Source of the DNA: Microbulbifer guangxiensis
GTDB taxonomy: Bacteria; Pseudomonadota; Gammaproteobacteria; Pseudomonadales; Cellvibrionaceae
DNA: 64,000 nucleotides
Reading direction: 5' to 3'
Assembly (NCBI RefSeq): GCF_021729075.1
Contig: NZ_JAJSAQ010000003.1
Span: forward strand, 124,001-188,000
The notes beneath the pieces were generated by a model, which saw only the letters and a list, made by a program, of their open reading frames with translations, did no database searches and was not told the DNA's origin. This document shows positions 1-64,000 of this stretch, piece after piece. Made by a program: the position numbers and the translations under genes. Numbering within the stretch: position 1 is the first letter of the stretch; each line of letters starts with the position of its first letter.

Positions 1-2
1 TG

Positions 3-230
3 TCTTCGATGTGCGCCCGCGATGTGATGACCGAAGGTATTGAGTGGGTGTGGGAAGACGATGACATGGAAGCCGCCCTGAGCAAGATGGAACAGCAACA
101 GCTCCGGCGTATGCCGGTTATGAACACCGACAAGCGGATGGTCGGCATCCTGAGTATGGGGGATATCTCCCACTCATTGAATCACGACCTGTCCGGTGAA
201 TTTGCGTCGGCCGTTTCCGCGCACCACTGA
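3..230 (+). CDS. CBS-domain protein, C-terminal part
   Basis: This is the 3' end of a gene that begins before the window. The visible 75 residues contain most of one CBS motif: a V-M-T-E segment, then a helix and the R-R-M-P-V strand followed by M-V-G-I-L-S-M-G-D-I, the usual end of a CBS repeat. Paired CBS domains bind adenosyl ligands and normally regulate a partner enzyme or act as small stand-alone proteins. The preceding CBS repeat, if any, is outside the window, so neither length nor role can be settled. A strong terminator follows the stop. Confidence 0.8.
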   Translation, partial: SSMCARDVMTEGIEWVWEDDDMEAALSKMEQQQLRRMPVMNTDKRMVGILSMGDISHSLNHDLSGEFASAVSAHH

Positions 231-245
231 AACCATGAATGAAGG

Positions 246-280
246 GCACCGCGCCGAGGGTATCGGCCCGGTGCTTTTTT
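246..280 (+). terminator. Rho-independent terminator after the CBS gene
   Basis: GCACCG (246-251) pairs with CGGTGC (269-274), with extra inner G-C pairing, and is followed directly by six T residues. It ends the rightward CBS transcript and separates it from the convergent phospholipase D gene. Confidence 0.85.
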
Positions 281-305
281 GTGGGCAGCGGTCACTGACT
301 GGGTT

Positions 306-1859
306 CTACAGCAGATGTTCGATCGGTAGCCAACTGCTCAATTTCGAGCCCACTCTCTGCAGGGCACTGGCTCCGGGATCACGCTCATGGGTGACACCGT
401 CTGGCCCCTGCCACAGGAGAATCCCATCGCGAAGAGCCAGCGTATAGGCGTTTTGGCGGATATTGGCGGTGAAATTTTTCGTGACCTTGCCCGCGAGGCC
501 CGGTACGTCGATCAATAACCCGAGCTCCGTATTCAGGTAAAGGGAGCGCTGGTCAAAATTGAAGGAACCGGCATAGATAAGCCGGTCGTCGACAGCGAAC
601 AATTTGGCGTGCAGCAGCGAGCGGGAGTCCTCATGCCAGTGGTTGTTGTCGAAATCCAGGCTGCCTGACATCTCATAAAGATGGATGCCCGCACGGAGCA
701 TCGGCTCGCGGTATTTGCGATAGGGTCCATGCACCAGTACCAGGTCAGTGGAGGCCAGTGAATTGGTCAGCAGGTGAATCTCCACCCCGCGCGCTGCTGC
801 GGCGAGCAGAGCTTCGAAATAATAGGGGCCGGGCAGCACATAGGGCGAGATGATGATCAGTCGCCGCTGTGCACCGGTAATGGCCTGCATCAGCTGGTCG
901 CTGGCATAGAGGGCGCGCCCGCCGGCGGGGGCGGCCACTTTTTGCGGCGGGTCGACCAGAACCTCCGCCTCGCCCCAGTACCAGAGGTGATCATCGCGGC
1001 TCAGTGCGTCTACCACCGGTGACTGCTGCAGTCTCTGCCCATAATCACTGGAGAGCAACCGGTGCGACGATGCCTGCAGATCTGAATACAGCGCCGCGCG
1101 ATGGTTGCGGTAGAGGCTGCCGGACACCACGGCCTGCAGGGGGAAGCTGTAACCGCTGTTCCAGTAGAGATCGAACTGGCGGTTGATGGGTGGCAGCGCG
1201 GCGCCGATGGTGATGATGTCCAGGTCGTGAAAAACCATCTGGTTGTCGATGCCGAAATATTTGTCCCCGAGGTTGCGCCCACCGATAAACGTCACCCGCC
1301 CATCCACGGTGAATGCCTTGTTGTGCATACGCCGCTGCAACTGGCAGAAATCTGCCAGCAGTTCGATTGCCCGGGTGCTGCGCTTCGGAAAGGGGTTGAA
1401 CAGCCGCACCTCGATACCGGGGTGCTGGTCGAGGGCGGCCAGCAGGGTGACGCTGTCGCCGGTGGTAAAGTCATCGAGAAGGAAGCGGACCCGCACACCG
1501 CGATCGGCGGCATCGATCAGTTCGTGGGTCAGCAGGCGGCCGCTCTCATCGCGGCGGAATATGAAATACTGGATGTCGATCGAGCGCTGCGCTGCACGGA
1601 TGGCTGCCAGGCGCACGGCAAGGGCGTCCTGTGCTGTGGTCACCGGGTAGACGCCGGTCTGCCCCGGGTGGGCAGCGGTGAGCCCATCTACCACTCGCGC
1701 CAGCGCCGAGTCCGGCGGGCCCAGCTGGTGCAGGCTCTCTGTTCGCGTTGGCGGTTCAGGAAAGTATGCCGGTCCCAGGCAGCCGCACAGCAACAGGGTC
1801 AATACTGGTAACAGCAACAGTGGGCGTGGCACCTTTTGGCGGCGCGGGAATGCTTCCAT
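306..1859 (-). CDS. Phospholipase D / cardiolipin synthase (ClsC-like) lipoprotein
   Basis: A 517-residue protein with two HKD phosphodiesterase motifs: H179-x-K181-x4-D186 and H417-x-K419-x4-D424, each followed by the usual G-G/S-x-N segment. This arrangement defines the phospholipase D superfamily; the length and spacing resemble ClsC/YmdC cardiolipin synthases, which join phosphatidyl groups into cardiolipin. The start chosen here (ATG at 1859) gives a hydrophobic leader ending in L-C-G-C (Cys27), a plausible lipoprotein signal, so it probably sits in the envelope facing the periplasm. The frame stays open upstream to 2342, but that extension is proline/arginine-rich and precedes the signal peptide, so it is not used. 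Cardiolipin synthesis is inferred; phosphatidyl hydrolysis is the alternative. Confidence 0.88.
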   Translation of the reverse strand: MEAFPRRQKVPRPLLLLPVLTLLLCGCLGPAYFPEPPTRTESLHQLGPPDSALARVVDGLTAAHPGQTGVYPVTTAQDALAVRLAAIRAAQRSIDIQYFIFRRDESGRLLTHELIDAADRGVRVRFLLDDFTTGDSVTLLAALDQHPGIEVRLFNPFPKRSTRAIELLADFCQLQRRMHNKAFTVDGRVTFIGGRNLGDKYFGIDNQMVFHDLDIITIGAALPPINRQFDLYWNSGYSFPLQAVVSGSLYRNHRAALYSDLQASSHRLLSSDYGQRLQQSPVVDALSRDDHLWYWGEAEVLVDPPQKVAAPAGGRALYASDQLMQAITGAQRRLIIISPYVLPGPYYFEALLAAAARGVEIHLLTNSLASTDLVLVHGPYRKYREPMLRAGIHLYEMSGSLDFDNNHWHEDSRSLLHAKLFAVDDRLIYAGSFNFDQRSLYLNTELGLLIDVPGLAGKVTKNFTANIRQNAYTLALRDGILLWQGPDGVTHERDPGASALQRVGSKLSSWLPIEHLL

Positions 1860-1947
1860 GCGGTCTCGCTGATGGGTAGGGTCTGGCGAAGAACGCCACG
1901 GGCAGTATAGCCGCCAGGGCGGGTGTGGCGCGTGGGGTCGCATTGGC

Positions 1948-1977
1948 AGGCCCGTTGGGCAGGCCCGTTGGGCAGGC
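1948..1977. repeat. 13-bp tandem repeat (2.3 copies)
   Basis: The 13-mer AGGCCCGTTGGGC occurs at 1948-1960 and again at 1961-1973, followed by the first four bases of a third copy. It lies in the gap between the divergent phospholipase D and PhnA-like genes. It looks like replication slippage; no function is evident. Confidence 0.8.
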
Positions 1978-2065
1978 GCATAATGCGCGGTTTTTGGACC
2001 GGGCCCGGGGATGGCTTGATGGCGCGGTTTACAGGCAGGGTGGCAGTCACCCGGGAGCAAGGCGA

Positions 2066-2638
2066 ATGAGCATGGATCGGGAATTACTGGAGCGCAGCGG
2101 CGGCCGCTGCGAACTGTGCAGCGCCGAGAGCGGTCTGGACACTTACACGCTGCCCGGTTCAGAGGGACGGACCAATGCCGACCTGCTGCTATGCCCGACC
2201 TGCAGCCTGCAGCTCTCCGGCGGCGAGGCGCTGGACAGCAATCACTGGCGCTGTCTGTCGGACAGCATGTGGAGTCCGGTGCCGGCCGTGCAGGTTGCCG
2301 CCTGGCGGCTGCTGAAACGGCTTTCCGCTGAGACCTGGGCACAGGATCTGCTCGATATGCTCTACCTGGACGATGACCTGCGGGAATGGGCGGAGGCGGC
2401 GCCGCTGGCGTCCAGTGAAGAACGGGTCGTGCACCGGGACTGTAACGGCGCCGTGCTCGAGGCCGGCGATACGGTGACGGTGATCAAGGACCTGGATGTG
2501 AAGGGTACCAGCCTGGTAGCCAAGCGCGGCACGGCTGTGCGCGGGATCAGCCTGACGGATAACCCGGAACACATCGAAGGCCGGGTCAACGGCCAGCGTA
2601 TCGTGATCCTGACCAAATTCGTCAAGAAGTCGGGTTGA
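2066..2638 (+). CDS. PhnA-like zinc-ribbon protein (YjdM family)
   Basis: A 190-residue protein. The N-terminal 50 residues carry a zinc ribbon of the PhnA type (C-E-L-C near residue 17 and C-P-T-C near residue 48), and the C-terminal 70 residues form the PhnA/YjdM SH3-like domain (G-D-T-V-T-V-I-K-D-L-D-V-K-G then K-R-G-T-x-V). Despite its historical name, E. coli PhnA is not a proven phosphonoacetate hydrolase, so no reaction is assigned. The start at 2066 is set by GGGAG at 2053-2057. An upstream in-frame extension to 1925 would cross the tandem repeat and lacks conserved sequence. It reads toward the AraC regulator, 42 nt away. Confidence 0.85.
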   Translation: MSMDRELLERSGGRCELCSAESGLDTYTLPGSEGRTNADLLLCPTCSLQLSGGEALDSNHWRCLSDSMWSPVPAVQVAAWRLLKRLSAETWAQDLLDMLYLDDDLREWAEAAPLASSEERVVHRDCNGAVLEAGDTVTVIKDLDVKGTSLVAKRGTAVRGISLTDNPEHIEGRVNGQRIVILTKFVKKSG

Positions 2639-2680
2639 GCACGCAGCGATGGGGGCGCGCTTTCCGGTGCAGAGGGAGCG

Positions 2681-3694
2681 GTGGTGAAACCGATCTACGA
2701 AATCCGCAGTGGCGCCCTGGCGGGGTTCAACCTTCTGGTGCCGCGACTGGGCGGGGATCCGGCGGAGTTGCTGGGGGAGGTGGGTTTACCCGCTGACTGC
2801 ATGCGCCGCCCGGACCTGCTGATCCCCATTGCCACGCTGTCCGCGCTGCTCGATCTCTGCGCCGACCAGTTGCGTTGTGCAGACTTCGGCCTACGCCTGG
2901 CGGATATGCAGGGGGTCCGGATCCTGGGGGTGCTGGGGCAGCTGCTGATGGGGGAGGTGACCCTGCGCACCGCGCTGGAGAGTTCCCAGCGCTATATGGC
3001 CCTGCACAACCAGGCGGAGTTCTGGCGTATCCACGTACAGGGGGATGCCCTGCTGGCACAGCGCTATGATCACTTCGTGGAGCCGGTGGCGGCGATCCAG
3101 TACCGGGAGCTCTCTGTCGGTGCCTGTTACCGGCTGGTGCAGGACCTGGCCGGCCAGGATATTCACCCGCGGGAAGTGCATTTCCGCCAGCAGGCACTCT
3201 CATCCCCGGAGCGCTACCGGGAGTTCTTCAATGCGGAAGTGCACTTTGGCCGCGAATGCGATGCACTGGTGTTTGAAGCCGGCCTGCTGGAGCGCACTCT
3301 CTGCGCGCCGAGTACCAGCCTGCGGCTTTACTTTGAGGAGTTCACTCGCCAGCTGCTGGAAAAATACCGGCACAGCGTCGCCGCCCAGGTCAAGGCCCTG
3401 ATCCTGCAGACTCTGGGCGCCCAGCGTCATACCCTGGCCCAGGTGGCGGGACTGCTGGAAATGCCGGCCCGCACCCTGCAGCGTCGTCTGGCGGAGGAGC
3501 GAACTTCCTTCAAGCAACTGCTACAGGACGCGCGTATGGAAACTGCCCGCTGGCACCTGCGCGCCTCCAGTATCGACATCAACCTGTTGTCCGCCACGCT
3601 CGGTTATACCGACATCAGTGCCTTTTCCAAGGCGTTCCGTGCCGTGCATGGCGTGTCTCCACTCCAGTGGCGCAAGCAGCAGCGGGATAGCTGA
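2681..3694 (+). CDS. AraC-family transcriptional regulator
   Basis: A 337-residue regulator. Residues ~15-200 resemble the N-terminal arabinose-binding-like ligand domain of the OruR/ArgR-type AraC subgroup, and residues ~235-335 form the double helix-turn-helix domain, ending in the typical G-Y-T-D-I-S-A-F-S-K-A-F-R segment. The start is GTG (2681 or 2684) behind an AGAGGGAG ribosome site. It stands 167 nt before the formaldehyde detoxification genes on the same strand, so control of that cluster is possible, but related regulators respond to many small molecules and no operator was recognised. Confidence 0.9.
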   Translation: MVKPIYEIRSGALAGFNLLVPRLGGDPAELLGEVGLPADCMRRPDLLIPIATLSALLDLCADQLRCADFGLRLADMQGVRILGVLGQLLMGEVTLRTALESSQRYMALHNQAEFWRIHVQGDALLAQRYDHFVEPVAAIQYRELSVGACYRLVQDLAGQDIHPREVHFRQQALSSPERYREFFNAEVHFGRECDALVFEAGLLERTLCAPSTSLRLYFEEFTRQLLEKYRHSVAAQVKALILQTLGAQRHTLAQVAGLLEMPARTLQRRLAEERTSFKQLLQDARMETARWHLRASSIDINLLSATLGYTDISAFSKAFRAVHGVSPLQWRKQQRDS

Positions 3695-3729
3695 GGCACC
3701 GCTCGCCCGCCCGTGCTGTCACCGGGTAA

Positions 3730-4995
<1,266 letters not shown>

Positions 4996-5028
4996 ACATC
5001 GAGCACCAGAAGGACATAACAACAAGCC

Positions 5029-5868
5029 ATGAAACTGATCAGTGAAACCAAGGCCTTCGACGGCCGCCAGCAGCGTTTTGAGCACACATCGAAATCCCTC
5101 GACTGCAGTATGCGCTTTTTCGTGTTCCTGCCCTCGCAGGCGGAAAACAAGGCGCAGCGGTTCCCGGTGCTCTATTGGTTGTCCGGGCTTACCTGTACCG
5201 ATGAGAATTTCAGTCAGAAGGCGGGCGCGCAGCGCATGGCGTCGGAGTTGGGGATTGCCCTGGTGATTCCCGATACCAGTCCGCGGGGGGACGACGTGGC
5301 CGATGACGACGACTACGATCTGGGGCAGGGCGCCGGCTTTTACCTGAACGCCACCCAGCAGCCGTGGAAGCCGCACTATCAGATGTACGATTACATCGTC
5401 GATGAACTGCCGGCCCTTGTGGAAGCCGAGCTGCCGCTAACCGATCGCCGCGCTATTGCCGGCCACTCGATGGGCGGTCATGGTGCACTGGTGATCGGCC
5501 TGCGCAACCCGGAACGCTACACCTCGATCTCCGCCTTCAGTCCTATCTGTAATCCCATCAGCTGTCCGTGGGGTGAGAAAGCCTTCAGCGCCTACCTGGG
5601 CGCCGACCGCCAGACTTGGGAGGAGTACGATGCGACGGTACTGCTGAGCCGCGCCACCGAGCGGCAGCCGATCCTGATTTCCCAGGGGGAAAACGACGAG
5701 TTCCTCGAGCAGCAGTTGAAACCCAATGCGCTGGAAACCGCTGCCGAGGCCGCCACTTACCCACTCAAGGTCCAGCATCACGCCGGCTATGATCACAGCT
5801 ATTACTTCATCGCCACCTTTATCGAGCAGCACCTGCGCTTTCACGCTGATTACCTGTTGAAGCCCTGA
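5029..5868 (+). CDS. fghA: S-formylglutathione hydrolase
   Basis: A 279-residue alpha/beta hydrolase of the esterase D family. It hydrolyses S-formylglutathione to formate and glutathione, completing cytosolic formaldehyde detoxification begun by the dehydrogenase just upstream. The nucleophile is S147 in G-H-S-M-G-G; D223 (in G-E-N-D-E-F) and H256 (in Y-D-H-S-Y-Y) complete the triad. It is full length for FghA/FrmB. The 33-nt gap to adhC and shared direction indicate co-transcription. Confidence 0.97.
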
Positions 5869-5953
5869 TGGTTGAGGCTAACAAAACCATGGTGCTTTCA
5901 GGTCACTGCTAAGCTGCAGTACAAGACTGAATCGAGAAAAACTGGAGCTGGAT

Positions 5954-6358
5954 ATGACGGCGCTTTATCAGTTCTCCTGCGACTGCGGGGCGGTGGGCTT
6001 CGAGTGCCAGGGTGCACCAAAAGTCCGAGGTTTCTGTCACTGCGATGACTGCCGCAGTTTCCTCAAGGTGCCCTACCACTCGGTGGATGCCTGGGAGGCG
6101 GAGAAGCTGAAGGTGACGAAAGGCGAAGACCAGATCGCCGTCTTCCAGCACCCTGAAAAGAAGATGAAGCGCTTCTTCTGTAAAAATTGTGGCGAGACGG
6201 TGTTCAACAGCAATGCCATGGACTGGCGTATCGTGTCGCAATTACTGGTGCGCCGGCAGAACCGGGGCGCAATACCAGATGAGCTGGCCTCAAAGAGTCA
6301 TTTTTATTACGGGCAGCGCATCATCGATATCGATGATGAATTGCCCAAACGGGATTGA
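5954..6358 (+). CDS. GFA / CENP-V family zinc protein
   Basis: A 134-residue protein with the Gfa fold: C9-x-C11, C18, C28-x-C30-x2-C33 and C76-x2-C79 supply two zinc sites, and the order matches the glutathione-dependent formaldehyde-activating (GFA) family. The founding member was proposed to speed condensation of formaldehyde with glutathione, though that activity has been questioned. Its position 85 nt behind adhC-fghA supports a role with glutathione adducts. The family is broad and many members are uncharacterised. Confidence 0.9.
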   Translation: MTALYQFSCDCGAVGFECQGAPKVRGFCHCDDCRSFLKVPYHSVDAWEAEKLKVTKGEDQIAVFQHPEKKMKRFFCKNCGETVFNSNAMDWRIVSQLLVRRQNRGAIPDELASKSHFYYGQRIIDIDDELPKRD

Positions 6359-6376
6359 CGCCAACCACCGCCTTTC

Positions 6377-7018
6377 CTATTCACTGCCCCAGGGTGCTGG
6401 GGGCAGATCAGCTTCCTCCTCCAGGTCAAACTCCACGCGAAAGTGGCGCCCGCTGGGCCGCGTCAGCTCGTAGGCGAACATGCTTCCGGGGTGTATCTCC
6501 ATGGCCCAGGTATTTTCTACAGAGGCATCCAGGCCCTCTCGCTTGAACGTGGCAATGGAGTCCGCGTCCACCGGGAATTCCTGCCGTGTGCTGCTCCCCG
6601 CAGAGGCCGTATCGCCGCCATATTGGGTCACGGCATCCTCGCTGCCGTCTTCGTGCCGATGATCGTGCTTGAGGCGCAGGCCGGTATCGGTGCGGGTCAG
6701 AACCCAGGTGCGGGAGTGATCGTCACCGACGTGGAAGGGAATGCGCAGTTCTTTTTGCGGCTGGTCGCAACCGCGCACGTGCATCACCAGAGTCTTGCCC
6801 TCGAAGGCATCCGGCTGGCCGGTCTGAGGCTCGTTGGCGGTAATGCGACCAGAAAAAGCCTTGCCACAGAGTGCGGCAATATTGGCGAGGAAAATATCGG
6901 CCGGTTGTTGCGCCTGCTCTGCCTCCTGTCGGGCCGGATCTTTCGCTTCACAGCCCATCAGTGCCGTCATCAGGACGACACAGGCCGCGGCTACTCCCTT
7001 ATTTTCTGGCACGCGCAT
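6377..7018 (-). CDS. Uncharacterised lipoprotein
   Basis: A 213-residue protein with a clear lipoprotein signal: hydrophobic leader and L-M-G-C with the acylated Cys at residue 23, followed by an acidic E-A-K-D. The mature part is hydrophilic and has two further cysteines (in A-A-L-C-G-K and V-R-G-C-D-Q) that could form a disulphide. I do not recognise a characterised family; similar proteins are usually annotated as hypothetical lipoproteins. It lies 33 nt downstream of the DsbA-like gene on the same strand, which suggests a shared transcript. Confidence 0.8.
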   Translation of the reverse strand: MRVPENKGVAAACVVLMTALMGCEAKDPARQEAEQAQQPADIFLANIAALCGKAFSGRITANEPQTGQPDAFEGKTLVMHVRGCDQPQKELRIPFHVGDDHSRTWVLTRTDTGLRLKHDHRHEDGSEDAVTQYGGDTASAGSSTRQEFPVDADSIATFKREGLDASVENTWAMEIHPGSMFAYELTRPSGRHFRVEFDLEEEADLPPAPWGSE

Positions 7019-7051
7019 TGATCTCTCCGGTCAAGAATTTGGTTGATGACA

Positions 7052-7711
7052 TCAGCCTGCATCCTGCTCGTCGAGGATCTGCTGCAGTTGCTGCTTGAAG
7101 GTGTCCACCTCCTGGGCACCACTTATCCCATACTCGCGATTGAAAATAAACAGCGGTACGCCCTGCACCCCCTGTGCCATGATCTGCTGCTCCTGTGCCC
7201 GCACTTCCTGCGCGTACGCCTGATCGTTGAGAACCTGTAGTGCCTCCTCCCGGTCGAGGCCGACCGCGGCGGCGGCATCGGCCAGCACGGTGCGATCCGA
7301 TACGTCCTTGCGCCTGGCGAAAAAGTCCGCGAACAACCGCAGGCTCAGTTCGGTCTGCTTCTCATAGGGATGCGACCAGTGCAACAGCTGGTGCGCATCG
7401 AACGTGTTGTACATGCGCATGTCGTCACTGTAATCGAAGGTGAAACCGAGGTCCGCCCCCAGGTCGGTCAAACGCTGGCGCGCCTCGATACTCTGCTGCG
7501 GTGTGGTGCCGTATTTCTCCGCCAGGTGTTCGCGCAGGTTCTGGCCCTCTGGCGGCATCTGAGGGTTCAGCTCGAAGGGGTGCCAGTGCACGATGACTTC
7601 GAACCGATCGCCGAAATCGGACAGGGCGCGTTGCAGGCGCAGGTAGCCGATGACACACCAGGGGCAGACCACGTCGGAAACGAGATCGATACGCAGCGGC
7701 AATTTGGACAT
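7052..7711 (-). CDS. DsbA-family (FrnE-like) thioredoxin-fold oxidoreductase
   Basis: A 219-residue protein with the C16-P-W-C19 active site right after the first strand (S-D-V-V-C-P-W-C), the helical insert of the DsbA fold, and the cis-Pro strand G-V-P-L-F-I-F near residue 185. The FrnE/DsbA-like group includes cytosolic disulphide isomerases and 2-hydroxychromene-2-carboxylate isomerase relatives. No signal peptide is visible, so it probably acts in the cytoplasm. The downstream neighbour is a cysteine-containing lipoprotein. Confidence 0.92.
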   Translation of the reverse strand: MSKLPLRIDLVSDVVCPWCVIGYLRLQRALSDFGDRFEVIVHWHPFELNPQMPPEGQNLREHLAEKYGTTPQQSIEARQRLTDLGADLGFTFDYSDDMRMYNTFDAHQLLHWSHPYEKQTELSLRLFADFFARRKDVSDRTVLADAAAAVGLDREEALQVLNDQAYAQEVRAQEQQIMAQGVQGVPLFIFNREYGISGAQEVDTFKQQLQQILDEQDAG

Positions 7712-7837
7712 AAGGCCTCCGTCTTCCTTCCGTTAACTGTAGGGAATCCCTGAATAAGTCCGCAATGTTTCAGCGTTGCTGGAGCCTGCAGCCGTCAGGT
7801 CCAGTCTGCCGTGAGTGGTCGTGGCCCCTTGCAAGCT

Positions 7838-8605
7838 TTAATCCTGCGCGAGGGCCTGCACCAGCAGCAACAGGCCGGAAGCCAGCAGCAGGAAGCGGCA
7901 GCAGAGCATGAATTGACGGTCGACAATGTGTCCCTGGATGGCCTTGCCCAGCCAGGTGCCGAGCAGGGCGACGGGCACCAGTGCCAGAGACAACCAGAGC
8001 AGCCACAGGGGCCACTGGGCGCTGAGCCAATAAGGCACCACTTTGATGGCATTCATGGCGCCGAAGAAGATCCCCGCCGTGGCCAGCCAGGTGAGTTTGG
8101 GCAGCTGGCGCGCGATCAGGTAAATATTGACCGGAGGGCCGCCGGCGTGCAGCAGTGTGCTGGAAAGACCGCTGAGGCCGCCCCACAGCCATCCCGCACC
8201 CCGCATACCGCCGAGCCAGGGCGCCAGCCGTTGCCAGAGTGCAAACACGATCGAAACGAGCCCAAGCAACAGTTTCATCAGGGTGTCGGACAGGGTCCCT
8301 AGCAACAGCCCGCCGGCGGCGATACCGAAGACGGCGGCGGGCAGGATCGAACGCAGCTCCTGCCAGCTGGCATGGCGGCGATAGTACTGGATCGTGCGCA
8401 CATCCATCACCAGCAAGAGCGGCAGCATCAGGAACACGGCCGTCGGTACCGGGACGATCAGCGCGAGTAGCGGCACGGCCACAACACCGGCTCCGCCGGC
8501 AAAGCCCGACTTCGATATTCCCGTCAGCACCACACCGGCGATGGCCAGTAGCCAGAACAGTGGCGACCCGATCAGATCTTGCACGGTTAAGGCGCCTTCA
8601 ACCAT
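7838..8605 (-). CDS. TauE/SafE-family membrane transporter
   Basis: A 255-residue integral membrane protein with about eight hydrophobic segments and the family's first-helix pattern G-I-S-K-S-G-F-A-G-G. TauE/SafE proteins are thought to export sulphite, sulphoacetate or related organic anions; the substrate here is unknown. ATG at 8605 is preferred because it overlaps the end of the pirin gene by 8 nt (ATGGTTGA), implying translational coupling. A longer frame to 8641 exists but adds a non-hydrophobic tail. Confidence 0.88.
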   Translation of the reverse strand: MVEGALTVQDLIGSPLFWLLAIAGVVLTGISKSGFAGGAGVVAVPLLALIVPVPTAVFLMLPLLLVMDVRTIQYYRRHASWQELRSILPAAVFGIAAGGLLLGTLSDTLMKLLLGLVSIVFALWQRLAPWLGGMRGAGWLWGGLSGLSSTLLHAGGPPVNIYLIARQLPKLTWLATAGIFFGAMNAIKVVPYWLSAQWPLWLLWLSLALVPVALLGTWLGKAIQGHIVDRQFMLCCRFLLLASGLLLLVQALAQD

Positions 8606-9296
8606 GTCTGGGCAGGTCGAACCAGAGTGCCTCGACGCCATGGCTCCCTGCGACGATAGGCTGCTCGCGGGTCTTCAGGAAACCGATACCGTCTCCCTCG
8701 CTGAAGGTCTCACCACCCATCTGCGCGCTGCCGTCGATCAGGTGCAGGTAACCGGCGCGACCATGGGGGACAAGGGTGAAGGATTCACCCGCTGCCAATC
8801 GCAGGCGCGAGAGGCTCGCATCCTGGTGCAGCGTGAGGGACCCCTCACGTCCGTCGGGAGTAGCCAGGGGGGTCAACGGCCCGCACTGCTCGATACTGGC
8901 CTGCTCATAACCGGGAGTGATGCCGGTGACATTGGGTTCGATCCATATCTGCAGGAAACGCAGCGGCGCTGTCCGTGAGGCGTTGTACTCCGAGTGCTGG
9001 ATACCGCGCCCGGCGCTCATGCGCTGTACCTCGCCTGCGGGCACCACATAGCGGTTGCCGGCGCTGTCGCGGTGTTCGATGGCACCCTCGAGTATGTAGG
9101 AGATGATCTCCATATCCCGGTGACCGTGTGCCGGGAAGCCGGCACCGCCGCGCACCCGGTCGTCATTGATGACCCGCAGCACGGAGAAACCCATATGTCG
9201 CGGATCGAAATAGCTGCCAAAAGAAAAGGTGTGTCGGCTGTCGAGCCAGCCGAAATTGGCACGGCCGCGCTGGTCGGCCCGACGGATGTAATCCAT
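8598..9296 (-). CDS. Pirin-family bicupin (YhhW-like)
   Basis: A 232-residue protein of the pirin family. The N-terminal cupin has the metal ligands in F-P-A-H-G-H-R-D-M-E-I and the second histidine motif in S-A-G-R-G-I-Q-H-S-E; the second cupin is degenerate, as is usual. E. coli YhhW has quercetin 2,3-dioxygenase activity in vitro, but the physiological role of bacterial pirins is largely unknown; redox sensing has been proposed. ATG 9296 begins M-D-Y-I-R-R-A-D, the normal pirin start; the longer frame to 9353 is not supported. It is co-transcribed with the overlapping TauE gene. Confidence 0.93.
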   Translation of the reverse strand: MDYIRRADQRGRANFGWLDSRHTFSFGSYFDPRHMGFSVLRVINDDRVRGGAGFPAHGHRDMEIISYILEGAIEHRDSAGNRYVVPAGEVQRMSAGRGIQHSEYNASRTAPLRFLQIWIEPNVTGITPGYEQASIEQCGPLTPLATPDGREGSLTLHQDASLSRLRLAAGESFTLVPHGRAGYLHLIDGSAQMGGETFSEGDGIGFLKTREQPIVAGSHGVEALWFDLPRHG

Positions 9297-9556
9297 CTGC
9301 AGAGTCCTGTGTCTGTAAGCTGACGACGATCTTAGAAACTTCGCGGCGCCCAATAAATCGCAATTATTGTGAGGGTTTGCTGGAAGAAATCGAACGAATG
9401 GTTCGGGAAGTCTGTCCGGTTTTTTCGTCCCCGGACTCGGGCTATGGGATAGTGCATTTACGGGCTGCTGAGCATTTCCCTGATCTGCTGTCGCGGCCAG
9501 TGGCGCATCGGGTTCCGGAGGGAGAGCGGTATGCAGCTCGACTTCCGGGATTCTTA

Positions 9557-9578
9557 GAACCGGGCATTTGCCCGGTTC
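9557..9578. repeat. 9-bp hairpin GAACCGGGC/GCCCGGTTC
   Basis: GAACCGGGC (9557-9565) is exactly complementary to GCCCGGTTC (9570-9578) with a 4-nt loop. No T-run follows. The same AACCGGGC/GCCCGGTT stem recurs in the terminator-like hairpin at 9769-9792, suggesting a shared origin. Confidence 0.75.
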
Positions 9579-9635
9579 AGTGTGCTGGTAAACCCCACCT
9601 TTTGCTCAAAACCGGCTCAGTGGCGACAGAGCGCC

Positions 9636-9722
9636 AGGACCCGCATTTCGAAAACGCACAGGTACGTCCGTGTTGCTCCGTCGGGTGCGTCCTGTACCCG
9701 ACGGTTTCGAAATGCGGGTCCT
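9636..9722. repeat. Nested inverted repeat (18-bp outer, 9-bp inner arms)
   Basis: AGGACCCGCATTTCGAAA (9636-9653) has its exact reverse complement at 9705-9722. Inside, CCGTCGGGT (9678-9686) is exactly inverted at 9696-9704. The whole could fold as a branched cruciform or RNA, or be a small non-autonomous mobile element. No transposase is nearby and no direct flanking duplication is obvious. Confidence 0.85.
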
Positions 9723-9768
9723 ATCACTCTGCCTTAAATTCCCGCAGGGGGACTTTGTCGGCAGCCTC

Positions 9769-9792
9769 AACCGGGCTTTTGCCCGGTTTTTT
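9769..9792 (+). terminator. Terminator-like hairpin upstream of the receptor gene
   Basis: AACCGGGC (9769-9776) pairs with GCCCGGTT (9781-9788) around a 4-nt loop and runs into six T residues (9787-9792). There is no rightward gene before it within 400 nt, so it either stops read-through or ends a short untranslated RNA. Confidence 0.7.
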
Positions 9793-9813
9793 GTGTCGCA
9801 AGCTCGCTGTATT

Positions 9814-9844
9814 AATCTAAATGATAATGAGTTGCATTTAGATT
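9814..9844. promoter_or_regulatory. Fur-type iron-box dyad
   Basis: AATCTAAATG (9814-9823) is inverted as CATTTAGATT (9835-9844), and the dyad contains AAATGATAATGAG, close to the GATAAT repeats of Fur sites. It lies 56 nt before the receptor start, an expected place for iron repression of a siderophore receptor. Confidence 0.75.
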
Positions 9845-9899
9845 GTGAGGGATCTAGAATCGCCGTCACTTCCTTGGGGCAATCAGATGGAATCTGACA

Positions 9900-11996
9900 A
9901 TGAATAAGCGAATCACTCTCTCTCGAGCGGTACTGGCGACCGCACTGTGCGCGGCGAACACTGCAATCGCTGCTGAAACCGAAGAGCGACTTGAGACCGT
10001 CGAGGTGACGGGAGAACAGGGGGCCAGTTACCTGGCGGACGACATGGATACGGCCACCGGGCTGGGGCTCAGCGTCCTTGAAACACCGCAGTCGGTTTCC
10101 CAGATCAGTCGCGCGCTGATGGACGACTTTGAGATCGACAGCCTGAACGAGGCGCTGGAAACCTCGCCGGGCATCATGGTGGAAAGTGTGGAAACCGACC
10201 GCACCTACTACACCGCCCGCGGTTTCGACGTCACCAACTTTCAGCTGGATGGGGTCGGCGTTCCCGCTACTTATGGCAACAGTAATGGTGAGATCGACAC
10301 TGCCATTTTCGATCGAATCGAGATTGTGCGCGGTGCTGGCGGTCTGATGGCCGGGGCCGGTAACCCCTCCGCCACCATCAACCTGGTGCGCAAGCGCCCC
10401 ACCGATGATTTCAATCTGCAGCTGGGGGCGACCACCGGCTCGTGGGACAGGAAACGACTCGATGCCGATGTTTCCGGCAGTCTGGCCGACAATATACGCG
10501 GGCGCTTCGTGGTCGCCGGTGAAGATCGGGAGTCCTACCTCGACCGTTATGGCATGCAGAAAAATGTTGCCTACGGTGTGGTGGACTGGTCACTGGGCAC
10601 ATCAACCACAGCCACGGCCGGTATCAGCTACCAGGAGAGCAATGCAGATAGCCCGCTATGGGGTGCTCTGCCGATGCACTATACCGACGGGACGCAGACC
10701 GATTACGACGTTTCTGCCAGCACTTCTGCAGAATGGTCTTACTGGAATAATACCGACACCACCGCCTTCGCAGAGCTGGTGCATGGGTTTGCCAACGGCT
10801 GGGAAGTGAAGGCTTACTACACCCACTCCGAGGTGGAGGGCGATAGCGAGCTCTTCTACCAGTACAGTCTGCCCGACTCTGAAACTGACATTGGCCTGAT
10901 CGGCTACGCCAGCGAGTATGGGCTGGAGGAGAGCCGGGACCTGCTAGACCTGCGCCTCTTCGGTAGCTTTCAGTTTGTCGGCCGGGATCACGATGTGGTG
11001 ATCGGCTACAACTGGGCAGAGGGCTCCGTTGAAGACTATTCCCTCTACGACTACACCAATGGGTTTCCCGCAATCGGTGATTTCACCCAGTGGGACGGCG
11101 TAACACCGGCGCGTCCGGTATTTACCGATGGGCTCAGCGGAAGCGACTGGACTGATCGCCAGCAATCTCTCTATGCAGCCACCCGCCTCAGGCTCGCCGA
11201 CAGTCTGTCAGTGATTGCGGGTGCCAGAGTCACGGACTGGAAGAGTGATGGCGAGAGCTACGGAGAGGATCACGGTGCCCGCGCCAGCGGAGAAGTGCTC
11301 CCTTATGCTGGTCTCGTGTACACCATCTCTGATGCTGTTTCTGCCTACGCCAGCCATACCGAAACCTTTATGCCCAACCGGGATATCGGTGCGGACCTGA
11401 AGCGCCTGAAACCGGCCGAGGGATCAAACGACGAGCTCGGGATCAAGGCATCACTGCTGGATGGCAAGCTGGTGGCCTCGGCCGCTGTGTTCCGTGCCGG
11501 TCACCTGAATGTATCGGAATCTGCCTATTTTGACGCCGACCTCGGCGTAACCATCTACGAGGGGCGCGACTACGAGAGCCAGGGCTATGAAGTCGAGCTC
11601 GTGGGCCAGTTGAGTGAGGGCCTTCAGGCGAGCCTGGGTTATACAGAACTGGAAATCGAGGACAGTGACGGCAATGAGGCCCGTAACTTTATCCCCAAGC
11701 GGGTGTTGCGTGCCTACGCCAATTACCAGGTGCCCACAATGCCACGGCTGAAAGTGGGTGCCGGTGTGAACTGGCAGGATGACATTGAGCGCATTACGGC
11801 TTACGGCGTTACCGTTCGTCAGCAGAGCTACGCCAATGTCAGTGCCTTCGCCAGCTATGCGGTAAACGACAATCTCAGCCTTGCCCTGAATGTGGCGAAC
11901 CTGACCGATGAGAAATACATCAACAGTCTCTACTGGGATCAGGCCTTCTACGGTGCGCCCCGTAACTTCAGCGCCTCCGTCAACTGGCGATACTGA
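9900..11996 (+). CDS. TonB-dependent siderophore receptor
   Basis: A 698-residue outer-membrane receptor. A signal peptide of about 25 residues (ending A-I-A-A) is followed by a TonB box (L-E-T-V-E-V-T-G, 31-38), a plug domain (about 60-165, with the T-P-Q-S-V-S, R-G-F and G-A-G-N-P-S motifs typical of ferric-siderophore receptors), and a long barrel ending in an aromatic terminal strand (S-A-S-V-N-W-R-Y). The pattern best fits the FhuE/FpvA/FoxA hydroxamate-type group; the exact siderophore cannot be read. No N-terminal signalling domain is present, so it is not a sigma-factor transducer. A Fur-type dyad precedes it and a PepSY protein follows. Confidence 0.95.
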   Translation: MNKRITLSRAVLATALCAANTAIAAETEERLETVEVTGEQGASYLADDMDTATGLGLSVLETPQSVSQISRALMDDFEIDSLNEALETSPGIMVESVETDRTYYTARGFDVTNFQLDGVGVPATYGNSNGEIDTAIFDRIEIVRGAGGLMAGAGNPSATINLVRKRPTDDFNLQLGATTGSWDRKRLDADVSGSLADNIRGRFVVAGEDRESYLDRYGMQKNVAYGVVDWSLGTSTTATAGISYQESNADSPLWGALPMHYTDGTQTDYDVSASTSAEWSYWNNTDTTAFAELVHGFANGWEVKAYYTHSEVEGDSELFYQYSLPDSETDIGLIGYASEYGLEESRDLLDLRLFGSFQFVGRDHDVVIGYNWAEGSVEDYSLYDYTNGFPAIGDFTQWDGVTPARPVFTDGLSGSDWTDRQQSLYAATRLRLADSLSVIAGARVTDWKSDGESYGEDHGARASGEVLPYAGLVYTISDAVSAYASHTETFMPNRDIGADLKRLKPAEGSNDELGIKASLLDGKLVASAAVFRAGHLNVSESAYFDADLGVTIYEGRDYESQGYEVELVGQLSEGLQASLGYTELEIEDSDGNEARNFIPKRVLRAYANYQVPTMPRLKVGAGVNWQDDIERITAYGVTVRQQSYANVSAFASYAVNDNLSLALNVANLTDEKYINSLYWDQAFYGAPRNFSASVNWRY

Positions 11997-12031
11997 TGCA
12001 AACCGTTTACAGCGTTTGTTGAATCAGCATC

Positions 12032-12063
12032 GGAGTGGCGGCATGTCCGCCGCTCCCTTTTTT
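12032..12063 (+). terminator. Terminator between the receptor and PepSY genes
   Basis: GGAGTGGCGG (12032-12041) pairs with CCGCCGCTCC (12047-12056), one wobble pair in ten, and is followed by C and six T residues. It should reduce transcription from the receptor into the PepSY gene 22 nt later, giving differential expression unless that gene has its own promoter. Confidence 0.8.
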
Positions 12064-12084
12064 GTTTGGCGGGACTGAAGAAGC

Positions 12085-13209
12085 ATGAATAAAACCCTGT
12101 TCCGGCTGCACAGCTGGATGGCTCTGGTAGCGTTCGTACCTCTGCTGGTGATCTGTGTTACCGGCAGCATTCTGGTGTTCAAGCATGAGATCGATGCTCT
12201 GCTGATTGAAGACAAAGTGAGGGTAGATTCCGGTGATCGGGCACGTCTGAGTCTCGACACGCTGGCGGCGTCGGTGAACAGCAGTTTCCCCAGCTATGAA
12301 ATCGTGGGCTGGGCGCTGTTCCAGGATAAGGCGCGTGCCGATCTGGTCTACACCATGGAGCATGGGACGGACGAGTGGACCTACGCCCTGATCAACCAGT
12401 ACACCGGTGAGCCGCTGCGGCCGCCCATGGGCCTGACTCATCACCTGACGGACTGGCTACTGGACCTGCATTACACCCTGCTGCTTGGGGACTGGGGCAT
12501 GCTGGTCTCGAGCGTGTTCTCGATTCTGTTGTGCCTGCTGGGCATTTCAGGATTGATTCTCTACCGCAAGTTCTGGAAGAACTTCTTTACCTTGCGCTGG
12601 AACGCGCGGCTGATGGTCTATTTCTCTGACCTGCACAAACTGGTCGGGACCCTGGGCGCCCCGGTACTGCTGATCCTGGGTTTTACCGGAGCCTGGTGGA
12701 ATATCACCCATTTTGCCCATGAAATGGAAGAGCATGCCGCAGGAGCAGAACATTACAAAATGGCGGGTCGCCTTTATAACGATGACCTCTCCCTGCAGGG
12801 ATTGATGGAGGATGCCAGCCGACAAATCGACAACTTCGAGACCACCTATATCTCCTTTCCCTGGGAGCCAGGGGCCAATCTCATTTTCTGGGGAGATGTA
12901 CATGCGGACAACCCGTTACTCAGCCAATACGCGAGTAATGTCACTTACGGTGCCCAGAGCGGGGAACACCTGCTGAGTTACGACATCCGCGAAGCGACGT
13001 TGGGGGCCAGGGTAGTCGACAGTTACCGACGCCTGCACTTCGGTGACTTTGCCGGTGTCTGGAGCCGGGTGCTGTGGTGTGTGCTGGGGCTCAGTCCTCT
13101 GATTCTCTCGGTTACCGGGATTACCCTCTGGTACAGGCGCCGCGAGAAGCGCCGCCATGCGCGAAAGAAGCGGCGTCTGGCGAGGCAGGTAGTTGCGGTA
13201 CCGGGCTAA
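12085..13209 (+). CDS. PepSY-associated TM protein (iron-regulated membrane protein, PiuB-like)
   Basis: A 374-residue inner-membrane protein. Hydrophobic helices lie near residues 10-33, 135-155, 190-210 and 325-345, with PepSY-like periplasmic segments between, and the tail is strongly basic (R-R-R-E-K-R-R-H-A-R-K-K-R-R). The family is regularly found behind ferric-siderophore receptors and is thought to reduce or release siderophore iron in the periplasm using haem bound by membrane histidines (for example S-D-L-H-K-L-V-G near residue 185). Here it follows the receptor, separated by an attenuator-like terminator. Confidence 0.92.
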   Translation: MNKTLFRLHSWMALVAFVPLLVICVTGSILVFKHEIDALLIEDKVRVDSGDRARLSLDTLAASVNSSFPSYEIVGWALFQDKARADLVYTMEHGTDEWTYALINQYTGEPLRPPMGLTHHLTDWLLDLHYTLLLGDWGMLVSSVFSILLCLLGISGLILYRKFWKNFFTLRWNARLMVYFSDLHKLVGTLGAPVLLILGFTGAWWNITHFAHEMEEHAAGAEHYKMAGRLYNDDLSLQGLMEDASRQIDNFETTYISFPWEPGANLIFWGDVHADNPLLSQYASNVTYGAQSGEHLLSYDIREATLGARVVDSYRRLHFGDFAGVWSRVLWCVLGLSPLILSVTGITLWYRRREKRRHARKKRRLARQVVAVPG

Positions 13210-13262
13210 CCGATCACCGCATCGGAACAGCGGAATATGCCGGCGCAGTTATTCGGGCCGGG

Positions 13263-13865
13263 TCAGTCGCGCAGAACCGTATCGCGGAAGGCCGGACGCT
13301 GCTCCAGGCGTTCGGTAACTTCCGCCAGTTTCCCATGGCTGCTGCGCCAGTCGATCTCGGGGTGCCGGAAGTCCAGGTAGCCGAGGGCAGCAGCGAGATT
13401 GATCTGGGCGATGGACAACTCTCCGGGCAGGATATCGATGTGCTGCTCCAGATAGTCAAGCGTGCGGCGGGTAGCATCCTGGTAGCGCTGCCACCAGAAC
13501 TCCGAGCGCAGCCCGTCGTGCTCGCGGCTCTTCTCAATGCGTAGCAACACCAGCGTATCGATCAGGCCCGAGCAGACCGAGTAGAGCGTCTGCAGTTGCC
13601 AGCTCTGATGCAGTGGTGCCGTCAGTCCCCCATTCCCCAGCTCCCGGTCCAGGTAGGCGCAGATGACTTCGCTATCCATGACGGCCTGGCCATCATCAGT
13701 GACCAGGCAGGGCACTTTCCCCAGCGGGTTGGCGGTGAGAAATGCACTGTCATTGGTGAACGGGTGCGACTCCTTCTCCTGTACCCGGGGCAGCAGGCCA
13801 TGTTCGCGCAGCACGATACGGGCGGTGCGCGCATAGGGAGAGGAGTGGGTGAGGTAAAGTTTCAT
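13263..13865 (-). CDS. Glutathione S-transferase family protein
   Basis: A 200-residue protein with an N-terminal thioredoxin-like domain (M-K-L-Y-L-T-H-S-S-P-Y-A-R-T) in which S9 or S10 is the likely catalytic residue, the cis-Pro/glutathione loop G-K-V-P-C-L and the D-S-E-V-I-C-A-Y-L motif, then an all-helical C-terminal domain. It is full length for bacterial GSTs. The substrate is unknown. Confidence 0.93.
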   Translation of the reverse strand: MKLYLTHSSPYARTARIVLREHGLLPRVQEKESHPFTNDSAFLTANPLGKVPCLVTDDGQAVMDSEVICAYLDRELGNGGLTAPLHQSWQLQTLYSVCSGLIDTLVLLRIEKSREHDGLRSEFWWQRYQDATRRTLDYLEQHIDILPGELSIAQINLAAALGYLDFRHPEIDWRSSHGKLAEVTERLEQRPAFRDTVLRD

Positions 13866-13936
13866 GGCGCCCTGCCGCGGTCAGTGTGAATTTCAGCAGT
13901 CTGCGGGAGGGCGCCAGAACTGTCCAGCTCGCGCAG

Positions 13937-14194
13937 TCAGTGCAGCGGCGGCTGGTGACTATTGGAAATCCGGTGATAGAGGCGATCTTTCAGGTGCGCT
14001 CGCTGGATCTTCAGGGAGTTAAAGTGATTGTCATCGGTGGCCACACCGCGCTCTTCCAGCCCGCGAATCTGTTTGTCCAGTTTGTGGTAGGTTTCGCTCT
14101 CCGTCTTGAACTTCATGTCTTCCCGGTTGAGGCGCTGGATGGTGTCGGAGTATTCGGGGAAGTCATTCTCAAGGGAGTGGGAAGGAATTGGCAT
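13937..14194 (-). CDS. YdcH-family (DUF465) small coiled-coil protein
   Basis: An 85-residue charged helical protein with the YdcH/DUF465 pattern: H-S-L-E-N-D-F-P-E-Y near the start, then F-x-x-E-x-x-x-Y-H-x-L-D-x-x-I-R-G-L-E, and L-K-I-Q-R-A-H-L-K-D-R-L-Y at the end. Function is unknown in the family; short antiparallel coiled coils are expected. ATG 14194 gives the usual length; the longer frame to 14308 adds unrelated sequence. Confidence 0.9.
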   Translation of the reverse strand: MPIPSHSLENDFPEYSDTIQRLNREDMKFKTESETYHKLDKQIRGLEERGVATDDNHFNSLKIQRAHLKDRLYHRISNSHQPPLH

Positions 14195-14500
14195 GGCAAG
14201 CTCCTGTAAAATTTTTGAACGGCCACAATGACAGTGTAGCCGCAGTGTTGAATTTGGCGCACGCAGGTGAGTGTTGCCTGTGGTTGTACCTGTACTGCTG
14301 GATGGCAAAAATAACTATCGGGCTTAACGGAGTTGTTTTTTATAGCTTGTCCTGTGTGCCCTGTGATCCAGCCGGCAGTAGTGCCAGTAAGCACTGGCTT
14401 ACGAGCTGCGCCTCTCGGTGTCCCGCCTCTCACAGCTATTGCACGGGGTGGTCGGGACGTGCATCACTATAGTCAAAGGAGCGGGAAGGGGAGTGGTAGG
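14195..14500. other. Non-coding divergent spacer
   Basis: These 306 bases separate the leftward YdcH-family gene from the rightward cupin gene. I see no gene and no clear terminator; promoters for both neighbours must lie here, but no strong -35/-10 pair stood out. Confidence 0.6.
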
Positions 14501-15157
14501 ATGAATCTGAACGCCGATTTCGAACGCCGGGTGGTGGTTTGCCCGGCCGATTATGAGTGGCGCCCGTCACCAGTAGCCGGCGTCGAGCGAATGATGCTCG
14601 ACCGTATCGGTGACGAGGTGGCGCGGGCGACTTCGCTTGTGCGCTATGCGCCCAACAGCACCTTCCCCGAGCATACCCACGGCGGTGGTGAGGAGATCCT
14701 GGTGCTCGAGGGGGCGTTCGGGGACGAATATGGGACCTATCCAGTAGGTACCTATATCCGTAATCCCATCGGTTCCAGCCACAGTCCGAGGGTCGGCCCG
14801 GAGGGCTGTACCATCTTCGTCAAACTGCACCAGCACAGTGAAAAGGAAAAGGTGCGCACGGTGATCGATACGCGCTCGGCACCGTGGCAGCCGGGCCTGG
14901 TGCCGGGGCTCTCGGTGCTGGGCCTGCACGAACTGGAGGGGGAGCGGGTGGCGTTGGTGCGCTGGGCGCCCTACACGCAGTTCCAGCAGCACATGCACCT
15001 GGGCGGCGAGGAGATCCTGGTGCTCGAGGGAACCTTCCTCGACGAGCACGGCGAGTATCCCCAGGGCAGCTGGATCCGCAGCCCCCACCTCAGTGAGCAC
15101 ACGCCATTTACCCGGGGCGAGGGTGCACTGATTTATGTGAAAACCGGCCACCTGTGA
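14501..15157 (+). CDS. Double-cupin ChrR-like protein
   Basis: A 218-residue protein built of two cupin repeats. Each has the same metal-binding block, E-H-T-H-G-G-G-E-E-I-L-V-L-E-G (near 53-67) and Q-H-M-H-L-G-G-E-E-I-L-V-L-E-G (near 164-178), with D-E-x-G-x-Y-P after it. This is the ChrR-type cupin, which in anti-sigma factors binds zinc and senses singlet oxygen or organic peroxide. No zinc-binding anti-sigma domain is fused and no ECF sigma gene is adjacent, so it is more likely a stand-alone enzyme or sensor. ATG 14501 is chosen because the longer frame to 14333 carries no conserved sequence. Confidence 0.9.
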   Translation: MNLNADFERRVVVCPADYEWRPSPVAGVERMMLDRIGDEVARATSLVRYAPNSTFPEHTHGGGEEILVLEGAFGDEYGTYPVGTYIRNPIGSSHSPRVGPEGCTIFVKLHQHSEKEKVRTVIDTRSAPWQPGLVPGLSVLGLHELEGERVALVRWAPYTQFQQHMHLGGEEILVLEGTFLDEHGEYPQGSWIRSPHLSEHTPFTRGEGALIYVKTGHL

Positions 15158-15186
15158 AGGGGCCGGTGACTTTCGCCTCTTGCTGT

Positions 15187-15849
15187 TCAGTCCAGCAATG
15201 CCTCTTCCTCCGCGCGGATACGCAGCGGCAGCAGCTCCCCGAAAAAGCACTCCAGGTAGGCGATAACCGCCCGCCTGGCTTCCCGGATACTGAGGTCGTC
15301 GACCCGTCCGAAACGGCCGTAGGCACCCGACCAGACGCCCTCGGCAATGGTCATTGCCACCTGGAAGTGCTCGTCCCAGCGTGAAGTGGCCGGCAATTCG
15401 AAGTCGGTATCGAGCCGGTCAAGCAACAGCAGCCCCAGGCGTCGCCGGTCCTCGAGCAGCAGTTCCCGCACGGCCCAGCCGGGGGCGGGTCCGAAGCGCA
15501 GCTTCATCACCGACTCACTGCCACAGAGCCGTTCCTGCCACAGATCGAGAAAAGCTTCCACGCGCTTCTGCCAGCTCGGATCGGCGGCTGCCGGCAGCGG
15601 ATGGAAGTCTGCCATGGTGTCCAGGTGACGCTGCATCAATGCGGCAAACAACGCCTCGCGGTTGGGGAAAAAATGATACACCGACGCGGCAGGTACGCCG
15701 GCTGCTTCACTCAGATCTGACAGGCTGATCTCACTGGTTTCGCGAAACTGCAGCAATCCGTCGAGGGTATCGAGCAGAGTTTCGAATTTCTCGCGGCCGT
15801 TCTTTCGCTGGGGCTTTCTGGGCAGTGTGGTATATCGCCTTCGGGGCAA
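15187..15849 (-). CDS. TetR-family transcriptional regulator
   Basis: A regulator of about 220 residues. The helix-turn-helix reads I-S-L-S-D-L-S-E-A-A-G-V-P-A-A-S-V-Y-H-F-F-P-N-R-E-A-L, a textbook TetR N-terminal domain, followed by a helical ligand domain. The start is uncertain: the first ATG (16026) would add ~60 unstructured residues unlike the family, while TTG at 15849 or a non-ATG codon close to P-R-K-P-Q-R-K gives a normal length, so 15849 is used. The neighbour upstream and divergent is the di-haem peroxidase-like gene; whether it is a target is unknown. Confidence 0.82.
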   Translation of the reverse strand: MPRRRYTTLPRKPQRKNGREKFETLLDTLDGLLQFRETSEISLSDLSEAAGVPAASVYHFFPNREALFAALMQRHLDTMADFHPLPAAADPSWQKRVEAFLDLWQERLCGSESVMKLRFGPAPGWAVRELLLEDRRRLGLLLLDRLDTDFELPATSRWDEHFQVAMTIAEGVWSGAYGRFGRVDDLSIREARRAVIAYLECFFGELLPLRIRAEEEALLD

Positions 15850-16362
15850 GGGTGGGCTTGGGTCTGTCAACGCTCGGCAACTCTCTCGTTTGGCCCGATC
15901 ACTTGGTGGCCGGGCCGTGGCACTTTCAACCTTGTTGTTATCACCTGAGCCTGACCTGCGATGGGTCGGCCTTATTTTGTCTTTTGGTGACGCGAGAATT
16001 ATCTGGCACTGTGACCATACCCGCAACCGGTGAACACCTGCGGCGTGAGCTGCATCAAAAAAACATGATATTTACCAGTATGAATTCGAAACATTTTGGA
16101 TATTCGGGCAGTTGTCATGGTGAATTGCCGCAGCGTTTAACCCTTTTTTTTCAGGGGAAATTATTGGCGGAACATTCACGGTCAATATGTGAACAGGTTC
16201 TAACCTTGTTCCTGCAATGGCGACGGGATCTGCGGCAGGTAAGCCGGGCCCCTGTTGAATTGCTGCTTTGGGTTTTCATTAGGGTAATTTCGCCGCGGTT
16301 TCCTGGGGAACGATGGCTGTGAAGTCGCGCGAAGAGGTAACAGAATGTACAGGAGGTACAGC
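15850..16362. other. AT-richer non-coding spacer before the di-haem protein
   Basis: About 500 bases between the divergent TetR and di-haem protein genes, lower in GC than their surroundings and with several A/T runs (for example CATCAAAAAAACATG near 16052 and eight T residues near 16145). No gene is supported. Regulatory sites for both neighbours are expected; no named operator was recognised. Confidence 0.55.
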
Positions 16363-18057
16363 GTGGTGAGCTCTCATGGGGATGGAGGGCCACAGCGCCT
16401 TTCCAGAGGTTGGGTTTTCGGTGGAATCATTTCCCTGGCCTTATTTGGCCAGAGCGCCCTGGCGCAGGATGGGCGGGATCACGCGCTCAAGCTGTTGGGC
16501 AAACATGTATTTTTTGACACGAGTCTCTCCAGTTCAGGAGAGATGGGGTGCGTGACCTGTCATGAACCCTCGGCCGGGGGAACCCATGGCGATTCCCTGG
16601 TCAACCAGGGTCAGGTCGGTGTTACCAGTGCCGGTTTCAGTTTTGTCGGCAGGAGAAAGCCACAGACCAATGCCTACGCCAGCTTCAATGACCCTTTTTT
16701 ACCCTGTAACCGGGGCGGGCCCAGCGCACCTCCGGGAGTCGAGCGCTATTGCGGTGGCAACTTCTGGGATGGGCGGGCACTGGGACGGCCTTTCATAGAG
16801 GGCGAGTTCGCCGCTGGCATTCAATCAACACCGCACATCGGCGAGGAAATTTTCCACGATATTACCAGCCCCCGTGCCCTTCGCTACGCCCGCTACATCA
16901 GCGCGATCTCCGACCAGGCAATGAATCCGATTCCCAACGTGGTGGAGCAGAATATGCCGCGGGACCAGGTCTGTCTGGCCGTGGCCCGTTCCAACTATGC
17001 ATGGCTTTATGAGCTGGCCTGGGGGGTTGAACCGAACTGCAGCACGGCTATTGCCACAGGCGAAGAACGTCATCTCGATATCACCTTCAAACGGTCGATG
17101 CTGGCTGTCGGTGCTTATCAGCACTCCAGGGACATCAACTCATTTACCTCGAAACGGGATTTTGCGCTGCGGGCGGAGCTTGCCTGTATCGATAATGAAT
17201 TCAGGGACTACAAAGACCCGCAAGTCTGCAAGATGGTCCGCGATTTGCAGAAAACCAATCCGGAGAAACAGTACGGAAAGTTTCCCTTGGTACTGTTCAC
17301 CGATGAAGAGAATCTTGGTCATGATCTCTTCTATAACGTGAATTTTGCCGGTATTACGACGCCTAATCCCAGGAATCTTGCGGTCACGAACTGTGCTTTC
17401 TGCCATAGCGATGACCCTGCCAATGACGATGGATCGGAGCTGTTACAGACATATTCGGATCAGGCCTACCACAACATTGGTGTGCCTCCCAATCCGGAGC
17501 TCATCGCCGCGAGCGGGGACCCGGGCGACCTGGGCCTGATAGAGACTACGGGGTTGCATCGGCCGGGATTTACGCGCTCGCAGACTCTCCGCAACGTGTT
17601 CAAAAAGCCCAGCGAGGACTTCGTAAAAGCCTATATGCATAACGGTTTTTTCAAGAGCCTGGAGTCGGTGGTGCATTTCTACAACACAAGAGACGTCAAA
17701 GACGTGTGTGAAGATATCCTGCCCGCCGGAACTGTCATTACTGAGGCTGTTGCCCTGGCCAACGACTGCTGGCCGGCACCGGAGTTTCCTGCCTTCAAGA
17801 CGCCCGGGATTCTGGCGGGGGATCTGAATATGTCGCCGGAGGAAGAGGCCGCACTGGTGGCCTTCATGAAAACTCTGGACGACATGCACACCGCACAGCC
17901 GCCGAGACTCCTGCGGAGAGGTGCTACCGATCCTGTGGTAACAGGTCTGAGTTCAGGTCAGATTTCTGTCTGCGAGGGTGAGGGTTCCGGGAAGTGTAAG
18001 AACCTAACGGATGTGATCAGGGAGCTTGGTGAGGATAGCTGGTTGAGTTCCGAGTGA
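16363..18057 (+). CDS. Di-haem c-type protein, MauG / cytochrome-c-peroxidase superfamily
   Basis: A 564-residue exported protein with two covalent haem sites, C63-V-T-C-H67 and C344-A-F-C-H348. A hydrophobic leader ends A-L-A-Q, so it should be periplasmic. The segment around haem 1 (H-V-F-F-D-T-S-L-S-S-S-G-E-M-G-C) and the late K-T-P-G-I/L-A block are typical of bacterial cytochrome c peroxidase/MauG proteins. It is longer than ordinary peroxidases (~330 residues), with inserts between and after the haems containing extra cysteines. The start is set by a perfect AGGAGG (16351-16356) six nt before GTG 16363; ATG 16345 lies upstream of that site. Substrate unknown: peroxide reduction or oxidative protein/organic modification are both possible. 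Confidence 0.88.
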   Translation: MVSSHGDGGPQRLSRGWVFGGIISLALFGQSALAQDGRDHALKLLGKHVFFDTSLSSSGEMGCVTCHEPSAGGTHGDSLVNQGQVGVTSAGFSFVGRRKPQTNAYASFNDPFLPCNRGGPSAPPGVERYCGGNFWDGRALGRPFIEGEFAAGIQSTPHIGEEIFHDITSPRALRYARYISAISDQAMNPIPNVVEQNMPRDQVCLAVARSNYAWLYELAWGVEPNCSTAIATGEERHLDITFKRSMLAVGAYQHSRDINSFTSKRDFALRAELACIDNEFRDYKDPQVCKMVRDLQKTNPEKQYGKFPLVLFTDEENLGHDLFYNVNFAGITTPNPRNLAVTNCAFCHSDDPANDDGSELLQTYSDQAYHNIGVPPNPELIAASGDPGDLGLIETTGLHRPGFTRSQTLRNVFKKPSEDFVKAYMHNGFFKSLESVVHFYNTRDVKDVCEDILPAGTVITEAVALANDCWPAPEFPAFKTPGILAGDLNMSPEEEAALVAFMKTLDDMHTAQPPRLLRRGATDPVVTGLSSGQISVCEGEGSGKCKNLTDVIRELGEDSWLSSE

Positions 18058-18086
18058 TCAGGGTTTGCTGAGCAGCAAGGAGGGTT

Positions 18087-18109
18087 AAAGGGGGCTATGC
18101 CCCCTTTTT
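18087..18109. terminator. Bidirectional terminator between the di-haem gene and cydB
   Basis: GGGGGC (18090-18095) and GCCCCC (18099-18104) form a stem with a 3-nt loop, with AAA before and five T residues after. It serves the rightward di-haem gene and, less strongly, the leftward cyd operon that converges on it. Confidence 0.88.
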
Positions 18110-18140
18110 CTGTTTCGGTCTTGTGCACCTGCCGGTGCAC

Positions 18141-19160
18141 TCAGTGATACTTCAGTTCCGTTGCCTTGCCCCAGAACACGTAGTAGGAAAAGGCGGTATA
18201 GGCGAGGATCAGCGGCACCACGATCACCGCCCCGACCAGGATGAATTTCAGGGATTCCGGTGCACTGGCCGCTGCCCAGATATCCAGCTCGCCGGGAATG
18301 ATGTCCGGGAAGAAGCTGAAAGCCAGGCCGGAGAAACACAGCAGGAAGATACCTACGGTCAGGAAGAAGGGCACCCGGCAGTGCCGGTCATTTTCCTTCG
18401 GCAGGCGTTTCAGCAGGCGATCGTTTACCACGAAGCCGGCGAAGGTTAGGGTCGGGATCAGCAGCACGAACATCACCAGCGGATAGGTAAACCAGCGATC
18501 GAAAACACCCGGGTTCACCAGCGGGTTGATCAGTGAGACTGCCAGCACCCCGAGCAGGGTCGCCCGTCCCGCCTTCCGGGTCCACTGCACGGCCCGTTTC
18601 TGCAGGTCGGACTCTGTCTTCATCACCAGCCAGGCGGCGCCGATATAGCTGTAGGCCGCGGTAACCCCCAGGGCGCTGAGCAGGGAAAACATCTGTGCCT
18701 GCCAGCCGCTCTCGAATCCCATTACATACTGGCCGAGCATGTAGCCCTGGGAGAGGGTGGTCAGCAGTGATCCTCCCTTGAATACGCGGTCCCAGGTGAG
18801 CTTGTGGTCCACGGCCGCCTTGGCGCGGAAGTCGAAGGCAACTCCGCGCAGGATCAGCCCGATCAGCATGATGGCCACGGGAATATACAGGCTCAGCATG
18901 ATCTGGCTCAGGGCTGCAGGGAAAGCGATGAGCAGAATCCCGATGGCCAGTACCAGCCAGGTCTCATTGGCATCCCAGAAGGGGCCGATGGAGGCGATCA
19001 TGGTGTCGCGCTGGAGTTCATCCTCGTCCTGCATCGGCAGCAGGATGCCGACGCCCAGGTCGTAACCATCCAGTACCGCGTAAATCAGGACTGCCAGGCC
19101 CATGATGCCGATGAAGATCACCGGCAGCCAATCATTGAAGGTCATGGTCTCCGGTGTCAT
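18141..19160 (-). CDS. cydB: Cytochrome bd ubiquinol oxidase subunit II (CIO type)
   Basis: A 339-residue membrane protein with about eight helices. Family signatures are D-G-Y-D-L-G-V-G near residue 31, F-W-D-A-N-E-T-W-L-V near 61 and R-G-V-A-F-D-F-R near 104. It pairs with CydA to oxidise quinol and reduce oxygen to water without pumping protons. Its ATG overlaps the cydA stop (ATGA), so the two are translationally coupled. It is shorter than enterobacterial CydB (~379) and closer to CioB. The next stop is a terminator shared with the opposing gene. Confidence 0.96.
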   Translation of the reverse strand: MTPETMTFNDWLPVIFIGIMGLAVLIYAVLDGYDLGVGILLPMQDEDELQRDTMIASIGPFWDANETWLVLAIGILLIAFPAALSQIMLSLYIPVAIMLIGLILRGVAFDFRAKAAVDHKLTWDRVFKGGSLLTTLSQGYMLGQYVMGFESGWQAQMFSLLSALGVTAAYSYIGAAWLVMKTESDLQKRAVQWTRKAGRATLLGVLAVSLINPLVNPGVFDRWFTYPLVMFVLLIPTLTFAGFVVNDRLLKRLPKENDRHCRVPFFLTVGIFLLCFSGLAFSFFPDIIPGELDIWAAASAPESLKFILVGAVIVVPLILAYTAFSYYVFWGKATELKYH

Positions 19161-20536
19161 GCCGCGCCCTCCTCTGCCGCACCGGGCAGGTTGGTGATGG
19201 TGCCTTCCTTCTGCGGTGTCGTGGTTTCAAACTCCTCCACCTCGACGGCTTTACGGGCCATGACCCGGAGGGTGTGGACGTAGGCCCACATCAGGATGAC
19301 ATAGATACTCAGGTACAGGGCGAGGGAGAATCCGACGTTCCCTGCTGCCAGTGGCGTCACCGCATCGGCGGTGGACAGCACTCCTGTTACCAGCCAGGGC
19401 TGCCGGCCGATCTCGGTGACGTACCAGCCCGCCAGGGTGGCGACCCAGCCGGAGAAGGTCATACCCACCACGACTTTCAGCATCCACTCCGGCAGCTCAC
19501 CCCGACGGCGCAGGAAGTAGCAGCCGGTCCAGGCCACGGCGATCATCAGCAGACCCATACCCACCATCAGGCGGAAGCCGAAGAAGATCGGCCTGACCGG
19601 TGGATGATCGCCGTCGAAGTCATTGAGGCCGACGATCTCGCCATCGGCATCGTGGGTCAGGATCAGGCTCGCGAGTTTGGGGATGGCAATCTCGAAATGG
19701 TTGGTGCGCTGCTCCTCATAAGGGATGGCAAACAGCAGCAGCGGGGCGCCGCGTTCGGTTTCCCAGACGCCCTCCATGGCCGCGATTTTCTGCGGCTGAT
19801 GTTCCAGGGTGTTGAGCCCGTGCAGGTCGCCCACATAGGCCTGGATCGGCGCCAGCACCGCCGCAATCACCAGGCCGGTTTTCAGCGTCAGCCGGGGTGC
19901 CTGCTTGTGGTCGCCCTTCAGGATCCGGTAGGCAGACAGGCCGGCGACAAAGAAGGCGGCGGTCAGCCCGGAGGCGATCAGCATGTGGGTGAAGCGGTAG
20001 GGGAAAGAGGGATTGAAAATTACTTCCAGCCAGCTGGTGGCATGGGCGACGCCGTCGCGCATCTCGAAGCCGGTGGGGGTATGCATCCAGGAGTTCAGCG
20101 ACAGGATCCAGAAAGCGGAGAGGGTGGTGCCGACGGCGACAATGAAGGCGGAGAAAGTGTGGACTTTGCTCGGTACCCGGTTGATACCGAACAGCATGAT
20201 GCCCAGAAAAGTGGCTTCGAGGAAAAATGCGGTGAGCACCTCGTACCCCAGCAGTGGTCCGGCGATATTGCCCACGGTCTCCATATAGCCCGGCCAGTTG
20301 GTGCCAAACTGGAAAGACATGGTGATACCGCTGACCACCCCGAGGGCAAATGTGAGTGCAAACACCTTGACCCAGAAACGGTAGGCCCGCATCCATACCG
20401 GGTTGTCAGTCTGGTCGTGGCGCAGTTTGAAATAGAACAGGATCCAGCCCAGCGCAATGGTGATGGTGGGGAAGAGGATGTGGAAACTGCTATTGGCTGC
20501 GAACTGGATTCTCGACAGCATCAGGGTATCGAGCAT
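19157..20536 (-). CDS. cydA: Cytochrome bd ubiquinol oxidase subunit I (CIO type)
   Basis: A 459-residue quinol oxidase subunit with the haem ligands and proton-path residues at the expected places: H19 (in S-S-F-H-I-L-F-P), H184 (in R-F-T-H-M-L) and E99/E107 (in G-Y-E-V-L-T-A-F-F-L-E-A-T-F). The G-R-Q-P-W motif follows late. The quinol-binding loop is the short form, as in cyanide-insensitive oxidases (CioA) rather than the long loop of E. coli CydA. Bd oxidases provide high-affinity, NO- and cyanide-tolerant respiration. It is preceded, 62 nt upstream on the same strand, by a GbsR/MarR-type regulator, suggesting an autoregulated operon. Confidence 0.97.
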   Translation of the reverse strand: MLDTLMLSRIQFAANSSFHILFPTITIALGWILFYFKLRHDQTDNPVWMRAYRFWVKVFALTFALGVVSGITMSFQFGTNWPGYMETVGNIAGPLLGYEVLTAFFLEATFLGIMLFGINRVPSKVHTFSAFIVAVGTTLSAFWILSLNSWMHTPTGFEMRDGVAHATSWLEVIFNPSFPYRFTHMLIASGLTAAFFVAGLSAYRILKGDHKQAPRLTLKTGLVIAAVLAPIQAYVGDLHGLNTLEHQPQKIAAMEGVWETERGAPLLLFAIPYEEQRTNHFEIAIPKLASLILTHDADGEIVGLNDFDGDHPPVRPIFFGFRLMVGMGLLMIAVAWTGCYFLRRRGELPEWMLKVVVGMTFSGWVATLAGWYVTEIGRQPWLVTGVLSTADAVTPLAAGNVGFSLALYLSIYVILMWAYVHTLRVMARKAVEVEEFETTTPQKEGTITNLPGAAEEGAA

Positions 20537-20598
20537 GGGAACCTCTGTGATTGGTAAATGGCTCTCCCTTGGTGGACTGGTCTTGGGCGCCCCAATCC

Positions 20599-21162
20599 TT
20601 AGCGATCGGTCTTGCTGGCGGTACCTCCCTTCACCTTGTCGCGGAGCTCGAGCAGACGGGTGATGCCGGAGCCCAGTTTCATCAGTCTGAGCAGGTCGCC
20701 TTCGTCCAGGCGGCTGAGGGTATTGGCGAACTGGTCGAGCAATTCCAGCAGGTCATAGACCTCGCGCATCTTTTCCTGTGCCTCCGCCTCCCGCTCGTTT
20801 TCCGGTTCATTGAGGAGCAGCTGGCGCAGCAGAGACAGGGTCGGGTCCAGCTCCCGCTTGCGCCGCTCCTCGAACACCGTACGGGCCATCTCCCAGATGG
20901 AGCCGGCGGCAGTGAAGTAATCCTTGCGATCACCGGGCTTGTGGCGCAGCTCCACCAGCCGCCAGGCCTGCAGCTCTTTCAGCCCCATGCTGACGTTGCC
21001 ACGGCTCACGTGCAGTGCCTCGGCCAGCTGCTCCGCGTTCAAGGGTTCATGGTGCACCGTCAGCAGCGCCAGCATCTGGCCAACGGTGCGGTTGAATCCC
21101 CAGCGGCTGCCCATCTCACCGAAATGCAGCACGAAGGCCCTGGTCTGACCGGTTAGTTCCAT
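20599..21162 (-). CDS. GbsR/MarR-family transcriptional regulator
   Basis: A 187-residue regulator of the GbsR group. The winged helix covers roughly residues 20-90 (L-N-A-E-Q-L-A-E-A-L-H-V-S-R-G-N-V-S-M-G-L then wing R-K-D-Y-F), and a long helical C-terminal part (90-180) would dimerise. It is the first gene of an apparent regulator-cydA-cydB unit, so control of the bd oxidase is the natural inference. A perfect 18-bp palindrome lies 13 nt upstream of its start. GbsR relatives sense choline in Bacillus, but nothing in this context points to choline. Confidence 0.88.
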   Translation of the reverse strand: MELTGQTRAFVLHFGEMGSRWGFNRTVGQMLALLTVHHEPLNAEQLAEALHVSRGNVSMGLKELQAWRLVELRHKPGDRKDYFTAAGSIWEMARTVFEERRKRELDPTLSLLRQLLLNEPENEREAEAQEKMREVYDLLELLDQFANTLSRLDEGDLLRLMKLGSGITRLLELRDKVKGGTASKTDR

Positions 21163-21174
21163 TTTCTTTTGAAA

Positions 21175-21192
21175 TTTCAGAAATTTCTGAAA
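21175..21192. promoter_or_regulatory. 18-bp perfect palindrome, candidate operator of the cyd regulator
   Basis: TTTCAGAAATTTCTGAAA is its own reverse complement and ends 13 nt upstream of the regulator's ATG. The location and symmetry fit an autoregulatory operator for the winged-helix protein encoded immediately downstream, which would also set cydAB expression. Confidence 0.7.
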
Positions 21193-21288
21193 ATTGTAAA
21201 TATCCGACGTTGCCTGTCAATCAGTTTGAACCGAAAAGTGTAGGAGATGGTTACCTGCCGGCGCGGATCGGGGTGGATGACGGGTGCT

Positions 21289-22191
21289 TCAGTCCCGTGT
21301 TTCGAGGCTCCTGACCGCCCGCTCGTGCCAGTCCCCGGCCACGATAAAGCCCCGGCTCACCTCCCGGCCCCGGAAACGCGCCGCGACACACCACGGCCGG
21401 CTGCCGGGCCCTGTCTGCAGTATTGCGGCCAGCTGTGCGCTGTCGACGCCCCCGGTCAGACGATAACCGGCATCGTCCAGCCAGGCCTGCTTGGGCAGTG
21501 GTGCCCAGCGCCAGTCGCTATTGGGGAAGTGGCGGGTGAATTCATCAGTTGTGATCCACCAGAAGTCGCAGAGTGCCGGATTGATCTCTGCAGTCAGCGG
21601 TGGGGGTGCCTGTACTGGTCGAAACAGGCGGCCGGGCACGACGGCCCACTGCCGGGATACCTCGATCGACCGCCGGCCGAGGATGGCGCGGGCGAGCGGT
21701 GTTTCCGCGATGGGCAGCTGGTGGTCGCGCATCCGCGCGAGTTTGGTATCCAGCCGGTCCCGCAATCCCGGGCCGACCCAGTGTGTGTGGTCCACCTGCA
21801 GATAAAACTTCACCGCCAGTTCCCAGTGTTCGCTGCACTGGTCGGGAAGATAGTGCACCAGAAAGTCCAGCTCGCCGAGGGTGCGCCCGTTCTCGCGCAG
21901 GGGCAGATTGCGGGCCAGCAACTGGTAGTGGGGATGGTGCTGGAAGGCAAAGGCCCACAGGTGTTCGAAGTAAATGCCCAGCCGCGGCGTACCCTGTCCG
22001 GCGAGGAATTCCTCCAGTGCCGGCTGCAGGCGTGCCCGCTCTGCCGGCGCAGCGAAAAAGTCCCGCAGTTCGGCCTGCCGCTCCGGCGGCAATAGCGGCA
22101 GACCACAGTCGCGCACGATATGTGGTGCGCCCAGTGACCAGAGCAGGTTTGCCCAGTGGTCCGGTTCGACAATGGGGGAGTAATCAGTCAT
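21289..22191 (-). CDS. DUF1853 family protein
   Basis: A 300-residue protein recognised as DUF1853 by G-I-Y-F-E-H-L-W-A-F near residue 72 and the paired G-E-L-D-F-L-V and E-L-A-V-K-F-Y-L segments (around 106 and 124). The D...E-x-K spacing of those segments resembles the PD-(D/E)XK nuclease core, a link that is structural inference only. No signal peptide or membrane helix is visible. It stands alone between the cyd operon and the symporter gene. Function unknown. Confidence 0.82.
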   Translation of the reverse strand: MTDYSPIVEPDHWANLLWSLGAPHIVRDCGLPLLPPERQAELRDFFAAPAERARLQPALEEFLAGQGTPRLGIYFEHLWAFAFQHHPHYQLLARNLPLRENGRTLGELDFLVHYLPDQCSEHWELAVKFYLQVDHTHWVGPGLRDRLDTKLARMRDHQLPIAETPLARAILGRRSIEVSRQWAVVPGRLFRPVQAPPPLTAEINPALCDFWWITTDEFTRHFPNSDWRWAPLPKQAWLDDAGYRLTGGVDSAQLAAILQTGPGSRPWCVAARFRGREVSRGFIVAGDWHERAVRSLETRD

Positions 22192-22335
22192 GGAATTACG
22201 GTGTCGCAGCCCGTGCCAGTAGCCCGCTCACGACCGCAGCAAAAAGGCGGCGCGGCATTCGGGGCTGTGCTAGGGTTTGCCAGAGCGTTGCCAGACGCAA
22301 ACAAAAGAATAACGAGATAATGAGAGGAGCCTCCC

Positions 22336-23247
22336 GTGGAATCAGGTCCATTGATCTCGATCGGTCTGCCGATCTCCCTGTTCATCATCATGATCGGTAT
22401 CGGCATGACGCTGACGGTCAGGGACTTTCATCAGGTTACAGTGAAACCCGCCGGACTTGTTCTGGGCACTATCGCTCAGATTCTGGTCATGCCAGGGGTT
22501 GCTTTCGCGCTCTGCTGGTTGCTCGGCCTGCCGCCGGCAATCGCCGTTGGTCTCGTCATCATCGCCGCCTGCCCTGGTGGCGCCACTTCCAACCTTTTCA
22601 CACTGTTGGCACGCGGCAATGTGGCCCTGTCCATCGTGCTGACGGTGTCTGCCAGCCTCATTACGGTAATGACCCTGCCGGTGTTCACCAATTTTGCCCT
22701 GCAGCTTTTTATGGGCGCCGAGCGGGAGATCGCTTTGCCGTTTGGCCGCACGGTTGTGGTGCTTTCAGCCATTGTGCTGCTACCACTGGTAATCGGCATG
22801 ATCATTCGCGCCCGGCTGCCACACTTCGCCAGTCGTGCCGAAAGTGCCGTCAGTATCTTTGGCGGCTTGGTGCTGGCGGCGCTGGTAGTAGCCCTGATTT
22901 ACGACATCCGCGATCGTTTCCTGGAGTTGATGGCCCTGGCCGGCCCATCTGCCATCCTGCTTAATTTGCTCGGTGTCGCGCTGGGCTTGCTTACAAGCCG
23001 TGCGTGTGGACTATCACGGCCGCAAGCTCTCGCGGTTGCTACGGAGCTGGGCATCAAAAACGGGACCGTGGGAATGACAGTTACCCTGACATTGCTGCAT
23101 TCCAGCGAGATGTCAGTATCCTCGGCCATCTACGGCGTGCTGATGTTCCCGGTCGGTTTCCTGCTTGCCGCCTACGGCCGTCGTGTAATTCCCTCGCCAG
23201 CAAAGCCAGCCGCCGTTGCCGGTGGCGGAGTGAGCGAGGCCGGGTAA
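22336..23247 (+). CDS. Bile acid:sodium symporter family transporter
   Basis: A 303-residue membrane protein with about nine hydrophobic helices. The family motif C-P-G-G-A-T-S-N near residue 76 and the E-L-G-I-K-N-G-T-V segment near residue 238 form the two crossed sodium sites of the ASBT/BASS fold. Bacterial members move organic anions, including pantoate-like compounds or bile-acid analogues, with Na+; the natural substrate here is unknown. GTG 22336 follows GAGAGGAG with good spacing. Confidence 0.92.
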   Translation: MESGPLISIGLPISLFIIMIGIGMTLTVRDFHQVTVKPAGLVLGTIAQILVMPGVAFALCWLLGLPPAIAVGLVIIAACPGGATSNLFTLLARGNVALSIVLTVSASLITVMTLPVFTNFALQLFMGAEREIALPFGRTVVVLSAIVLLPLVIGMIIRARLPHFASRAESAVSIFGGLVLAALVVALIYDIRDRFLELMALAGPSAILLNLLGVALGLLTSRACGLSRPQALAVATELGIKNGTVGMTVTLTLLHSSEMSVSSAIYGVLMFPVGFLLAAYGRRVIPSPAKPAAVAGGGVSEAG

Positions 23248-23399
23248 TTCCGTTGACCGGGCCCCTCTCCCCGGGGGCCCATAGACCCCATTCCTTCAAT
23301 CGGTATCGCACACTGCACCTGCGCGGCCATTGCGTCCCTATGGTCGAGCCTTTGCAGGGGAAACAGTAGCGGCAGTTACTCAGGCCCGGCCGGTAGTCA

Positions 23400-24647
23400 T
23401 CACTTGAAGGCCGAAGCGGGAATTCGCGAAAGCAGAATTCCGCCGGCCGCAAACAGGATGATAAGCGACAGCATGGAGAAGCGTACATCGCCGAACCAGG
23501 TGCCGAAGAGTCCGAACAGCGGCGGGCCGATCAGCGCGGCAAACTTGCCCATCAGATTGTAAAAACCGAAGAACTGACCGCTCTCCGCGGCGGGAATCAA
23601 CCGTGCATAACAGGAGCGGCTCAATGCCTGCACGCCGCCCTGCACCAGCCCGATCAGGACGGCAATGGCAAAAAACTCCCAGGGCGCTTGAATAAAGAAA
23701 CCCCAGACACACACGACCGTGTAGACGACAAGCCCGATATAGATACCCCGCTGCGGGCCAATGCGGTTGCCGAGGTGACCGAAGACAATGGCGGCGGGAA
23801 AGCCGATAAACTGCACCAGCAGTAAAGCCAGGATCAGGTGCGAGCGCTCGAACTCCAGCGCGCGGCCATAGGCAACCGCCATTCGAATGACCGTTCCGAC
23901 CCCGTCGATATACAGCCAGTAGGCGATCAGGAACATCAACAAATATCGATGGCGGGGCAGGGTGCGCAGGGTTGCCAGTACCTGGCCGCCGCTCTGCCGC
24001 CACAGGCTGCCGGGCACAGTGGAGCCGACGGGGGCGGGCTCTGGAACCAGCAACAACAGTGGCAGCGAAAAGGCTGCCCACCACAGGGCAGTGATGGCAA
24101 AAGCGGCCAGGGCCGCCTCGGTGCCGTTGGCAAAGCCGAACATCTCCGGTTTCAGTGCGGCCACCACACAGCCCAGATACAGCAATCCACCCCCGAGATA
24201 GCCGAGGCCGAAGCCGAGACCGGAGACCGCGTGCCAGCGTTCCGTCGGGGCTACATGGACCAGCAGCGCGTCGTAAAGAAGATTGGCGCCGAGAAAACCG
24301 ACCGTGCCGCAGACAAACAGCAGGGCCGCAGCGAACCAGCTGCCCTGTGGTACGCCCGCCAGTAGACCAGTGGCCAGCATGCCGCCGAGGGCAAACAGCA
24401 ACAGCAGCCGTTTGCGTGCGCCTGAGCGATCGGCGATGGCACCGAGGAATGGCGCTGACAGGGCGATGACCAGTGAAGCGGCGGCATTGGCCCAGCCCAG
24501 GCGCAGGTTGGCGGCCTCGGCCGTTGAGTCAGCGCTCCAGTAGTCCTGGAACAGCAGCGGGAAAAAGCCGGCCAGCACAACCGTGGCAAAGGCAGAATTG
24601 GCCCAGTCGTAAAATGCCCAGCCCCATATTCGCTTGTCATATTTCAT
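23400..24647 (-). CDS. UMF1-type MFS transporter
   Basis: A 415-residue protein with twelve predicted helices. The start W-A-F-Y-D-W-A-N-S-A-F-A is the signature of the UMF1 (Atg22-like) branch of the major facilitator superfamily, and the central G-A-I-A-D-R-S-G-A-R-K loop is the MFS signature. Fungal relatives export amino acids from the vacuole; the bacterial substrate is unknown. It converges with the symporter gene. Confidence 0.93.
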   Translation of the reverse strand: MKYDKRIWGWAFYDWANSAFATVVLAGFFPLLFQDYWSADSTAEAANLRLGWANAAASLVIALSAPFLGAIADRSGARKRLLLLFALGGMLATGLLAGVPQGSWFAAALLFVCGTVGFLGANLLYDALLVHVAPTERWHAVSGLGFGLGYLGGGLLYLGCVVAALKPEMFGFANGTEAALAAFAITALWWAAFSLPLLLLVPEPAPVGSTVPGSLWRQSGGQVLATLRTLPRHRYLLMFLIAYWLYIDGVGTVIRMAVAYGRALEFERSHLILALLLVQFIGFPAAIVFGHLGNRIGPQRGIYIGLVVYTVVCVWGFFIQAPWEFFAIAVLIGLVQGGVQALSRSCYARLIPAAESGQFFGFYNLMGKFAALIGPPLFGLFGTWFGDVRFSMLSLIILFAAGGILLSRIPASAFK

Positions 24648-25173
24648 TGGGGATCGCTACCCGATTGGTTACCCACTCGCCTGGCTAGCCCCGGTCCCGG
24701 GATCATCTCATCCTTCCCTTGTTGCAGCAGGGCCGAGTTTGTTGCAGCAGGGCCGAGTTTCCCCTCGAAGTACATCAGAGGTCAGGGGACAACAGTAGCA
24801 GCGTGGGCGCCGGGTGTCGGACAATCGCGCGTGCGGAGGGCGGGCCGGGCAGGAGTGAAAGTCGACCACAGGCGCCGTGGTGGTCGCGCTTTGCCGGCCT
24901 TACCCTGAGTAGGGTGGCCAGTGGGGACGGAAAGCGGCCTCCGAAAGGGGGTGGATTGCCCGGAAAGCCCCGTACCGCGTGCTTTCTCGCTGAGTTTTGG
25001 TATCCTTCACCGCCTTTAATTCGGGGTGGCCGCCAGAGCCGCTTTGGTGAAGGCGCCAGAGCGGACCGCAAAGGCCCGTATCGCCGTGATTCCGGCGGTG
25101 GCTTTCCCCTCTTATTAAGCTGGTGGCGATGACCGCTTCGCTGGCGCCCGCGCAACACTGGAGTTAACCCTAA
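24648..25173. other. Non-coding spacer upstream of purE
   Basis: 526 bases without a supportable gene, between the divergent UMF1 gene and purE. They contain the 20-bp tandem repeat at 24721-24760 and must include the purE promoter. No purine riboswitch or PurR operator was recognised. A long open frame on the minus strand here (24775-25857) runs antisense through purE and is rejected. Confidence 0.6.
24721..24760. repeat. Perfect 20-bp tandem duplication
   Basis: GTTGCAGCAGGGCCGAGTTT occurs at 24721-24740 and is repeated exactly at 24741-24760. Two identical copies suggest a recent slippage event; copy number may vary between strains. Confidence 0.9.
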
Positions 25174-25665
25174 GTGAAACAGATTCCCTTCGAAAAAGTC
25201 ACTATCGTGATGGGATCGCAATCTGACTGGCCGACCATGCAGAAGGCGACCCAGCCGCTCAGCGAGCTGGAAGTGCCGTTTGCCACCGCAGTAGTCTCTG
25301 CCCACCGCACTCCGCAGCGGCTGGTGGAGTTTGCCACCAAGGCCCACGAGAACGGCACCAAGGTGATCATCGCCGGTGCCGGTGGTTCCGCCCACCTGCC
25401 GGGCATGATTGCCGCCATGACTCCCCTGCCGGTCATCGGTGTGCCGGTGGAGAGCAAGTTCATGACCGGTATGGACAGCCTGCTGTCCATCGTACAGATG
25501 CCCAAGGGCGTGGCAGTTGCCACCCAGGCCGTGGGTGCCTCCGGCGCCTTCAACGCCGGCCTGATGGCGGCACAGATGCTGTCGCTGTCCGACGAGGAGC
25601 TTCAGCAGCGCCTGATCGCCTGGCGCGAGCGCCAGAGTGCACAGGTTCCGTTCGAGGTCGAGTGA
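25174..25665 (+). CDS. purE: N5-carboxyaminoimidazole ribonucleotide mutase
   Basis: A 163-residue class I PurE that converts N5-CAIR to CAIR in purine biosynthesis. The signature [10 protein letters not shown] near residue 11, the S-A-H-R-T-P loop and [10 protein letters not shown] are all intact, giving the CO2-transfer site of the octamer. The start is GTG 25174 behind GGAG. purK follows after 49 nt, the standard pairing, with purK supplying the N5-CAIR substrate. Confidence 0.98.
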
Positions 25666-25714
25666 CATCGGCCAAAGTGCGGAGAAGTCGGGTAACAGTT
25701 GAGGTAATGCAGAG

Positions 25715-26842
25715 ATGACAGACAGGCGCGTTGGAATCGTTGGTTGCGGCCAGCTGGCACAGATGATGGCCCAGGAGGGACGCACGCTGGGGGTCGAATT
25801 CAGCTTCCTCGCCGAGGGCGACGAGAATACCGGCTGTGTCGAGGGCCTGGGCACCATCGTGCACGCCCGCGATGGCGCCGATGCCGAGGCGCTCTACCGT
25901 GCCATGGGCAGCCCGGAAGTGATCACTGCCGAGCGCGAGCAGGTCTCCGTGGAACTGCTGCGGGCGCTGGAACAGTTCTGTCCGGTCTACCCACGCCCGG
26001 ACGCCTTCGAGAAGACACAGCACCGCCTGCGCGAGAAAACCGCCATCACCGCGGCCGGCCTGCCGGTTTCCCCGTTCCTGCCGGCCAACGACTACGACGA
26101 GATCTGTGTCGCGGTGAAAAAGCTGGGTTACCCCGCTTTCATCAAGAGCTGCGAAAACGGCTATGACGGCAAGAACCAGTGGCGGGTGGACAGCGACGAG
26201 TCGCTGGCGGCGATCCGCGACGAAGTCGTCGCGCAGGAGGACGAACAGGAGTACGTGGTCGAGCAGGGCGTGAACTTCTCCCGCGAGGTGTCCCTGATCG
26301 GTGCCCGTACCGCCGATGGCAAAGTGGTGACCTACCCGCTGGCAGAGAACGACCACTACCGCGGCACGCTGCTGGTCTCCACCGCACCGGCACCCCACGT
26401 GGACGAACAGCTGCAGCGCACCGCAGAGGAATACCTGTCGACGCTACTGAACGCGTGGGACTACGTCGGCGTGCTGGCGATGGAGTGTTTCGTCAGCGAG
26501 GACGGCCTGCTGATCAACGAACTGGCGCCACGGGTGCACAACAGCGGTCACTGGACCCTGGCCGGTGCGGAAACCAGCCAGTTCGAAAACCATATCCGTG
26601 CGATCCTCGGCATGCCGCTGGGCGATACCACTGCCGAGCGCGCTGCAGTCATGATCAATATGCTGGGCGTGGACCGGGAGCCGAGCCTGCCCAACGAGGG
26701 CGTGTGGCTGTACGGCAAGAGCCTGCGCCCCGGGCGCAAGATGGGCCACGTGATCCTGCTGGACGACAGCCAGGAGGCCCTGGCCAAACGTATCGATGCC
26801 ATGCTGGCGGAGCTCTACGGCGAAACCCGGCGCCCTGCCTGA
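25715..26842 (+). CDS. purK: N5-carboxyaminoimidazole ribonucleotide synthase
   Basis: A 375-residue ATP-grasp enzyme that carboxylates AIR with bicarbonate and ATP to form N5-CAIR, feeding PurE. The start V-G-I-V-G-C-G-Q-L-A-Q-M is the typical dinucleotide-like fold, the central Y-P-A-F-I-K-S-C-E-N-G-Y-D-G-K is the ATP-grasp loop, and E-L-A-P-R-V-H-N-S-G-H-W-T is the conserved active-site motif. Full length, forming an operon with purE. Confidence 0.98.
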   Translation: MTDRRVGIVGCGQLAQMMAQEGRTLGVEFSFLAEGDENTGCVEGLGTIVHARDGADAEALYRAMGSPEVITAEREQVSVELLRALEQFCPVYPRPDAFEKTQHRLREKTAITAAGLPVSPFLPANDYDEICVAVKKLGYPAFIKSCENGYDGKNQWRVDSDESLAAIRDEVVAQEDEQEYVVEQGVNFSREVSLIGARTADGKVVTYPLAENDHYRGTLLVSTAPAPHVDEQLQRTAEEYLSTLLNAWDYVGVLAMECFVSEDGLLINELAPRVHNSGHWTLAGAETSQFENHIRAILGMPLGDTTAERAAVMINMLGVDREPSLPNEGVWLYGKSLRPGRKMGHVILLDDSQEALAKRIDAMLAELYGETRRPA

Positions 26843-26968
26843 TAGCGGCCGCAGCGTCTCTGTGATTGTTAATCCCACGTGAGGCGCTGCGATTGAATCC
26901 CCTGGCCGCGAGGGCTGCTTTCTCCGCGGGCGCTATGCTGAGCTGATCCGGTCAGGCGGGCAGAACCA

Positions 26969-27838
26969 ATGTCACACCACAAACCCAAGCGGCTGTCCGC
27001 GGACTTCGCGGTGCTGCTCACGCAACACGGCAAAGAGTCCGTGATCGGCCCCGTCCTCGCCGGGGATGGCCTCCTCACCCTGCGTCACACCGACGCCTTC
27101 GATACCGATACCCTCGGCACCTTTTCCGGTGAAATTGAGCGCACGCTCAGCCCCGTCGACTGCGCCCGGCACAAGGCGCGCCTGGCCTGTGAGCTGACCG
27201 GCGCCAGCATCGGCCTCGGCAGCGAAGGCAGTTTTGGTGGGGGTCCCCTGCCGGGGCTGGTGGGCTGGGACCAGGAGCTGCTGGTGCTGGTGGATCTGGA
27301 GAGTGGCCTGGAAATCGTGGCCAGCGCCGAGGGCCCGTTTGAAACCCGGGAGTGGGAGGCGACAGACGCCGACAGCCTGCGCGCCGGTTTGCAGGCCCGG
27401 GATCCCCGCCAGGGCTGGCTGCTACAAACCGACGGGTACCTGGACAAGGGCCTGCTGGGAGCGGAGGCTCTGCTGCAGTCCGCTTCGCGGTTGTTCGAGC
27501 AGAAAACCGGCTGCGCGCCCGGCGAGGGCGATCCTTTCCCGTGGCCACTGCGCATCCAGCCGGATCTGCGCGCCATGGTGTGCCCGGAGCGGCAGGTTGC
27601 CATCCGCAAGGCGGCCGAGAACCTGCGTGAGCGCCTGCTGAGCCGGTGCCCCGGCTGTGCGGCGCCGGACTTCTGGCCGGATCAACTGGACTTCGGCCTG
27701 CCCTGCGGTGGCTGCGGCTTCGCCACCGGCTGCCTCAGGCAGAGGCGGGCGGTCTGCGCGCACTGCGGGGCGGAGGAGTGCTATCCGGTCGAGGAGCAGT
27801 TTGCCGATCCCGGGCGCTGCCAGATCTGCAATCCCTGA
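26969..27838 (+). CDS. Zinc-ribbon protein of unknown function (possibly DUF6671)
   Basis: A 289-residue cytosolic protein. The last 75 residues contain four Cys pairs: C-P-G-C near 228, C-G-G-C near 247, C-A-H-C near 267 and C-Q-I-C near 285, consistent with two zinc ribbons. The N-terminal 200 residues include K-A-R-L-A-C-E-L-T-G-A-S-I-G-L-G-S-E-G-S-F, a well-ordered block that I associate, without certainty, with DUF6671. It starts 126 nt after purK and ends just before the mrp operon on the opposite strand. No reaction can be assigned. Confidence 0.75.
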   Translation: MSHHKPKRLSADFAVLLTQHGKESVIGPVLAGDGLLTLRHTDAFDTDTLGTFSGEIERTLSPVDCARHKARLACELTGASIGLGSEGSFGGGPLPGLVGWDQELLVLVDLESGLEIVASAEGPFETREWEATDADSLRAGLQARDPRQGWLLQTDGYLDKGLLGAEALLQSASRLFEQKTGCAPGEGDPFPWPLRIQPDLRAMVCPERQVAIRKAAENLRERLLSRCPGCAAPDFWPDQLDFGLPCGGCGFATGCLRQRRAVCAHCGAEECYPVEEQFADPGRCQICNP

Positions 27839-27874
27839 GGAATTTCCCGCCGGCGCCCTTTGTCTGGTGCACGC

Positions 27875-28240
27875 TCACCCGTTGCGCTCGGTATCCGCGC
27901 TTTTTCCGTTTACACCGTTGTTCAGGTCACGGTCGATCTCGGTGCCTTCCCACATGGGGTTTTTCACCCGGTAGGCGGCGCGGGCGATCATATGTGCTCC
28001 CACCGGTACGGTCAGCAGCAGGAACAGGATGGCGGCCACGGCGCGGGCGGTGACCTGTGCATCGCGAAACAGCAGCGCCACCGCCGCCAGCAGCAGCCCG
28101 CAACACAGCGTGGCCGCCTTGCCCGAGGTGCTCATGCGGGTGTAGGTATCCGGCATGCGGATCAGCCCCAGCGCGGCGGTGAAGCCGAAGAAGCTGCCAC
28201 CCAGCAGCAGCACGGCAATCACGATTTCACTGATTGGCAT
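27875..28240 (-). CDS. mnhG: Mrp Na+/H+ antiporter subunit G
   Basis: A 121-residue membrane protein with three helices and the family's G-L-I-R-M-P-D-T-Y-T-R-M motif after the first. It is the last of seven genes encoding the multi-subunit Mrp/Mnh cation-proton antiporter. ATG 28240 gives M-P-I-S-E-I; its start overlaps the end of mnhF by 14 nt. The longer frame to 28390 overlaps mnhF further and is not used. The C-terminal tail is soluble and acidic/Asn-rich. Confidence 0.94.
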   Translation of the reverse strand: MPISEIVIAVLLLGGSFFGFTAALGLIRMPDTYTRMSTSGKAATLCCGLLLAAVALLFRDAQVTARAVAAILFLLLTVPVGAHMIARAAYRVKNPMWEGTEIDRDLNNGVNGKSADTERNG

Positions 28241-28565
28241 CGGACTGTCCCTCCCTGCGGGCGGTCCCCGGCGCGTGGCTGCGTTCGATAAAGCGGGCAA
28301 ACGCCACGGTGACAAGAAAAGCCACCAGCGCCAGGGCAATGGCGGCGTCCAGGTAGACGGCGCGACCGGACGCGACGGCCAGCAGGGCACAGTAGGCCAC
28401 GGCGAGAATATTCAGCACGTCCAGCGCCACTACCCGGTCCGCCAGCGTCGGTCCGCGGGCGATACGCAGGAAACACAGCGCCAGTGCCAGTAACAAGAGC
28501 CAGGAGGCGCCCTCGATGGCGAAGGCCATCAATGGCGTCGTGCTGTCATTGAGGTTGATCAGCAT
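28227..28565 (-). CDS. mnhF: Mrp Na+/H+ antiporter subunit F
   Basis: A 112-residue protein with three membrane helices and the subunit F motif R-I-A-R-G-P-T-L-A-D-R-V-V-A-L-D. In the Mrp complex it belongs to the small-subunit module near MrpA. Its start overlaps the mnhE stop by one base (TGATG). Confidence 0.95.
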   Translation of the reverse strand: MLINLNDSTTPLMAFAIEGASWLLLLALALCFLRIARGPTLADRVVALDVLNILAVAYCALLAVASGRAVYLDAAIALALVAFLVTVAFARFIERSHAPGTARREGQSDANQ

Positions 28566-29038
28566 CAGGACATAGCCTCCATCACCTGCCGTTCAAAGCC
28601 CTCGCGGATCTCCCGGCGGAAGACGTCGGGGTCGTCCACGAACATGGTGTGTACGTAGAGGGCGTCCCGGTCCGGCGACACCTCCAAAACCAGCGTGCCC
28701 GGGGTCAGGGAAATCAGGTTGGCCAGCACCAGGATCTGGTTGTCATCACGTATCTCCAGTGGCACCCGCACGATACGCGGCCGGCTGTGCAGGGTTGGCG
28801 ACAGCACCTCATAGACCGCCTGCAGGCTCGACAGCACCAATTCCTTGAGAAAAAACAGCAGCAGCCGCAGCACCCGCGGTACCCGCCGAAAATATTCCCG
28901 ATCCCCCAGCAGCGGGTGGGAGACAGCTAGCGCCAGATAGCCGATCACGAAGCCGGCGAGAAAATTCAGCAGCGTGGCAATGCCCGTCAGGGCCGACCAG
29001 CTGATGGCCAGCAGGATATTGAGCAGAAACAGGCGCAC
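28565..29038 (-). CDS. mnhE: Mrp Na+/H+ antiporter subunit E
   Basis: A 157-residue protein with two N-terminal helices and a cytoplasmic domain carrying the subunit E block L-A-N-L-I-S-L-T-P-G-T-L-V-L-E-V-S-P-D. MrpE is needed for assembly or stability of the antiporter. It follows mnhD after a 21-nt gap. Confidence 0.95.
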   Translation of the reverse strand: MRLFLLNILLAISWSALTGIATLLNFLAGFVIGYLALAVSHPLLGDREYFRRVPRVLRLLLFFLKELVLSSLQAVYEVLSPTLHSRPRIVRVPLEIRDDNQILVLANLISLTPGTLVLEVSPDRDALYVHTMFVDDPDVFRREIREGFERQVMEAMS

Positions 29039-29059
29039 CGTCGGCCTCCTTGTCTCGGG

Positions 29060-30565
29060 TCAGTCTGCCGGCGGTGCCAGCACCGCGCGGAGATAGTCCC
29101 CCGGATCCAGCAGCTGGCCCGCCGCCGCCAGGGAAAACTCGATGAATGGTTCCGGCGCCAGGCCGAGAACCAGTGTAATCAGGGCCAGGGCAATGACCGG
29201 CAGCAGTCGCTGCAGGCGATCCCCCGCCGTCAGGGTCGCCAGGCTGGCACAGTCGTCGCGGGGGTGATCTTTCCAGAACGCCTCCGCCCAGATCTTGCTC
29301 ATGGAGAACAGGGTCAGCGCCCCGGTGACCAGTGCCACCGCCGCCACCCAGTAGGCCGCCTGGTCCAGGCTCGCCTTGACCAGCAGGAACTTGGCCCAGA
29401 AGCCGGACAGCGGCGGGAAGCCGGCCAGGCTGAACGCGGCGATGAAGAACAGCGCCGCCAGCAGCGGGCTGACCCGGTAGAGGCCGCCGATCTGCGCCAG
29501 TTCAAAGCTGCCGGTGAGCCGCTGTGCCGTGCCGCTGATGAGGAACAGGTTCGTCTTGGCGACGATGTTGTGCACCATGTAGAACACCGCCCCGGTCAGC
29601 GCCAGCGGGCTGTAGAGGGCGAGCCCCAGTACCAGGAAACCGATCTGGCTGACGATATGGAAGGCCAGGATCTTGCGGAACTCATAATGGGCCGCCGCGC
29701 CCAGCACACCGGTGAGCATGGTCAGCAGGGCCGTGGCCAGCAGGATTTCGTGGGCGAGGTTGTCGCCGGCCGGGAATATCAGCGTGAATGTGCGGATCAG
29801 GGCGTAGACGCCCACCTTGGTGAGCAGCCCGGCAAAGACCGCCGTCACCGCCACCGGCGGCGCGTGGTAGGACGCCGGCAGCCAGAAAAACAGCGGAAAA
29901 ATTGCTGCCTTGATGCCGAAAGCACAGATGAACAGCACTGCCAGCAGGTTTTCTGCCAGCGGGTTGTCGACTTCCGTCACGGCCAGGTGCAGCTGTGCCA
30001 GGTTGAGCGTGCCGGTCAGGCCGTAGAGCAGGGCGATGGCGGTCAGCATCAGCAGGGTGGAGACTAGGTTCATGGCCACATACTTGATGCCGCCATCCAG
30101 CTGGATGCGCTCGCCGCCCAGGACCAGCAGGGCGAACGAGGCAATCAGCATCACCTCGAACCAGACGTAGAGGTTGAACAGGTCACCGGTGACAAAGCTG
30201 CCACACACGCCGGCCAGCAGCAGCTGGTAATAACTGTAAAAGCCCAGCTGTTCGTGGTGGGTATCGATATCGGACAGGGCGAACAGTGCCACCGTCAGGC
30301 CGACCACCGCTGCCACCACCAGCATCACCGCACTCAGCCGGTCTGCCACCAGGGTGATTCCAAACGGCGCCGGCCAGCCTCCCATCTGTGCGGCCACCAC
30401 GCCGTTTGCCTGCACCAGCGCGAGAATGGCCAGGCTTACCAGCAGCAGGAGCCCGCAGCTGCCCAGCGACAGTCCCCGGGCCAGCCGCGGCCTGCCCCGG
30501 CCGAGAAAAGTCAGCAGGGCCGCCAGGATGGGCAACAGGAACGGCAGTGCCAGCAGCCAGCTCAA
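29060..30565 (-). CDS. mnhD: Mrp Na+/H+ antiporter subunit D
   Basis: A 501-residue, about fourteen-helix protein homologous to the proton-pumping NuoN/NuoM subunits of complex I. Key proton-path residues are visible: the Glu in Y-V-W-F-E-V-M-L (TM5), the Lys in F-G-I-K-A-A-I-F-P-L-F-F-W-L-P (TM7) and the His in Y-M-V-H-N-I-V-A-K (TM10-11). With MrpA it forms the core of the Na+/H+ exchange path. The start overlaps the mnhC stop by four bases (ATGA). Confidence 0.96.
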   Translation of the reverse strand: MSWLLALPFLLPILAALLTFLGRGRPRLARGLSLGSCGLLLLVSLAILALVQANGVVAAQMGGWPAPFGITLVADRLSAVMLVVAAVVGLTVALFALSDIDTHHEQLGFYSYYQLLLAGVCGSFVTGDLFNLYVWFEVMLIASFALLVLGGERIQLDGGIKYVAMNLVSTLLMLTAIALLYGLTGTLNLAQLHLAVTEVDNPLAENLLAVLFICAFGIKAAIFPLFFWLPASYHAPPVAVTAVFAGLLTKVGVYALIRTFTLIFPAGDNLAHEILLATALLTMLTGVLGAAAHYEFRKILAFHIVSQIGFLVLGLALYSPLALTGAVFYMVHNIVAKTNLFLISGTAQRLTGSFELAQIGGLYRVSPLLAALFFIAAFSLAGFPPLSGFWAKFLLVKASLDQAAYWVAAVALVTGALTLFSMSKIWAEAFWKDHPRDDCASLATLTAGDRLQRLLPVIALALITLVLGLAPEPFIEFSLAAAGQLLDPGDYLRAVLAPPAD

Positions 30566-30942
30566 GGGTGTCTGTTCTCCTGTTCAGGCTTTTTCCTCGG
30601 CTCGGCGACGCGCATGTCGTCGGCGTCGAGGGTGCCCAGTCGGCGATAGGCCCGCACGATCAATGCCAGGGTGAAGGCCAGCAGGCCGAAGCCGATCACG
30701 ATGGCAGTCAGAATCAGCGCCTGTGGCAGCGGGTTGGCGACTGCAACTGCCGGTGCCTCCAGCCCCGCTGGCACCAGTGGCGGGGAGGCACGTGTGAGCC
30801 GCCCCGCCGTGAAGATGGCCAGGTTGGCGGCGTTGCTCAGCAGGATCAGACCGAACAGGTAGCGCAACAGATTGCGTGCCAGCATCAGGTAGACCCCGGT
30901 GGCGGTGAGAATTCCCACCAGCAGTGCAAGCGCGGTTTCCAT
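30562..30942 (-). CDS. mnhC: Mrp Na+/H+ antiporter subunit C
   Basis: A 126-residue, three-helix NuoK homologue. The motif G-L-I-L-L-S-N-A-A-N-L and the later P-L-P-Q-A-L-I-L-T-A-I-V-I-G are typical of MrpC. ATG 30942 is one base beyond the mnhB stop. A longer frame to 30966 is not needed. Confidence 0.95.
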   Translation of the reverse strand: METALALLVGILTATGVYLMLARNLLRYLFGLILLSNAANLAIFTAGRLTRASPPLVPAGLEAPAVAVANPLPQALILTAIVIGFGLLAFTLALIVRAYRRLGTLDADDMRVAEPRKKPEQENRHP

Positions 30943-30943
30943 G

Positions 30944-31363
30944 TCAGGCGTCCTCCTCCAGGGCAAATACCAGGGCCAGTACGGCGCCCACCACCGACAG
31001 GTAAACGCCGATATCGAATATCAGGATGGTGCTCACCGGCAGGCCCTTGTCGCCCTCCGCACCGCCGAGAAAAAGCCACTGCCCGGTGAATGGCGCCTCG
31101 CCCAGCAGTGCGGCCACTGCCCCGGCGAGGCCGGCCAGTAGAACCCCCAGGGCGGCGAGCCGGCCGGGCTCGATGCGCAGGGCACGGCGCGCGGCTGCGG
31201 TACCCCAGGCCATGGCGAAGAGGGTGAAACCGGCAGCCGCGATCAGGCCGCCAATGAATCCGCCGCCGGGATAGTTATGGCCCCGCAACAGCATGTAGAC
31301 AGAGAACAAGAGAATCAGGGCCACCAGCGCCCGGGTGGCAGTCTGCAGAATGACCGAGTTCAA
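30944..31363 (-). CDS. mnhB: Mrp Na+/H+ antiporter subunit B
   Basis: A 139-residue, four-helix membrane protein. [20 protein letters not shown] near residue 21 is the diagnostic MrpB segment. Its ATG overlaps the mnhA stop (ATGA). Confidence 0.96.
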
Positions 31364-33633
31364 TGTTTCTTCCTCTGCAACCGGTGGCCGATCAGGGTCG
31401 CCGCGGCAATGGCGGCGGTGAATACCACCAGAATCTCGCCAAACGTATCCAGTGCACGGAAGTCCACCAGAATCACATTGACGATATTGCGGCCGTACGC
31501 CTCGGGAACCGCGGCGGTCTCGAAGAAAGTGCTCGTGGTGGCGTCAAATGGTGTCTGCATGACGGCGAGAATCGACAGGGTGACGCCGGCACCCACGGTG
31601 ATGGCGAGCAAGGCATCCAGCGGACGGAAACGCGGCGTATGCACGCCGGAAAATACCGGCAGCCGATGCAGGGTGGTGGCGATCAGGACCAGGAACAGGG
31701 TTTCCACCAGCAGCTGGGTGATGGCCACATCCGGGGCACCGAAAAACAGGTAGATCAGCGCGAGACCCACACCCAGCGCGCCGAGGGCACAGATGGCCGC
31801 CAGGGGGGCGCGGGCTGCACCGGCCATCATGGCGCCGGCCAAGGTAAGTGCCAGCGCCGCCCACTCCTTGACCGTGAGCTGGGGCCATTCAAGGTCGACC
31901 GCGATATCGCCATTGCGCAGCAGCACGTAGCCGAGGGCCGCCGCAACGGTGGCAAAGATGATCGAGAGGTAGCGCCGCATCACCCCGTGCTGCAGGAGGC
32001 GTGTCTGCCAGGCCGCCAGGTGTTTGATGCCGTCGATGAAGTGATCCCACAGGCGATCGCCACTCAGGGGCAGCCACTGGAGCAACTCCTGTAGCGCCGC
32101 TCGAATGGGCCGCTGCAGCAGGTAGACCACGACTCCAAGTGTGAAGGTAACGACGCTCAGCAGCAGGGGAAGGTTGAGCCCGTGCCAGAGCTTCATCTTC
32201 ACGACTTCGGGCCGGCCCAGGATCGCCGTTACCGCCGGTTGTATCAGGCTTTCCGCAACGAGCGGGGTGGCAATACCGCATACCAGCCCCAGTGCCGCCA
32301 GTACCAGTGGCCCGAGCCACAGGGCCAGGGGAGCTTCACTGATATTGGTACCGGCTGGCTGCCGAGGGCCAAAGAACGGTTTGAACACCAGGATTGCGGC
32401 CACCGCGACCATCAACGCATTGGCAAACACGGCCGCCCCCGCCACCAGCAATGGTTCCGAGGCAATCGCCAGTGCACCCTCGTATTTGAGTTCCTTGCCG
32501 ATAAAGCCGAGAAATGGCGGAAACCCGGCCATGGACAGCGCCGCGGCGGCTGCAGCCACAAAGGTAACAGGCATTGCCCGCCGCAACCCGCCGAGACTGC
32601 CCAGTTCGCGGGTGCCGGTTTGGTGGTCGATGATGCCTACCACCATGAACAGCGACGCTTTGTAAAACGAGTGCACCAGGATGAAGGTCACTGCCGCGGC
32701 GATGGGCACCGAATCATCGTCGCCGAGGAACATGGTCAGCGTGCCGAGGGCGACCAGGGTGGTGTAGGCCAGGGTCAGTTTCAGGTCGGTCTGGCGCAGG
32801 GCCAGTACGGCGGCCACCACCAGCGTGGCGGCCCCCACCAGCGTCAGTGTCCATTGCCAGGCCGGCGTGTAGGCGAGCACCGGGTGCAGGCGGGCCAGCA
32901 GGTAGATACCCGCTTTCACCATGGTGGCGGAGTGCAGGTAGGCGCTGACCGGAGTCGGGGCTGCCATGGCATTGGGCAGCCAGAAATGAAATGGTAATTG
33001 TGCCGACTTGGTAAAAGCGCCCAGCAGCACCAGCACGAGGATTGGCAGGTACAGCGCACTGGCGCGCAATTCGTCGCCGAGTTCGAGGATCTCCAGCAAA
33101 TCAAAACTGCCCGCTGTAATGCCGAGCAGGATCAGCCCTGCTAGCAGACAGAGCCCGCCGATTGCCGTGATCAGCAGTGCCTGCAACGCCGAGCGGCGCG
33201 CCTTGGCATTGCTGTGATCGAAGCCGATCAGCAGGTAGCTGGCGATGGTGGTCAGCTCCCAGAAAACGAACAGGGTAATCAGGTCTGCCGCCAGCACCAG
33301 CCCGAGCATGCCGACCATGAACAGCAACAGGTAAAAGTAGAAACGACGCAGGTGGGGGTGGCCGGACAGGTAGGCTCCTGCATAAATCGCCACGAACGCG
33401 CCGACGCCACTGATCAGCAGGGCAAACAGCATGTTCAGGCCATCGAGGAAGAAGCGCGCGGAGATGCCGAGACTGGGTACCCAGTGCCAGCCGAAGGCCA
33501 GCACCTCACCGGCCATCACTCGCGGCAGCTGCCAGAGGAGCAGGGCGGCGATAACGGCAGGCACCACGGGCACAATCAGGGCCAGCATGGACCTGTGTGC
33601 CGCATCGGCTTGCCTGTTGTCGTGAGCTACCAT
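31360..33633 (-). CDS. mnhA: Mrp Na+/H+ antiporter subunit A
   Basis: A 757-residue multi-helix protein, the largest Mrp subunit. Residues ~1-500 are NuoL-like, with F-V-F-W-E-L-T-T-I (Glu of TM5), [29 protein letters not shown] core around residue 235, and the lysine/histidine proton path; the last ~200 residues form the MrpA-specific part with [14 protein letters not shown]. This is the group 1 (seven-gene) arrangement, with separate A and B. Mrp exports Na+ in exchange for H+, supporting alkaline and salt tolerance. ATG 33633 opens the operon; the frame upstream to 33738 is not hydrophobic or family-like. Confidence 0.96.
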
Positions 33634-33976
33634 GATTTCTGCCCCATTGCCCGGAAATGCCGAGTTGCTGATTCCGGCCCCGGGGCGCGGTGCCGTGCAT
33701 CCGGATTCTATACGTCGATTACACAGCAACCGGACCAACCCGGCGCCGACAGGAATGTTTGTAGGCCGGCGTAGAGGTTTGCCACGGTGGCGTGACCGTC
33801 CGCCCCCTCAGTGGAAAATAGTCCAAATGCCCGGCACAGGCAGCCGCTGCTCCATGTCTGTCCCTGAGGTTGATGGAACAGCGCAACTTGCCAGACCGGA
33901 CAGGGATGATTAACCTGCCGATAACCACTTTTTGGAAAGGGAGTCCGGTGGGCGGGGAAGTGCACCGGGACAGGAC
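33634..33976. other. Divergent spacer between the mrp and ABC operons
   Basis: About 340 bases holding the promoters of two divergent operons. No gene is supported. No clear sigma-70 consensus or operator was recognised. Confidence 0.55.
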
Positions 33977-34657
33977 GTGATCACCATAAAAAAACTGTGC
34001 AGGGAATATGGCCATGGCGATGCCAGGGTCGTGGCGCTCGCTGACGTTTCCCTGCAAATCTCAAAGAACGAATTTGTCGCCATCATGGGCTCGTCCGGTT
34101 CCGGCAAGTCGACCCTGATGAACATTCTCGGCTGCCTGGACCAGCAGACCGCCGGGCAGTACTGGCTCGATGGTCGCGAGGTGGGCAGCTTCGATGACGA
34201 TACCCTGTCCGCCATCCGCAACCGCCACATCGGCTTTATCTTCCAGACCTTCCACCTGTTGCCGCGCCTGACCGCACAGCAGAATGTCATGCTGCCGCTG
34301 CGCTATTCGGCTGTGGACGAAAGCAGCGCCCGCGAACGGGCCGCGGCAATGCTGGAAAGAGTCGGCCTCGGCCACCGCCTCACCCACCGCCCCTATGAAA
34401 TGTCCGGTGGCCAGCGTCAGCGAGTCGCCATTGCCCGGGCCCTGATCAACCGGCCCAAGGTCATCTTTGCCGATGAACCCACCGGCAATCTCGACAGCAA
34501 GACATCGGAGGAAATCCTGGCATTGCTCAAGCAGCTGCACGGCGAGGGCCAGACCATCGTGATGGTCACCCACGAGCCGGAAATCGCCGCCCATGCCCAG
34601 CGGATTATCCGCATGAGCGATGGCAGGGTGGTGGAGGACTCGGTATGTCACGCCTGA
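33977..34657 (+). CDS. MacB/LolD-type ABC transporter ATPase
   Basis: A 226-residue nucleotide-binding protein. Walker A is G-S-S-G-S-G-K-S-T, the signature is M-S-G-G-Q-R-Q-R-V-A-I-A-R-A, Walker B is V-I-F-A-D-E-P-T-G-N-L-D and the switch His is in V-T-H-E-P. It belongs to the group that powers MacB/FtsX-like permeases, which work by mechanotransmission rather than by substrate passage through the membrane. GTG 33977 behind GGGA starts the protein at V-I-T-I-K-K-L, as in homologues; a TTG at 33932 would add a glycine-rich tail. It leads a five-gene operon and overlaps the next gene by 13 nt. Confidence 0.93.
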   Translation: MITIKKLCREYGHGDARVVALADVSLQISKNEFVAIMGSSGSGKSTLMNILGCLDQQTAGQYWLDGREVGSFDDDTLSAIRNRHIGFIFQTFHLLPRLTAQQNVMLPLRYSAVDESSARERAAAMLERVGLGHRLTHRPYEMSGGQRQRVAIARALINRPKVIFADEPTGNLDSKTSEEILALLKQLHGEGQTIVMVTHEPEIAAHAQRIIRMSDGRVVEDSVCHA

Positions 34658-35607
34658 TTCCGCTGGTTCTTTTACTGTTGGCCGTGTGCGCTTTGGCAGA
34701 TGAAGCCAGCAGCCCACTGTTACTGAGTGGCGAGTTGCGGGCCAGGGAGAGCCAGGTCTTCTATGCCCCGATGACCGACGACTGGCAAGTAGAGGTGCAG
34801 TGGCTGATGCCGGAAGGGCAGGTGGCACAGCCCGGTGAGATCGTGGTGGTATTTGATGGCGCTTCCATCCAGGGGGATATCGACTCGGAAACCGTGGCCC
34901 TGAATACGGCCCGGGAGAAACTGCAGCAGGAGAAGAACCAGCATGCGCAGACCGTGCTGGAGAAGGAATTTGCACTGAAGCGCGAGCAGCTGCTGCTGAA
35001 AAAGGCCGGTATCGATGCCGCCGTCCCACGTCAGTTCCTCAGTGATTTTGAGTACGAGTCGTTCCAGGTCGCCGAGAGCGAAGCGCGGGCCAACGTCGAG
35101 AAGGCGCGCAAGGAACTGGCCCAGGCGAAACTCGCCCGCGATGTCGCCATCCGCAAGCAACAGATCAATATCGACCGCTCCCTGAACAAGCTTGAGCTGA
35201 AGCGGGACAGCCTTGCCGCGATGACCCTGCGTGCCGAGCGGGCGGGGCCGGTACTGTATGGCAAGCACCCGTGGACCGGCGAGCGGGTATTCGTGGGCAT
35301 GACCGCGCAGCCCTCATGGGAGATCGCCGAAATCCCCTCCATGAGTGATCTCTATGTCGAGGCGTGGCTGCATGAGATCGATATCGACCGCGTCCGCGCA
35401 GGGCAGTCGGCGATGCTGACTTTCGACTCCCGGCTGCACAGCACCTTCCCGGCAACACTCACCGACGTCTCGTCTCAACCACAAAAGCGCAAGGAATGGG
35501 GTAATGGTCTCTATTACCGCCTGGTGTTTTCTCTGGCGGAAGCGCCGGAATTCAAGATCCTGCCCGGTATGGGAGCGCGCATCGAGTTTCCGGAGGCGGA
35601 TTCATGA
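34645..35607 (+). CDS. HlyD/MacA-like periplasmic adaptor 1
   Basis: A 320-residue periplasmic adaptor. It has a signal peptide ending A-L-A-D, a biotinyl-lipoyl-like half motif near residues 55-75, a long coiled-coil hairpin (~75-195), and a beta-barrel domain after residue 200. It has neither an alanine-rich lipobox nor a membrane anchor, unlike the two adaptors that follow. Adaptors bridge the permease to an outer-membrane channel. Only a modest C-terminal domain is present. It is the first of three consecutive, clearly diverged adaptor genes. Confidence 0.85.
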   Translation: MSRLIPLVLLLLAVCALADEASSPLLLSGELRARESQVFYAPMTDDWQVEVQWLMPEGQVAQPGEIVVVFDGASIQGDIDSETVALNTAREKLQQEKNQHAQTVLEKEFALKREQLLLKKAGIDAAVPRQFLSDFEYESFQVAESEARANVEKARKELAQAKLARDVAIRKQQINIDRSLNKLELKRDSLAAMTLRAERAGPVLYGKHPWTGERVFVGMTAQPSWEIAEIPSMSDLYVEAWLHEIDIDRVRAGQSAMLTFDSRLHSTFPATLTDVSSQPQKRKEWGNGLYYRLVFSLAEAPEFKILPGMGARIEFPEADS

Positions 35608-36632
35608 AACCGATCAAGGCCCTTGTTGGAGCGCTGTTATGCCAGCTACTGGCGGCCTGTTCTGACGCGCCAGAGCATCGCAAAGCCCCGGCAGGGGATA
35701 CTGCCCTGCCGCCGATTACCGGTGAACTGGAGTCTGCCCGTTCGGTGATGGTGGCACCGCCAGCCATTTCCCGCATGTGGCGGTACAGCATCCAGCAACT
35801 GGTGGCCGAAAATACCCATGTCGAAGAGGGCGATGTGGTCGTCGCCTTCGAGGACAAGCCGGTGCGGGAGCGTCTGATCGAAAAGAAAGCCGAGCTGGAG
35901 CAGGCCCGCAGCGAATTGGCCAACACCATGCTCAAGGAAGAGCAGGTCGCTGCCGATGATCGTCTCGCCGTGGAGGAGAAACGAGCCGAATACGAAAAAG
36001 CCCGGCGCCGGGCGGAAATCCTCGATCACTCCATGTCGAGAAACGAGCGCCAGAAAGCAGCGATCGATTTTGAAATTGCCAGCAACGATCTGCAGCTGGC
36101 ACGGGAACTGGAGGAGCTGCACCAGCGCACCCGCAAACTCAATATCTCCCTTGCCGAACGCAAAGTGGAACAGCTGGAAGCGGAAACCGCAGCTCTGCAG
36201 GTGGAAGTGGACAAGTTGCAGGTGCGGGCCCCCATTGCCGGGCTCGTACAGTACCTGCCCAACTGGCAGGGGGAAAAGCCCTCGGAAGGAGAGACGGTGC
36301 GCTTTGGCCAGCCGGTGCTGCAGATTTCCGACCTTTCACAGATGCAGGTGCGTGCCCAGGCCGATGAGGTGGACAAGCCGCACCTTTTTGTCGGGGCGGA
36401 AGTCGATGTCACCATCGACAGCGCCGAGGCCCGAACCATGCGCGGGACCATCATCGAGCTCGGCAGTGTGGTGCGTGATCGTGCCCGGGGTGACCGACGG
36501 CGGGTGATCGACCTGTTGATCGGTCTGGAGGCCGGGGTAGAGGCGGGGCTCAAACCGGGCGTGACGGCCTCCATCGACGTGATGGCAGTGAGGGCAGAAC
36601 CGGTGGCAGTGAGCGCGGGAGGTGGCCAGTGA
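35604..36632 (+). CDS. HlyD/MacA-like adaptor 2 (lipoprotein)
   Basis: A 342-residue adaptor whose leader ends L-A-A-C (Cys19), so it is probably lipid-anchored. Residues ~30-75 carry the first lipoyl half, ~90-215 a highly charged coiled-coil hairpin, and 215-335 the second lipoyl half and beta-barrel (A-P-I-A-G-L-V-Q-Y). Its ATG overlaps the previous stop (ATGA). It is similar in plan to its neighbours but only weakly in sequence. Confidence 0.87.
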   Translation: MKPIKALVGALLCQLLAACSDAPEHRKAPAGDTALPPITGELESARSVMVAPPAISRMWRYSIQQLVAENTHVEEGDVVVAFEDKPVRERLIEKKAELEQARSELANTMLKEEQVAADDRLAVEEKRAEYEKARRRAEILDHSMSRNERQKAAIDFEIASNDLQLARELEELHQRTRKLNISLAERKVEQLEAETAALQVEVDKLQVRAPIAGLVQYLPNWQGEKPSEGETVRFGQPVLQISDLSQMQVRAQADEVDKPHLFVGAEVDVTIDSAEARTMRGTIIELGSVVRDRARGDRRRVIDLLIGLEAGVEAGLKPGVTASIDVMAVRAEPVAVSAGGGQ

Positions 36633-37846
36633 ACAACTCTTGGCTACCCGGCTTTCTGGTCACCCTGCTGTTGGCCGGCTGTGCCGATGAGGTGTCGGAG
36701 CCGCTGCTGCACCAGGTCAGTTACAGCGAACGGCGGGCGCTGGTACCAGCGGAGGGAGAACTGGAAGCTAGGGAGGCGACGGCGATTCAGGCGCCGGCGA
36801 CAGGCCCCACAAAGGTGATTGCATGGATGGCTCCGGAATATTCGGAGGTCAAAAAAGGCGATGTCATCGTACGTTTCGATGCCCAGTTGATGCGCGAGCA
36901 ACGGCAGTGGGCTGCCGGTGACCTGGCGCTGACGGAGGAGGATCTGCGGCAGAAGAAAGGCGCACTGAGCACCGAACAGATTGGTATCCTGCTGGATATG
37001 GACCAGGTGGGTACGGAAAAAGCCTTCGCCGAGCGCTTTAACGTTGACGACGATCGCATCAAGTCCCGGCTGGAAATCCTTGACGACCAATTGGACACCC
37101 AGTTCCTGGAGTCCAAATTGGAATTCCTCGACTGGAAAAATGACCGTTTCGCAAGCAGTGCCGGAAGCGAGACGGAAGTGCTGTCGGTACAGCGGGAAAA
37201 ACACAGTGCCAAGATCGAGCGTCTTGAAGAGGGGCTTTCCGAGTTGGAGATCATTGCCCCCCACGATGGCCTGATCACCTATGACGCGGACTGGCGCGGG
37301 GAAAAAGCCCAGGTGGGAAAACGCATCTGGCCAGGCCGTAAGGTGGGAGACCTGCCCGACGTGAGCGTGATGCAGGCGCGGCTGCATGTTCTGGATCGTG
37401 AGGCGGTGGGCCTGGCGGAGGGGCAGCCTGTGACACTGTGGTTCGAGACCGAGCCGGACTATCGGTTTGACGGTAAAGTGACTTCCATCAGTGCGGCGCC
37501 CGCCTCGATCGAGCGGGGCAATCCGCAGAAGTATTATGAAGTGGTCGCGTCGCTGGACTCACAGCACCCGGAGCGCTTCAAGCTCGGTCGTGGTGTCCGC
37601 GCGGCGATCCGGGTTGCCGCCGCAGAGCGACGCATAGAAGTACCAGCACAGAGTGTGTTCCAGGATAGCGCTGGCGCCTTTGTCCATGTCTACCGGAATG
37701 GCGCGTTTCACCGCCGAGCGGTAACCATCGGCGCTGCGACTCCTACCCATATAGAAATCACCGGCGGACTGGAGCCGGGTGAACGGGTTGCCGTGTACGA
37801 GGTTTCCTCCAGCCAAAGACAGAGTGCCGAGGTGAGCAATGAGTGA
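36629..37846 (+). CDS. HlyD/MacA-like adaptor 3 (lipoprotein)
   Basis: A 405-residue adaptor with the lipobox L-A-G-C (Cys18). It has the longest C-terminal part of the three: lipoyl domain, coiled coil (~85-205), beta-barrel and a membrane-proximal domain (residues ~300-395, with P-A-Q-S-V-F-Q-D-S-A-G-A-F-V-H-V-Y). The latter domain normally docks on the permease, so this may be the subunit that contacts it. GTG start within GTGA overlap. Confidence 0.88.
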   Translation: MNNSWLPGFLVTLLLAGCADEVSEPLLHQVSYSERRALVPAEGELEAREATAIQAPATGPTKVIAWMAPEYSEVKKGDVIVRFDAQLMREQRQWAAGDLALTEEDLRQKKGALSTEQIGILLDMDQVGTEKAFAERFNVDDDRIKSRLEILDDQLDTQFLESKLEFLDWKNDRFASSAGSETEVLSVQREKHSAKIERLEEGLSELEIIAPHDGLITYDADWRGEKAQVGKRIWPGRKVGDLPDVSVMQARLHVLDREAVGLAEGQPVTLWFETEPDYRFDGKVTSISAAPASIERGNPQKYYEVVASLDSQHPERFKLGRGVRAAIRVAAAERRIEVPAQSVFQDSAGAFVHVYRNGAFHRRAVTIGAATPTHIEITGGLEPGERVAVYEVSSSQRQSAEVSNE

Positions 37847-39155
37847 TTTGGTTGCGGCGACGGCAGAGAACGCACCACTTGATGAACAGGCCCTGGTGGA
37901 TTCCGCAGCGGGTCGGGCCCCGGCCCTGCTGCACAGTTTCCGCGAGGCATTGGCCGAGCTGTCACAACACAAGCTCCGCACACTGCTCACCCTGCTCGGT
38001 ATGATTTTCGGCGTCGGTGCGGTGATCGCTATGCTGAATATCGGCAAGGGGGCCGAGCAGGAAGCCCTGCGCATGATCGAGACCATGGGACTCAACAACC
38101 TGATCGTGCAGAGTCCACGGTTGGAGCGGGATGAGCTATTCGAGCAGCGCAAGCAATCGGCCGGTCTGAGCCTGCGGGATGGCGAGGCCACGCTGGCGAC
38201 GCTGGACTTCGTCGATGCGTTTGCCGCGCAGAAATCGCTGGAGACCTACGGCGTGTTCAGCCGCTATGGCAAGAGTGAGGCAGCGGCTACCGGTGTCAGT
38301 CCGGCCTACTTCCGTATGTCGCCCTTCCAGCTTGCAGCCGGCCGCCTGATTCTCGATGAGGACGAGTTGCTTCTGGCCCAGGTGGCGGTTCTGGGGGAGT
38401 CCGTGGCGAGCCAGCTGTTCCCGGCGCAGCCGGCGATCGGTGGGAGGATCAAGATCAACCACCTGTGGTTCACGGTCGTAGGTGTGCTCGACTCACCCTT
38501 TGTGGAAGGAGCGGAATTCGAAGGCGTGCGCCTTGGCGCAGAGCAGGACCAGATTTTCATTCCCTTTGCTACCGCCATGCAACGCTTCCCGCACGAGCTG
38601 CTCGCAGCGGAGGTGAGTGAGCTCAAGTTCCAGCTGGTCGACGGCACTGATGCCAACGAAGCCGCCCGCGCGATCACCCACCTGCTCAACCGACGTCATA
38701 ACAACGTGAAGGATTTCACCATGGTGGTGCCGGCGGCACTGATGGCGCAGAAGATGGAGACGCAGACCATCTTCAATATCGTTATGTCCTGTGTCGCTGG
38801 TATCTCGCTGCTGGTCGGCGGCATCGGCATCATGAACATCATGCTGGCCACGGTACTGGAACGCACCCGCGAGATCGGCCTGTTGCGCGCCATCGGCGCC
38901 ACCCAGCGGGATATCCGCACCCAGTATCTGGTCGAGAGCTTCACTATCGCTATCCTGGGCGGCTTTCTGGGGATCCTGTTCGGCGTAATGCTGTCCGAGG
39001 CCATCGCCCTCTACGCAGGCTGGGCGGTGTCCTGGTCGCTACAGGCCATCCTGCTGTCATTCTCCGTTTGCGCTCTGATCGGGCTGGTATTCGGTGTCTA
39101 CCCCGCTATCAAGGCATCGAAATTGAATCCGATCGATGCGTTGCAGAGTGACTGA
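37839..39155 (+). CDS. MacB-like FtsX-family ABC permease
   Basis: A 438-residue permease of the MacB topology. A first helix follows the motif L-S-Q-H-K-L-R-T-L-L-T-L-L-G-M-I-F-G-V-G, then a large periplasmic domain (~70-290), and three C-terminal helices with L-V-G-G-I-G-I-M-N-I-M-L-A-T-V and E-R-T-R-E-I-G-L-L-R-A-I-G-A. The ATPase is a separate gene (first of the operon), not fused as in MacB. Start overlaps adaptor 3 by 8 nt (ATGAGTGA). Likely export of peptides, glycolipids or antibiotics; substrate unknown. Confidence 0.93.
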   Translation: MSDLVAATAENAPLDEQALVDSAAGRAPALLHSFREALAELSQHKLRTLLTLLGMIFGVGAVIAMLNIGKGAEQEALRMIETMGLNNLIVQSPRLERDELFEQRKQSAGLSLRDGEATLATLDFVDAFAAQKSLETYGVFSRYGKSEAAATGVSPAYFRMSPFQLAAGRLILDEDELLLAQVAVLGESVASQLFPAQPAIGGRIKINHLWFTVVGVLDSPFVEGAEFEGVRLGAEQDQIFIPFATAMQRFPHELLAAEVSELKFQLVDGTDANEAARAITHLLNRRHNNVKDFTMVVPAALMAQKMETQTIFNIVMSCVAGISLLVGGIGIMNIMLATVLERTREIGLLRAIGATQRDIRTQYLVESFTIAILGGFLGILFGVMLSEAIALYAGWAVSWSLQAILLSFSVCALIGLVFGVYPAIKASKLNPIDALQSD

Positions 39156-39166
39156 GGCTGGGCTGG

Positions 39167-39844
39167 CTATTCTGTGCGGTCTACCGCGAACAGGTTTTTA
39201 TCGGGGGCGCTGGCAAACTGCAGTGCTTCTCCGGTCCCCGGATGAGGCAAGCGCAGTTCCGCTGCATGCAACAGCAGCCGCGGTGCCGCCCTCAGGGCCT
39301 GCGGATGGGCATAGAAAGGGTCACCCAGGATCGGGTGACCGATGGCCTGCAGGTGGACCCGCAGCTGGTGTGAGCGGCCAGTGACCGGCATCAACCGAAT
39401 CAGGCTGTATCCATCAGCCACAGAAATACGCTCCCAGTGGGTAAGCGACGGTTTGCCCACCTCGAAATCGACTTTCTGGCGTGGTCGGTTGGGCCAGTCG
39501 CAAATCAGCGGCAGGTCGATCTCACCTGCTGGTTCCATCAGTTCACCCCACACTTTTGCGTAATAGACCTTCTCAACCTGGCGCTCCTGGAACAGCCGGC
39601 TGAGTTGCCGGTGGGCGATGGGATTGCGGGCCATGATCACCAGCCCGGAGGTATCCATATCCAGCCGATGGACGGTCATGGCCCCGGGGTACTGTTCCTG
39701 GGCGCGGATGGCCAGACTGTCATGATGCTCCGGTGCCCGGCCCGGTACCGAGAGCAAGCCGCTGGGCTTGTCGAGTACCAGCAGGGATTCGTCGCTGTGG
39801 ATCACGGTCAGGTAGGGCTCGAGAGGAGGGCAATACTGGCGCAC
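39167..39844 (-). CDS. rluA: rRNA/tRNA pseudouridine synthase RluA
   Basis: A 225-residue enzyme. H-R-L-D-M-D-T-S-G contains the catalytic Asp and L-I-C-D-W-P-N-R-P-R-Q-K plus I/V-T-G-R-S-H-Q-L-R-V-H match RluA proper rather than RluC/D; no S4 domain is present. RluA makes pseudouridine 746 in 23S rRNA and 32 in several tRNAs. It converges on the end of the ABC operon with only 11 nt between the two stops. Confidence 0.95.
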   Translation of the reverse strand: MRQYCPPLEPYLTVIHSDESLLVLDKPSGLLSVPGRAPEHHDSLAIRAQEQYPGAMTVHRLDMDTSGLVIMARNPIAHRQLSRLFQERQVEKVYYAKVWGELMEPAGEIDLPLICDWPNRPRQKVDFEVGKPSLTHWERISVADGYSLIRLMPVTGRSHQLRVHLQAIGHPILGDPFYAHPQALRAAPRLLLHAAELRLPHPGTGEALQFASAPDKNLFAVDRTE

Positions 39845-39943
39845 GTGGAGGAAACCGCAGGTTGATGTCGCGCTCGGGCGAGCATTGTGCCAATGGCGGC
39901 CAAGTGCCCGCTCCCAGTCCGGTGACCCTGGCCGTTGGGAGGA

Positions 39944-40621
39944 TCAGTAAGTGGGTGTCAGGAATATTTCCCGGACGTTGCTTCGAGGTGCCGCATTGGC
40001 CGCGAATAATACCGCATCGGCGACGTCAACGGGATCCAGCTTGTCCGGTTTGGGTTCGTCGAAAAACTCTGTGTTGACCATCCCCGGAGAGATGACGGTG
40101 CAGCGGCCATCCCACTCCGACATTTCCTCGGCGAGGTTGGTGGCGAAGCCACGCACGAACCATTTGGATGCACCGTAAATGGACCCCTTCAGCGCGACTC
40201 GCCCCGCCTGGGAGCCGGTCATGATGAAGTGCCCTTTGGAGCTACGCAGGTGGGGCAGTGTCAGTTTGGCGGTATACAGCAGTCCCATCACATTGACGTC
40301 GAGCATCTGCCGCCATTCATCCGGATCCCCGTTTTCCGTACCAGGTTGATCGAGGCCGGTCCCGGCATTGGCGAATACCACATCCAGCCCGCCGAAATGC
40401 TCCAGCGCAGCCTCGACCACCGTTTGCTGCTGGGCAAAATCGGTGACATCAGCAGGGACTGCAATGGCAGAATCGCCGCCGATCTCTCCTGCGAGGCGAT
40501 CAAGGGCTTCCTGGCGCCGGGCAGTCAGTACCAGCCGGAAGCCATACTCCGCTGCCCGGAGCGCGGTGGCACGGCCGATACCACTGGAAGCGCCGGTGAT
40601 CAGCATTACCCGCGAAGACAT
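39944..40621 (-). CDS. Short-chain dehydrogenase/reductase
   Basis: A 225-residue SDR. The cofactor loop T-G-A-S-S-G-I-G near residue 9, N-A-G near 84, catalytic Ser in T-G-S-Q-A-G and Y-x-x-x-K in Y-G-A-S-K near 150 are complete. The arginine after the first strand suggests NADP(H). The YdfG-like 3-hydroxy acid dehydrogenase group is plausible. ATG 40621 is preceded by AAAGGAAA. Substrate unknown. Confidence 0.93.
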   Translation of the reverse strand: MSSRVMLITGASSGIGRATALRAAEYGFRLVLTARRQEALDRLAGEIGGDSAIAVPADVTDFAQQQTVVEAALEHFGGLDVVFANAGTGLDQPGTENGDPDEWRQMLDVNVMGLLYTAKLTLPHLRSSKGHFIMTGSQAGRVALKGSIYGASKWFVRGFATNLAEEMSEWDGRCTVISPGMVNTEFFDEPKPDKLDPVDVADAVLFAANAAPRSNVREIFLTPTY

Positions 40622-40919
40622 ATGAAAATTTCCTTTAACCCTGGTTCTGGGAGGCTTCACATAGCCCGGTCCAGAACTGACACCGCCGTAATGCTGTAAG
40701 CATAGACACCGGGTAAAGTCAGCCGGGCTAGAGAGCCGCGGTGACATCATCAGGAAACATTCACTTTCGTACGGAGAGGGCTCCTTTCAGTGCAATGATC
40801 AGGCCTGTATGCCCTTTTTAATCCGTTTGATTGGCTGAAGTCATGTCTATTTGCCCTGCGCGTATTTCATGCTCCGGGTGCCAAAGGTGCGGACGAGGGA
40901 CAGCTTGTAAGCGGGGGTG

Positions 40920-41450
40920 ATGGGGGCTAGACTTTTCAGCGTTGGATCGCTCTGGCGGTTCAAAGTAACGTTCGGGAACAGACAGCCAGCGTTGACTGGT
41001 TTCACCTTGTACGACTATCTTCTTTCCCTGCTCCACGACCTGGATGGTGTACAGCAGAACCCAAAGTATCATCCCGAGGGGGATGCCCTTTTCCACTCCC
41101 TGCAGGCGTTTGAAATCGCCAGAATCCACTCTCCCGACCCCATTCTCTGGGTATCCGCTTTAGTTCACGACGTCGGTAAGGCTGTTGAAAGTCGTGGCCA
41201 TGAGTATATTGGCGCCGAGATGTTGAAGGGGGTGTTGAGTGATGATGTTGTCTGGCTAGTGCAACACCACCTGGACTTGATGACCGCGCCTCGCCGCACC
41301 CGCCACAGGTTCGCACACGATCCGCGTCTGCCGTTGCTTCGGCAGCTCAGGCGGTTTGACGTACTGGGGCGGGATCCCAATGCGCTGACGATGTCAGCCG
41401 AGCAGGCCCTGCACCTTCTGAAGCCTTACCACTCTCTGATCGCGGCCTGA
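40920..41450 (+). CDS. HD-domain phosphohydrolase
   Basis: A 176-residue protein with the metal-dependent HD fold: H59 (L-F-H-S-L-Q), H83-D84 in A-L-V-H-D-V-G-K, and H-H near 116-117 (V-Q-H-H-L-D), the spacing of HD phosphohydrolases and of the HD part of tRNA nucleotidyltransferases. The next gene, 14 nt on, encodes a nucleotidyltransferase, so the pair resembles a split NTase-HD enzyme. GTG 40917 or ATG 40920 may start it. Substrate unknown. Confidence 0.85.
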   Translation: MGARLFSVGSLWRFKVTFGNRQPALTGFTLYDYLLSLLHDLDGVQQNPKYHPEGDALFHSLQAFEIARIHSPDPILWVSALVHDVGKAVESRGHEYIGAEMLKGVLSDDVVWLVQHHLDLMTAPRRTRHRFAHDPRLPLLRQLRRFDVLGRDPNALTMSAEQALHLLKPYHSLIAA

Positions 41451-41464
41451 AGCCGCCCAATTCT

Positions 41465-42106
41465 ATGAAAAAGGAGGAACGTTTTCGCCACCTGATTACT
41501 CAGGAGGCAGCCCGATTGATGGTAAACGAGGGGGTTAAACAGTACTTTGATGCCAAGCGCATCGCTGCGCGCCGCATTATTGGCAAGCAGTATAAGTACA
41601 ATCCCAAGTACCTCCCTTCGAACGGGGAGATTTCAGAAGCAGTGCATGCCCTGGGCCAACTGCAGGACCCACGCACTCATCAAGAACAGTTGTTTCGAAT
41701 GCGGATGTGCGCCCTTGAGGTGATGCAGCAGCTGGAGCCGTTCTCTCCACGTCTCATTGGCTCAGTGAGTACTGGCCGGATACGGGAGGGAAGCGATATC
41801 GATCTGCATGTGTTTACCGATAACATCGAAGTCCTGGAGCATCACCTGCAGACTCTCGGCTGGTCTTACCAGCGGGATACGGTGTGTATCCGAGTTGGGA
41901 GCAAGCTGCTGGAGTACGAGCATATCCACCTGGACTTTGAGTTTCCAGTAGAACTGTCTGTATACCCGGAGCGGGAAATCCGCGTCACAGGCCGGTCCAG
42001 TACCGATGGCAAACCCATCCAGCGATTGACCAGTGCTAGGGTTCGTCGACTGGTGATGGATGAGCACTGGCAGGCATATCTGCGAGCAGGTGGGTTGGAC
42101 GAATAA
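41465..42106 (+). CDS. Nucleotidyltransferase-domain protein
   Basis: A 213-residue protein of the polymerase-beta-like nucleotidyltransferase superfamily. The core is G99-S100 with D111-x-D113 (G-S-V-S-T-G-R-I-R-E-G-S-D-I-D-L-H), and D157 in H-I-H-L-D-F-E-F is the probable third metal ligand. The N-terminal 90 residues are helical and basic. Downstream of the HD gene with a 14-nt gap and same strand. No CCA-adding motif (E-R/basic signature) was found, so RNA, protein or small-molecule nucleotidylation are all possible. Confidence 0.85.
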   Translation: MKKEERFRHLITQEAARLMVNEGVKQYFDAKRIAARRIIGKQYKYNPKYLPSNGEISEAVHALGQLQDPRTHQEQLFRMRMCALEVMQQLEPFSPRLIGSVSTGRIREGSDIDLHVFTDNIEVLEHHLQTLGWSYQRDTVCIRVGSKLLEYEHIHLDFEFPVELSVYPEREIRVTGRSSTDGKPIQRLTSARVRRLVMDEHWQAYLRAGGLDE

Positions 42107-42287
42107 GTGTGGGCTTGGCTGTGTTGTCCTGCCTGGGTTCCCCCTGAAATCGTGCCACTCCCGGAGTCTGTGCTGCACGGCGCTCAGGGCGAGTAGCACC
42201 AGCGTGAACAGCAGTTGCGCCGCTCAACATCAACATTGAAGGCTGCCCGTACCAAGTGTTTTGTCGTTAGATTGGGGAATGCACAAC

Positions 42288-44561
42288 CTAATCGGCCAGG
42301 GTCAGCTCAATTTTTCTACGTTCCATATCAACGCGCGAGATACGTACTTTGATGCTGTCGCCGATGGCAAAACTGCTGTTGTCACGCTCTCCGATGAGAC
42401 GTTGCGTGGAGGCATCAAAGTGGTAATAGTCCTTTTTCAGCGCAGATATATGCACGAGGCCTTCAACCTGAAGGTCATTGAGTTCGATGAACAGGCCGAA
42501 TCCCGTGACACTGCTTACCAGTCCGTGGAAGGTCTCACCGACAAAGTCCTGCATATACTCGCACTTAAGCCAGGCCTCCACATCCCAGCTTGCCTTGTCG
42601 GCGCGGCGTGAGGCATTTGAGCAGTGATCCGCGAGGGCCTGCATTTCCACCTTTTCGTATGGGTAGACTTTGTTCAGGGGGAGTGCAGCAGAATCTGAAA
42701 AGCGACGCACTGGTGCCTTGCCGGTACCCAGTATGAACTTAAGTGCCCGGTGGATCGGGTTATGGGATTGTTTCTGGCGAATCACGGACCGAATAGCCCG
42801 ATGTACCAACAAATCCGGATACCGTCGAATCGGCGACGTAAAGTGTGCGTACGCGGAGTAGGCCAGACCAAAATGGCCCTGATTATTTGCGCTGTATTCT
42901 GCCTGGCTGAGTGAGCGCAGCATCATGGTGCGGATGGTCTGGGCATCGGTGCGGCCTTTGATGCTATTCAGTAGTCGATCATAATCCGCAGGCGAAGGCT
43001 TATCTCCGCCGGACAGTTTGAGGCCTTTCTCGCCGAGGAACGCACGAAGGGAAGTCAGTTTTTTATCCCGTGGGCCCTCATGTACCCGGTAAAGTGCCGG
43101 CATTTTCTGTTTTTGTAGAAAGTCTGCAGTCGCCACGTTGGCGCTCAGCATGAATTCCTCGATCATTTTGTGTGCATCGTTTCGAATGACCGGGATTATT
43201 CGGTCAATCTTCCGATCCTCGGTAAACTCGAATTGCACTTCCGGCTTTTCAAAATCCATAGCCCCGCGTTTGGTCCGGGCCTTTTTTAATACCGAATACA
43301 ACTGGTGCAGCGCGTGGATGTGCGGGGCAACTTCATTGAGTTGGCTGGCAGTCTGGCGTCCAAGCGTTGAATCTGGTGACGTTATGAAGGCGTTTACCTG
43401 GTTATAAGTAAGCCTGGCGTGAGAATGGATAACACCTTCTGAAAAGCTGTATTCCGTCATGTGGCCAGCCTTGTTGATGGTCATTTCGCATGCCATCACC
43501 AACCGGTCAACGCGAGGATTCAGCGAGCAAAGGCCATTAGAGAGTGACTCCGGCAGCATAGGAACGACGCGCCCGGGAAAGTAAACGGACGTGGCACGGT
43601 TTTGGGCTTCCCTGTCGAGTGCAGTTTGCGGCGCGACGTAATGGGAGACGTCCGCGATTGCCACGAACAGACGCCACTGGCCTGATGCTGTTTTCTCGCA
43701 GTAGACGGCATCATCGAAGTCCCTGGCATCTTCACCGTCGATGGTGACAAATGGCAGGCCTCTCAAGTCAGCACGATGCTGTTTGTCTGCTTCCGGCACC
43801 TCACTGCCCAGAAGGTTTGCTGACCGGGTTGCAGCCTCAGGCCAGCTATGGGGAATACCGTGGCTTCGAATGGCGACATCGATCTCCATACCGGGGCCCA
43901 TGGCATCCCCCAGCAGCTCGGTCACGCGCCCGAATGCATTGTACTGACGGTCGGGGTATTCGATCACTTCAACAACAATATACTGCCCGGGTTTCGCGCC
44001 CATCAGGTGGTCGGGATCCAAGTCGATCTCGTGGGGGATGCGACTGTTTTCGGGCAGGAGAAAGTAATCACCATCTTCAGACTGCAGGCGGCCGACGAGA
44101 TGGGTCGTGTTGCGCTGCAGAACATTGACGATTAACCCGGTCTTCCGGCCCCGGCGGTCGACGCCGCTGACGCGGGCCTGAACCTGGTCACCGTCAAAGA
44201 CAGTCAGCATTTCATTGTCGGAAAGAAAGAGGTCTTCGTTTGATTCATCACTGGTGAGAAAGCCAAACCCCTCAGGGTGGCCGATCACACGGCCACAGAC
44301 GAGGTCTTCGGGCTTGACCAGGCAGTATCCCCGGCGGCGATCAAACTGGATCTGGCCATCGCGCTCCATGGCACGCAAGCGGCGACGCAGGGCTTCTTTC
44401 TGTTCATCGCTGGAGAGTTTCAGGACCTTGGCCAGTCGCTCCCGGTTCAGGTTTCTTTCGCCCTTATCGAGCAGGCTCATGATGAATTCCCGTGCGGGAA
44501 TGGGGTTGCTGTATTTTTTTGCGTCTTGGGGGTCAAATGCAGCAATTGGGGTTTTGCTCAT
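42288..44561 (-). CDS. rnr: Ribonuclease R (RNase II/RNB family)
   Basis: A 757-residue 3'-5' exoribonuclease. In order: winged helix (about 20-95), two cold-shock-type OB domains (about 95-250), the RNB catalytic domain with E-D-A-R-D-F-D-D-A-V near residue 275, and a C-terminal S1 domain (near 660-730). It degrades structured RNA. ATG 44561 starts M-S-K-T-P. It lacks the usual lysine-rich tail and is not next to rlmB, so this may be a second or relocated RNase R. A cold-shock gene on the same strand lies 272 nt upstream. Confidence 0.9.
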   Translation of the reverse strand: MSKTPIAAFDPQDAKKYSNPIPAREFIMSLLDKGERNLNRERLAKVLKLSSDEQKEALRRRLRAMERDGQIQFDRRRGYCLVKPEDLVCGRVIGHPEGFGFLTSDESNEDLFLSDNEMLTVFDGDQVQARVSGVDRRGRKTGLIVNVLQRNTTHLVGRLQSEDGDYFLLPENSRIPHEIDLDPDHLMGAKPGQYIVVEVIEYPDRQYNAFGRVTELLGDAMGPGMEIDVAIRSHGIPHSWPEAATRSANLLGSEVPEADKQHRADLRGLPFVTIDGEDARDFDDAVYCEKTASGQWRLFVAIADVSHYVAPQTALDREAQNRATSVYFPGRVVPMLPESLSNGLCSLNPRVDRLVMACEMTINKAGHMTEYSFSEGVIHSHARLTYNQVNAFITSPDSTLGRQTASQLNEVAPHIHALHQLYSVLKKARTKRGAMDFEKPEVQFEFTEDRKIDRIIPVIRNDAHKMIEEFMLSANVATADFLQKQKMPALYRVHEGPRDKKLTSLRAFLGEKGLKLSGGDKPSPADYDRLLNSIKGRTDAQTIRTMMLRSLSQAEYSANNQGHFGLAYSAYAHFTSPIRRYPDLLVHRAIRSVIRQKQSHNPIHRALKFILGTGKAPVRRFSDSAALPLNKVYPYEKVEMQALADHCSNASRRADKASWDVEAWLKCEYMQDFVGETFHGLVSSVTGFGLFIELNDLQVEGLVHISALKKDYYHFDASTQRLIGERDNSSFAIGDSIKVRISRVDMERRKIELTLAD

Positions 44562-44765
44562 AAATTTCTCTTGGAGAAACCGCCAATAAGATTGCACTGG
44601 GTAAGAACTGGGATGATGTGTCAGGACAGATCAGGTGTTACTCGGCAAGGTATGCAGGCGGAAAACGCTCAACGGCGTCTTGGGTATATCAGGTGGGCAT
44701 TCAATCTGTGGCCAGTCTAACTGCCCGTGGTTCTGGTTGAGTGCCCTCGAGGGGCTGGGTCAACC

Positions 44766-44813
44766 GGAGTGGCCTTAAAGGCCACTCCGAAGCGGACCGG
44801 TGTCTGGTCCGCT
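44766..44813. repeat. Two adjacent hairpins downstream of the cold-shock gene
   Basis: GGAGTGGCCTT (44766-44776) is exactly inverted at 44778-44788 and AGCGGACC (44791-44798) at 44806-44813. They lie just after the cold-shock stop. No clear U-run follows on the minus strand, so they may be mRNA-stabilising structures as well as terminators. Confidence 0.7.
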
Positions 44814-44833
44814 GCTGTTGCAAAGGTGCTCGA

Positions 44834-45043
44834 TCAGGCGCAAACGATGTTTTCAGCCTGCGGGCCTTTAGGGCCCTGGGTTACTGAGAACTCAACGGTC
44901 TGGCCTTCGGTCAGGGTTTTGAACCCTGAGCTTACAATGGCGCTGAAATGTGCGAACACATCAGGGCCGGATTTCTGTTCGATAAAGCCAAAGCCTTTGG
45001 ATTCGTCAAACCACTTCACAGTGCCGGTAGTCGTGTTGGACAT
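44834..45043 (-). CDS. Cold-shock (CspA-family) protein
   Basis: A 69-residue single-domain cold-shock protein with RNP1 K-G-F-G-F-I and RNP2 V-F-A-H-F and the usual G-T-V-K-W-F-D start. It binds single-stranded RNA and DNA and melts RNA structure. Downstream on the same strand is RNase R, which also needs unfolded RNA. A long AT-containing leader (45044-45180) could act as a cold-responsive 5' region. Confidence 0.96.
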
Positions 45044-45510
45044 GGTAATTTCCTGTATGCAAATAGAGATCAGCCTTGTTGAGGCGTGAGTAGCAAAAAA
45101 GACTGGATTTAGAAGCTACAGGACGAAGAGGGACTGGTGCGACGAAACTGAGGATTCAAACAAGAGGCTTTCTAGCTAGGTGCACTGTAGGGGGCTGCGT
45201 CAGGCAAGTCAATGTATTTCTGCGATGCCTGTATCGGGGGCCAGCCGGACAGGAACACTGGCTCTATATGGAACGCTGTATTGAGGGGTTGCGATGGCGG
45301 GGGAGGGATGGCGCTTTTAGATCAGGTTCTGTACGCGGCCCTCGGGTGTGCCATCCGAACCGTGCGCTTTATTTGTTGGGATGGCGCGATCGAAAACTCC
45401 GCTACGGCCCGTATGGCTATTAGCTCGACGCCCTTCTGGTGAAACCTGCCAATTACCCTCCTTCCAAGACGACGGAATTTGCTTGCAGTCCTGGAATGAG
45501 TCCTTCAGCT
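45044..45510. other. Spacer between the cold-shock and DUF3604 genes
   Basis: 467 bases. The right-hand part lies just beyond the DUF3604 stop and the left-hand part is upstream of the cold-shock gene, so it holds its promoter and leader. No gene or recognisable RNA was found; short open frames at 45212 and 45348 lack ribosome sites and known motifs. Confidence 0.55.
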
Positions 45511-47457
45511 TTAGGGCGTATACCAGATCGGCGATGTCCAGGCGCGCTCCTGAATACTTACCGGCAGGTCTTCCGGCCGCTTCAGGCCCGTTCTTGCCGC
45601 ATCGTAGGTAGACCAGCGTGGCGTGGGGATTTGCAATACCCGGGCGTAATATACCGCTGGCTGGGAGGCGTCGAAGTCGGGATCAGTCCAGGTGACCATG
45701 AGTTGGCTCTCACCAATACTGTTGGTGTAGGTCGCATCCTTTTCATTGACAGTATTGCCTACCGGCGGGATTGTGCCATCTGCGCCAGCCTTGCGGTCTC
45801 CGGATAGGGCGACGTTATATATCCTGGATTGCTGCTCGCCATTGCCGTCCACCCAGCCTTTGATGATCTGGATGCGGTCGAGGTTGGCGCCGTCGGTTTC
45901 CTTCATTGCATGCACCACAAAGGTCGGCGCTTTGCCCGTTGTAGGACGCAGGTCGCCCCCCATGGGTACCGCATTTTTGTAGGCCTGGGTAAGTCCGTCC
46001 TGCGAGCCAAGAGAAATGCCGTCCAGGTCATAGCCACCGAAGAAGCGCACTTTCAGGCGCGGGCCGGAAGTGGCATACGTCTCTTTGCGCTTGATTGCCT
46101 CGAAGATGCCATCACGCGTATTCGCTTCCGCCCATACCGCGGCCACCCCCCCGGAACTGAAACTCCTTACCTGCTTCGCGCCGGCTGCGTCGACTCCCGG
46201 GGGACCTTCCAGGCGGTGTTTGGGGTCGATTTCAAAGCCGAACTTGCCGGTGTAGTTGTCTTCCTCGATCGCTGATGCGCCGTTGTGAGTGTCGGAATCG
46301 CCGATAAAGCCGAACTTGAACGGGTTGCCATTGCCCTGGCTTTGCAGCTTGAGTCCGCGAATCAGGGCTTCCCGTGCGTAGCCGCCTTTCTTGTGTTCGG
46401 GAGGGGTCGCCGTGGGTGCCAGTGTGTAGTCCCAGAGCTCGAATCCACCAAATTCATCATTGGGAAAGAGAGCCGGGTGTGTTTCCGACGTGCCCTTTAT
46501 CTGTGTGAGCTCATAAACAGGCTCGTTACGCATACGGGCTGCTGCGTACTCCTTATCCAGGTTGCTGCCGCCAAAGGATTGGTCTACCGGGAACATGATG
46601 CCGTCACTGGCGTTACCGTTGTGGGGGACCGCCAACAGATCGTTACCAGCATCCCGCTGCTGATCCATCCAGCGCCAAAGGTCCTCCGGCGTGCTGGAGT
46701 CGAGCGCAGAGAATGGTGCATCTGGCACCTTGGCACTATCCCGGAAGATAACGACCCGGTGAATGTTTCTCCAGTCAGGTGCCGAGGTCCATTCATAACC
46801 CGCCATGGTGGTGAACTTGCCCGGCTCGTAATGGTTGTCGGCAATCTTCACCACCTCAGACCAGAGTGTTCTGGCGAGCTTTTTGTCACCCAGAATCGGG
46901 TCTACTTGCGGAGGGTTGGCATACATGCCATCACTGATTTTGCCGTAGGCGTCGAAAGATTTTTTCGGGTCGTCGCCGGTAATATCGCTAGCCAGAGGAT
47001 GCTTGCTGATCGGACTGGTCGGGTCCTCCATCAGCGGGAGTACGCCGAGGTACTCCGCGTGATCTGACACAATATACCAGTCTAGGGGCGTGCCTATCTT
47101 CATGGGTCTGCCGATGTCACCTCCCGGGATTTCTTCACCTTTCGCCCAGCGGTAGGCTGCGTCGGGATCCACCCAGGCCTCATTGATATAGGCATCAAAA
47201 GACCAGCGGGTATGCACATGCAGGTTGCCGAAATATACGTCGCGGTTGGGGTTGGTCTTTACGGGAGGCTCGGAGGTCGCACTATCCTTTATTGCGTTAG
47301 AGGCGTCAGAGGCAGGGGGCTGATTAGTGGCATCGGTATCATCTGTTGCCACCGAGTCCGAAGTATCATTGGCATCATGTTCGGTTTTGCTGTTTTGATC
47401 GGCTCCACAAGCGGTCAGTAGTGTGAAGATTAACAGCGTGGGGTAAAGGATGCGCAT
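45511..47457 (-). CDS. DUF3604 lipoprotein
   Basis: A 648-residue protein. The leader ends L-L-T-A-C (Cys17), so it is likely lipid-anchored; residues 18-65 are an acidic, Ser/Thr/Asp-rich linker. From residue ~72 the DUF3604 domain begins with V-Y-F-G-N-L-H-V-H-T-R-W-S-F-D-A, followed by I-V-S-D-H-A-E-Y and F-I-G-D-S-D-T-H-N-G, metal-ligand segments typical of PHP/amidohydrolase-like folds. Function is not established. Full length and common in marine gammaproteobacteria. Confidence 0.9.
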   Translation of the reverse strand: MRILYPTLLIFTLLTACGADQNSKTEHDANDTSDSVATDDTDATNQPPASDASNAIKDSATSEPPVKTNPNRDVYFGNLHVHTRWSFDAYINEAWVDPDAAYRWAKGEEIPGGDIGRPMKIGTPLDWYIVSDHAEYLGVLPLMEDPTSPISKHPLASDITGDDPKKSFDAYGKISDGMYANPPQVDPILGDKKLARTLWSEVVKIADNHYEPGKFTTMAGYEWTSAPDWRNIHRVVIFRDSAKVPDAPFSALDSSTPEDLWRWMDQQRDAGNDLLAVPHNGNASDGIMFPVDQSFGGSNLDKEYAAARMRNEPVYELTQIKGTSETHPALFPNDEFGGFELWDYTLAPTATPPEHKKGGYAREALIRGLKLQSQGNGNPFKFGFIGDSDTHNGASAIEEDNYTGKFGFEIDPKHRLEGPPGVDAAGAKQVRSFSSGGVAAVWAEANTRDGIFEAIKRKETYATSGPRLKVRFFGGYDLDGISLGSQDGLTQAYKNAVPMGGDLRPTTGKAPTFVVHAMKETDGANLDRIQIIKGWVDGNGEQQSRIYNVALSGDRKAGADGTIPPVGNTVNEKDATYTNSIGESQLMVTWTDPDFDASQPAVYYARVLQIPTPRWSTYDAARTGLKRPEDLPVSIQERAWTSPIWYTP

Positions 47458-48319
47458 GGCCTGTTGATCCCTGTTGGCGAGATAAAGAACATTTCAGTAT
47501 TCAGGCAGTCTTCGATGCGCAAATTATAGACGCGTTACCGAGGCGCCATCTCCTTTACCTCACTATTGATCGGTTGTTCTTTACCAGCGACAAATGAGTA
47601 TCTGGAGTCCACTTCAGCGCTGGGTTTCTATCTTCAGAGGCTCCTTAACTGCGCAATTATTCCTGCAACTACAAGAGAGTTTTCGGGGGTGTTGTCGTGC
47701 TGTTCTTTGCGCTAATGTCTGTTTCTTCAGTAATTGCAATCTCGATATAGCGGATGGCGGAAGTGAATATCCGGTGCGCTCCTAACCCCTCGGGGCAGTC
47801 GGCGGCTGTCTCAGTTCGCGTGGCTCGCTGATCGAGCCCTCGCATTGCATTCCACTTGCGTCAGCTCGACAAATTGAAAAGGTCTGTTACCTGAGGTAGC
47901 GCGCCTTTTTATTATTGGATGACCGGAGTAAAAGGCTTTCCCTGCTCATTGATAGATATCAAGGCTCCTTTGCCTTTCTTGCCAGCGCGTTACAAACCTC
48001 GTCGATGAGCATTATGTGTCCATTTTGGTGGCGGGCGCTAAAGGTGTGATATCGTGGATGGAGTTACATCCGGTATTACATATAAAGTGCAGTTTCCGCT
48101 AGGAGAAGGCGCCAAAATCTATATCAGGCTGTGCACTGCTTATCCGCGGCCTGAAGGGCGGTAACCGGGGCGGTTTCACCAAAGCCTTAACGGGTCATCC
48201 GCCCCAATCACCCCGCTAATCGAGGTCAACCCTTCGTTCTGCTAGTCAGTAATCCTCGCGTGAATGGTGTAACCACCGCCTCCGCAAACTTAAACTATCC
48301 CAATACGACCCTGATTCAC
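47458..48319. other. 862-bp non-coding region with a decayed repeat copy
   Basis: No gene is supported. The middle (47753-47928) is a diverged copy of the block at 51116-51291, including a decayed terminator. The rest shows no recognisable RNA or protein. A 63-residue open frame at 47594 lacks homologous features. Confidence 0.6.
47753..47928. repeat. ~175-bp block, diverged copy 1
   Basis: By eye about 70% of positions match the block at 51116-51291: shared words include TGCGCTCCT, CGGGGCAG, GCGGCTGTCT, CGCTGATCGA, CAAATTGAAAAGG and GTTACCT. The terminator stem and tmRNA-end equivalents are degraded here (ATTGGATGACCGGAGTA), which suggests that this is the older of two related junctions. 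Confidence 0.7.
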
Positions 48320-49861
48320 CTAGGGCCGTGTGACCGGATGATCGATACGCTCACTCTCCAATCCATTTCGGTCCACCGCTACCACGGCAACGGTAGTAAT
48401 TTCTTCCTGCTGTTTGAACTTATGGCTGAGGACGTCCCCGGTCAAGATTTTATAGCGCCATTTCCCGTTCTCCAGATAGTGAAGCAACCATCGGGATGCA
48501 GCTTCATCACCGCTGGGCTGCCAGTGAATTGTCAGCCCGTCGACGGTTGACTGATAGCGCACACTGGGTGCCAGCGGGCGCGTACTGTCCAGCCAGGGAG
48601 ATGCAGGCACGAGTGCCTGATGGTAAAACACGGTATCTTTCAATAATTGCGCAAACTCGGGGTTTTCACTCACGGTTTTGACGTTCCAGAAAACCTGCCC
48701 GGTTTGCTCCTGTAACAGTGCACGGGTAAACAGAATCTGGTTTATGATTTCGTCGGTGCCCTGGCGCGTTGCTACCTGATTGCTGCTTAAACCTGGCCAG
48801 AGGTGACGCTGCTGGTGATTTTCACCCTGCCACCAGGCCAGCAGCATAGGAAAACTCTGTTCAATTCGGTTGATATTCCAGTAAAGCTGCGGCGTAAAGT
48901 AATCGAGCCAGCCTTCATTCAGCCAGAGCCGGGCATCGGCATAGAGCTCCTCATGCTGGTCAAACCCGGCGATCGTCTCCGGGTGTTTGGGGCGCCATAT
49001 GCCAATGGGGCTGATGCCAACCTTTACGTGGGGCTTGATCCGCTTTACTTCGCTGTAGATCTCTTTGACAAATCGGTTAACAGCCTCCCGCCGCCAGTCG
49101 GACAGGCTGAGCTGCCCCCCCTGCTGTTGATACTCCTGATAACTTCCACTGTCCGGAAAAGGTGCGCCCTGATTGTATGAGGGATAAGGATAGAAATAGT
49201 CATCATAGTGAATGCCATCGATATCGTAGCGCTGAACAATATCCGTTATTACCGCCAATGAATGGGTGATTGTGTCTTCTTGGGTTGGCTCCATCCAGTA
49301 CATGCCGTTGGCCAACTTTGCAACCAACCCCGGCTTTTTCTTGACGATGGAGTGCTTGGATACCGGGCCACCCTGAGTGTGGTGTGCGCGGTATGGATTT
49401 ACCCAGGCGTGCAGTTCCAGACCTCGCTGGTGGGCCTGCTCTATCCAGAAAGCGAGAGGGTCATAAAAGGGCTCTGGCGCCTTGCCCTGCTCGCCGGAAA
49501 GATAGTACGACCATGGCTCCAGCTCGCTTCTATACAGGGCATCTGCCTGTGGGCGGACCTGGAAAATCACCGCATTCATGTTTGCCGCCGCAACCTTATC
49601 CAGCAAGGCGATGGCCTCCTGCTGCTGTTGCTCTACGGGGAGCCCGGGCTTGCTGGGCCAGTCGATATTGGCAACCGTAGCTACCCAGGCAGCGCGGAAT
49701 TCCCTTGCCACCGTTTCCCGCTCAGCCCTTCCATAGTCTGGCAACTCCGCGTCGAACCACCTCGGATATTGCCATAGTGCCAGCGCCATTACGGCAATGG
49801 TTGCGGGGTAAATCCAGAGGAGCAGGCGCTTTACGGGTGAAGATTTGTTCGTTGTTGTCAT
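48320..49861 (-). CDS. GHL10-type glycoside-hydrolase-like membrane protein (YngK family)
   Basis: A 513-residue protein with an N-terminal membrane anchor (about 12-30) and a GHL10/DUF187 barrel. Family signatures are E-F-R-A-A-W-V-A-T-V-A-N-I-D-W-P-S near residue 52, H-A-W-V-N-P-Y-R near 150, I-D-G-I-H-Y-D-D-Y-F-Y-P near 215 and K-V-G-I-S-P-I-G-I-W-R near 275. A fibronectin-like tail (about 420-510) follows. Family members act on unidentified polysaccharides; Asp/Glu residues are in place, so hydrolysis is likely. It lies between the two copies of the repeated block, next to an amidase-like gene. Confidence 0.88.
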   Translation of the reverse strand: MTTTNKSSPVKRLLLWIYPATIAVMALALWQYPRWFDAELPDYGRAERETVAREFRAAWVATVANIDWPSKPGLPVEQQQQEAIALLDKVAAANMNAVIFQVRPQADALYRSELEPWSYYLSGEQGKAPEPFYDPLAFWIEQAHQRGLELHAWVNPYRAHHTQGGPVSKHSIVKKKPGLVAKLANGMYWMEPTQEDTITHSLAVITDIVQRYDIDGIHYDDYFYPYPSYNQGAPFPDSGSYQEYQQQGGQLSLSDWRREAVNRFVKEIYSEVKRIKPHVKVGISPIGIWRPKHPETIAGFDQHEELYADARLWLNEGWLDYFTPQLYWNINRIEQSFPMLLAWWQGENHQQRHLWPGLSSNQVATRQGTDEIINQILFTRALLQEQTGQVFWNVKTVSENPEFAQLLKDTVFYHQALVPASPWLDSTRPLAPSVRYQSTVDGLTIHWQPSGDEAASRWLLHYLENGKWRYKILTGDVLSHKFKQQEEITTVAVVAVDRNGLESERIDHPVTRP

Positions 49862-50212
49862 GATTCACTTGGTTGAGTTGTGACATGGATATTATTCAGG
49901 AATGTCTAAGCCAGGGGAATATACGTCCACACCTTTCCTTCAATGCCGCGAAGTGCTCAGGGTAGAGACGGTGAGACAAGTCTCCGACCGGGATATATAG
50001 CGAGAAAAGTTGCTGGGCTGCTTTCCCCCGGTCTGGAAAGAGGGATGCATGAGTCGATGTCTGCCGGGCCGCCATCGACCCATGCGAGGTTCAGGGCCTG
50101 GGGTAGGAGCGATACATCGGTCCGGGCGATAGAAGGTCACTATTGTTTGAATGGATATTCCGTAACTTGGTCTCTCTTTTTTATCGAAAATAGGGCTGGT
50201 GCAGGTATCACT
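49862..50212. other. Divergent spacer
   Basis: 351 bases between the leftward glycosidase and the rightward amidase-like gene. A frame is open across it from 49943, but the protein start fits best at 50213, so no gene is called. The sequence must include both promoters. Confidence 0.55.
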
Positions 50213-51040
50213 ATGCAGTTAATTGGTCTAAAGCCATCAATATTCGCAATATTGGCCCTATCGCTGCTGCAGGCCTGCACGGGCAATTCCCGGGTTGCCA
50301 CCGCTGATATTCGCCCGGTTGTGAAGTTGATGGAGCGGATCGATGTGCTATTGGTGTCTGATCACACCTTGCCGGGTCACCTCAATCTATCAACCGGCGG
50401 AGCCAATGGTGAAGAGCGCCTGTTCATTGACCCAACCCTGGACAGCCTGAATAGCAAGCTGTTGGGCCGTGGCCTCAATACGTACATCCTGAATGTCGAA
50501 GATATGATCGCGGGCAAAGACATACAGGACAAAGACACCTTTGATGCGGCCTACAAACAGTATGACCGGGTATTGGAGGCGGCAGTAAAGCATGGGGTTA
50601 CTATCGTCTCTATTCACTATGATGCGGATAAAGTGCCCGCAGGGGATAGCGGCAAAAATAAAGCCAATGCAAGTGCCGCAGAAGATGAGGAGGAGTATAG
50701 CTATGTCGGCGGCATTCAACTGATTCTGGACGAAAGGGCCACCAGTGACGCTACGCGTATCTTAGCGGACCAGATTATTCATCAAGACAAGATCTTGCAG
50801 GCCCTGAACGATGTCGGTTTTCGCATACGCCCGGGATATGCTGATAAAGTCCGCTTTCAGGACAATATGACATTGAATATCGCAGGCCACTCAGAAGGGG
50901 GTGCCTTCTTGCTGGAGATTGCGCCACAAGACCAGGCTGTTCGCCTCTATGGAAGTCCTGAGAAAATTGTCGAGGCGATAGAGACACCAATGGGATTGCT
51001 GGCGGATACGCTTTACGGGTTTCGGCAGGGCTTGCGCTAA
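50213..51040 (+). CDS. Lipoprotein related to N-acetylmuramoyl-L-alanine amidases (Amidase_3-like)
   Basis: A 275-residue protein with a lipobox L-L-Q-A-C (Cys22). The segments V-S-D-H-T-L-P-G-H, I-V-S-I-H-Y-D-A-D and L-L-E-I-A-P, in that order, correspond to the zinc His, S-I-H-A-N-A and catalytic-Glu segments of Amidase_3 enzymes, and the ending I-V-E-A-I-E-T-P-M-G-L-L-A is like their last helix. The match is remote and the acidic insert A-E-D-E-E-E is unusual. If right, it cleaves peptide stems from peptidoglycan at the outer membrane. ATG 50213 is the only start that leaves a signal peptide. Confidence 0.6.
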   Translation: MQLIGLKPSIFAILALSLLQACTGNSRVATADIRPVVKLMERIDVLLVSDHTLPGHLNLSTGGANGEERLFIDPTLDSLNSKLLGRGLNTYILNVEDMIAGKDIQDKDTFDAAYKQYDRVLEAAVKHGVTIVSIHYDADKVPAGDSGKNKANASAAEDEEEYSYVGGIQLILDERATSDATRILADQIIHQDKILQALNDVGFRIRPGYADKVRFQDNMTLNIAGHSEGGAFLLEIAPQDQAVRLYGSPEKIVEAIETPMGLLADTLYGFRQGLR

Positions 51041-51115
51041 CTCGAGATTTACTTTTGAGTCAGAAACATGAATATTGGGGTCAGAGTAAAATTTTGACGT
51101 TGGAATGGACGTTGT

Positions 51116-51291
51116 GATGGCGGGAGTGATTCGTCGTTGCGCTCCTCACCCCTTCGGGGCAGCCTGCGGCTGTCTTAGCGCGCTTTGCGCGCTGATCGAA
51201 CCCTACGCTGTTGCGTTCCCCTTCCGACAGCTTCATCAAATTAAAAAGGCCCGTTACCTTGCGGCAACGGGCCTTTTTGATTTGGTGGAGA
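51116..51291. repeat. ~175-bp block, intact copy 2 (ssrA 3' flank)
   Basis: This block repeats, with fewer changes, the one at 47753-47928. Both begin GATGGCGG(A/G)AGTGA. It contains a perfect terminator (51243-51278) and adjoins a piece of the tmRNA 3' end, so it reads as the native downstream flank of ssrA on the minus strand. Confidence 0.72.
51243..51278. terminator. Perfect bidirectional terminator
   Basis: AAAAAGGCCCGTT (51243-51255) is exactly inverted as AACGGGCCTTTTT (51266-51278). The run of five A before and T after make it effective both ways. On the minus strand it follows the tmRNA end directly, as an ssrA terminator should. Confidence 0.9.
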
Positions 51292-51303
51292 TGGCGGGAG
51301 TCG
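51283..51303 (-). other. tmRNA (ssrA) 3'-end fragment, candidate att site
   Basis: On the minus strand the 21 bases read CGACTCCCGCCATCTCCACC plus a final A: half of the T-loop, the acceptor stem and CCA of tmRNA. The rest of ssrA does not follow; from 51304 the sequence is unrelated. Integrases that use ssrA leave precisely such a 3' remnant at one end of the element. Confidence 0.8.
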
Positions 51304-51866
51304 CTACCAACGAATATTCCCGTCAAAACCCCTTTAAAAACAATAAGTTATGGTTCGATTTCTATCGACTGATGCCTACAGGTGGTATACGGCGTGTACC
51401 AAAAATGTACCAGAAGTGTACCAACCAGAGCATCTTTAGTCTTTTGGAATCGACTAATCAGCTTGTGAGCCAGGTTCCCCTGTCTATACCAGTTCGGTCG
51501 TTGCCATGGGTGCGGGTTCAATTCCGCTGCAGGATATTAAGCAATTCGATAGTACACTTAATCAGCGCCTCTTGATTTGAAGGGGAGAGCTAGTCGAAAA
51601 AAGCTTTAGGAGCAGTTGACGTTTGACCAGTCAGAACAGCCCCCCACAACGCTAGCTCAGATAGTATTTGAGCGAACTTTGCCCATTGTGGCTGAATGTT
51701 GACCAGCGGCGCACAAATTTGGCATCTTGCTCAATTATTAAGGGATAATGATGCGGTCCAATAGAGACCCTCTCTTAAGCCCACTTTTGGAGCCAGAGAG
51801 ATGTCTGCCAATTTGGGCAAGATTTAAATTGCCCTAATAATCAGAACCGTCGAGTAAGCTAAGCGG
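51304..51866. other. Non-coding island edge
   Basis: About 560 AT-richer bases between the tmRNA fragment and the kinase-like gene (its stop is at 51867). No gene is supported: one open frame entering from the repeat (51105-51575) crosses the terminator and att fragment. It contains three TGTACC iterons (51395-51422). No integrase is present. Confidence 0.6.
51395..51422. repeat. Three TGTACC iterons, 11-bp period
   Basis: TGTACC occurs at 51395, 51406 and 51417, exactly 11 bases apart, so all lie on one face of the helix. They sit about 100 bp inside the island edge, a place where integrase arm-type or excisionase sites are expected. Confidence 0.6.
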
Positions 51867-53363
51867 CTAATTGTTGACCATTTGAACAACAAATAGTCGT
51901 CCCCCAACGTCTTTGCTACAGAGCAATTGTAAACCATCTATTAGCTCTATATGTGCGCCTGGTGGAATGGGAGTTTTGCTCTTAACGTCAGAGAGATCTG
52001 GCATGTTTTCATTAACTAGAATCCAACGCCCATGATGCTTTATGAAATAACCCACTCTTTTCCGAAACTTGTCATCGAGTCGCTCATTGGGTACTAACTG
52101 TCGATTTATGTGGAATGGAAATAGGGACTGGTCTCGGTAGACCATTAATCGATGATTGTCTGGTTTGAAGTTCGCTCCGTCACGACTTGAGTAGAGGTTA
52201 AGCACTGGCAATGCACCTTCATATTTTTGGGTGCAAAAAGGACATGAGGGACTTTTTGTATTGTCAAATATATACCATGCTTGTGTGCATGCAGAATTGA
52301 CGCATGGCTGGACCAAATCTAATGTTTTAACTAAAGCTGTTTCCCATTCATCTGCAGTGGGACGATCGTTGGGTTTGTGCAGTCCGTTGATAAATGCGCG
52401 CTCAAATAACGGACTTAAGTATGGACCAGTTATCGTGTAAGGTAGCTTATCGGTATCCTTCCACGGTAACTCGCTTTCTCGTACGTTATCTAACTTGATA
52501 CGGTTGCTCGTATCGGAAGGGTGTTCTATGAACAGCGCATTTTCACCCATAGCAAGCGTCTCATCTTCATTGGGATCCAACGCGTGTACTTTATCTCCAC
52601 GTAGAGGGTGCCGTAATAATAAGTAATGGTATATGAGTACCGACAATGCATGGCGGTCTGTATAGATGCTGGGCAGTTTCCTATTCGGGTCATGCTTATC
52701 AAGGTGGCCCGTTGCCACGCATTCAGGTGCAATGAAGTCGGGAGTACCAACAACATCAGGAGGGTATTTTCCTGGTACTACAAGCCCATCAATATCTATG
52801 ATGCAGGTCTGTGCCTTGGTCGGAGCAACCAAGACATTTTTGTAACTGAGATCCGAGTGAGCAAGCCCCGCGGCGTGCATACGTCGTACAGATCGTGCAA
52901 TCTTTAGACATATCTGTAGGTAATTAAGCCAGTTACCTTTCTCCCTTGCATCCAAAAAACGCTCTCTGTTATTCGATGATGCGAACCACTTACCTTGCTT
53001 TTCTTTTCCTTTAATACCCAGCATGTCATTATTGATACTGCCGTATTCAAAGAAAAAATGCTCAGGGTATATAGGCATAACCATGCCTAATTTCCCTTCG
53101 TGCTCGATCATATGCTCCGGCCAGCAAAACTGTTCTCGCCAATAGTTACCACCTGGGGCATCAAAAATACGATCCTTATATGCCCCCGTTATCATCTCTA
53201 GCCTATCCCGTGACGCAGCATCCTGAGGTTCTCTGTAGAAGGCGACCACTTTAGTTTTACAGGGTGTGAAATAGACATCTTTCATTGCCCCAGAGCCAAC
53301 AATTTCGTCTACAAACTCTATAGTTTTTCCATCTAAAGTTTGAACTCGAATGACGTTAGTCAT
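51867..53363 (-). CDS. TerY-P Ser/Thr-kinase-like protein with zinc ribbon
   Basis: A 498-residue protein. Residues ~15-360 are kinase-like: catalytic loop H-S-D-L-S-Y-K-N near 168-175 and D-I-D-G-L in place of D-F-G, followed by F-I-A-P-E (A-P-E). The glycine loop is V-G-S-G-A-M-K-D-V-Y; the strand after it reads V-V-A-F-Y-R, so the usual V-A-x-K lysine is not obvious. A zinc ribbon follows (C-V-N-S-A-C ... C-P-F-C). It overlaps the phosphatase gene by 8 nt and is the last gene of the TerY operon. In Ter systems this kinase, PP2C phosphatase and TerY act as a phospho-signalling triad; targets are unknown. Confidence 0.88.
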   Translation of the reverse strand: MTNVIRVQTLDGKTIEFVDEIVGSGAMKDVYFTPCKTKVVAFYREPQDAASRDRLEMITGAYKDRIFDAPGGNYWREQFCWPEHMIEHEGKLGMVMPIYPEHFFFEYGSINNDMLGIKGKEKQGKWFASSNNRERFLDAREKGNWLNYLQICLKIARSVRRMHAAGLAHSDLSYKNVLVAPTKAQTCIIDIDGLVVPGKYPPDVVGTPDFIAPECVATGHLDKHDPNRKLPSIYTDRHALSVLIYHYLLLRHPLRGDKVHALDPNEDETLAMGENALFIEHPSDTSNRIKLDNVRESELPWKDTDKLPYTITGPYLSPLFERAFINGLHKPNDRPTADEWETALVKTLDLVQPCVNSACTQAWYIFDNTKSPSCPFCTQKYEGALPVLNLYSSRDGANFKPDNHRLMVYRDQSLFPFHINRQLVPNERLDDKFRKRVGYFIKHHGRWILVNENMPDLSDVKSKTPIPPGAHIELIDGLQLLCSKDVGGRLFVVQMVNN

Positions 53364-55257
53364 TGTTAATAACTCCGGTCAGAAGCGCCACAGAGCGATC
53401 GTCGTGATTTCCAGCTATAAAAAAGTTCAGCCAATCAGTCATTTTTTCTTTGGCTTGCTCTTTAGGTCCTATTAATTGTGGAGAAATTTCTGACCATAAT
53501 GCATCCCAAGGAGCCTTTTGACTGAGCTCAGATTCGGTAGAAAATTTTGCATCTGTAATGCCGTCTGTTAGAGCCATTAAGCAAGTGAAATCTGATATTA
53601 GATCAATTTTTATTCTTTTATAAATGTCATTACTTTGAAATAGAGAAGCTTCCAGAAACCGGGTTTGCCCTGCAAACTCACCGCTATCCGGAGTGCAAAG
53701 CAATTTAACACCGTTATTAACATCGTAAGCGACAAGAGCACCATCACCGATTGAAAACCCGATGACAAGGTGCCCCCTCTCTGTCTCCTTATGGATTAAA
53801 ACCAGAAAAGTGGTTGAAAAGTCCTTCGCTGACAGTTTATGAGTTTCCGCCTCACTATCGATGGCTAACACTGCCTTCCAACCAGCCTTAATCAGTGTTT
53901 CGTGCACCGCTTGTAGCGTGGCACCATTGAAAGTGAATGCACTGGTGTAATTGTCTTGAGCCAAGCAAGCATCGACAAGAGCTGTACCTGCTTCGCCATT
54001 CAGTGCTTCACTTAGATGTTCTATAGCTATATTTAGTGCTATCTCAGATCCTCGCCGAGAGTATTGACAGCTACCGGCACCGTCTGCGACAGCTAAAATA
54101 TGCCAGCCGCTTTCTTCTAACCACTTGATTCGCGCTTCGTCGTCTCGGTGAGTGCCTTTATGTGCATGGCTGCGCCCTCTTTTTGAGGCAGTTAGAAGCC
54201 GAATGCCATCATGGTCGATACAATCGGAGCTGTCGTCAGGCTTATGGAATAGTGCAGTTGGATCAGAGGGAATATTTTGCCATAGTGTTCGAGGGTCAGG
54301 GACTACCGTGAAACGGGCGATCAAAAAAACCGTCGCTTTTGAGTTTTCCTGTTCATCATTAGTGGCTATTCCCTGGAATCGCAATTCGAATTCGCCCGCA
54401 GTAGTAGGTGTGCCAAAAACCTCGTCACCACTTTCATTGATTTTTAGCGACAAATCTTTAGGGATATGGCATTCCTGAATACTTACCCCCGGCAGAGAAA
54501 TGGAGTGTTGGTACTCACGACCAACCATCCCATTTGGTAGCTGGATTCTCTCGGTGCGCTTTTGCCTCAGGCTTGACTTTGTCTCTTTTAAATTAGTTTG
54601 TTTTGTAAATGTAACAATGTTTTGCGTTATTGATGCTGTAGGGTCAGGACGATTAATCGGATCCGTCTTTGCTACTTCTTGCCTATCTAAATCAGTTGAA
54701 TTAAACGGCTCAAAGGGTTTCAGTTCAGAATCTGGGTTATTCCCGAAACTGCCTTGACCACATTTATCATATGGTGGAAGTGAATTTTTACCACTATCGC
54801 TATCATCATTATTTTCTTCTTGAATAGCTTCATTTGTTGATTCTAGGCATTCTGACTTACTTTGGGTCCTAGCAGAAAGCTCATCATTCTCATCGACTGA
54901 ATTTATGGATTTAGTTTGAGAAATAGCTGCCGATTCAGCAGACAAAGACGAGGATCCTTCATTGACAGATGGCAGCTTGTCATTATCTTTTATAGAAGAT
55001 GTACTGAGAGCGTCATTAGTTTTTGCTGAGGTTGATTCAGCTACATGATCGGGGTTGACATTTTTCTCGCTAATATCTTCTATTTCTCTTGCATCAGCGT
55101 TCTTACAGAGCTCTCGTATGCGTTGGAGCAACATGCGATACTGTTCGCGAATTTTAGTGTCGTTCGCTATATGAGAAATTCGTGTCTTGGATATATCTAC
55201 TCCACTTATCTCAAGTAGTTGGCTCAATTCTTCTGCAGTTAAAACATTTTCAGACAT
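53356..55257 (-). CDS. PP2C-type phosphatase of the TerY-P triad
   Basis: A 633-residue protein in three parts. Residues 1-45 are helical; ~45-240 are a Ser/Asp/Glu/Asn-rich, low-complexity linker; ~250-330 form a small beta domain (G-R-E-Y-Q-H-S-I-S-L-P...G-D-E-V-F-G-T-P-T-T-A-G-E-F-E-L, an immunoglobulin-like repeat); ~355-630 is a PP2C phosphatase with metal aspartates in A-V-A-D-G-A-G, A-L-T-D-G-I-T-D and N-H-D-D-R-S. It should dephosphorylate partners of the kinase encoded next. Start overlaps the TerY stop by one base (TAATG). Confidence 0.88.
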   Translation of the reverse strand: MSENVLTAEELSQLLEISGVDISKTRISHIANDTKIREQYRMLLQRIRELCKNADAREIEDISEKNVNPDHVAESTSAKTNDALSTSSIKDNDKLPSVNEGSSSLSAESAAISQTKSINSVDENDELSARTQSKSECLESTNEAIQEENNDDSDSGKNSLPPYDKCGQGSFGNNPDSELKPFEPFNSTDLDRQEVAKTDPINRPDPTASITQNIVTFTKQTNLKETKSSLRQKRTERIQLPNGMVGREYQHSISLPGVSIQECHIPKDLSLKINESGDEVFGTPTTAGEFELRFQGIATNDEQENSKATVFLIARFTVVPDPRTLWQNIPSDPTALFHKPDDSSDCIDHDGIRLLTASKRGRSHAHKGTHRDDEARIKWLEESGWHILAVADGAGSCQYSRRGSEIALNIAIEHLSEALNGEAGTALVDACLAQDNYTSAFTFNGATLQAVHETLIKAGWKAVLAIDSEAETHKLSAKDFSTTFLVLIHKETERGHLVIGFSIGDGALVAYDVNNGVKLLCTPDSGEFAGQTRFLEASLFQSNDIYKRIKIDLISDFTCLMALTDGITDAKFSTESELSQKAPWDALWSEISPQLIGPKEQAKEKMTDWLNFFIAGNHDDRSVALLTGVINND

Positions 55258-56291
55258 TAACCTCGCCCTCGTGTCACGTCAAAGTCACTGGAGCCACCTT
55301 CAACGCTGAACTCTCCATTCTTTCTGCACCATGGGCATTGAAATAAGCCAGGTCCATTCGTGCATAGTAGCTTACCACACCCACACATCGCGAACGCTGT
55401 GTGGTTTCCACAGTGAGGACATGGAGGGAAACCTTCCAAGTTCTCTGTTCCAATTTGTTGATCGGTAGTCCCTTCCGCTGACCAAACGAAGTAATTTTCT
55501 TCTACTCCAAATGCTCCTTCCAGTTCAAACTGTCTGTTAGCGAAGTGGTTATCCTTGCTTCGGTTGTATTTTATCAAGTAGGGTCGCTCACTCTTTTGAC
55601 AGCGACCGGTTAGAACGACAACTGACTCATCGATAACACTAGAAGAGTGTTGTGGGACATTTTTCACTAGAGTTAAACCCGCCGGTTTTTTGGCTAGTGA
55701 TACGCTGCCTGTATTAGCTTCTACCGCGTGACTTGTGGCCGTGACAGAGTTGCTGACCCAATCGATAAACTCTTTGAATTGCTTGTTGTCAGAGCCATCA
55801 AACTGCAATACATGCTCGGTTAATTTTCCGAGCAATGAAGTATCAGACTGATCACCAAGTGTAATTGCTACTAACTGTGCTTTTTCAGAAAAGCTATTTT
55901 GCCAGCGAGAAATAGCTGATGCTGTGTCATCCGTCGGTTTGCCGTCTGTAAGCAGAAATACGACAGGCTTCCAGTCACCCCGTTTTTCATTGGTGGTTTT
56001 AATAACATCTCGGTCAATGCAATCCATCAAGCAATCAAGCGCGTGTCCAAGAGCCGTGCCACTGCCTAGTGGCAAGCGCGGCGGATAAAAGCTAACCACG
56101 TCTATTAACGGCGCTATAAGATCAGCCTTTCCAGCAAATGCAATAACCGATAGATAAACGGTTTCGAGAGCATGAGGATCGGTACGTAAAGAGCGAACGA
56201 TTTGTTCCATCCCGCTCTCAAGTTGGCGTAGCGGACTGCCAACCATGGATTCTGAAACGTCTAGCACAAAATAAACTGGGAGTCGGCGCAT
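55257..56291 (-). CDS. TerY-type VWA protein with C-terminal zinc ribbon
   Basis: A 344-residue protein with a von Willebrand A domain (1-190) and a TerY-C-like zinc-ribbon tail (about 290-335, C-P-H-C, C-G-C and C-P-W-C). The metal-dependent adhesion site reads D-V-S-E-S-M, with Glu where Gly is usual, followed by L-T-D-G-K-P-T-D. It is the only one of the three TerY copies with the zinc tail. It directly precedes the phosphatase gene, which agrees with the usual TerY-P order. Confidence 0.9.
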   Translation of the reverse strand: MRRLPVYFVLDVSESMVGSPLRQLESGMEQIVRSLRTDPHALETVYLSVIAFAGKADLIAPLIDVVSFYPPRLPLGSGTALGHALDCLMDCIDRDVIKTTNEKRGDWKPVVFLLTDGKPTDDTASAISRWQNSFSEKAQLVAITLGDQSDTSLLGKLTEHVLQFDGSDNKQFKEFIDWVSNSVTATSHAVEANTGSVSLAKKPAGLTLVKNVPQHSSSVIDESVVVLTGRCQKSERPYLIKYNRSKDNHFANRQFELEGAFGVEENYFVWSAEGTTDQQIGTENLEGFPPCPHCGNHTAFAMCGCGKLLCTNGPGLFQCPWCRKNGEFSVEGGSSDFDVTRGRG

Positions 56292-56303
56292 AATAACCTC
56301 GTT

Positions 56304-56951
56304 TTAAATGGCAAGCTGAATTTCTGCGGGTGGAGGCGGCAAAGTGCCGTTATCTGCACTTAATTCTACGCCTGCAGATTGGCTACCTGCAGTGATGCTA
56401 TCCGACACCCACTTAAAGAAAGCGCTAAAACCTGATGAATCCATAGTGTCTAGCGTGACAACGGTACTCGTAAGTTGGCGAAGGTACTCAGATTTTGCTT
56501 TTGGACCTGCGGCACACCCTATTATTGATGCAAAACTCATTTGCTTAACTCTTGCAGCCATTTCATCAAACAGTTGCAAATCAGACGGTTTGCCATCAGT
56601 CAAAATGAATGCCATCGGGCGGAAGTCACCTTTCGTCGTTGGAGTTGACTTCTGCACATTCTCCTCCACCTTCATGCAGAGGGTCTCTAGTGCTTCTCCG
56701 AGGTGAGTAGCCCCACTTCGTGGTAGCTCAAGTTCAGGTATTTGAACGCTCTCTAAAGGCGTCAGCGGAAACAATTCCTCGATAGTATTAGAAAATGTAA
56801 TTATCGAAATATGAACTGACTCTAGAGCGTAAGGGTCTTGCCGTAATCCAGCAACAAGAGAACTTAAGCCAACATTTACCGCGTGAATTGGCTCACCTGC
56901 CATGGAGCCACTAGAATCAATGAGTAAATAGACTGGTAAGCGTCGAGCCAT
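56304..56951 (-). CDS. terY: TerY-type VWA protein (second copy)
   Basis: A 215-residue VWA protein. The metal site is D-S-S-G-S-M near residue 12, with the later T in S-G-A-T-H-L-G and L-T-D-G-K-P-S-D; a Pro-rich tail ends it. It fits the TerY family. TerY proteins bind divalent metal and are thought to scaffold the phospho-signalling components. It is 12 nt from the next gene. Confidence 0.92.
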   Translation of the reverse strand: MARRLPVYLLIDSSGSMAGEPIHAVNVGLSSLVAGLRQDPYALESVHISIITFSNTIEELFPLTPLESVQIPELELPRSGATHLGEALETLCMKVEENVQKSTPTTKGDFRPMAFILTDGKPSDLQLFDEMAARVKQMSFASIIGCAAGPKAKSEYLRQLTSTVVTLDTMDSSGFSAFFKWVSDSITAGSQSAGVELSADNGTLPPPPAEIQLAI

Positions 56952-57007
56952 AGCGAGCTCCGTTAAAAATGATTGCAGTTATGTGTGCGGATTTTTAGAG
57001 TCAGCTA

Positions 57008-57646
57008 CTAAAAAGCAATCTGGACTTCCTCGGGAGGTGGTGGAAGCTCCCCTAGATCTGTAACGTCTTTTTTGGATAGGTCAATTTTCGCCGAGCTGGT
57101 ACTCACTGAGTCAGAGACCCACTTGAAAAATGCTGCTATCCCACTGCTATCCAGCGTGTCCAGTTGTACAACGGACTCAGTAATCTTCTTTAACTGGGTG
57201 GTATCCGCATGAGGCCCGGCAGCGCAAGCAACGAAAATCCCGAGTTTAGATTTATCGAGAGCGTTGATGCCCGCTTGCAAATCATCGGTCGGGATACCAT
57301 CCGTTAACAAGAAGACTAGTGGCCGCCAATCACCCCTTCGTTCAGGCGTTGTCTTAATAACTTCAGAATTAACACGATCATTGAGCAGAGCTAGTGCGGC
57401 ACCCATTGCGGTTGTGCCCCTCGCCTGCATTTCTGGTAATTGAAACGTGATTAGTTCAGTGAGAGGTACGCTTTGAGTTGCTTCGCTGCCGAACTCAATG
57501 ACAGAGAGTGCTGCCGTCTCGAGCGCGTGTGGGTCCTGACGTAAGCTGGAGAGTAAAGTTTGGACACCGTTAACCATTGAAGTGAGAGGCTCACCGGCCA
57601 TTGATCCGGATGTGTCCAGCAGAAGATATACAGGTAGGCGTCTCAT
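57008..57646 (-). CDS. terY: TerY-type VWA protein (first copy)
   Basis: A 212-residue VWA protein. M-R-R-L-P-V-Y-L-L-L-D-T-S-G-S-M-A-G-E-P starts it, so ATG 57646 is used; a longer frame to 57775 adds a hydrophobic, unlike stretch. The metal site has L-T-D-G-I-P-T-D. Residues and tail (P-P-P-P-E-E-V-Q-I-A-F) closely match the second copy, so the two are recent duplicates. It is the first gene of the leftward operon, 56 nt before the next. Confidence 0.92.
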   Translation of the reverse strand: MRRLPVYLLLDTSGSMAGEPLTSMVNGVQTLLSSLRQDPHALETAALSVIEFGSEATQSVPLTELITFQLPEMQARGTTAMGAALALLNDRVNSEVIKTTPERRGDWRPLVFLLTDGIPTDDLQAGINALDKSKLGIFVACAAGPHADTTQLKKITESVVQLDTLDSSGIAAFFKWVSDSVSTSSAKIDLSKKDVTDLGELPPPPEEVQIAF

Positions 57647-58167
57647 GACGTAGTCCTTGTAATTTTTATAAGTAGGATGAAATTTGATCTTGTTCGCAAA
57701 CCAATTGATAACTCGGGAGTGTAGGACGAACATCGGGACTGCACAACTACTAGAGCTAACGCACAGATAAGGCATCGGTTGTCATTTAATGACCAGGTTC
57801 GATTGGATCTGACTGTAAAGCGATCGATTTTTAAACTGGCACGTTTTTACAGGGCTATTTGTATTTGTATGTGCTGTGCCGCTGTGAGGGGTAAGCAAAA
57901 TTCTTGACTCGTGTCGCTACTAATTGTTGAATCAAGTCACTCCCGTAGTGGAGCAAGAGAAGTTATAAAGTACCAGAGAGTCGCTATTAGCAGGTTTGTC
58001 AGGTTTGTCAGCATTTGCATGCGGTCGCGCAATCTAACCTCCTACTAAATTCTGCTACTGGTGATGAGGCCAGAAATAGTTTTCTGACAATAGACCTCAA
58101 CTTTCTGAAAAAATAAAAACGAGAGAGCGCTATTTCAGGCGTTTTTGTAACTTGAGGGGTGATTTTA
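57647..58167. other. Divergent regulatory spacer of the Ter operons
   Basis: 521 bases between the two divergent Ter operons. No gene is supported. It contains a 9-bp tandem repeat, CAGGTTTGT twice at 57991-58008, and must hold both operon promoters. No regulator gene is nearby in this window. Confidence 0.6.
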
Positions 58168-59202
58168 ATGGGGTCATTTGGCTTTCCGCTTGAAACTATC
58201 GCCATACTCCTGGCGGTGGTAACTATTTCTGTAGCTCTTGACTTGTTCATGCACAGAAATAAGACCGAAGTAACCTTTGCTGATGCTGCTGGTTGGTCAG
58301 CTTTTTGGATCTTGCTTGCTGTTGGATTTTATTTCTATTTGAAAGTTAGCTTTGGTGCAGAATACGCGAGCCTTTTCCTGGCAGGTTATGCCTTGGAGAA
58401 AGCTCTCAGCATCGATAACATGATGGTGTTTGTAGCAATTTTTGCTAGTTTTGGAATTAAGGGGATCTTGCAGCACAGAATTCTTTACTACGGAATCATA
58501 GGTGCGCTTCTCTTCCGTGCAATTTTTGTTGGAGCCGGAACTTCCCTATTTGGTATAGCCCCGTGGGTTGAGCTGATTTTTGCAGTGATCGTGCTTTGGA
58601 CTGCTTATGCAATGCTCAAAGGATCAGATGATGACGACGAGCAAGAAGATTACAGTAATCACTGGAGTGTGCGTTTTACCAAAAAAATATTTCCTGTGTT
58701 GCCACGATTAAGCGGTAACAAGTTCTTTGTTAGCCATCGGGAAGTCGAGCGCCTTGCGAATGAAGATAAGTCTCTAAGCATTGCTCGTAGGGGTGCTATC
58801 TATGCCACACCTGCGTTTTTGTGTCTGATTTGTATCGAGATCAGTGACATTGTTTTCAGCTTCGATAGCGTGCCAGCTATTATCGCAGTAACTCAAGAGC
58901 CTCTTTTGGTCTACTCTGCTGTGATTTTTGCAATCCTGGGTCTTAGAAATTTGTACTTTATGCTCGCTGTCGCAGCCAAGTATCTGTGTCATCTGGAAAA
59001 AGCTGTTGCTCTAGTGTTGGTATTTATTGCAGGAAAACTTGGCGCAAGCGCAATTGAGAAGAACTTTGGAATTGAGACCTTCCACATCCATCACATGCAT
59101 AGCCTTTGGGTTGTGCTGGGGCTTATTTTTGCTGGTGTGATTGCGTCGATCATATGGCCTGAAAAGAGCAAAGATAGCGTTGAGGCTGAAGGGGCTGCAT
59201 GA
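58168..59202 (+). CDS. terC: TerC-family integral membrane protein
   Basis: A 344-residue protein with about nine helices. The TerC signatures are A-L-S-I-D-N-M-M-V-F-V-A-I-F near residue 80 and E-I-S-D-I-V-F-S-F-D-S-V-P-A-I near 230, both with acidic residues inside the membrane as in other metal-transport relatives. A charged cytoplasmic loop (D-D-D-D-E-Q-E-D) lies in the middle. Tellurite resistance proteins of this family form a membrane hub for TerD-type Ca2+ proteins; manganese export is a known role in relatives. ATG 58168 is eight nt from GAGGGG; GTG 58159 is the alternative. Confidence 0.93.
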   Translation: MGSFGFPLETIAILLAVVTISVALDLFMHRNKTEVTFADAAGWSAFWILLAVGFYFYLKVSFGAEYASLFLAGYALEKALSIDNMMVFVAIFASFGIKGILQHRILYYGIIGALLFRAIFVGAGTSLFGIAPWVELIFAVIVLWTAYAMLKGSDDDDEQEDYSNHWSVRFTKKIFPVLPRLSGNKFFVSHREVERLANEDKSLSIARRGAIYATPAFLCLICIEISDIVFSFDSVPAIIAVTQEPLLVYSAVIFAILGLRNLYFMLAVAAKYLCHLEKAVALVLVFIAGKLGASAIEKNFGIETFHIHHMHSLWVVLGLIFAGVIASIIWPEKSKDSVEAEGAA

Positions 59203-59843
59203 CTGTGAGAGTGGCATTGTTTGATTTTGATCAAACTCTGATCCGGGAAAACTCTCTTGGCTCTTTGTTTAAGTCTGTATCAGGGCATCGTCTCATATGG
59301 CCACACGCGGTCCCAGCATTTTTTACTAAGAAATGCTGGAGCGCTGGTGTGAGACAGGCGATCAAAGAGCATCTTTACAAGCGGTATCTCATAGGGATTA
59401 GTGAGTGTCAATTGTATGAGCTTGGTCAGAAGCAGGCTCACAGTTACACACCAATTTCGGAAGTCGTGGACGCATTGCAAAAGCATGCTGCTGGAAATGG
59501 TGAAGTATGGATTGTCACTGCATCACCAGCCCCGTTTGTACGAGGTATCATTGATAGTTTGGGTTGGCCATATCACTGTCTGATCGGGACGAATTTACCA
59601 GAAGTGGATGGGCTGTATAACGGCGACTTAGGCTTAGAGTGCTCCCATGAGGAGAAAGTCATTAATATTAATAAAGCTGTTCGCAAGCAGAATGGTTTAG
59701 TCGACCTTGAGCTTGCATACGGAAATTTGCCACCAGATCTTCCGATGTTACTAATGGCAGAAAAGGCATTTATTGTCACTGAAGGTAAAGTACGTAAGCT
59801 GAGAAAATGTCATACTTTATCAGTAGATAATGTATTAACTTAA
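59199..59843 (+). CDS. HAD-superfamily phosphatase (phosphoserine-phosphatase-like)
   Basis: A 214-residue HAD hydrolase. Motif I is D9-F-D11-Q-T, motif II the Ser/Thr in V-T-A-S-P-A, and the Lys-containing motif III E-E-K-V. Motif IV is unusual: Y-G-N-L-P-P-D-L-P-M instead of the usual G-D-S-x-x-D. It overlaps terC by four bases (ATGA), so the two are co-translated. Likely substrate is a phosphorylated intermediate of the Ter pathway. Confidence 0.87.
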   Translation: MTVRVALFDFDQTLIRENSLGSLFKSVSGHRLIWPHAVPAFFTKKCWSAGVRQAIKEHLYKRYLIGISECQLYELGQKQAHSYTPISEVVDALQKHAAGNGEVWIVTASPAPFVRGIIDSLGWPYHCLIGTNLPEVDGLYNGDLGLECSHEEKVININKAVRKQNGLVDLELAYGNLPPDLPMLLMAEKAFIVTEGKVRKLRKCHTLSVDNVLT

Positions 59844-59903
59844 TTGCCTGTGCAATTTTGGCGAATTGTTTCGCTTATTGATGAGAAAAATGGAGAAAAT
59901 GTT

Positions 59904-60482
59904 ATGGCCGTTTCTTTGTCAAAAGGTGGGAATGTTAGTCTGGAAAAGACTAATCCTGGAATCAAAAAAATTCTTGTTGGTTTGGGCTGGGATGAGCGTG
60001 TAACAGACGGTACGGATTTTGACCTTGACGCCTCTGTTTTTCTGCTAGCTGATAACGGTAAGGTTCGCGGTGACCATGATTTCATTTTCTATAACCAGCT
60101 AACATCGCAATGCGGTTCAGTTGTTCACCAGGGTGATAACAGAACCGGGGATGGAGATGGTGATGATGAAGCAATCAAGATTGACCTGTCTGCCGTGCCT
60201 GCTGCTATTCAGAAAATTGCCGTCACTGTTACAATTCATAACGCGGAGGCAAATCGTCAAAATTTTGGACAGGTTGCAAACGCATTCATTCGCATTGTCA
60301 ACGATGAAACAAATGTAGAGGTTGCCCGCTACGATTTGACCGAAGACTATAGTATTGAGACGGCGATGATTTTTGGTGAACTCTATCGCCATAGTGGAGA
60401 GTGGAAGTTTAAGGCGGTTGGCCAGGGGTTTGCTGGAGGTTTGGCTCCGATGGCCCAGGAGTATGGCGTCAACATAGGCTAA
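59904..60482 (+). CDS. terD: TerD-family Ca2+-binding protein
   Basis: A 192-residue protein of the TerD family. The two acidic calcium-binding segments D-F-D-L-D-A-S (38-44) and [13 protein letters not shown] (77-89) are intact, as are N-x-G-W-D and the final beta-sandwich. TerD proteins bind Ca2+ tightly and associate with membrane TerC. ATG 59904 is behind GGAGA; the 60 nt after the HAD gene leave room for its own site. Confidence 0.96.
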
Positions 60483-60493
60483 AGCTTACAGCC

Positions 60494-60527
60494 AAAGAGC
60501 TTGCAGGTGGATCTTGCGAGCTCTTTT
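60494..60527 (+). terminator. Possible terminator after terD
   Basis: AAAGAGCT (60494-60501) is inverted as AGCTCTTT (60519-60526), with a further T and then AAA. With only four T residues the stop may be partial, allowing some read-through into the biosynthetic genes. Confidence 0.55.
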
Positions 60528-60577
60528 AAAAAATTAGTTTTTCACTTATACACTAGATAATCTAGAAAAATAAAAAT

Positions 60578-61663
60578 ATGCATTCAGAGTGTATCAGTAT
60601 TGATGCTGGACAGTTGATTTTAAACGTGCGCAGAGCCAAGCATCCAATATCAGAAATACTTGATTTTGCTTGCCGAGAAAACCCTAAGCGTGGGTTTCTT
60701 TTTGTTTCGAAAATACTTGGTAAGCATATTCCCGTCAGACCCAGCAAGATGAGAGCTATATATGACGAGTTCGCTGAGTATATAGAGCCTGGAGACGATA
60801 CATATGTAGTCGGGATGGCTGAGACTGCTACAGGGTTAGGTGCGGGAATTGCAGATAGCCTAAGTAGGCGGCAGAAGCCACCTGTTTATTATCAGCATAC
60901 TACCCGCAATAAGCTGAATAAGCCACTCTGGTTGGAGTTAGATGAGATTCATAGCCATGCTGTGGATCAACTGTTATATGAGCCGTCACCTGAGCATTTA
61001 GAGGGTATAAGGCAAGCTAAAAGGCTGATACTTGTAGATGATGAGATATCTACAGGGCGAACAATTAAGCAGCTCGCAAAGAAATTGCTATCCAATCTGC
61101 CGTATGTTAGAGAGATCGTTATTGTATCTCTAGTTAGCTGGCTATCCGAAGATGCTACTAGGGTTTTAAAAAATTTTCCTGTTTCGACTAGGTTCATATC
61201 ATTGGTTGAAGGGGATTTTTCATTTATACCGAATCCAGAGTTTTCGGCGGAGCTACCTCCGATCGTTGATCGTGCTCTTGCCGAAACTCAAGCTCTGACC
61301 AACGTTGGTCGCTTTGGGCTTCTAATGCCATACCAAGGATCTGTGCCAGACCTAAATGTACGAAATTCACTTACTGTGGTCGGAGATGGAGAGCACCTTT
61401 ATTTGCCGTTTCTTGCAGCAGAGCGTGCAGAGGCCAAAGGTTTGGATGTTCTTTTCCAATCGACCACACGATCACCCATTCGTGAAGGTCAGGCGATTAA
61501 GTCTAAATTAAGCTTTTCGATTGATGAGCGGCCGGTAAAACATTTCATATACAATTTAGCCGATGATCCCGCAAGGGAGGTTGTCGTTTTGCTAGAGGAT
61601 GAGCGAATGCGACCTATGCATCAGTTGGCTAGGCAATATCCAGCGTCATTGAGAGTTGTTTGA
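60578..61663 (+). CDS. PRTase-TRSP fusion of the Ter biosynthetic cluster
   Basis: A 361-residue protein. Its first 230 residues are an orotate-PRTase-like phosphoribosyltransferase with the PRPP loop I-L-V-D-D-E-I-S-T-G-R-T (151-162); the C-terminal 125 residues are the TRSP domain (G-R-F-G-L-L ... G-D-G-E-H-L-Y-L-P-F). These fused domains are typical of Ter systems, where they are predicted to attach a base-like group to phosphoribose. It directly abuts the next gene (stop then ATG). Confidence 0.88.
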   Translation: MHSECISIDAGQLILNVRRAKHPISEILDFACRENPKRGFLFVSKILGKHIPVRPSKMRAIYDEFAEYIEPGDDTYVVGMAETATGLGAGIADSLSRRQKPPVYYQHTTRNKLNKPLWLELDEIHSHAVDQLLYEPSPEHLEGIRQAKRLILVDDEISTGRTIKQLAKKLLSNLPYVREIVIVSLVSWLSEDATRVLKNFPVSTRFISLVEGDFSFIPNPEFSAELPPIVDRALAETQALTNVGRFGLLMPYQGSVPDLNVRNSLTVVGDGEHLYLPFLAAERAEAKGLDVLFQSTTRSPIREGQAIKSKLSFSIDERPVKHFIYNLADDPAREVVVLLEDERMRPMHQLARQYPASLRVV

Positions 61664-62428
61664 ATGGTAGGCACAAGCAAAATTTACGTGTTTACTGATC
61701 TTGACGATACGCTGTTCCAAACACAAAAAAAACTACCCCCTGGACTTCGCACGGCACCGGCTGCGCTAGACAAGAAAGGGGTTCCCCAATCATTTTTAAC
61801 ATCACAACAATCAGCTCTAATAAGTTTGTTTTCTAGTCAAGGGGCTTCGATAATTCCAGTAACAGGAAGAAATCAGGCTGCATTTGATCGCCATGTCCTG
61901 AATCCGGATTTGTTTTCAGGGTTGCGTATTTTATCTCATGGAGCGATCGTCTCTGATTGTGGTGGTCGGCTTTATGAACCTTGGCGTGATTATCTCCTTG
62001 ATAACTACGATTTGGAGGATTGGGGTCGAAAATTAAAAAGCGCACTTACTAAAGTTCAATCACTCATTACAAGTTTATCGTTGCGTTTGCGTTCTCGCGT
62101 GATCTCTGAGCATGGAATTGTCGCATACGTAAGCATCAAAGCTGACAATTATGACCATGCTGAAAGTTTGCTGATGATTTTAAAAAATGAAATAGCAACG
62201 GCTTTACCAAGTGGATTTCGGGTGCATTCTAATGGCAACAATTTAGCATTGTTAGCTCCTTATGCATCTAAAGAGTGTGCAGTACGATTTGTAATTAATG
62301 AATTGAAGCTTAGTGCTAATGATCTCGTTATTGGATTGGGTGATAGCATTACTGATTTCCCTTTTTTACGAGAAACTCATTTCGGAATGTTCCCAATCGG
62401 AAGCCAAATTGATAGGGGATTCCTTTGA
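61664..62428 (+). CDS. HAD-family phosphatase (Cof-like)
   Basis: A 254-residue HAD hydrolase with D-L-D-D-T (12-16), V-T-G-R-N (66-70), and L-G-D-S-I-T-D-F near 225. It has the type-IIB cap of sugar-phosphate phosphatases, lacking the first HAD's odd motif IV. In Ter clusters such a phosphatase is predicted to remove a phosphate from the nucleotide-like product. Its stop overlaps the next start (TTGA). Confidence 0.88.
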   Translation: MVGTSKIYVFTDLDDTLFQTQKKLPPGLRTAPAALDKKGVPQSFLTSQQSALISLFSSQGASIIPVTGRNQAAFDRHVLNPDLFSGLRILSHGAIVSDCGGRLYEPWRDYLLDNYDLEDWGRKLKSALTKVQSLITSLSLRLRSRVISEHGIVAYVSIKADNYDHAESLLMILKNEIATALPSGFRVHSNGNNLALLAPYASKECAVRFVINELKLSANDLVIGLGDSITDFPFLRETHFGMFPIGSQIDRGFL

Positions 62429-63531
62429 GTACGTCAAATAAGAAACCTATTCTCGGTAGCTACCCCGCGGAAGACTGCCTTTTCTTACTGAAGCCTATAA
62501 AAACAGAATATCATACTGTAGAAGATAAAGAGACTTTGATTCAACGCGGAAAATTACATTATTCAGAGATAATACATAAGGAAAATATACCTAGCTCAGA
62601 ATATACCAGTCTATTTTTTGAGTTGACTCAACAGTATAAGCAGCGGCTTGCAGATGAGGTTACACTACTTGCCTCAATCATAGATCAACGTGTCAGTGAT
62701 GCCGTCTGCTTAGTTTCACTTGCTCGAGCAGGCACTCCCATTGGAGTGTTGTTAAAAAGAGCATTAATGCATCATTATAAAAAGAAAAGCACGCATTACA
62801 GTATTAGTATTGTGCGCGATCGTGGCATTGATGAAAATGCTTTAGATTTCATACTGAAACAGGGACATAAAACTAATTCTATCGTATTCATTGATGGGTG
62901 GACGGCAAAAGGTGTTATCGCATCGGAGTTGCGTAAGAGCATAAAAAACTACAATGAAAGTCGCGGCACCTGTGTGCCAAGTGAGCTTTTTGTAATATCT
63001 GATATCGGAGGCTGTGCTGATTTTTCTGCAGGCAGTACTGATTACACGATACCTAGTGCGTTGATGAACTCAACCATTTCGGGATTGGTGTCAAGATCAA
63101 TTTTAAATGAGCAAATAAGAGATGATGACTTTCATGGTTGTGTAAGGTATGACCACCTCAGGAAGGCGGATCTATCGCTTTGGTTTGTTGATGAGATCAG
63201 CGATTGCTTTAGACCTATCAAATATAATGCTCAATCTTTTGTTTCAAACAGAGAGCGCCGGAGGATGACACAGTCATTTCTCAATGCTCTCAAATCACGC
63301 TATCAAGTTTCCGATGAAAATCGGATAAAGCCAGGTATCGCAGAAGCGACACGTGTATTACTTCGTCGTATACCTGATCTGTTGCTTGTAAAAAATAGGC
63401 TTTCCGGAGATATAAAGCATCTCATACGACTGTGTGATGAAAAGAAAATACCTTACCTTGAGATGCCTGAGATGCCTTTTGGAGCCTGTGCACTCATCAA
63501 AGATGTTGTGGTGGAGGCGGCTGGAAAATGA
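62425..63531 (+). CDS. StiP-like PRTase-related protein
   Basis: A 368-residue protein of the StiP/PRTase_1 family of Ter clusters. S-L-A-R-A-G-T-P-I-G (98-107) and F-I-D-G-W-T-A-K-G-V (155-164) take the place of the PRTase loop, with W and no Asp-Asp, so PRPP use is uncertain. TTG 62425 starts it behind AGGGGATT. It was once called a cysteine protease, an assignment I would not repeat. It overlaps the next gene (ATGA). Confidence 0.85.
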   Translation: MSTSNKKPILGSYPAEDCLFLLKPIKTEYHTVEDKETLIQRGKLHYSEIIHKENIPSSEYTSLFFELTQQYKQRLADEVTLLASIIDQRVSDAVCLVSLARAGTPIGVLLKRALMHHYKKKSTHYSISIVRDRGIDENALDFILKQGHKTNSIVFIDGWTAKGVIASELRKSIKNYNESRGTCVPSELFVISDIGGCADFSAGSTDYTIPSALMNSTISGLVSRSILNEQIRDDDFHGCVRYDHLRKADLSLWFVDEISDCFRPIKYNAQSFVSNRERRRMTQSFLNALKSRYQVSDENRIKPGIAEATRVLLRRIPDLLLVKNRLSGDIKHLIRLCDEKKIPYLEMPEMPFGACALIKDVVVEAAGK

Positions 63532-64000
63532 CGGCTGATTATTTTTCATTGGGGGCGACTTTATATACACCATGCACACACCCAAACCTTGAGCGTATTT
63601 TCCAGCGTGGGTTGGGAGCGCGTAGCATGGTGTACTGCACCGAAGACTCTGTAAATCCGCAAGAGTTGGGTATAGCTCTTGAGAATCTTGCCAATGCCTT
63701 GTATTTATTTAAACCAAATAAAGAATTCCTTCGTTTTATCAGGCCAAGAAATTCCGTAGTTCTGGAAAAAATTCTGTTAATGCCCGGGATAGAAAAGGTT
63801 AACGGTTTTGTTCTTCCCAAGTGTGACCTACACTCGTTACCAAATTATTTGAGTGTTTTGCACAAGGCCAAAAAGCGATTTTCACTAATGCCCACTCTTG
63901 AAACAGAGCAGATTCTTGATCCTCTCGTTTTACCTAAAATTCGTGACATTTTAAATCAAATTAAATCTAGGATAATTTGTTTACGAATTGGTGGGAATGA
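63528..64000 (+). CDS. C-C bond lyase of the Ter cluster, N-terminal part
   Basis: The first 157 residues of a gene that continues past the window. G-A-T-L-Y-T-P-C-T-H-P-N-L near residue 9 and R-S-M-V-Y-C-T-E-D-S-V near 32 match the HpcH/citrate-lyase-like TIM-barrel C-C bond lyases found in Ter operons. Its catalytic residues lie mostly downstream. It probably supplies or cleaves a carbon skeleton for the Ter metabolite. ATGA overlap with the preceding stop. Confidence 0.85.
   Translation, partial: MTADYFSLGATLYTPCTHPNLERIFQRGLGARSMVYCTEDSVNPQELGIALENLANALYLFKPNKEFLRFIRPRNSVVLEKILLMPGIEKVNGFVLPKCDLHSLPNYLSVLHKAKKRFSLMPTLETEQILDPLVLPKIRDILNQIKSRIICLRIGGN

Follow-up and report, generated by a model that had tools for sequence, protein, structure and literature searches.

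A two-part Ter system carried by an ssrA-integrated island in Microbulbifer guangxiensis

A Ter-type system made up of a leftward TerY-P signalling module and a rightward operon predicted to make a nucleoside-like product was identified in a 64,000-nt stretch of Microbulbifer guangxiensis DNA, referred to here as the window (GCF_021729075.1, contig NZ_JAJSAQ010000003.1, positions 124,001-188,000 of the forward strand; coordinates past 64000 are window-equivalent positions on the same contig). This two-part composition, first proposed by a reading of the sequence alone, was borne out, and the system is a further example of one already known. Both operons are cargo of a horizontally acquired mobile island integrated at ssrA. 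The most likely role of this integrase-borne cargo is protection against phage, and perhaps against chemical stress, a reading to which we give about an even chance.

Insertion of the island at ssrA

Direct att repeats, an integrase by the target and an uninterrupted site in relatives, the marks of an integrative island, were all found at ssrA. A script located a 22-bp perfect direct repeat as an exact match, with attL at 51282..51303 and attR at 77460-77481 (neither assigned a strand); the predicted ssrA (tmRNA) gene terminates, at its 3' side, in 21 of the 22 bases of attR. The pair encloses 26,178 bp; on the right the island stops at ssrA, some 13.5 kb past the end of the window, where the integrase gene adjoins ssrA. 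The G+C content of the island is 45.4%, versus 59.8% and 61.0% in its flanks. Neither island edge, nor the second terD that closes the biosynthetic operon, had been part of the sequence-only reading.

Searches of congeners returned 29 loci in all, of which 17, comprising the att sequence and about 0.9-1.5 kb beyond it, were counted; ssrA was joined straight to the left flank of the island in 6 of these. Among the eight sites read further outward, three were uninterrupted, three (G012, G017 and G435) were left unclassed, and two (G019 and G011) were occupied with definable bounds. Both of these occupied sites carry an integrase and inserts that differ from this island, one with a GmrSD/NsnA-like protein and the other with AbiJ_NTD4 and TIR-effector-like proteins. 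Because these two congeners hold different integrase-bearing inserts with defence-type genes, the ssrA site looks like a defence hotspot. In Pseudomonas aeruginosa, ssrA flanks the core defence hotspot cDHS2, according to an excerpt of PMC10250203. StiP and TerY_C were found over cut-off in none of 36 other genomes of the genus, which places them in one species only within it. The island is thus small, self-contained, confined to one species of the genus and matched by clean empty sites, so comparisons of island-plus and island-minus strains would be direct.

The signalling operon and the divergent gap

The identities and order of the genes in both operons, as first read, were upheld by open reading frames and Pfam matches, and the spacing in both (-8 to +104 bp) is operon-like. 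On the reverse strand, the TerY-P triad is represented by three vWA proteins, a PP2C phosphatase and a Ser/Thr kinase. The first gene encodes a vWA/TerY protein (57008..57646; PF00092, 1e-13), whose ATG lies behind AAGGA, and the second another of this type (56304..56951; PF00092, 8.8e-13). The third vWA protein also carries the TerY_C metal-binding (zinc) domain (55257..56291; PF15616, 5.8e-44; PF00092, 5.1e-9), and a MIDAS-type DxSxS...T...D was recognized in it by eye. The PP2C phosphatase (53356..55257) overlaps this terY by 1 bp within the same operon; its catalytic match (PF13672, 3.3e-37) spans residues 360-611, and the long N-terminal extension (residues 1-359) gave no Pfam match up to E 5.

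The last gene encodes a Ser/Thr-type kinase with zinc-ribbon-type cysteines (51867..53363), which exceeds the cut-off of Pfam Pkinase (5.8e-8) and also that of the Kdo kinase family. HSDLSYKN, DxDG and C354, C359, C374 and C377 are invariant in six of six sequences (own included), and the C-terminal part of about 110 residues is conserved. By these four cysteines, the protein appears to have the C-terminal zinc ribbon of TerY-P kinases; behind the kinase domain, Pfam to E 5 yielded just one weak RING-like match, which bears on an OB-fold as far as Pfam profiles go. PADLOC models, a set that may hold none for TerY-P, returned no TerY-P match, and their best weak matches to kinase and PRTase models were 1.1e-5 and 4.7e-5.

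Between the operons lies an intergenic region of 521 bp (57647..58167, no strand), a length that agrees exactly with the first reading given starts at 57646 and 58168. These starts, as well as 59904, were picked among in-frame starts by ribosome-binding-type sequence and homology; the corresponding starts in the open reading frame list are 57775, 58159 and 59844. No promoter, operator or conserved stretch was recognized in the gap. Sigma-70-like sites numbered 0 against a mean of 1.3 in shuffles; inverted repeats of 12 or more were absent, and no sigma-54-like site was seen with up to 2 mismatches, although such scans cannot exclude a promoter. Six loci with both modules were compared: the modules are divergent only here, codirectional in G726, G044, Azospirillum and pNDM-CIT, and convergent in Polaromonas. 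The proposal that both operons are controlled jointly from this region is therefore unsupported, since the arrangement is found in one locus of six and the gap is free of recognizable signals. Functionally, the two operons probably work together.

The biosynthetic operon and its lineage

The rightward operon, on the forward strand, combines the PRTase_2/TRSP, StiP/PELOTA, C-C bond lyase and HAD phosphatase genes expected of such a pathway. It opens with a TerC/Alx-family membrane protein (58168..59202; PF03741, 1.1e-40; TIGR03718, 6.9e-97, over cut-off), GAGGGG preceding its ATG, followed by a HAD-IB phosphatase (59199..59843; PF12710, 1.6e-19; TIGR01488, over cut-off), homologues of which are present in the Ter loci of Moritella and G726, and by a first TerD (59904..60482; PF02342, 9.3e-88). 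Next are a PRTase_2 and TRSP phosphoribosyltransferase (60578..61663; PF15609, 1.1e-58 and PF12500, 2.7e-15, over cut-offs), whose predicted structure resembles adenine PRTases in Foldseek (best E 6.4e-6), and a HAD-IIB/Cof-like phosphatase (61664..62428; PF08282, 2.6e-6; TIGR01484, 9.9e-9, below its cut-off). StiP with PELOTA (62425..63531; PF11202, 3e-96 and PF15608, 7.3e-27, over cut-offs) precedes a CitE-like C-C bond lyase (63528..64397, running 397 bases past the window; PF15617, 9.2e-73), which matched the solved citrate lyase relative 3qll at 2.3e-14 with a 13-sequence profile. A second TerD (64502-65110; PF02342, 2.3e-37) closes the operon outside the window.

StiP carries the public name of a cysteine protease. 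Structure and sequence comparisons of its core, with a predicted model of middling quality (mean pLDDT 63.5), match PRTases, and the protein is probably a PRTase fold joined to the L7Ae-like RNA-binding domain PELOTA. The usual two-acid PRPP loop was not found; instead, all 14 sequences show a single acid, D157, then G or A, and invariant W159, K162 and G163. Single-acid PRPP loops exist in uracil PRTases. With one of the two customary acids missing from its PRPP-like loop, StiP is uncertain as a catalyst. C239 is the only cysteine invariant in the 14 sequences, and this invariance was lost when a distant homologue (L132) was added. For assays of StiP, phosphoribosyltransferase activity is a better starting point than proteolysis.

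The first reading had suggested looking to the right for ATP-grasp, TerB and TerA genes. This extension was negative: the operon ends with the lyase and the second TerD. Neither tblastn nor a profile search of the island detected an ATP-grasp ligase (ATPgrasp_Ter), PF15632 had no match over cut-off in the whole genome, and one TerB query found nothing in the island. TerA was likewise not detected: the whole genome has only two TerD-domain places, both about 210 aa, so none is of TerA size. The classical tellurite operon terZABCDEF, with TerA and TerB beside TerC and TerD, was accordingly not found here.

These results bear on whether the island is mainly a metal(loid) or oxidative stress cassette, in which TerC would handle or export metal, TerD would buffer or sense Ca2+, the metabolite and phospho-switch would tune the response and phage effects would be secondary. 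The TerC/Alx-family match over the NCBIfam cut-off, the contribution of Klebsiella terC to tellurite and zinc resistance (excerpt of PMC12054061) and the adjacency of the same gene set to terZ, terB, terC and terD in pNDM-CIT speak for it, but neither TerA nor TerB of the classical operon was detected in the island and both other bounded inserts at the insertion site hold defence-type cargo, and we consider this alternative possible but doubtful.

A system without ATP-grasp, TerA and TerB might also be one that has lost its function. Decaying cargo would fit the CARF part of an RtcR-like regulator in the island, whose AAA+ part is missing, but the 13 Ter genes are all intact, tightly spaced open frames. 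Additionally, ATP-grasp was found in none of the stretches read of 12 loci in the clade of this operon (own included), versus 10 of 13 other loci. The enzyme accordingly does not define the clade, and its absence is probably old rather than recent decay. We consider a non-functional system very improbable. For an entire lineage, ATP-grasp seems to be dispensable.

Pairing of the modules and comparison with known systems

Three surveys, of 58, 369 and 390 genomes with our own counted each time, yielded four distinct genomes with TerY_C, and StiP was present in all four, which extends the proposed link between the modules beyond this genome. Both were on one contig in three of the four; in G251 they lay on short separate contigs. 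Two independent cassettes brought together by chance, with TerY-P as stand-alone defence and the biosynthetic operon working alone, would accommodate the varying orientation and spacing of the modules among loci, the lack of TerY-P at most StiP loci read (Moritella, a Halomonas plasmid, G249, G113 and others) and a Caballeronia plasmid bearing TerY-P with no operon within the 30 kb read. StiP accompanies every TerY_C genome of the surveys, though, while being itself uncommon (9 of 369 and 21 of 390 genomes), and both halves of the island and G726 systems are close in trees: their operons form a clade with those of G249, G113 and Moritella at support 100, and their TerY-P halves are sisters, also with support 100. 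We consider chance pairing, too, possible but doubtful.

In the antiphage reading that we prefer, PRTase_2/TRSP and, if active, StiP-PELOTA would attach ribose-phosphate to base-like substrates, the two HAD phosphatases would then take off the phosphate and the CitE-like lyase would make or break a C-C bond. The product may be a small nucleoside-like signal, formed without the ATP-grasp step of the sister lineage, and PELOTA could couple this chemistry to an RNA. Ca2+ binding is a trait of the TerD family, and its members here, like membrane TerC, may react to metal or to the signal itself. The kinase/PP2C pair would set the state of its targets, with the three TerY vWA proteins as its metal-dependent adaptors. 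A bolder and rather improbable extension is that two old Ter operon lineages have different products, one using ATP-grasp and the other (12 loci, including this island) never using it. In the island and G726, the latter would be coupled to a kinase/phosphatase switch with three TerY proteins, in the present case delivered through an ssrA defence hotspot. The resulting antiphage system would make its own signal, an unligated nucleoside-like messenger from two phosphoribosyltransferases, one of them mislabelled as a protease and reading RNA through PELOTA.

The island narrows Ter chemistry through an apparently dispensable ATP-grasp and a candidate phosphoribosyltransferase, StiP. StiP relatives occur in 2,568 of 72,556 plasmid records, and relatives of StiP, TerY_C and PP2C each in more than 2,000.

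Excerpts of the literature describe TerY-P modules that are effective alone against phage, their kinase carrying a fused OB-fold (PMC11090510), protect P. aeruginosa PAO1 from phage (PMC10889362) and are reportedly active against T7-like phages (PMC7699616); phenotypes involving tellurite, zinc, oxidative stress and colicin have been linked to Ter operons as well (PMC12054061). The antiphage triad of Gao et al. 2020, as excerpted from PMC11090510 and PMC7699616, shares a vWA protein, PP2C and Ser/Thr kinase with the island, but is described with one vWA protein and an OB-fold kinase, whereas the island encodes three vWA proteins, of which one bears TerY_C, and a kinase with zinc-ribbon-type cysteines. 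The Acinetobacter jumbo phage vB_AbaM_ME3 likewise carries a PRTase/HAD Ter set and a StiP relative (35% identical) on a mobile genome; its system is phage-borne, and TerY-P is not mentioned for it in the excerpt of PMC7824862.

The Ter region of the IncHI1-type plasmid pNDM-CIT (NC_019360.1) reads ATP-grasp, PRTase, HAD, StiP, lyase, terW, TerY, TerD, TerY, TerY_C, PP2C, kinase; its terZ/terB/terC/terD genes run divergently to this set. PRTase_2, HAD, StiP, lyase, TerY, TerY_C, PP2C and kinase are common to both systems, with identities of 60% for the kinase, 50% for the TerY_C protein, 48% for TerC, 39% for StiP and 35% for PP2C. ATP-grasp, TerB and terW, together with additional TerD-family genes, set pNDM-CIT apart from the island. 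Its two modules lie on one strand of a plasmid, whereas here they are divergent in an ssrA island, and its operon falls across a support-100 split from that of the island.

The closest relative found with both modules is the G726 locus, from a genome of the same taxonomic order, whose operon belongs to the same clade. Unlike in the island, its modules share a strand and are separated by about 8 kb that include TerB and a longer DUF4236 protein, and the 34 kb read contain no tRNA or tmRNA. The TerY-P proteins of the two loci are 54-83% identical, and both share the HAD-IB phosphatase and the closing TerD.

Gene content and the gap between the operons

ORF prediction and Pfam family searches confirmed the divergent Ter genes and the coordinates proposed in the sequence-only reading, to which the island that hosts them is an addition. 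The leftward operon encodes three vWA/TerY proteins, the third with a TerY_C metal-binding domain, followed by a PP2C phosphatase and a kinase. The rightward operon encodes, in order, TerC, HAD-IB, TerD, PRTase_2/TRSP, a second HAD, StiP/PELOTA and a C-C lyase, the last of which ends (3') past the window at window-equivalent position 64397, with a second TerD downstream (window-equivalent 64502-65110). Adjacent genes inside each operon overlap or lie at most 104 bp apart, and the gap between the operons (57647-58167) indeed measures 521 bp when starts 57646 and 58168 are taken. An Rfam search of the window returned no match.

The same reading held that both operons are controlled from this gap, a proposal left unsupported by scans of the gap and by upstream comparison, neither of which found a signal. 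A shared divergent promoter was dropped as unsupported, given that plain consensus scans, which a promoter could still escape, found no sigma-70-like site, inverted repeat or sigma-54-like site. One imperfect 18-nt direct repeat pair and two terminator-like matches (+ strand, one within terC) were taken as chance-level. Against the upstream regions of G726 (the closest relative found with both modules), genome G249 and Halomonas, the gap showed no similarity except matches at E 7.2. Of six inspected loci where the two modules occur together, only the present one is divergent; those of G726, genome G044, Azospirillum and plasmid pNDM-CIT are codirectional, and that of Polaromonas is convergent.

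A DUF4236 protein occurs in five of these six loci (the present one, G726, G044, Azospirillum and pNDM-CIT; none in Polaromonas), at L004 1301-1633 in the stretch right of the window and at L118 16225, L033 1317, L054 16298 and L055 11658 in the others, and may be part of the Ter system. HAD-IB phosphatases were also seen at shifting positions in other Ter loci (L031 11127-11732, L118 7992 and, assigned by eye, L131 9997-10752); the island's first HAD showed a 38% match to the HAD-IB of Moritella and G726.

A mobile island at ssrA

The Ter genes are cargo of a mobile island. A minus-strand tmRNA gene (ssrA) is predicted at window-equivalent 77461-77848, adjoined by a tyrosine-recombinase gene (75803-77359; Phage_integrase 2.5e-10, PHROG integrase 1.3e-33). 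A 22-bp sequence, 21 bases of which are the predicted ssrA 3' end, has a perfect second copy at 51282-51303, 26,178 bp away. The G+C content of the island is 45.4%, compared to 59.8% on its left (window 1-51281) and 61.0% on its right (6.5 kb read). A query of ssrA and its neighbours matched in 48 of 48 same-genus genomes, the present one included, and the att sequence with ~0.9-1.5 kb beyond it was found in 17 of the 29 congener loci returned. In six of these 17 (G035, G030, G023, G013, G034 and G027), ssrA is joined directly to the island's left-flank sequence, with 75-90% identity. StiP and TerY_C over the cut-off were found in none of 36 other same-genus genomes.

Inside the island, a REP_ORF2-G2P replication-initiator-like protein (L004 4662-5228; Pfam 2.3e-8) hints at replicative mobility. 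A 206-residue protein (L004 6223-6843, window-equivalent 70223-70843) is similar to an RtcR-like sigma-54 activator in the CARF half (PADLOC 1.2e-41) and ends before the AAA+ part; no remaining pieces of such a regulator were found near it. According to PMC11090510, RtcR-type CARF regulators also stand alongside some CoCoNuT systems, which often contain TerY-P. The ORFs of the island and their family matches showed no obvious CoCoNuT partner (McrBC-type GTPase, helicase-HEPN).

Eight congeners were read 6-16 kb beyond ssrA. The site is empty in G013, G023 and G030, and the sites of G012, G017 and G435 are left unclassified. G019 and G011 carry differing ~7-kb inserts (L134 130-7100; L135 170-7318), each closed by a second left-flank copy and each with an integrase as its first gene. 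The G019 insert encodes a GmrSD_N protein that is NsnA-like (PADLOC 2.7e-29), and the G011 insert an AbiJ_NTD4 protein (Pfam 9.7e-22) together with a protein having a TIR-effector-like PADLOC match (8.4e-14). In Pseudomonas aeruginosa, core defence hotspot 2 is flanked by ssrA (PMC10250203). These observations are suggestive of a hotspot for defence cargo at ssrA, a reading kept at that strength because only two inserts were typed.

A second variable stretch of ~5.9 kb (window 45190-51115) adjoins the island's left edge and is missing from G013, G023 and G030; the gene to its left is presumably RNase R. Additionally, a ~190-bp element with the att site at its end (window 51115-51303) seems to be dispersed: a copy in G019 has a further match to window 47753-47935, and G013 and G023 have copies past the RNase R-like gene.

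Co-occurrence of the modules and operon lineages

With the present genome counted every time, TerY_C was detected in 2 genomes out of 58 among the relatives, 2 out of 369 in the class and 3 out of 390 in the order, and the four distinct genomes (this one, G044, G251 and G726) all carry StiP. The converse fails: StiP occurs in 9 of 369 class and 21 of 390 order members, the genome sets being judged the same from the handles listed, and the majority of StiP genomes are without TerY_C. StiP relatives occur in 2,568 of 72,556 plasmid records; 2,328 records match the TerY_C protein, including matches to other vWA proteins, and 2,217 match PP2C, none over 80% of it, these being separate counts that were not intersected record by record. 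No TerY-P kinase relative was confirmed on viral contigs. Ter biosynthetic genes were seen on a viral contig (L131 3792-15325) and in Acinetobacter jumbo phage ME3 (KU935715.1), whose Ter system is already described in PMC7824862. In two Vibrio megaplasmids (L056 and L130, ~0.9 Mb), a HAD-StiP pair, perhaps a minimal version of the operon, was the sole operon part found in 31 kb read.

An unrooted tree of PRTase_2, HAD, StiP and lyase (25 loci, 1,205 columns) separated, with support 100, 12 loci (the present one, G249, G113, Moritella, G726, the Halomonas plasmid, G528, G482, G538, G510, G447 and G125) from 13 others. Within the 12, the present locus is nearest to G249 and G113 (support 92). 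The Ter ATP-grasp profile had no match at E 10 in the stretches read of the 12 loci; it matched 10 of the 13 others (two pieces in Azospirillum; no match in G605, in G361 or on the short contig of G070), these counts being based on fetched stretches of 4 to 34 kb, several of them truncated where a contig ends (10.3 kb for G070, 4.3 kb for G523, 15.7 kb for G482 and 15.4 kb for Moritella), and on a profile built with 7 of the 10 positives. An ATP-grasp gene had been expected on extending to the right, and none was found by profile in the island locus, where the operon ends with the lyase and the second TerD; in the whole genome no PF15632 match passed the cut-off (best 26.1 bits vs 29.1, in a 1,080-residue frame). 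This ATP-grasp-free lineage is the most interesting side of this member.

TerY-P accompanies 2 of the 12 loci (the present one and G726) vs 4 of the 13, and the eight other G-numbered genomes of the 12 had no TerY_C match in the class and order tallies, whose coverage seems to include them. Among the seven taxa of the TerY-P tree, the present locus and G726 are sisters (support 100). A 14-locus tree had suggested the present locus as the sole mosaic of an ATP-grasp-free operon and TerY-P, which was dropped since G726 has the same pairing. The trees cover neither G174, G251, the Vibrio megaplasmid and phage or viral loci nor eight StiP-positive genomes fetched as small loci (G583, G623, G642, G681, G716, G750, G766 and G782), and Caballeronia is in the signalling tree only.

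As to StiP's fold, a profile comparison with PRTase_2 was set aside as proof, its E of 0.005 coming with a probability of only 6.8%. The top three Foldseek rows were SIS-type regulators or isomerases (rmsd ~17), not PRTases, and no row reached E 0.001. In the VIA list, PRTase or PyrR titles account for 43 of 50 rows. Of the rest, a capsule synthase stands in row 5, row 17 is given without a function, and rows 10, 15, 22, 23 and 26, with cut titles, we take to be HGPRT inhibitor entries. A literature search found neither an ATP-grasp-free Ter lineage nor StiP's fold described, and Anantharaman et al. 2012 could contain them.

Proposed working and role

Anantharaman et al. 2012 is reportedly the founding analysis of Ter systems and the source of the scheme followed here. 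Along these lines, we infer that the PRTases, HADs and lyase would make a nucleoside-like signal, that TerD and TerC would have a sensing or acting role at metal and membrane, and that a phospho-state would be set jointly by the TerY proteins, the kinase and PP2C. The published scheme is summarised in PMC7824862 and PMC11090510. Resistance to metal stress, the main rival as a role, draws on PMC12054061; phage defence is favoured by the ssrA site and the tested TerY-P triads (PMC10889362 and PMC7699616). Altogether, the Ter system is already known, and the mobile member at ssrA is new.
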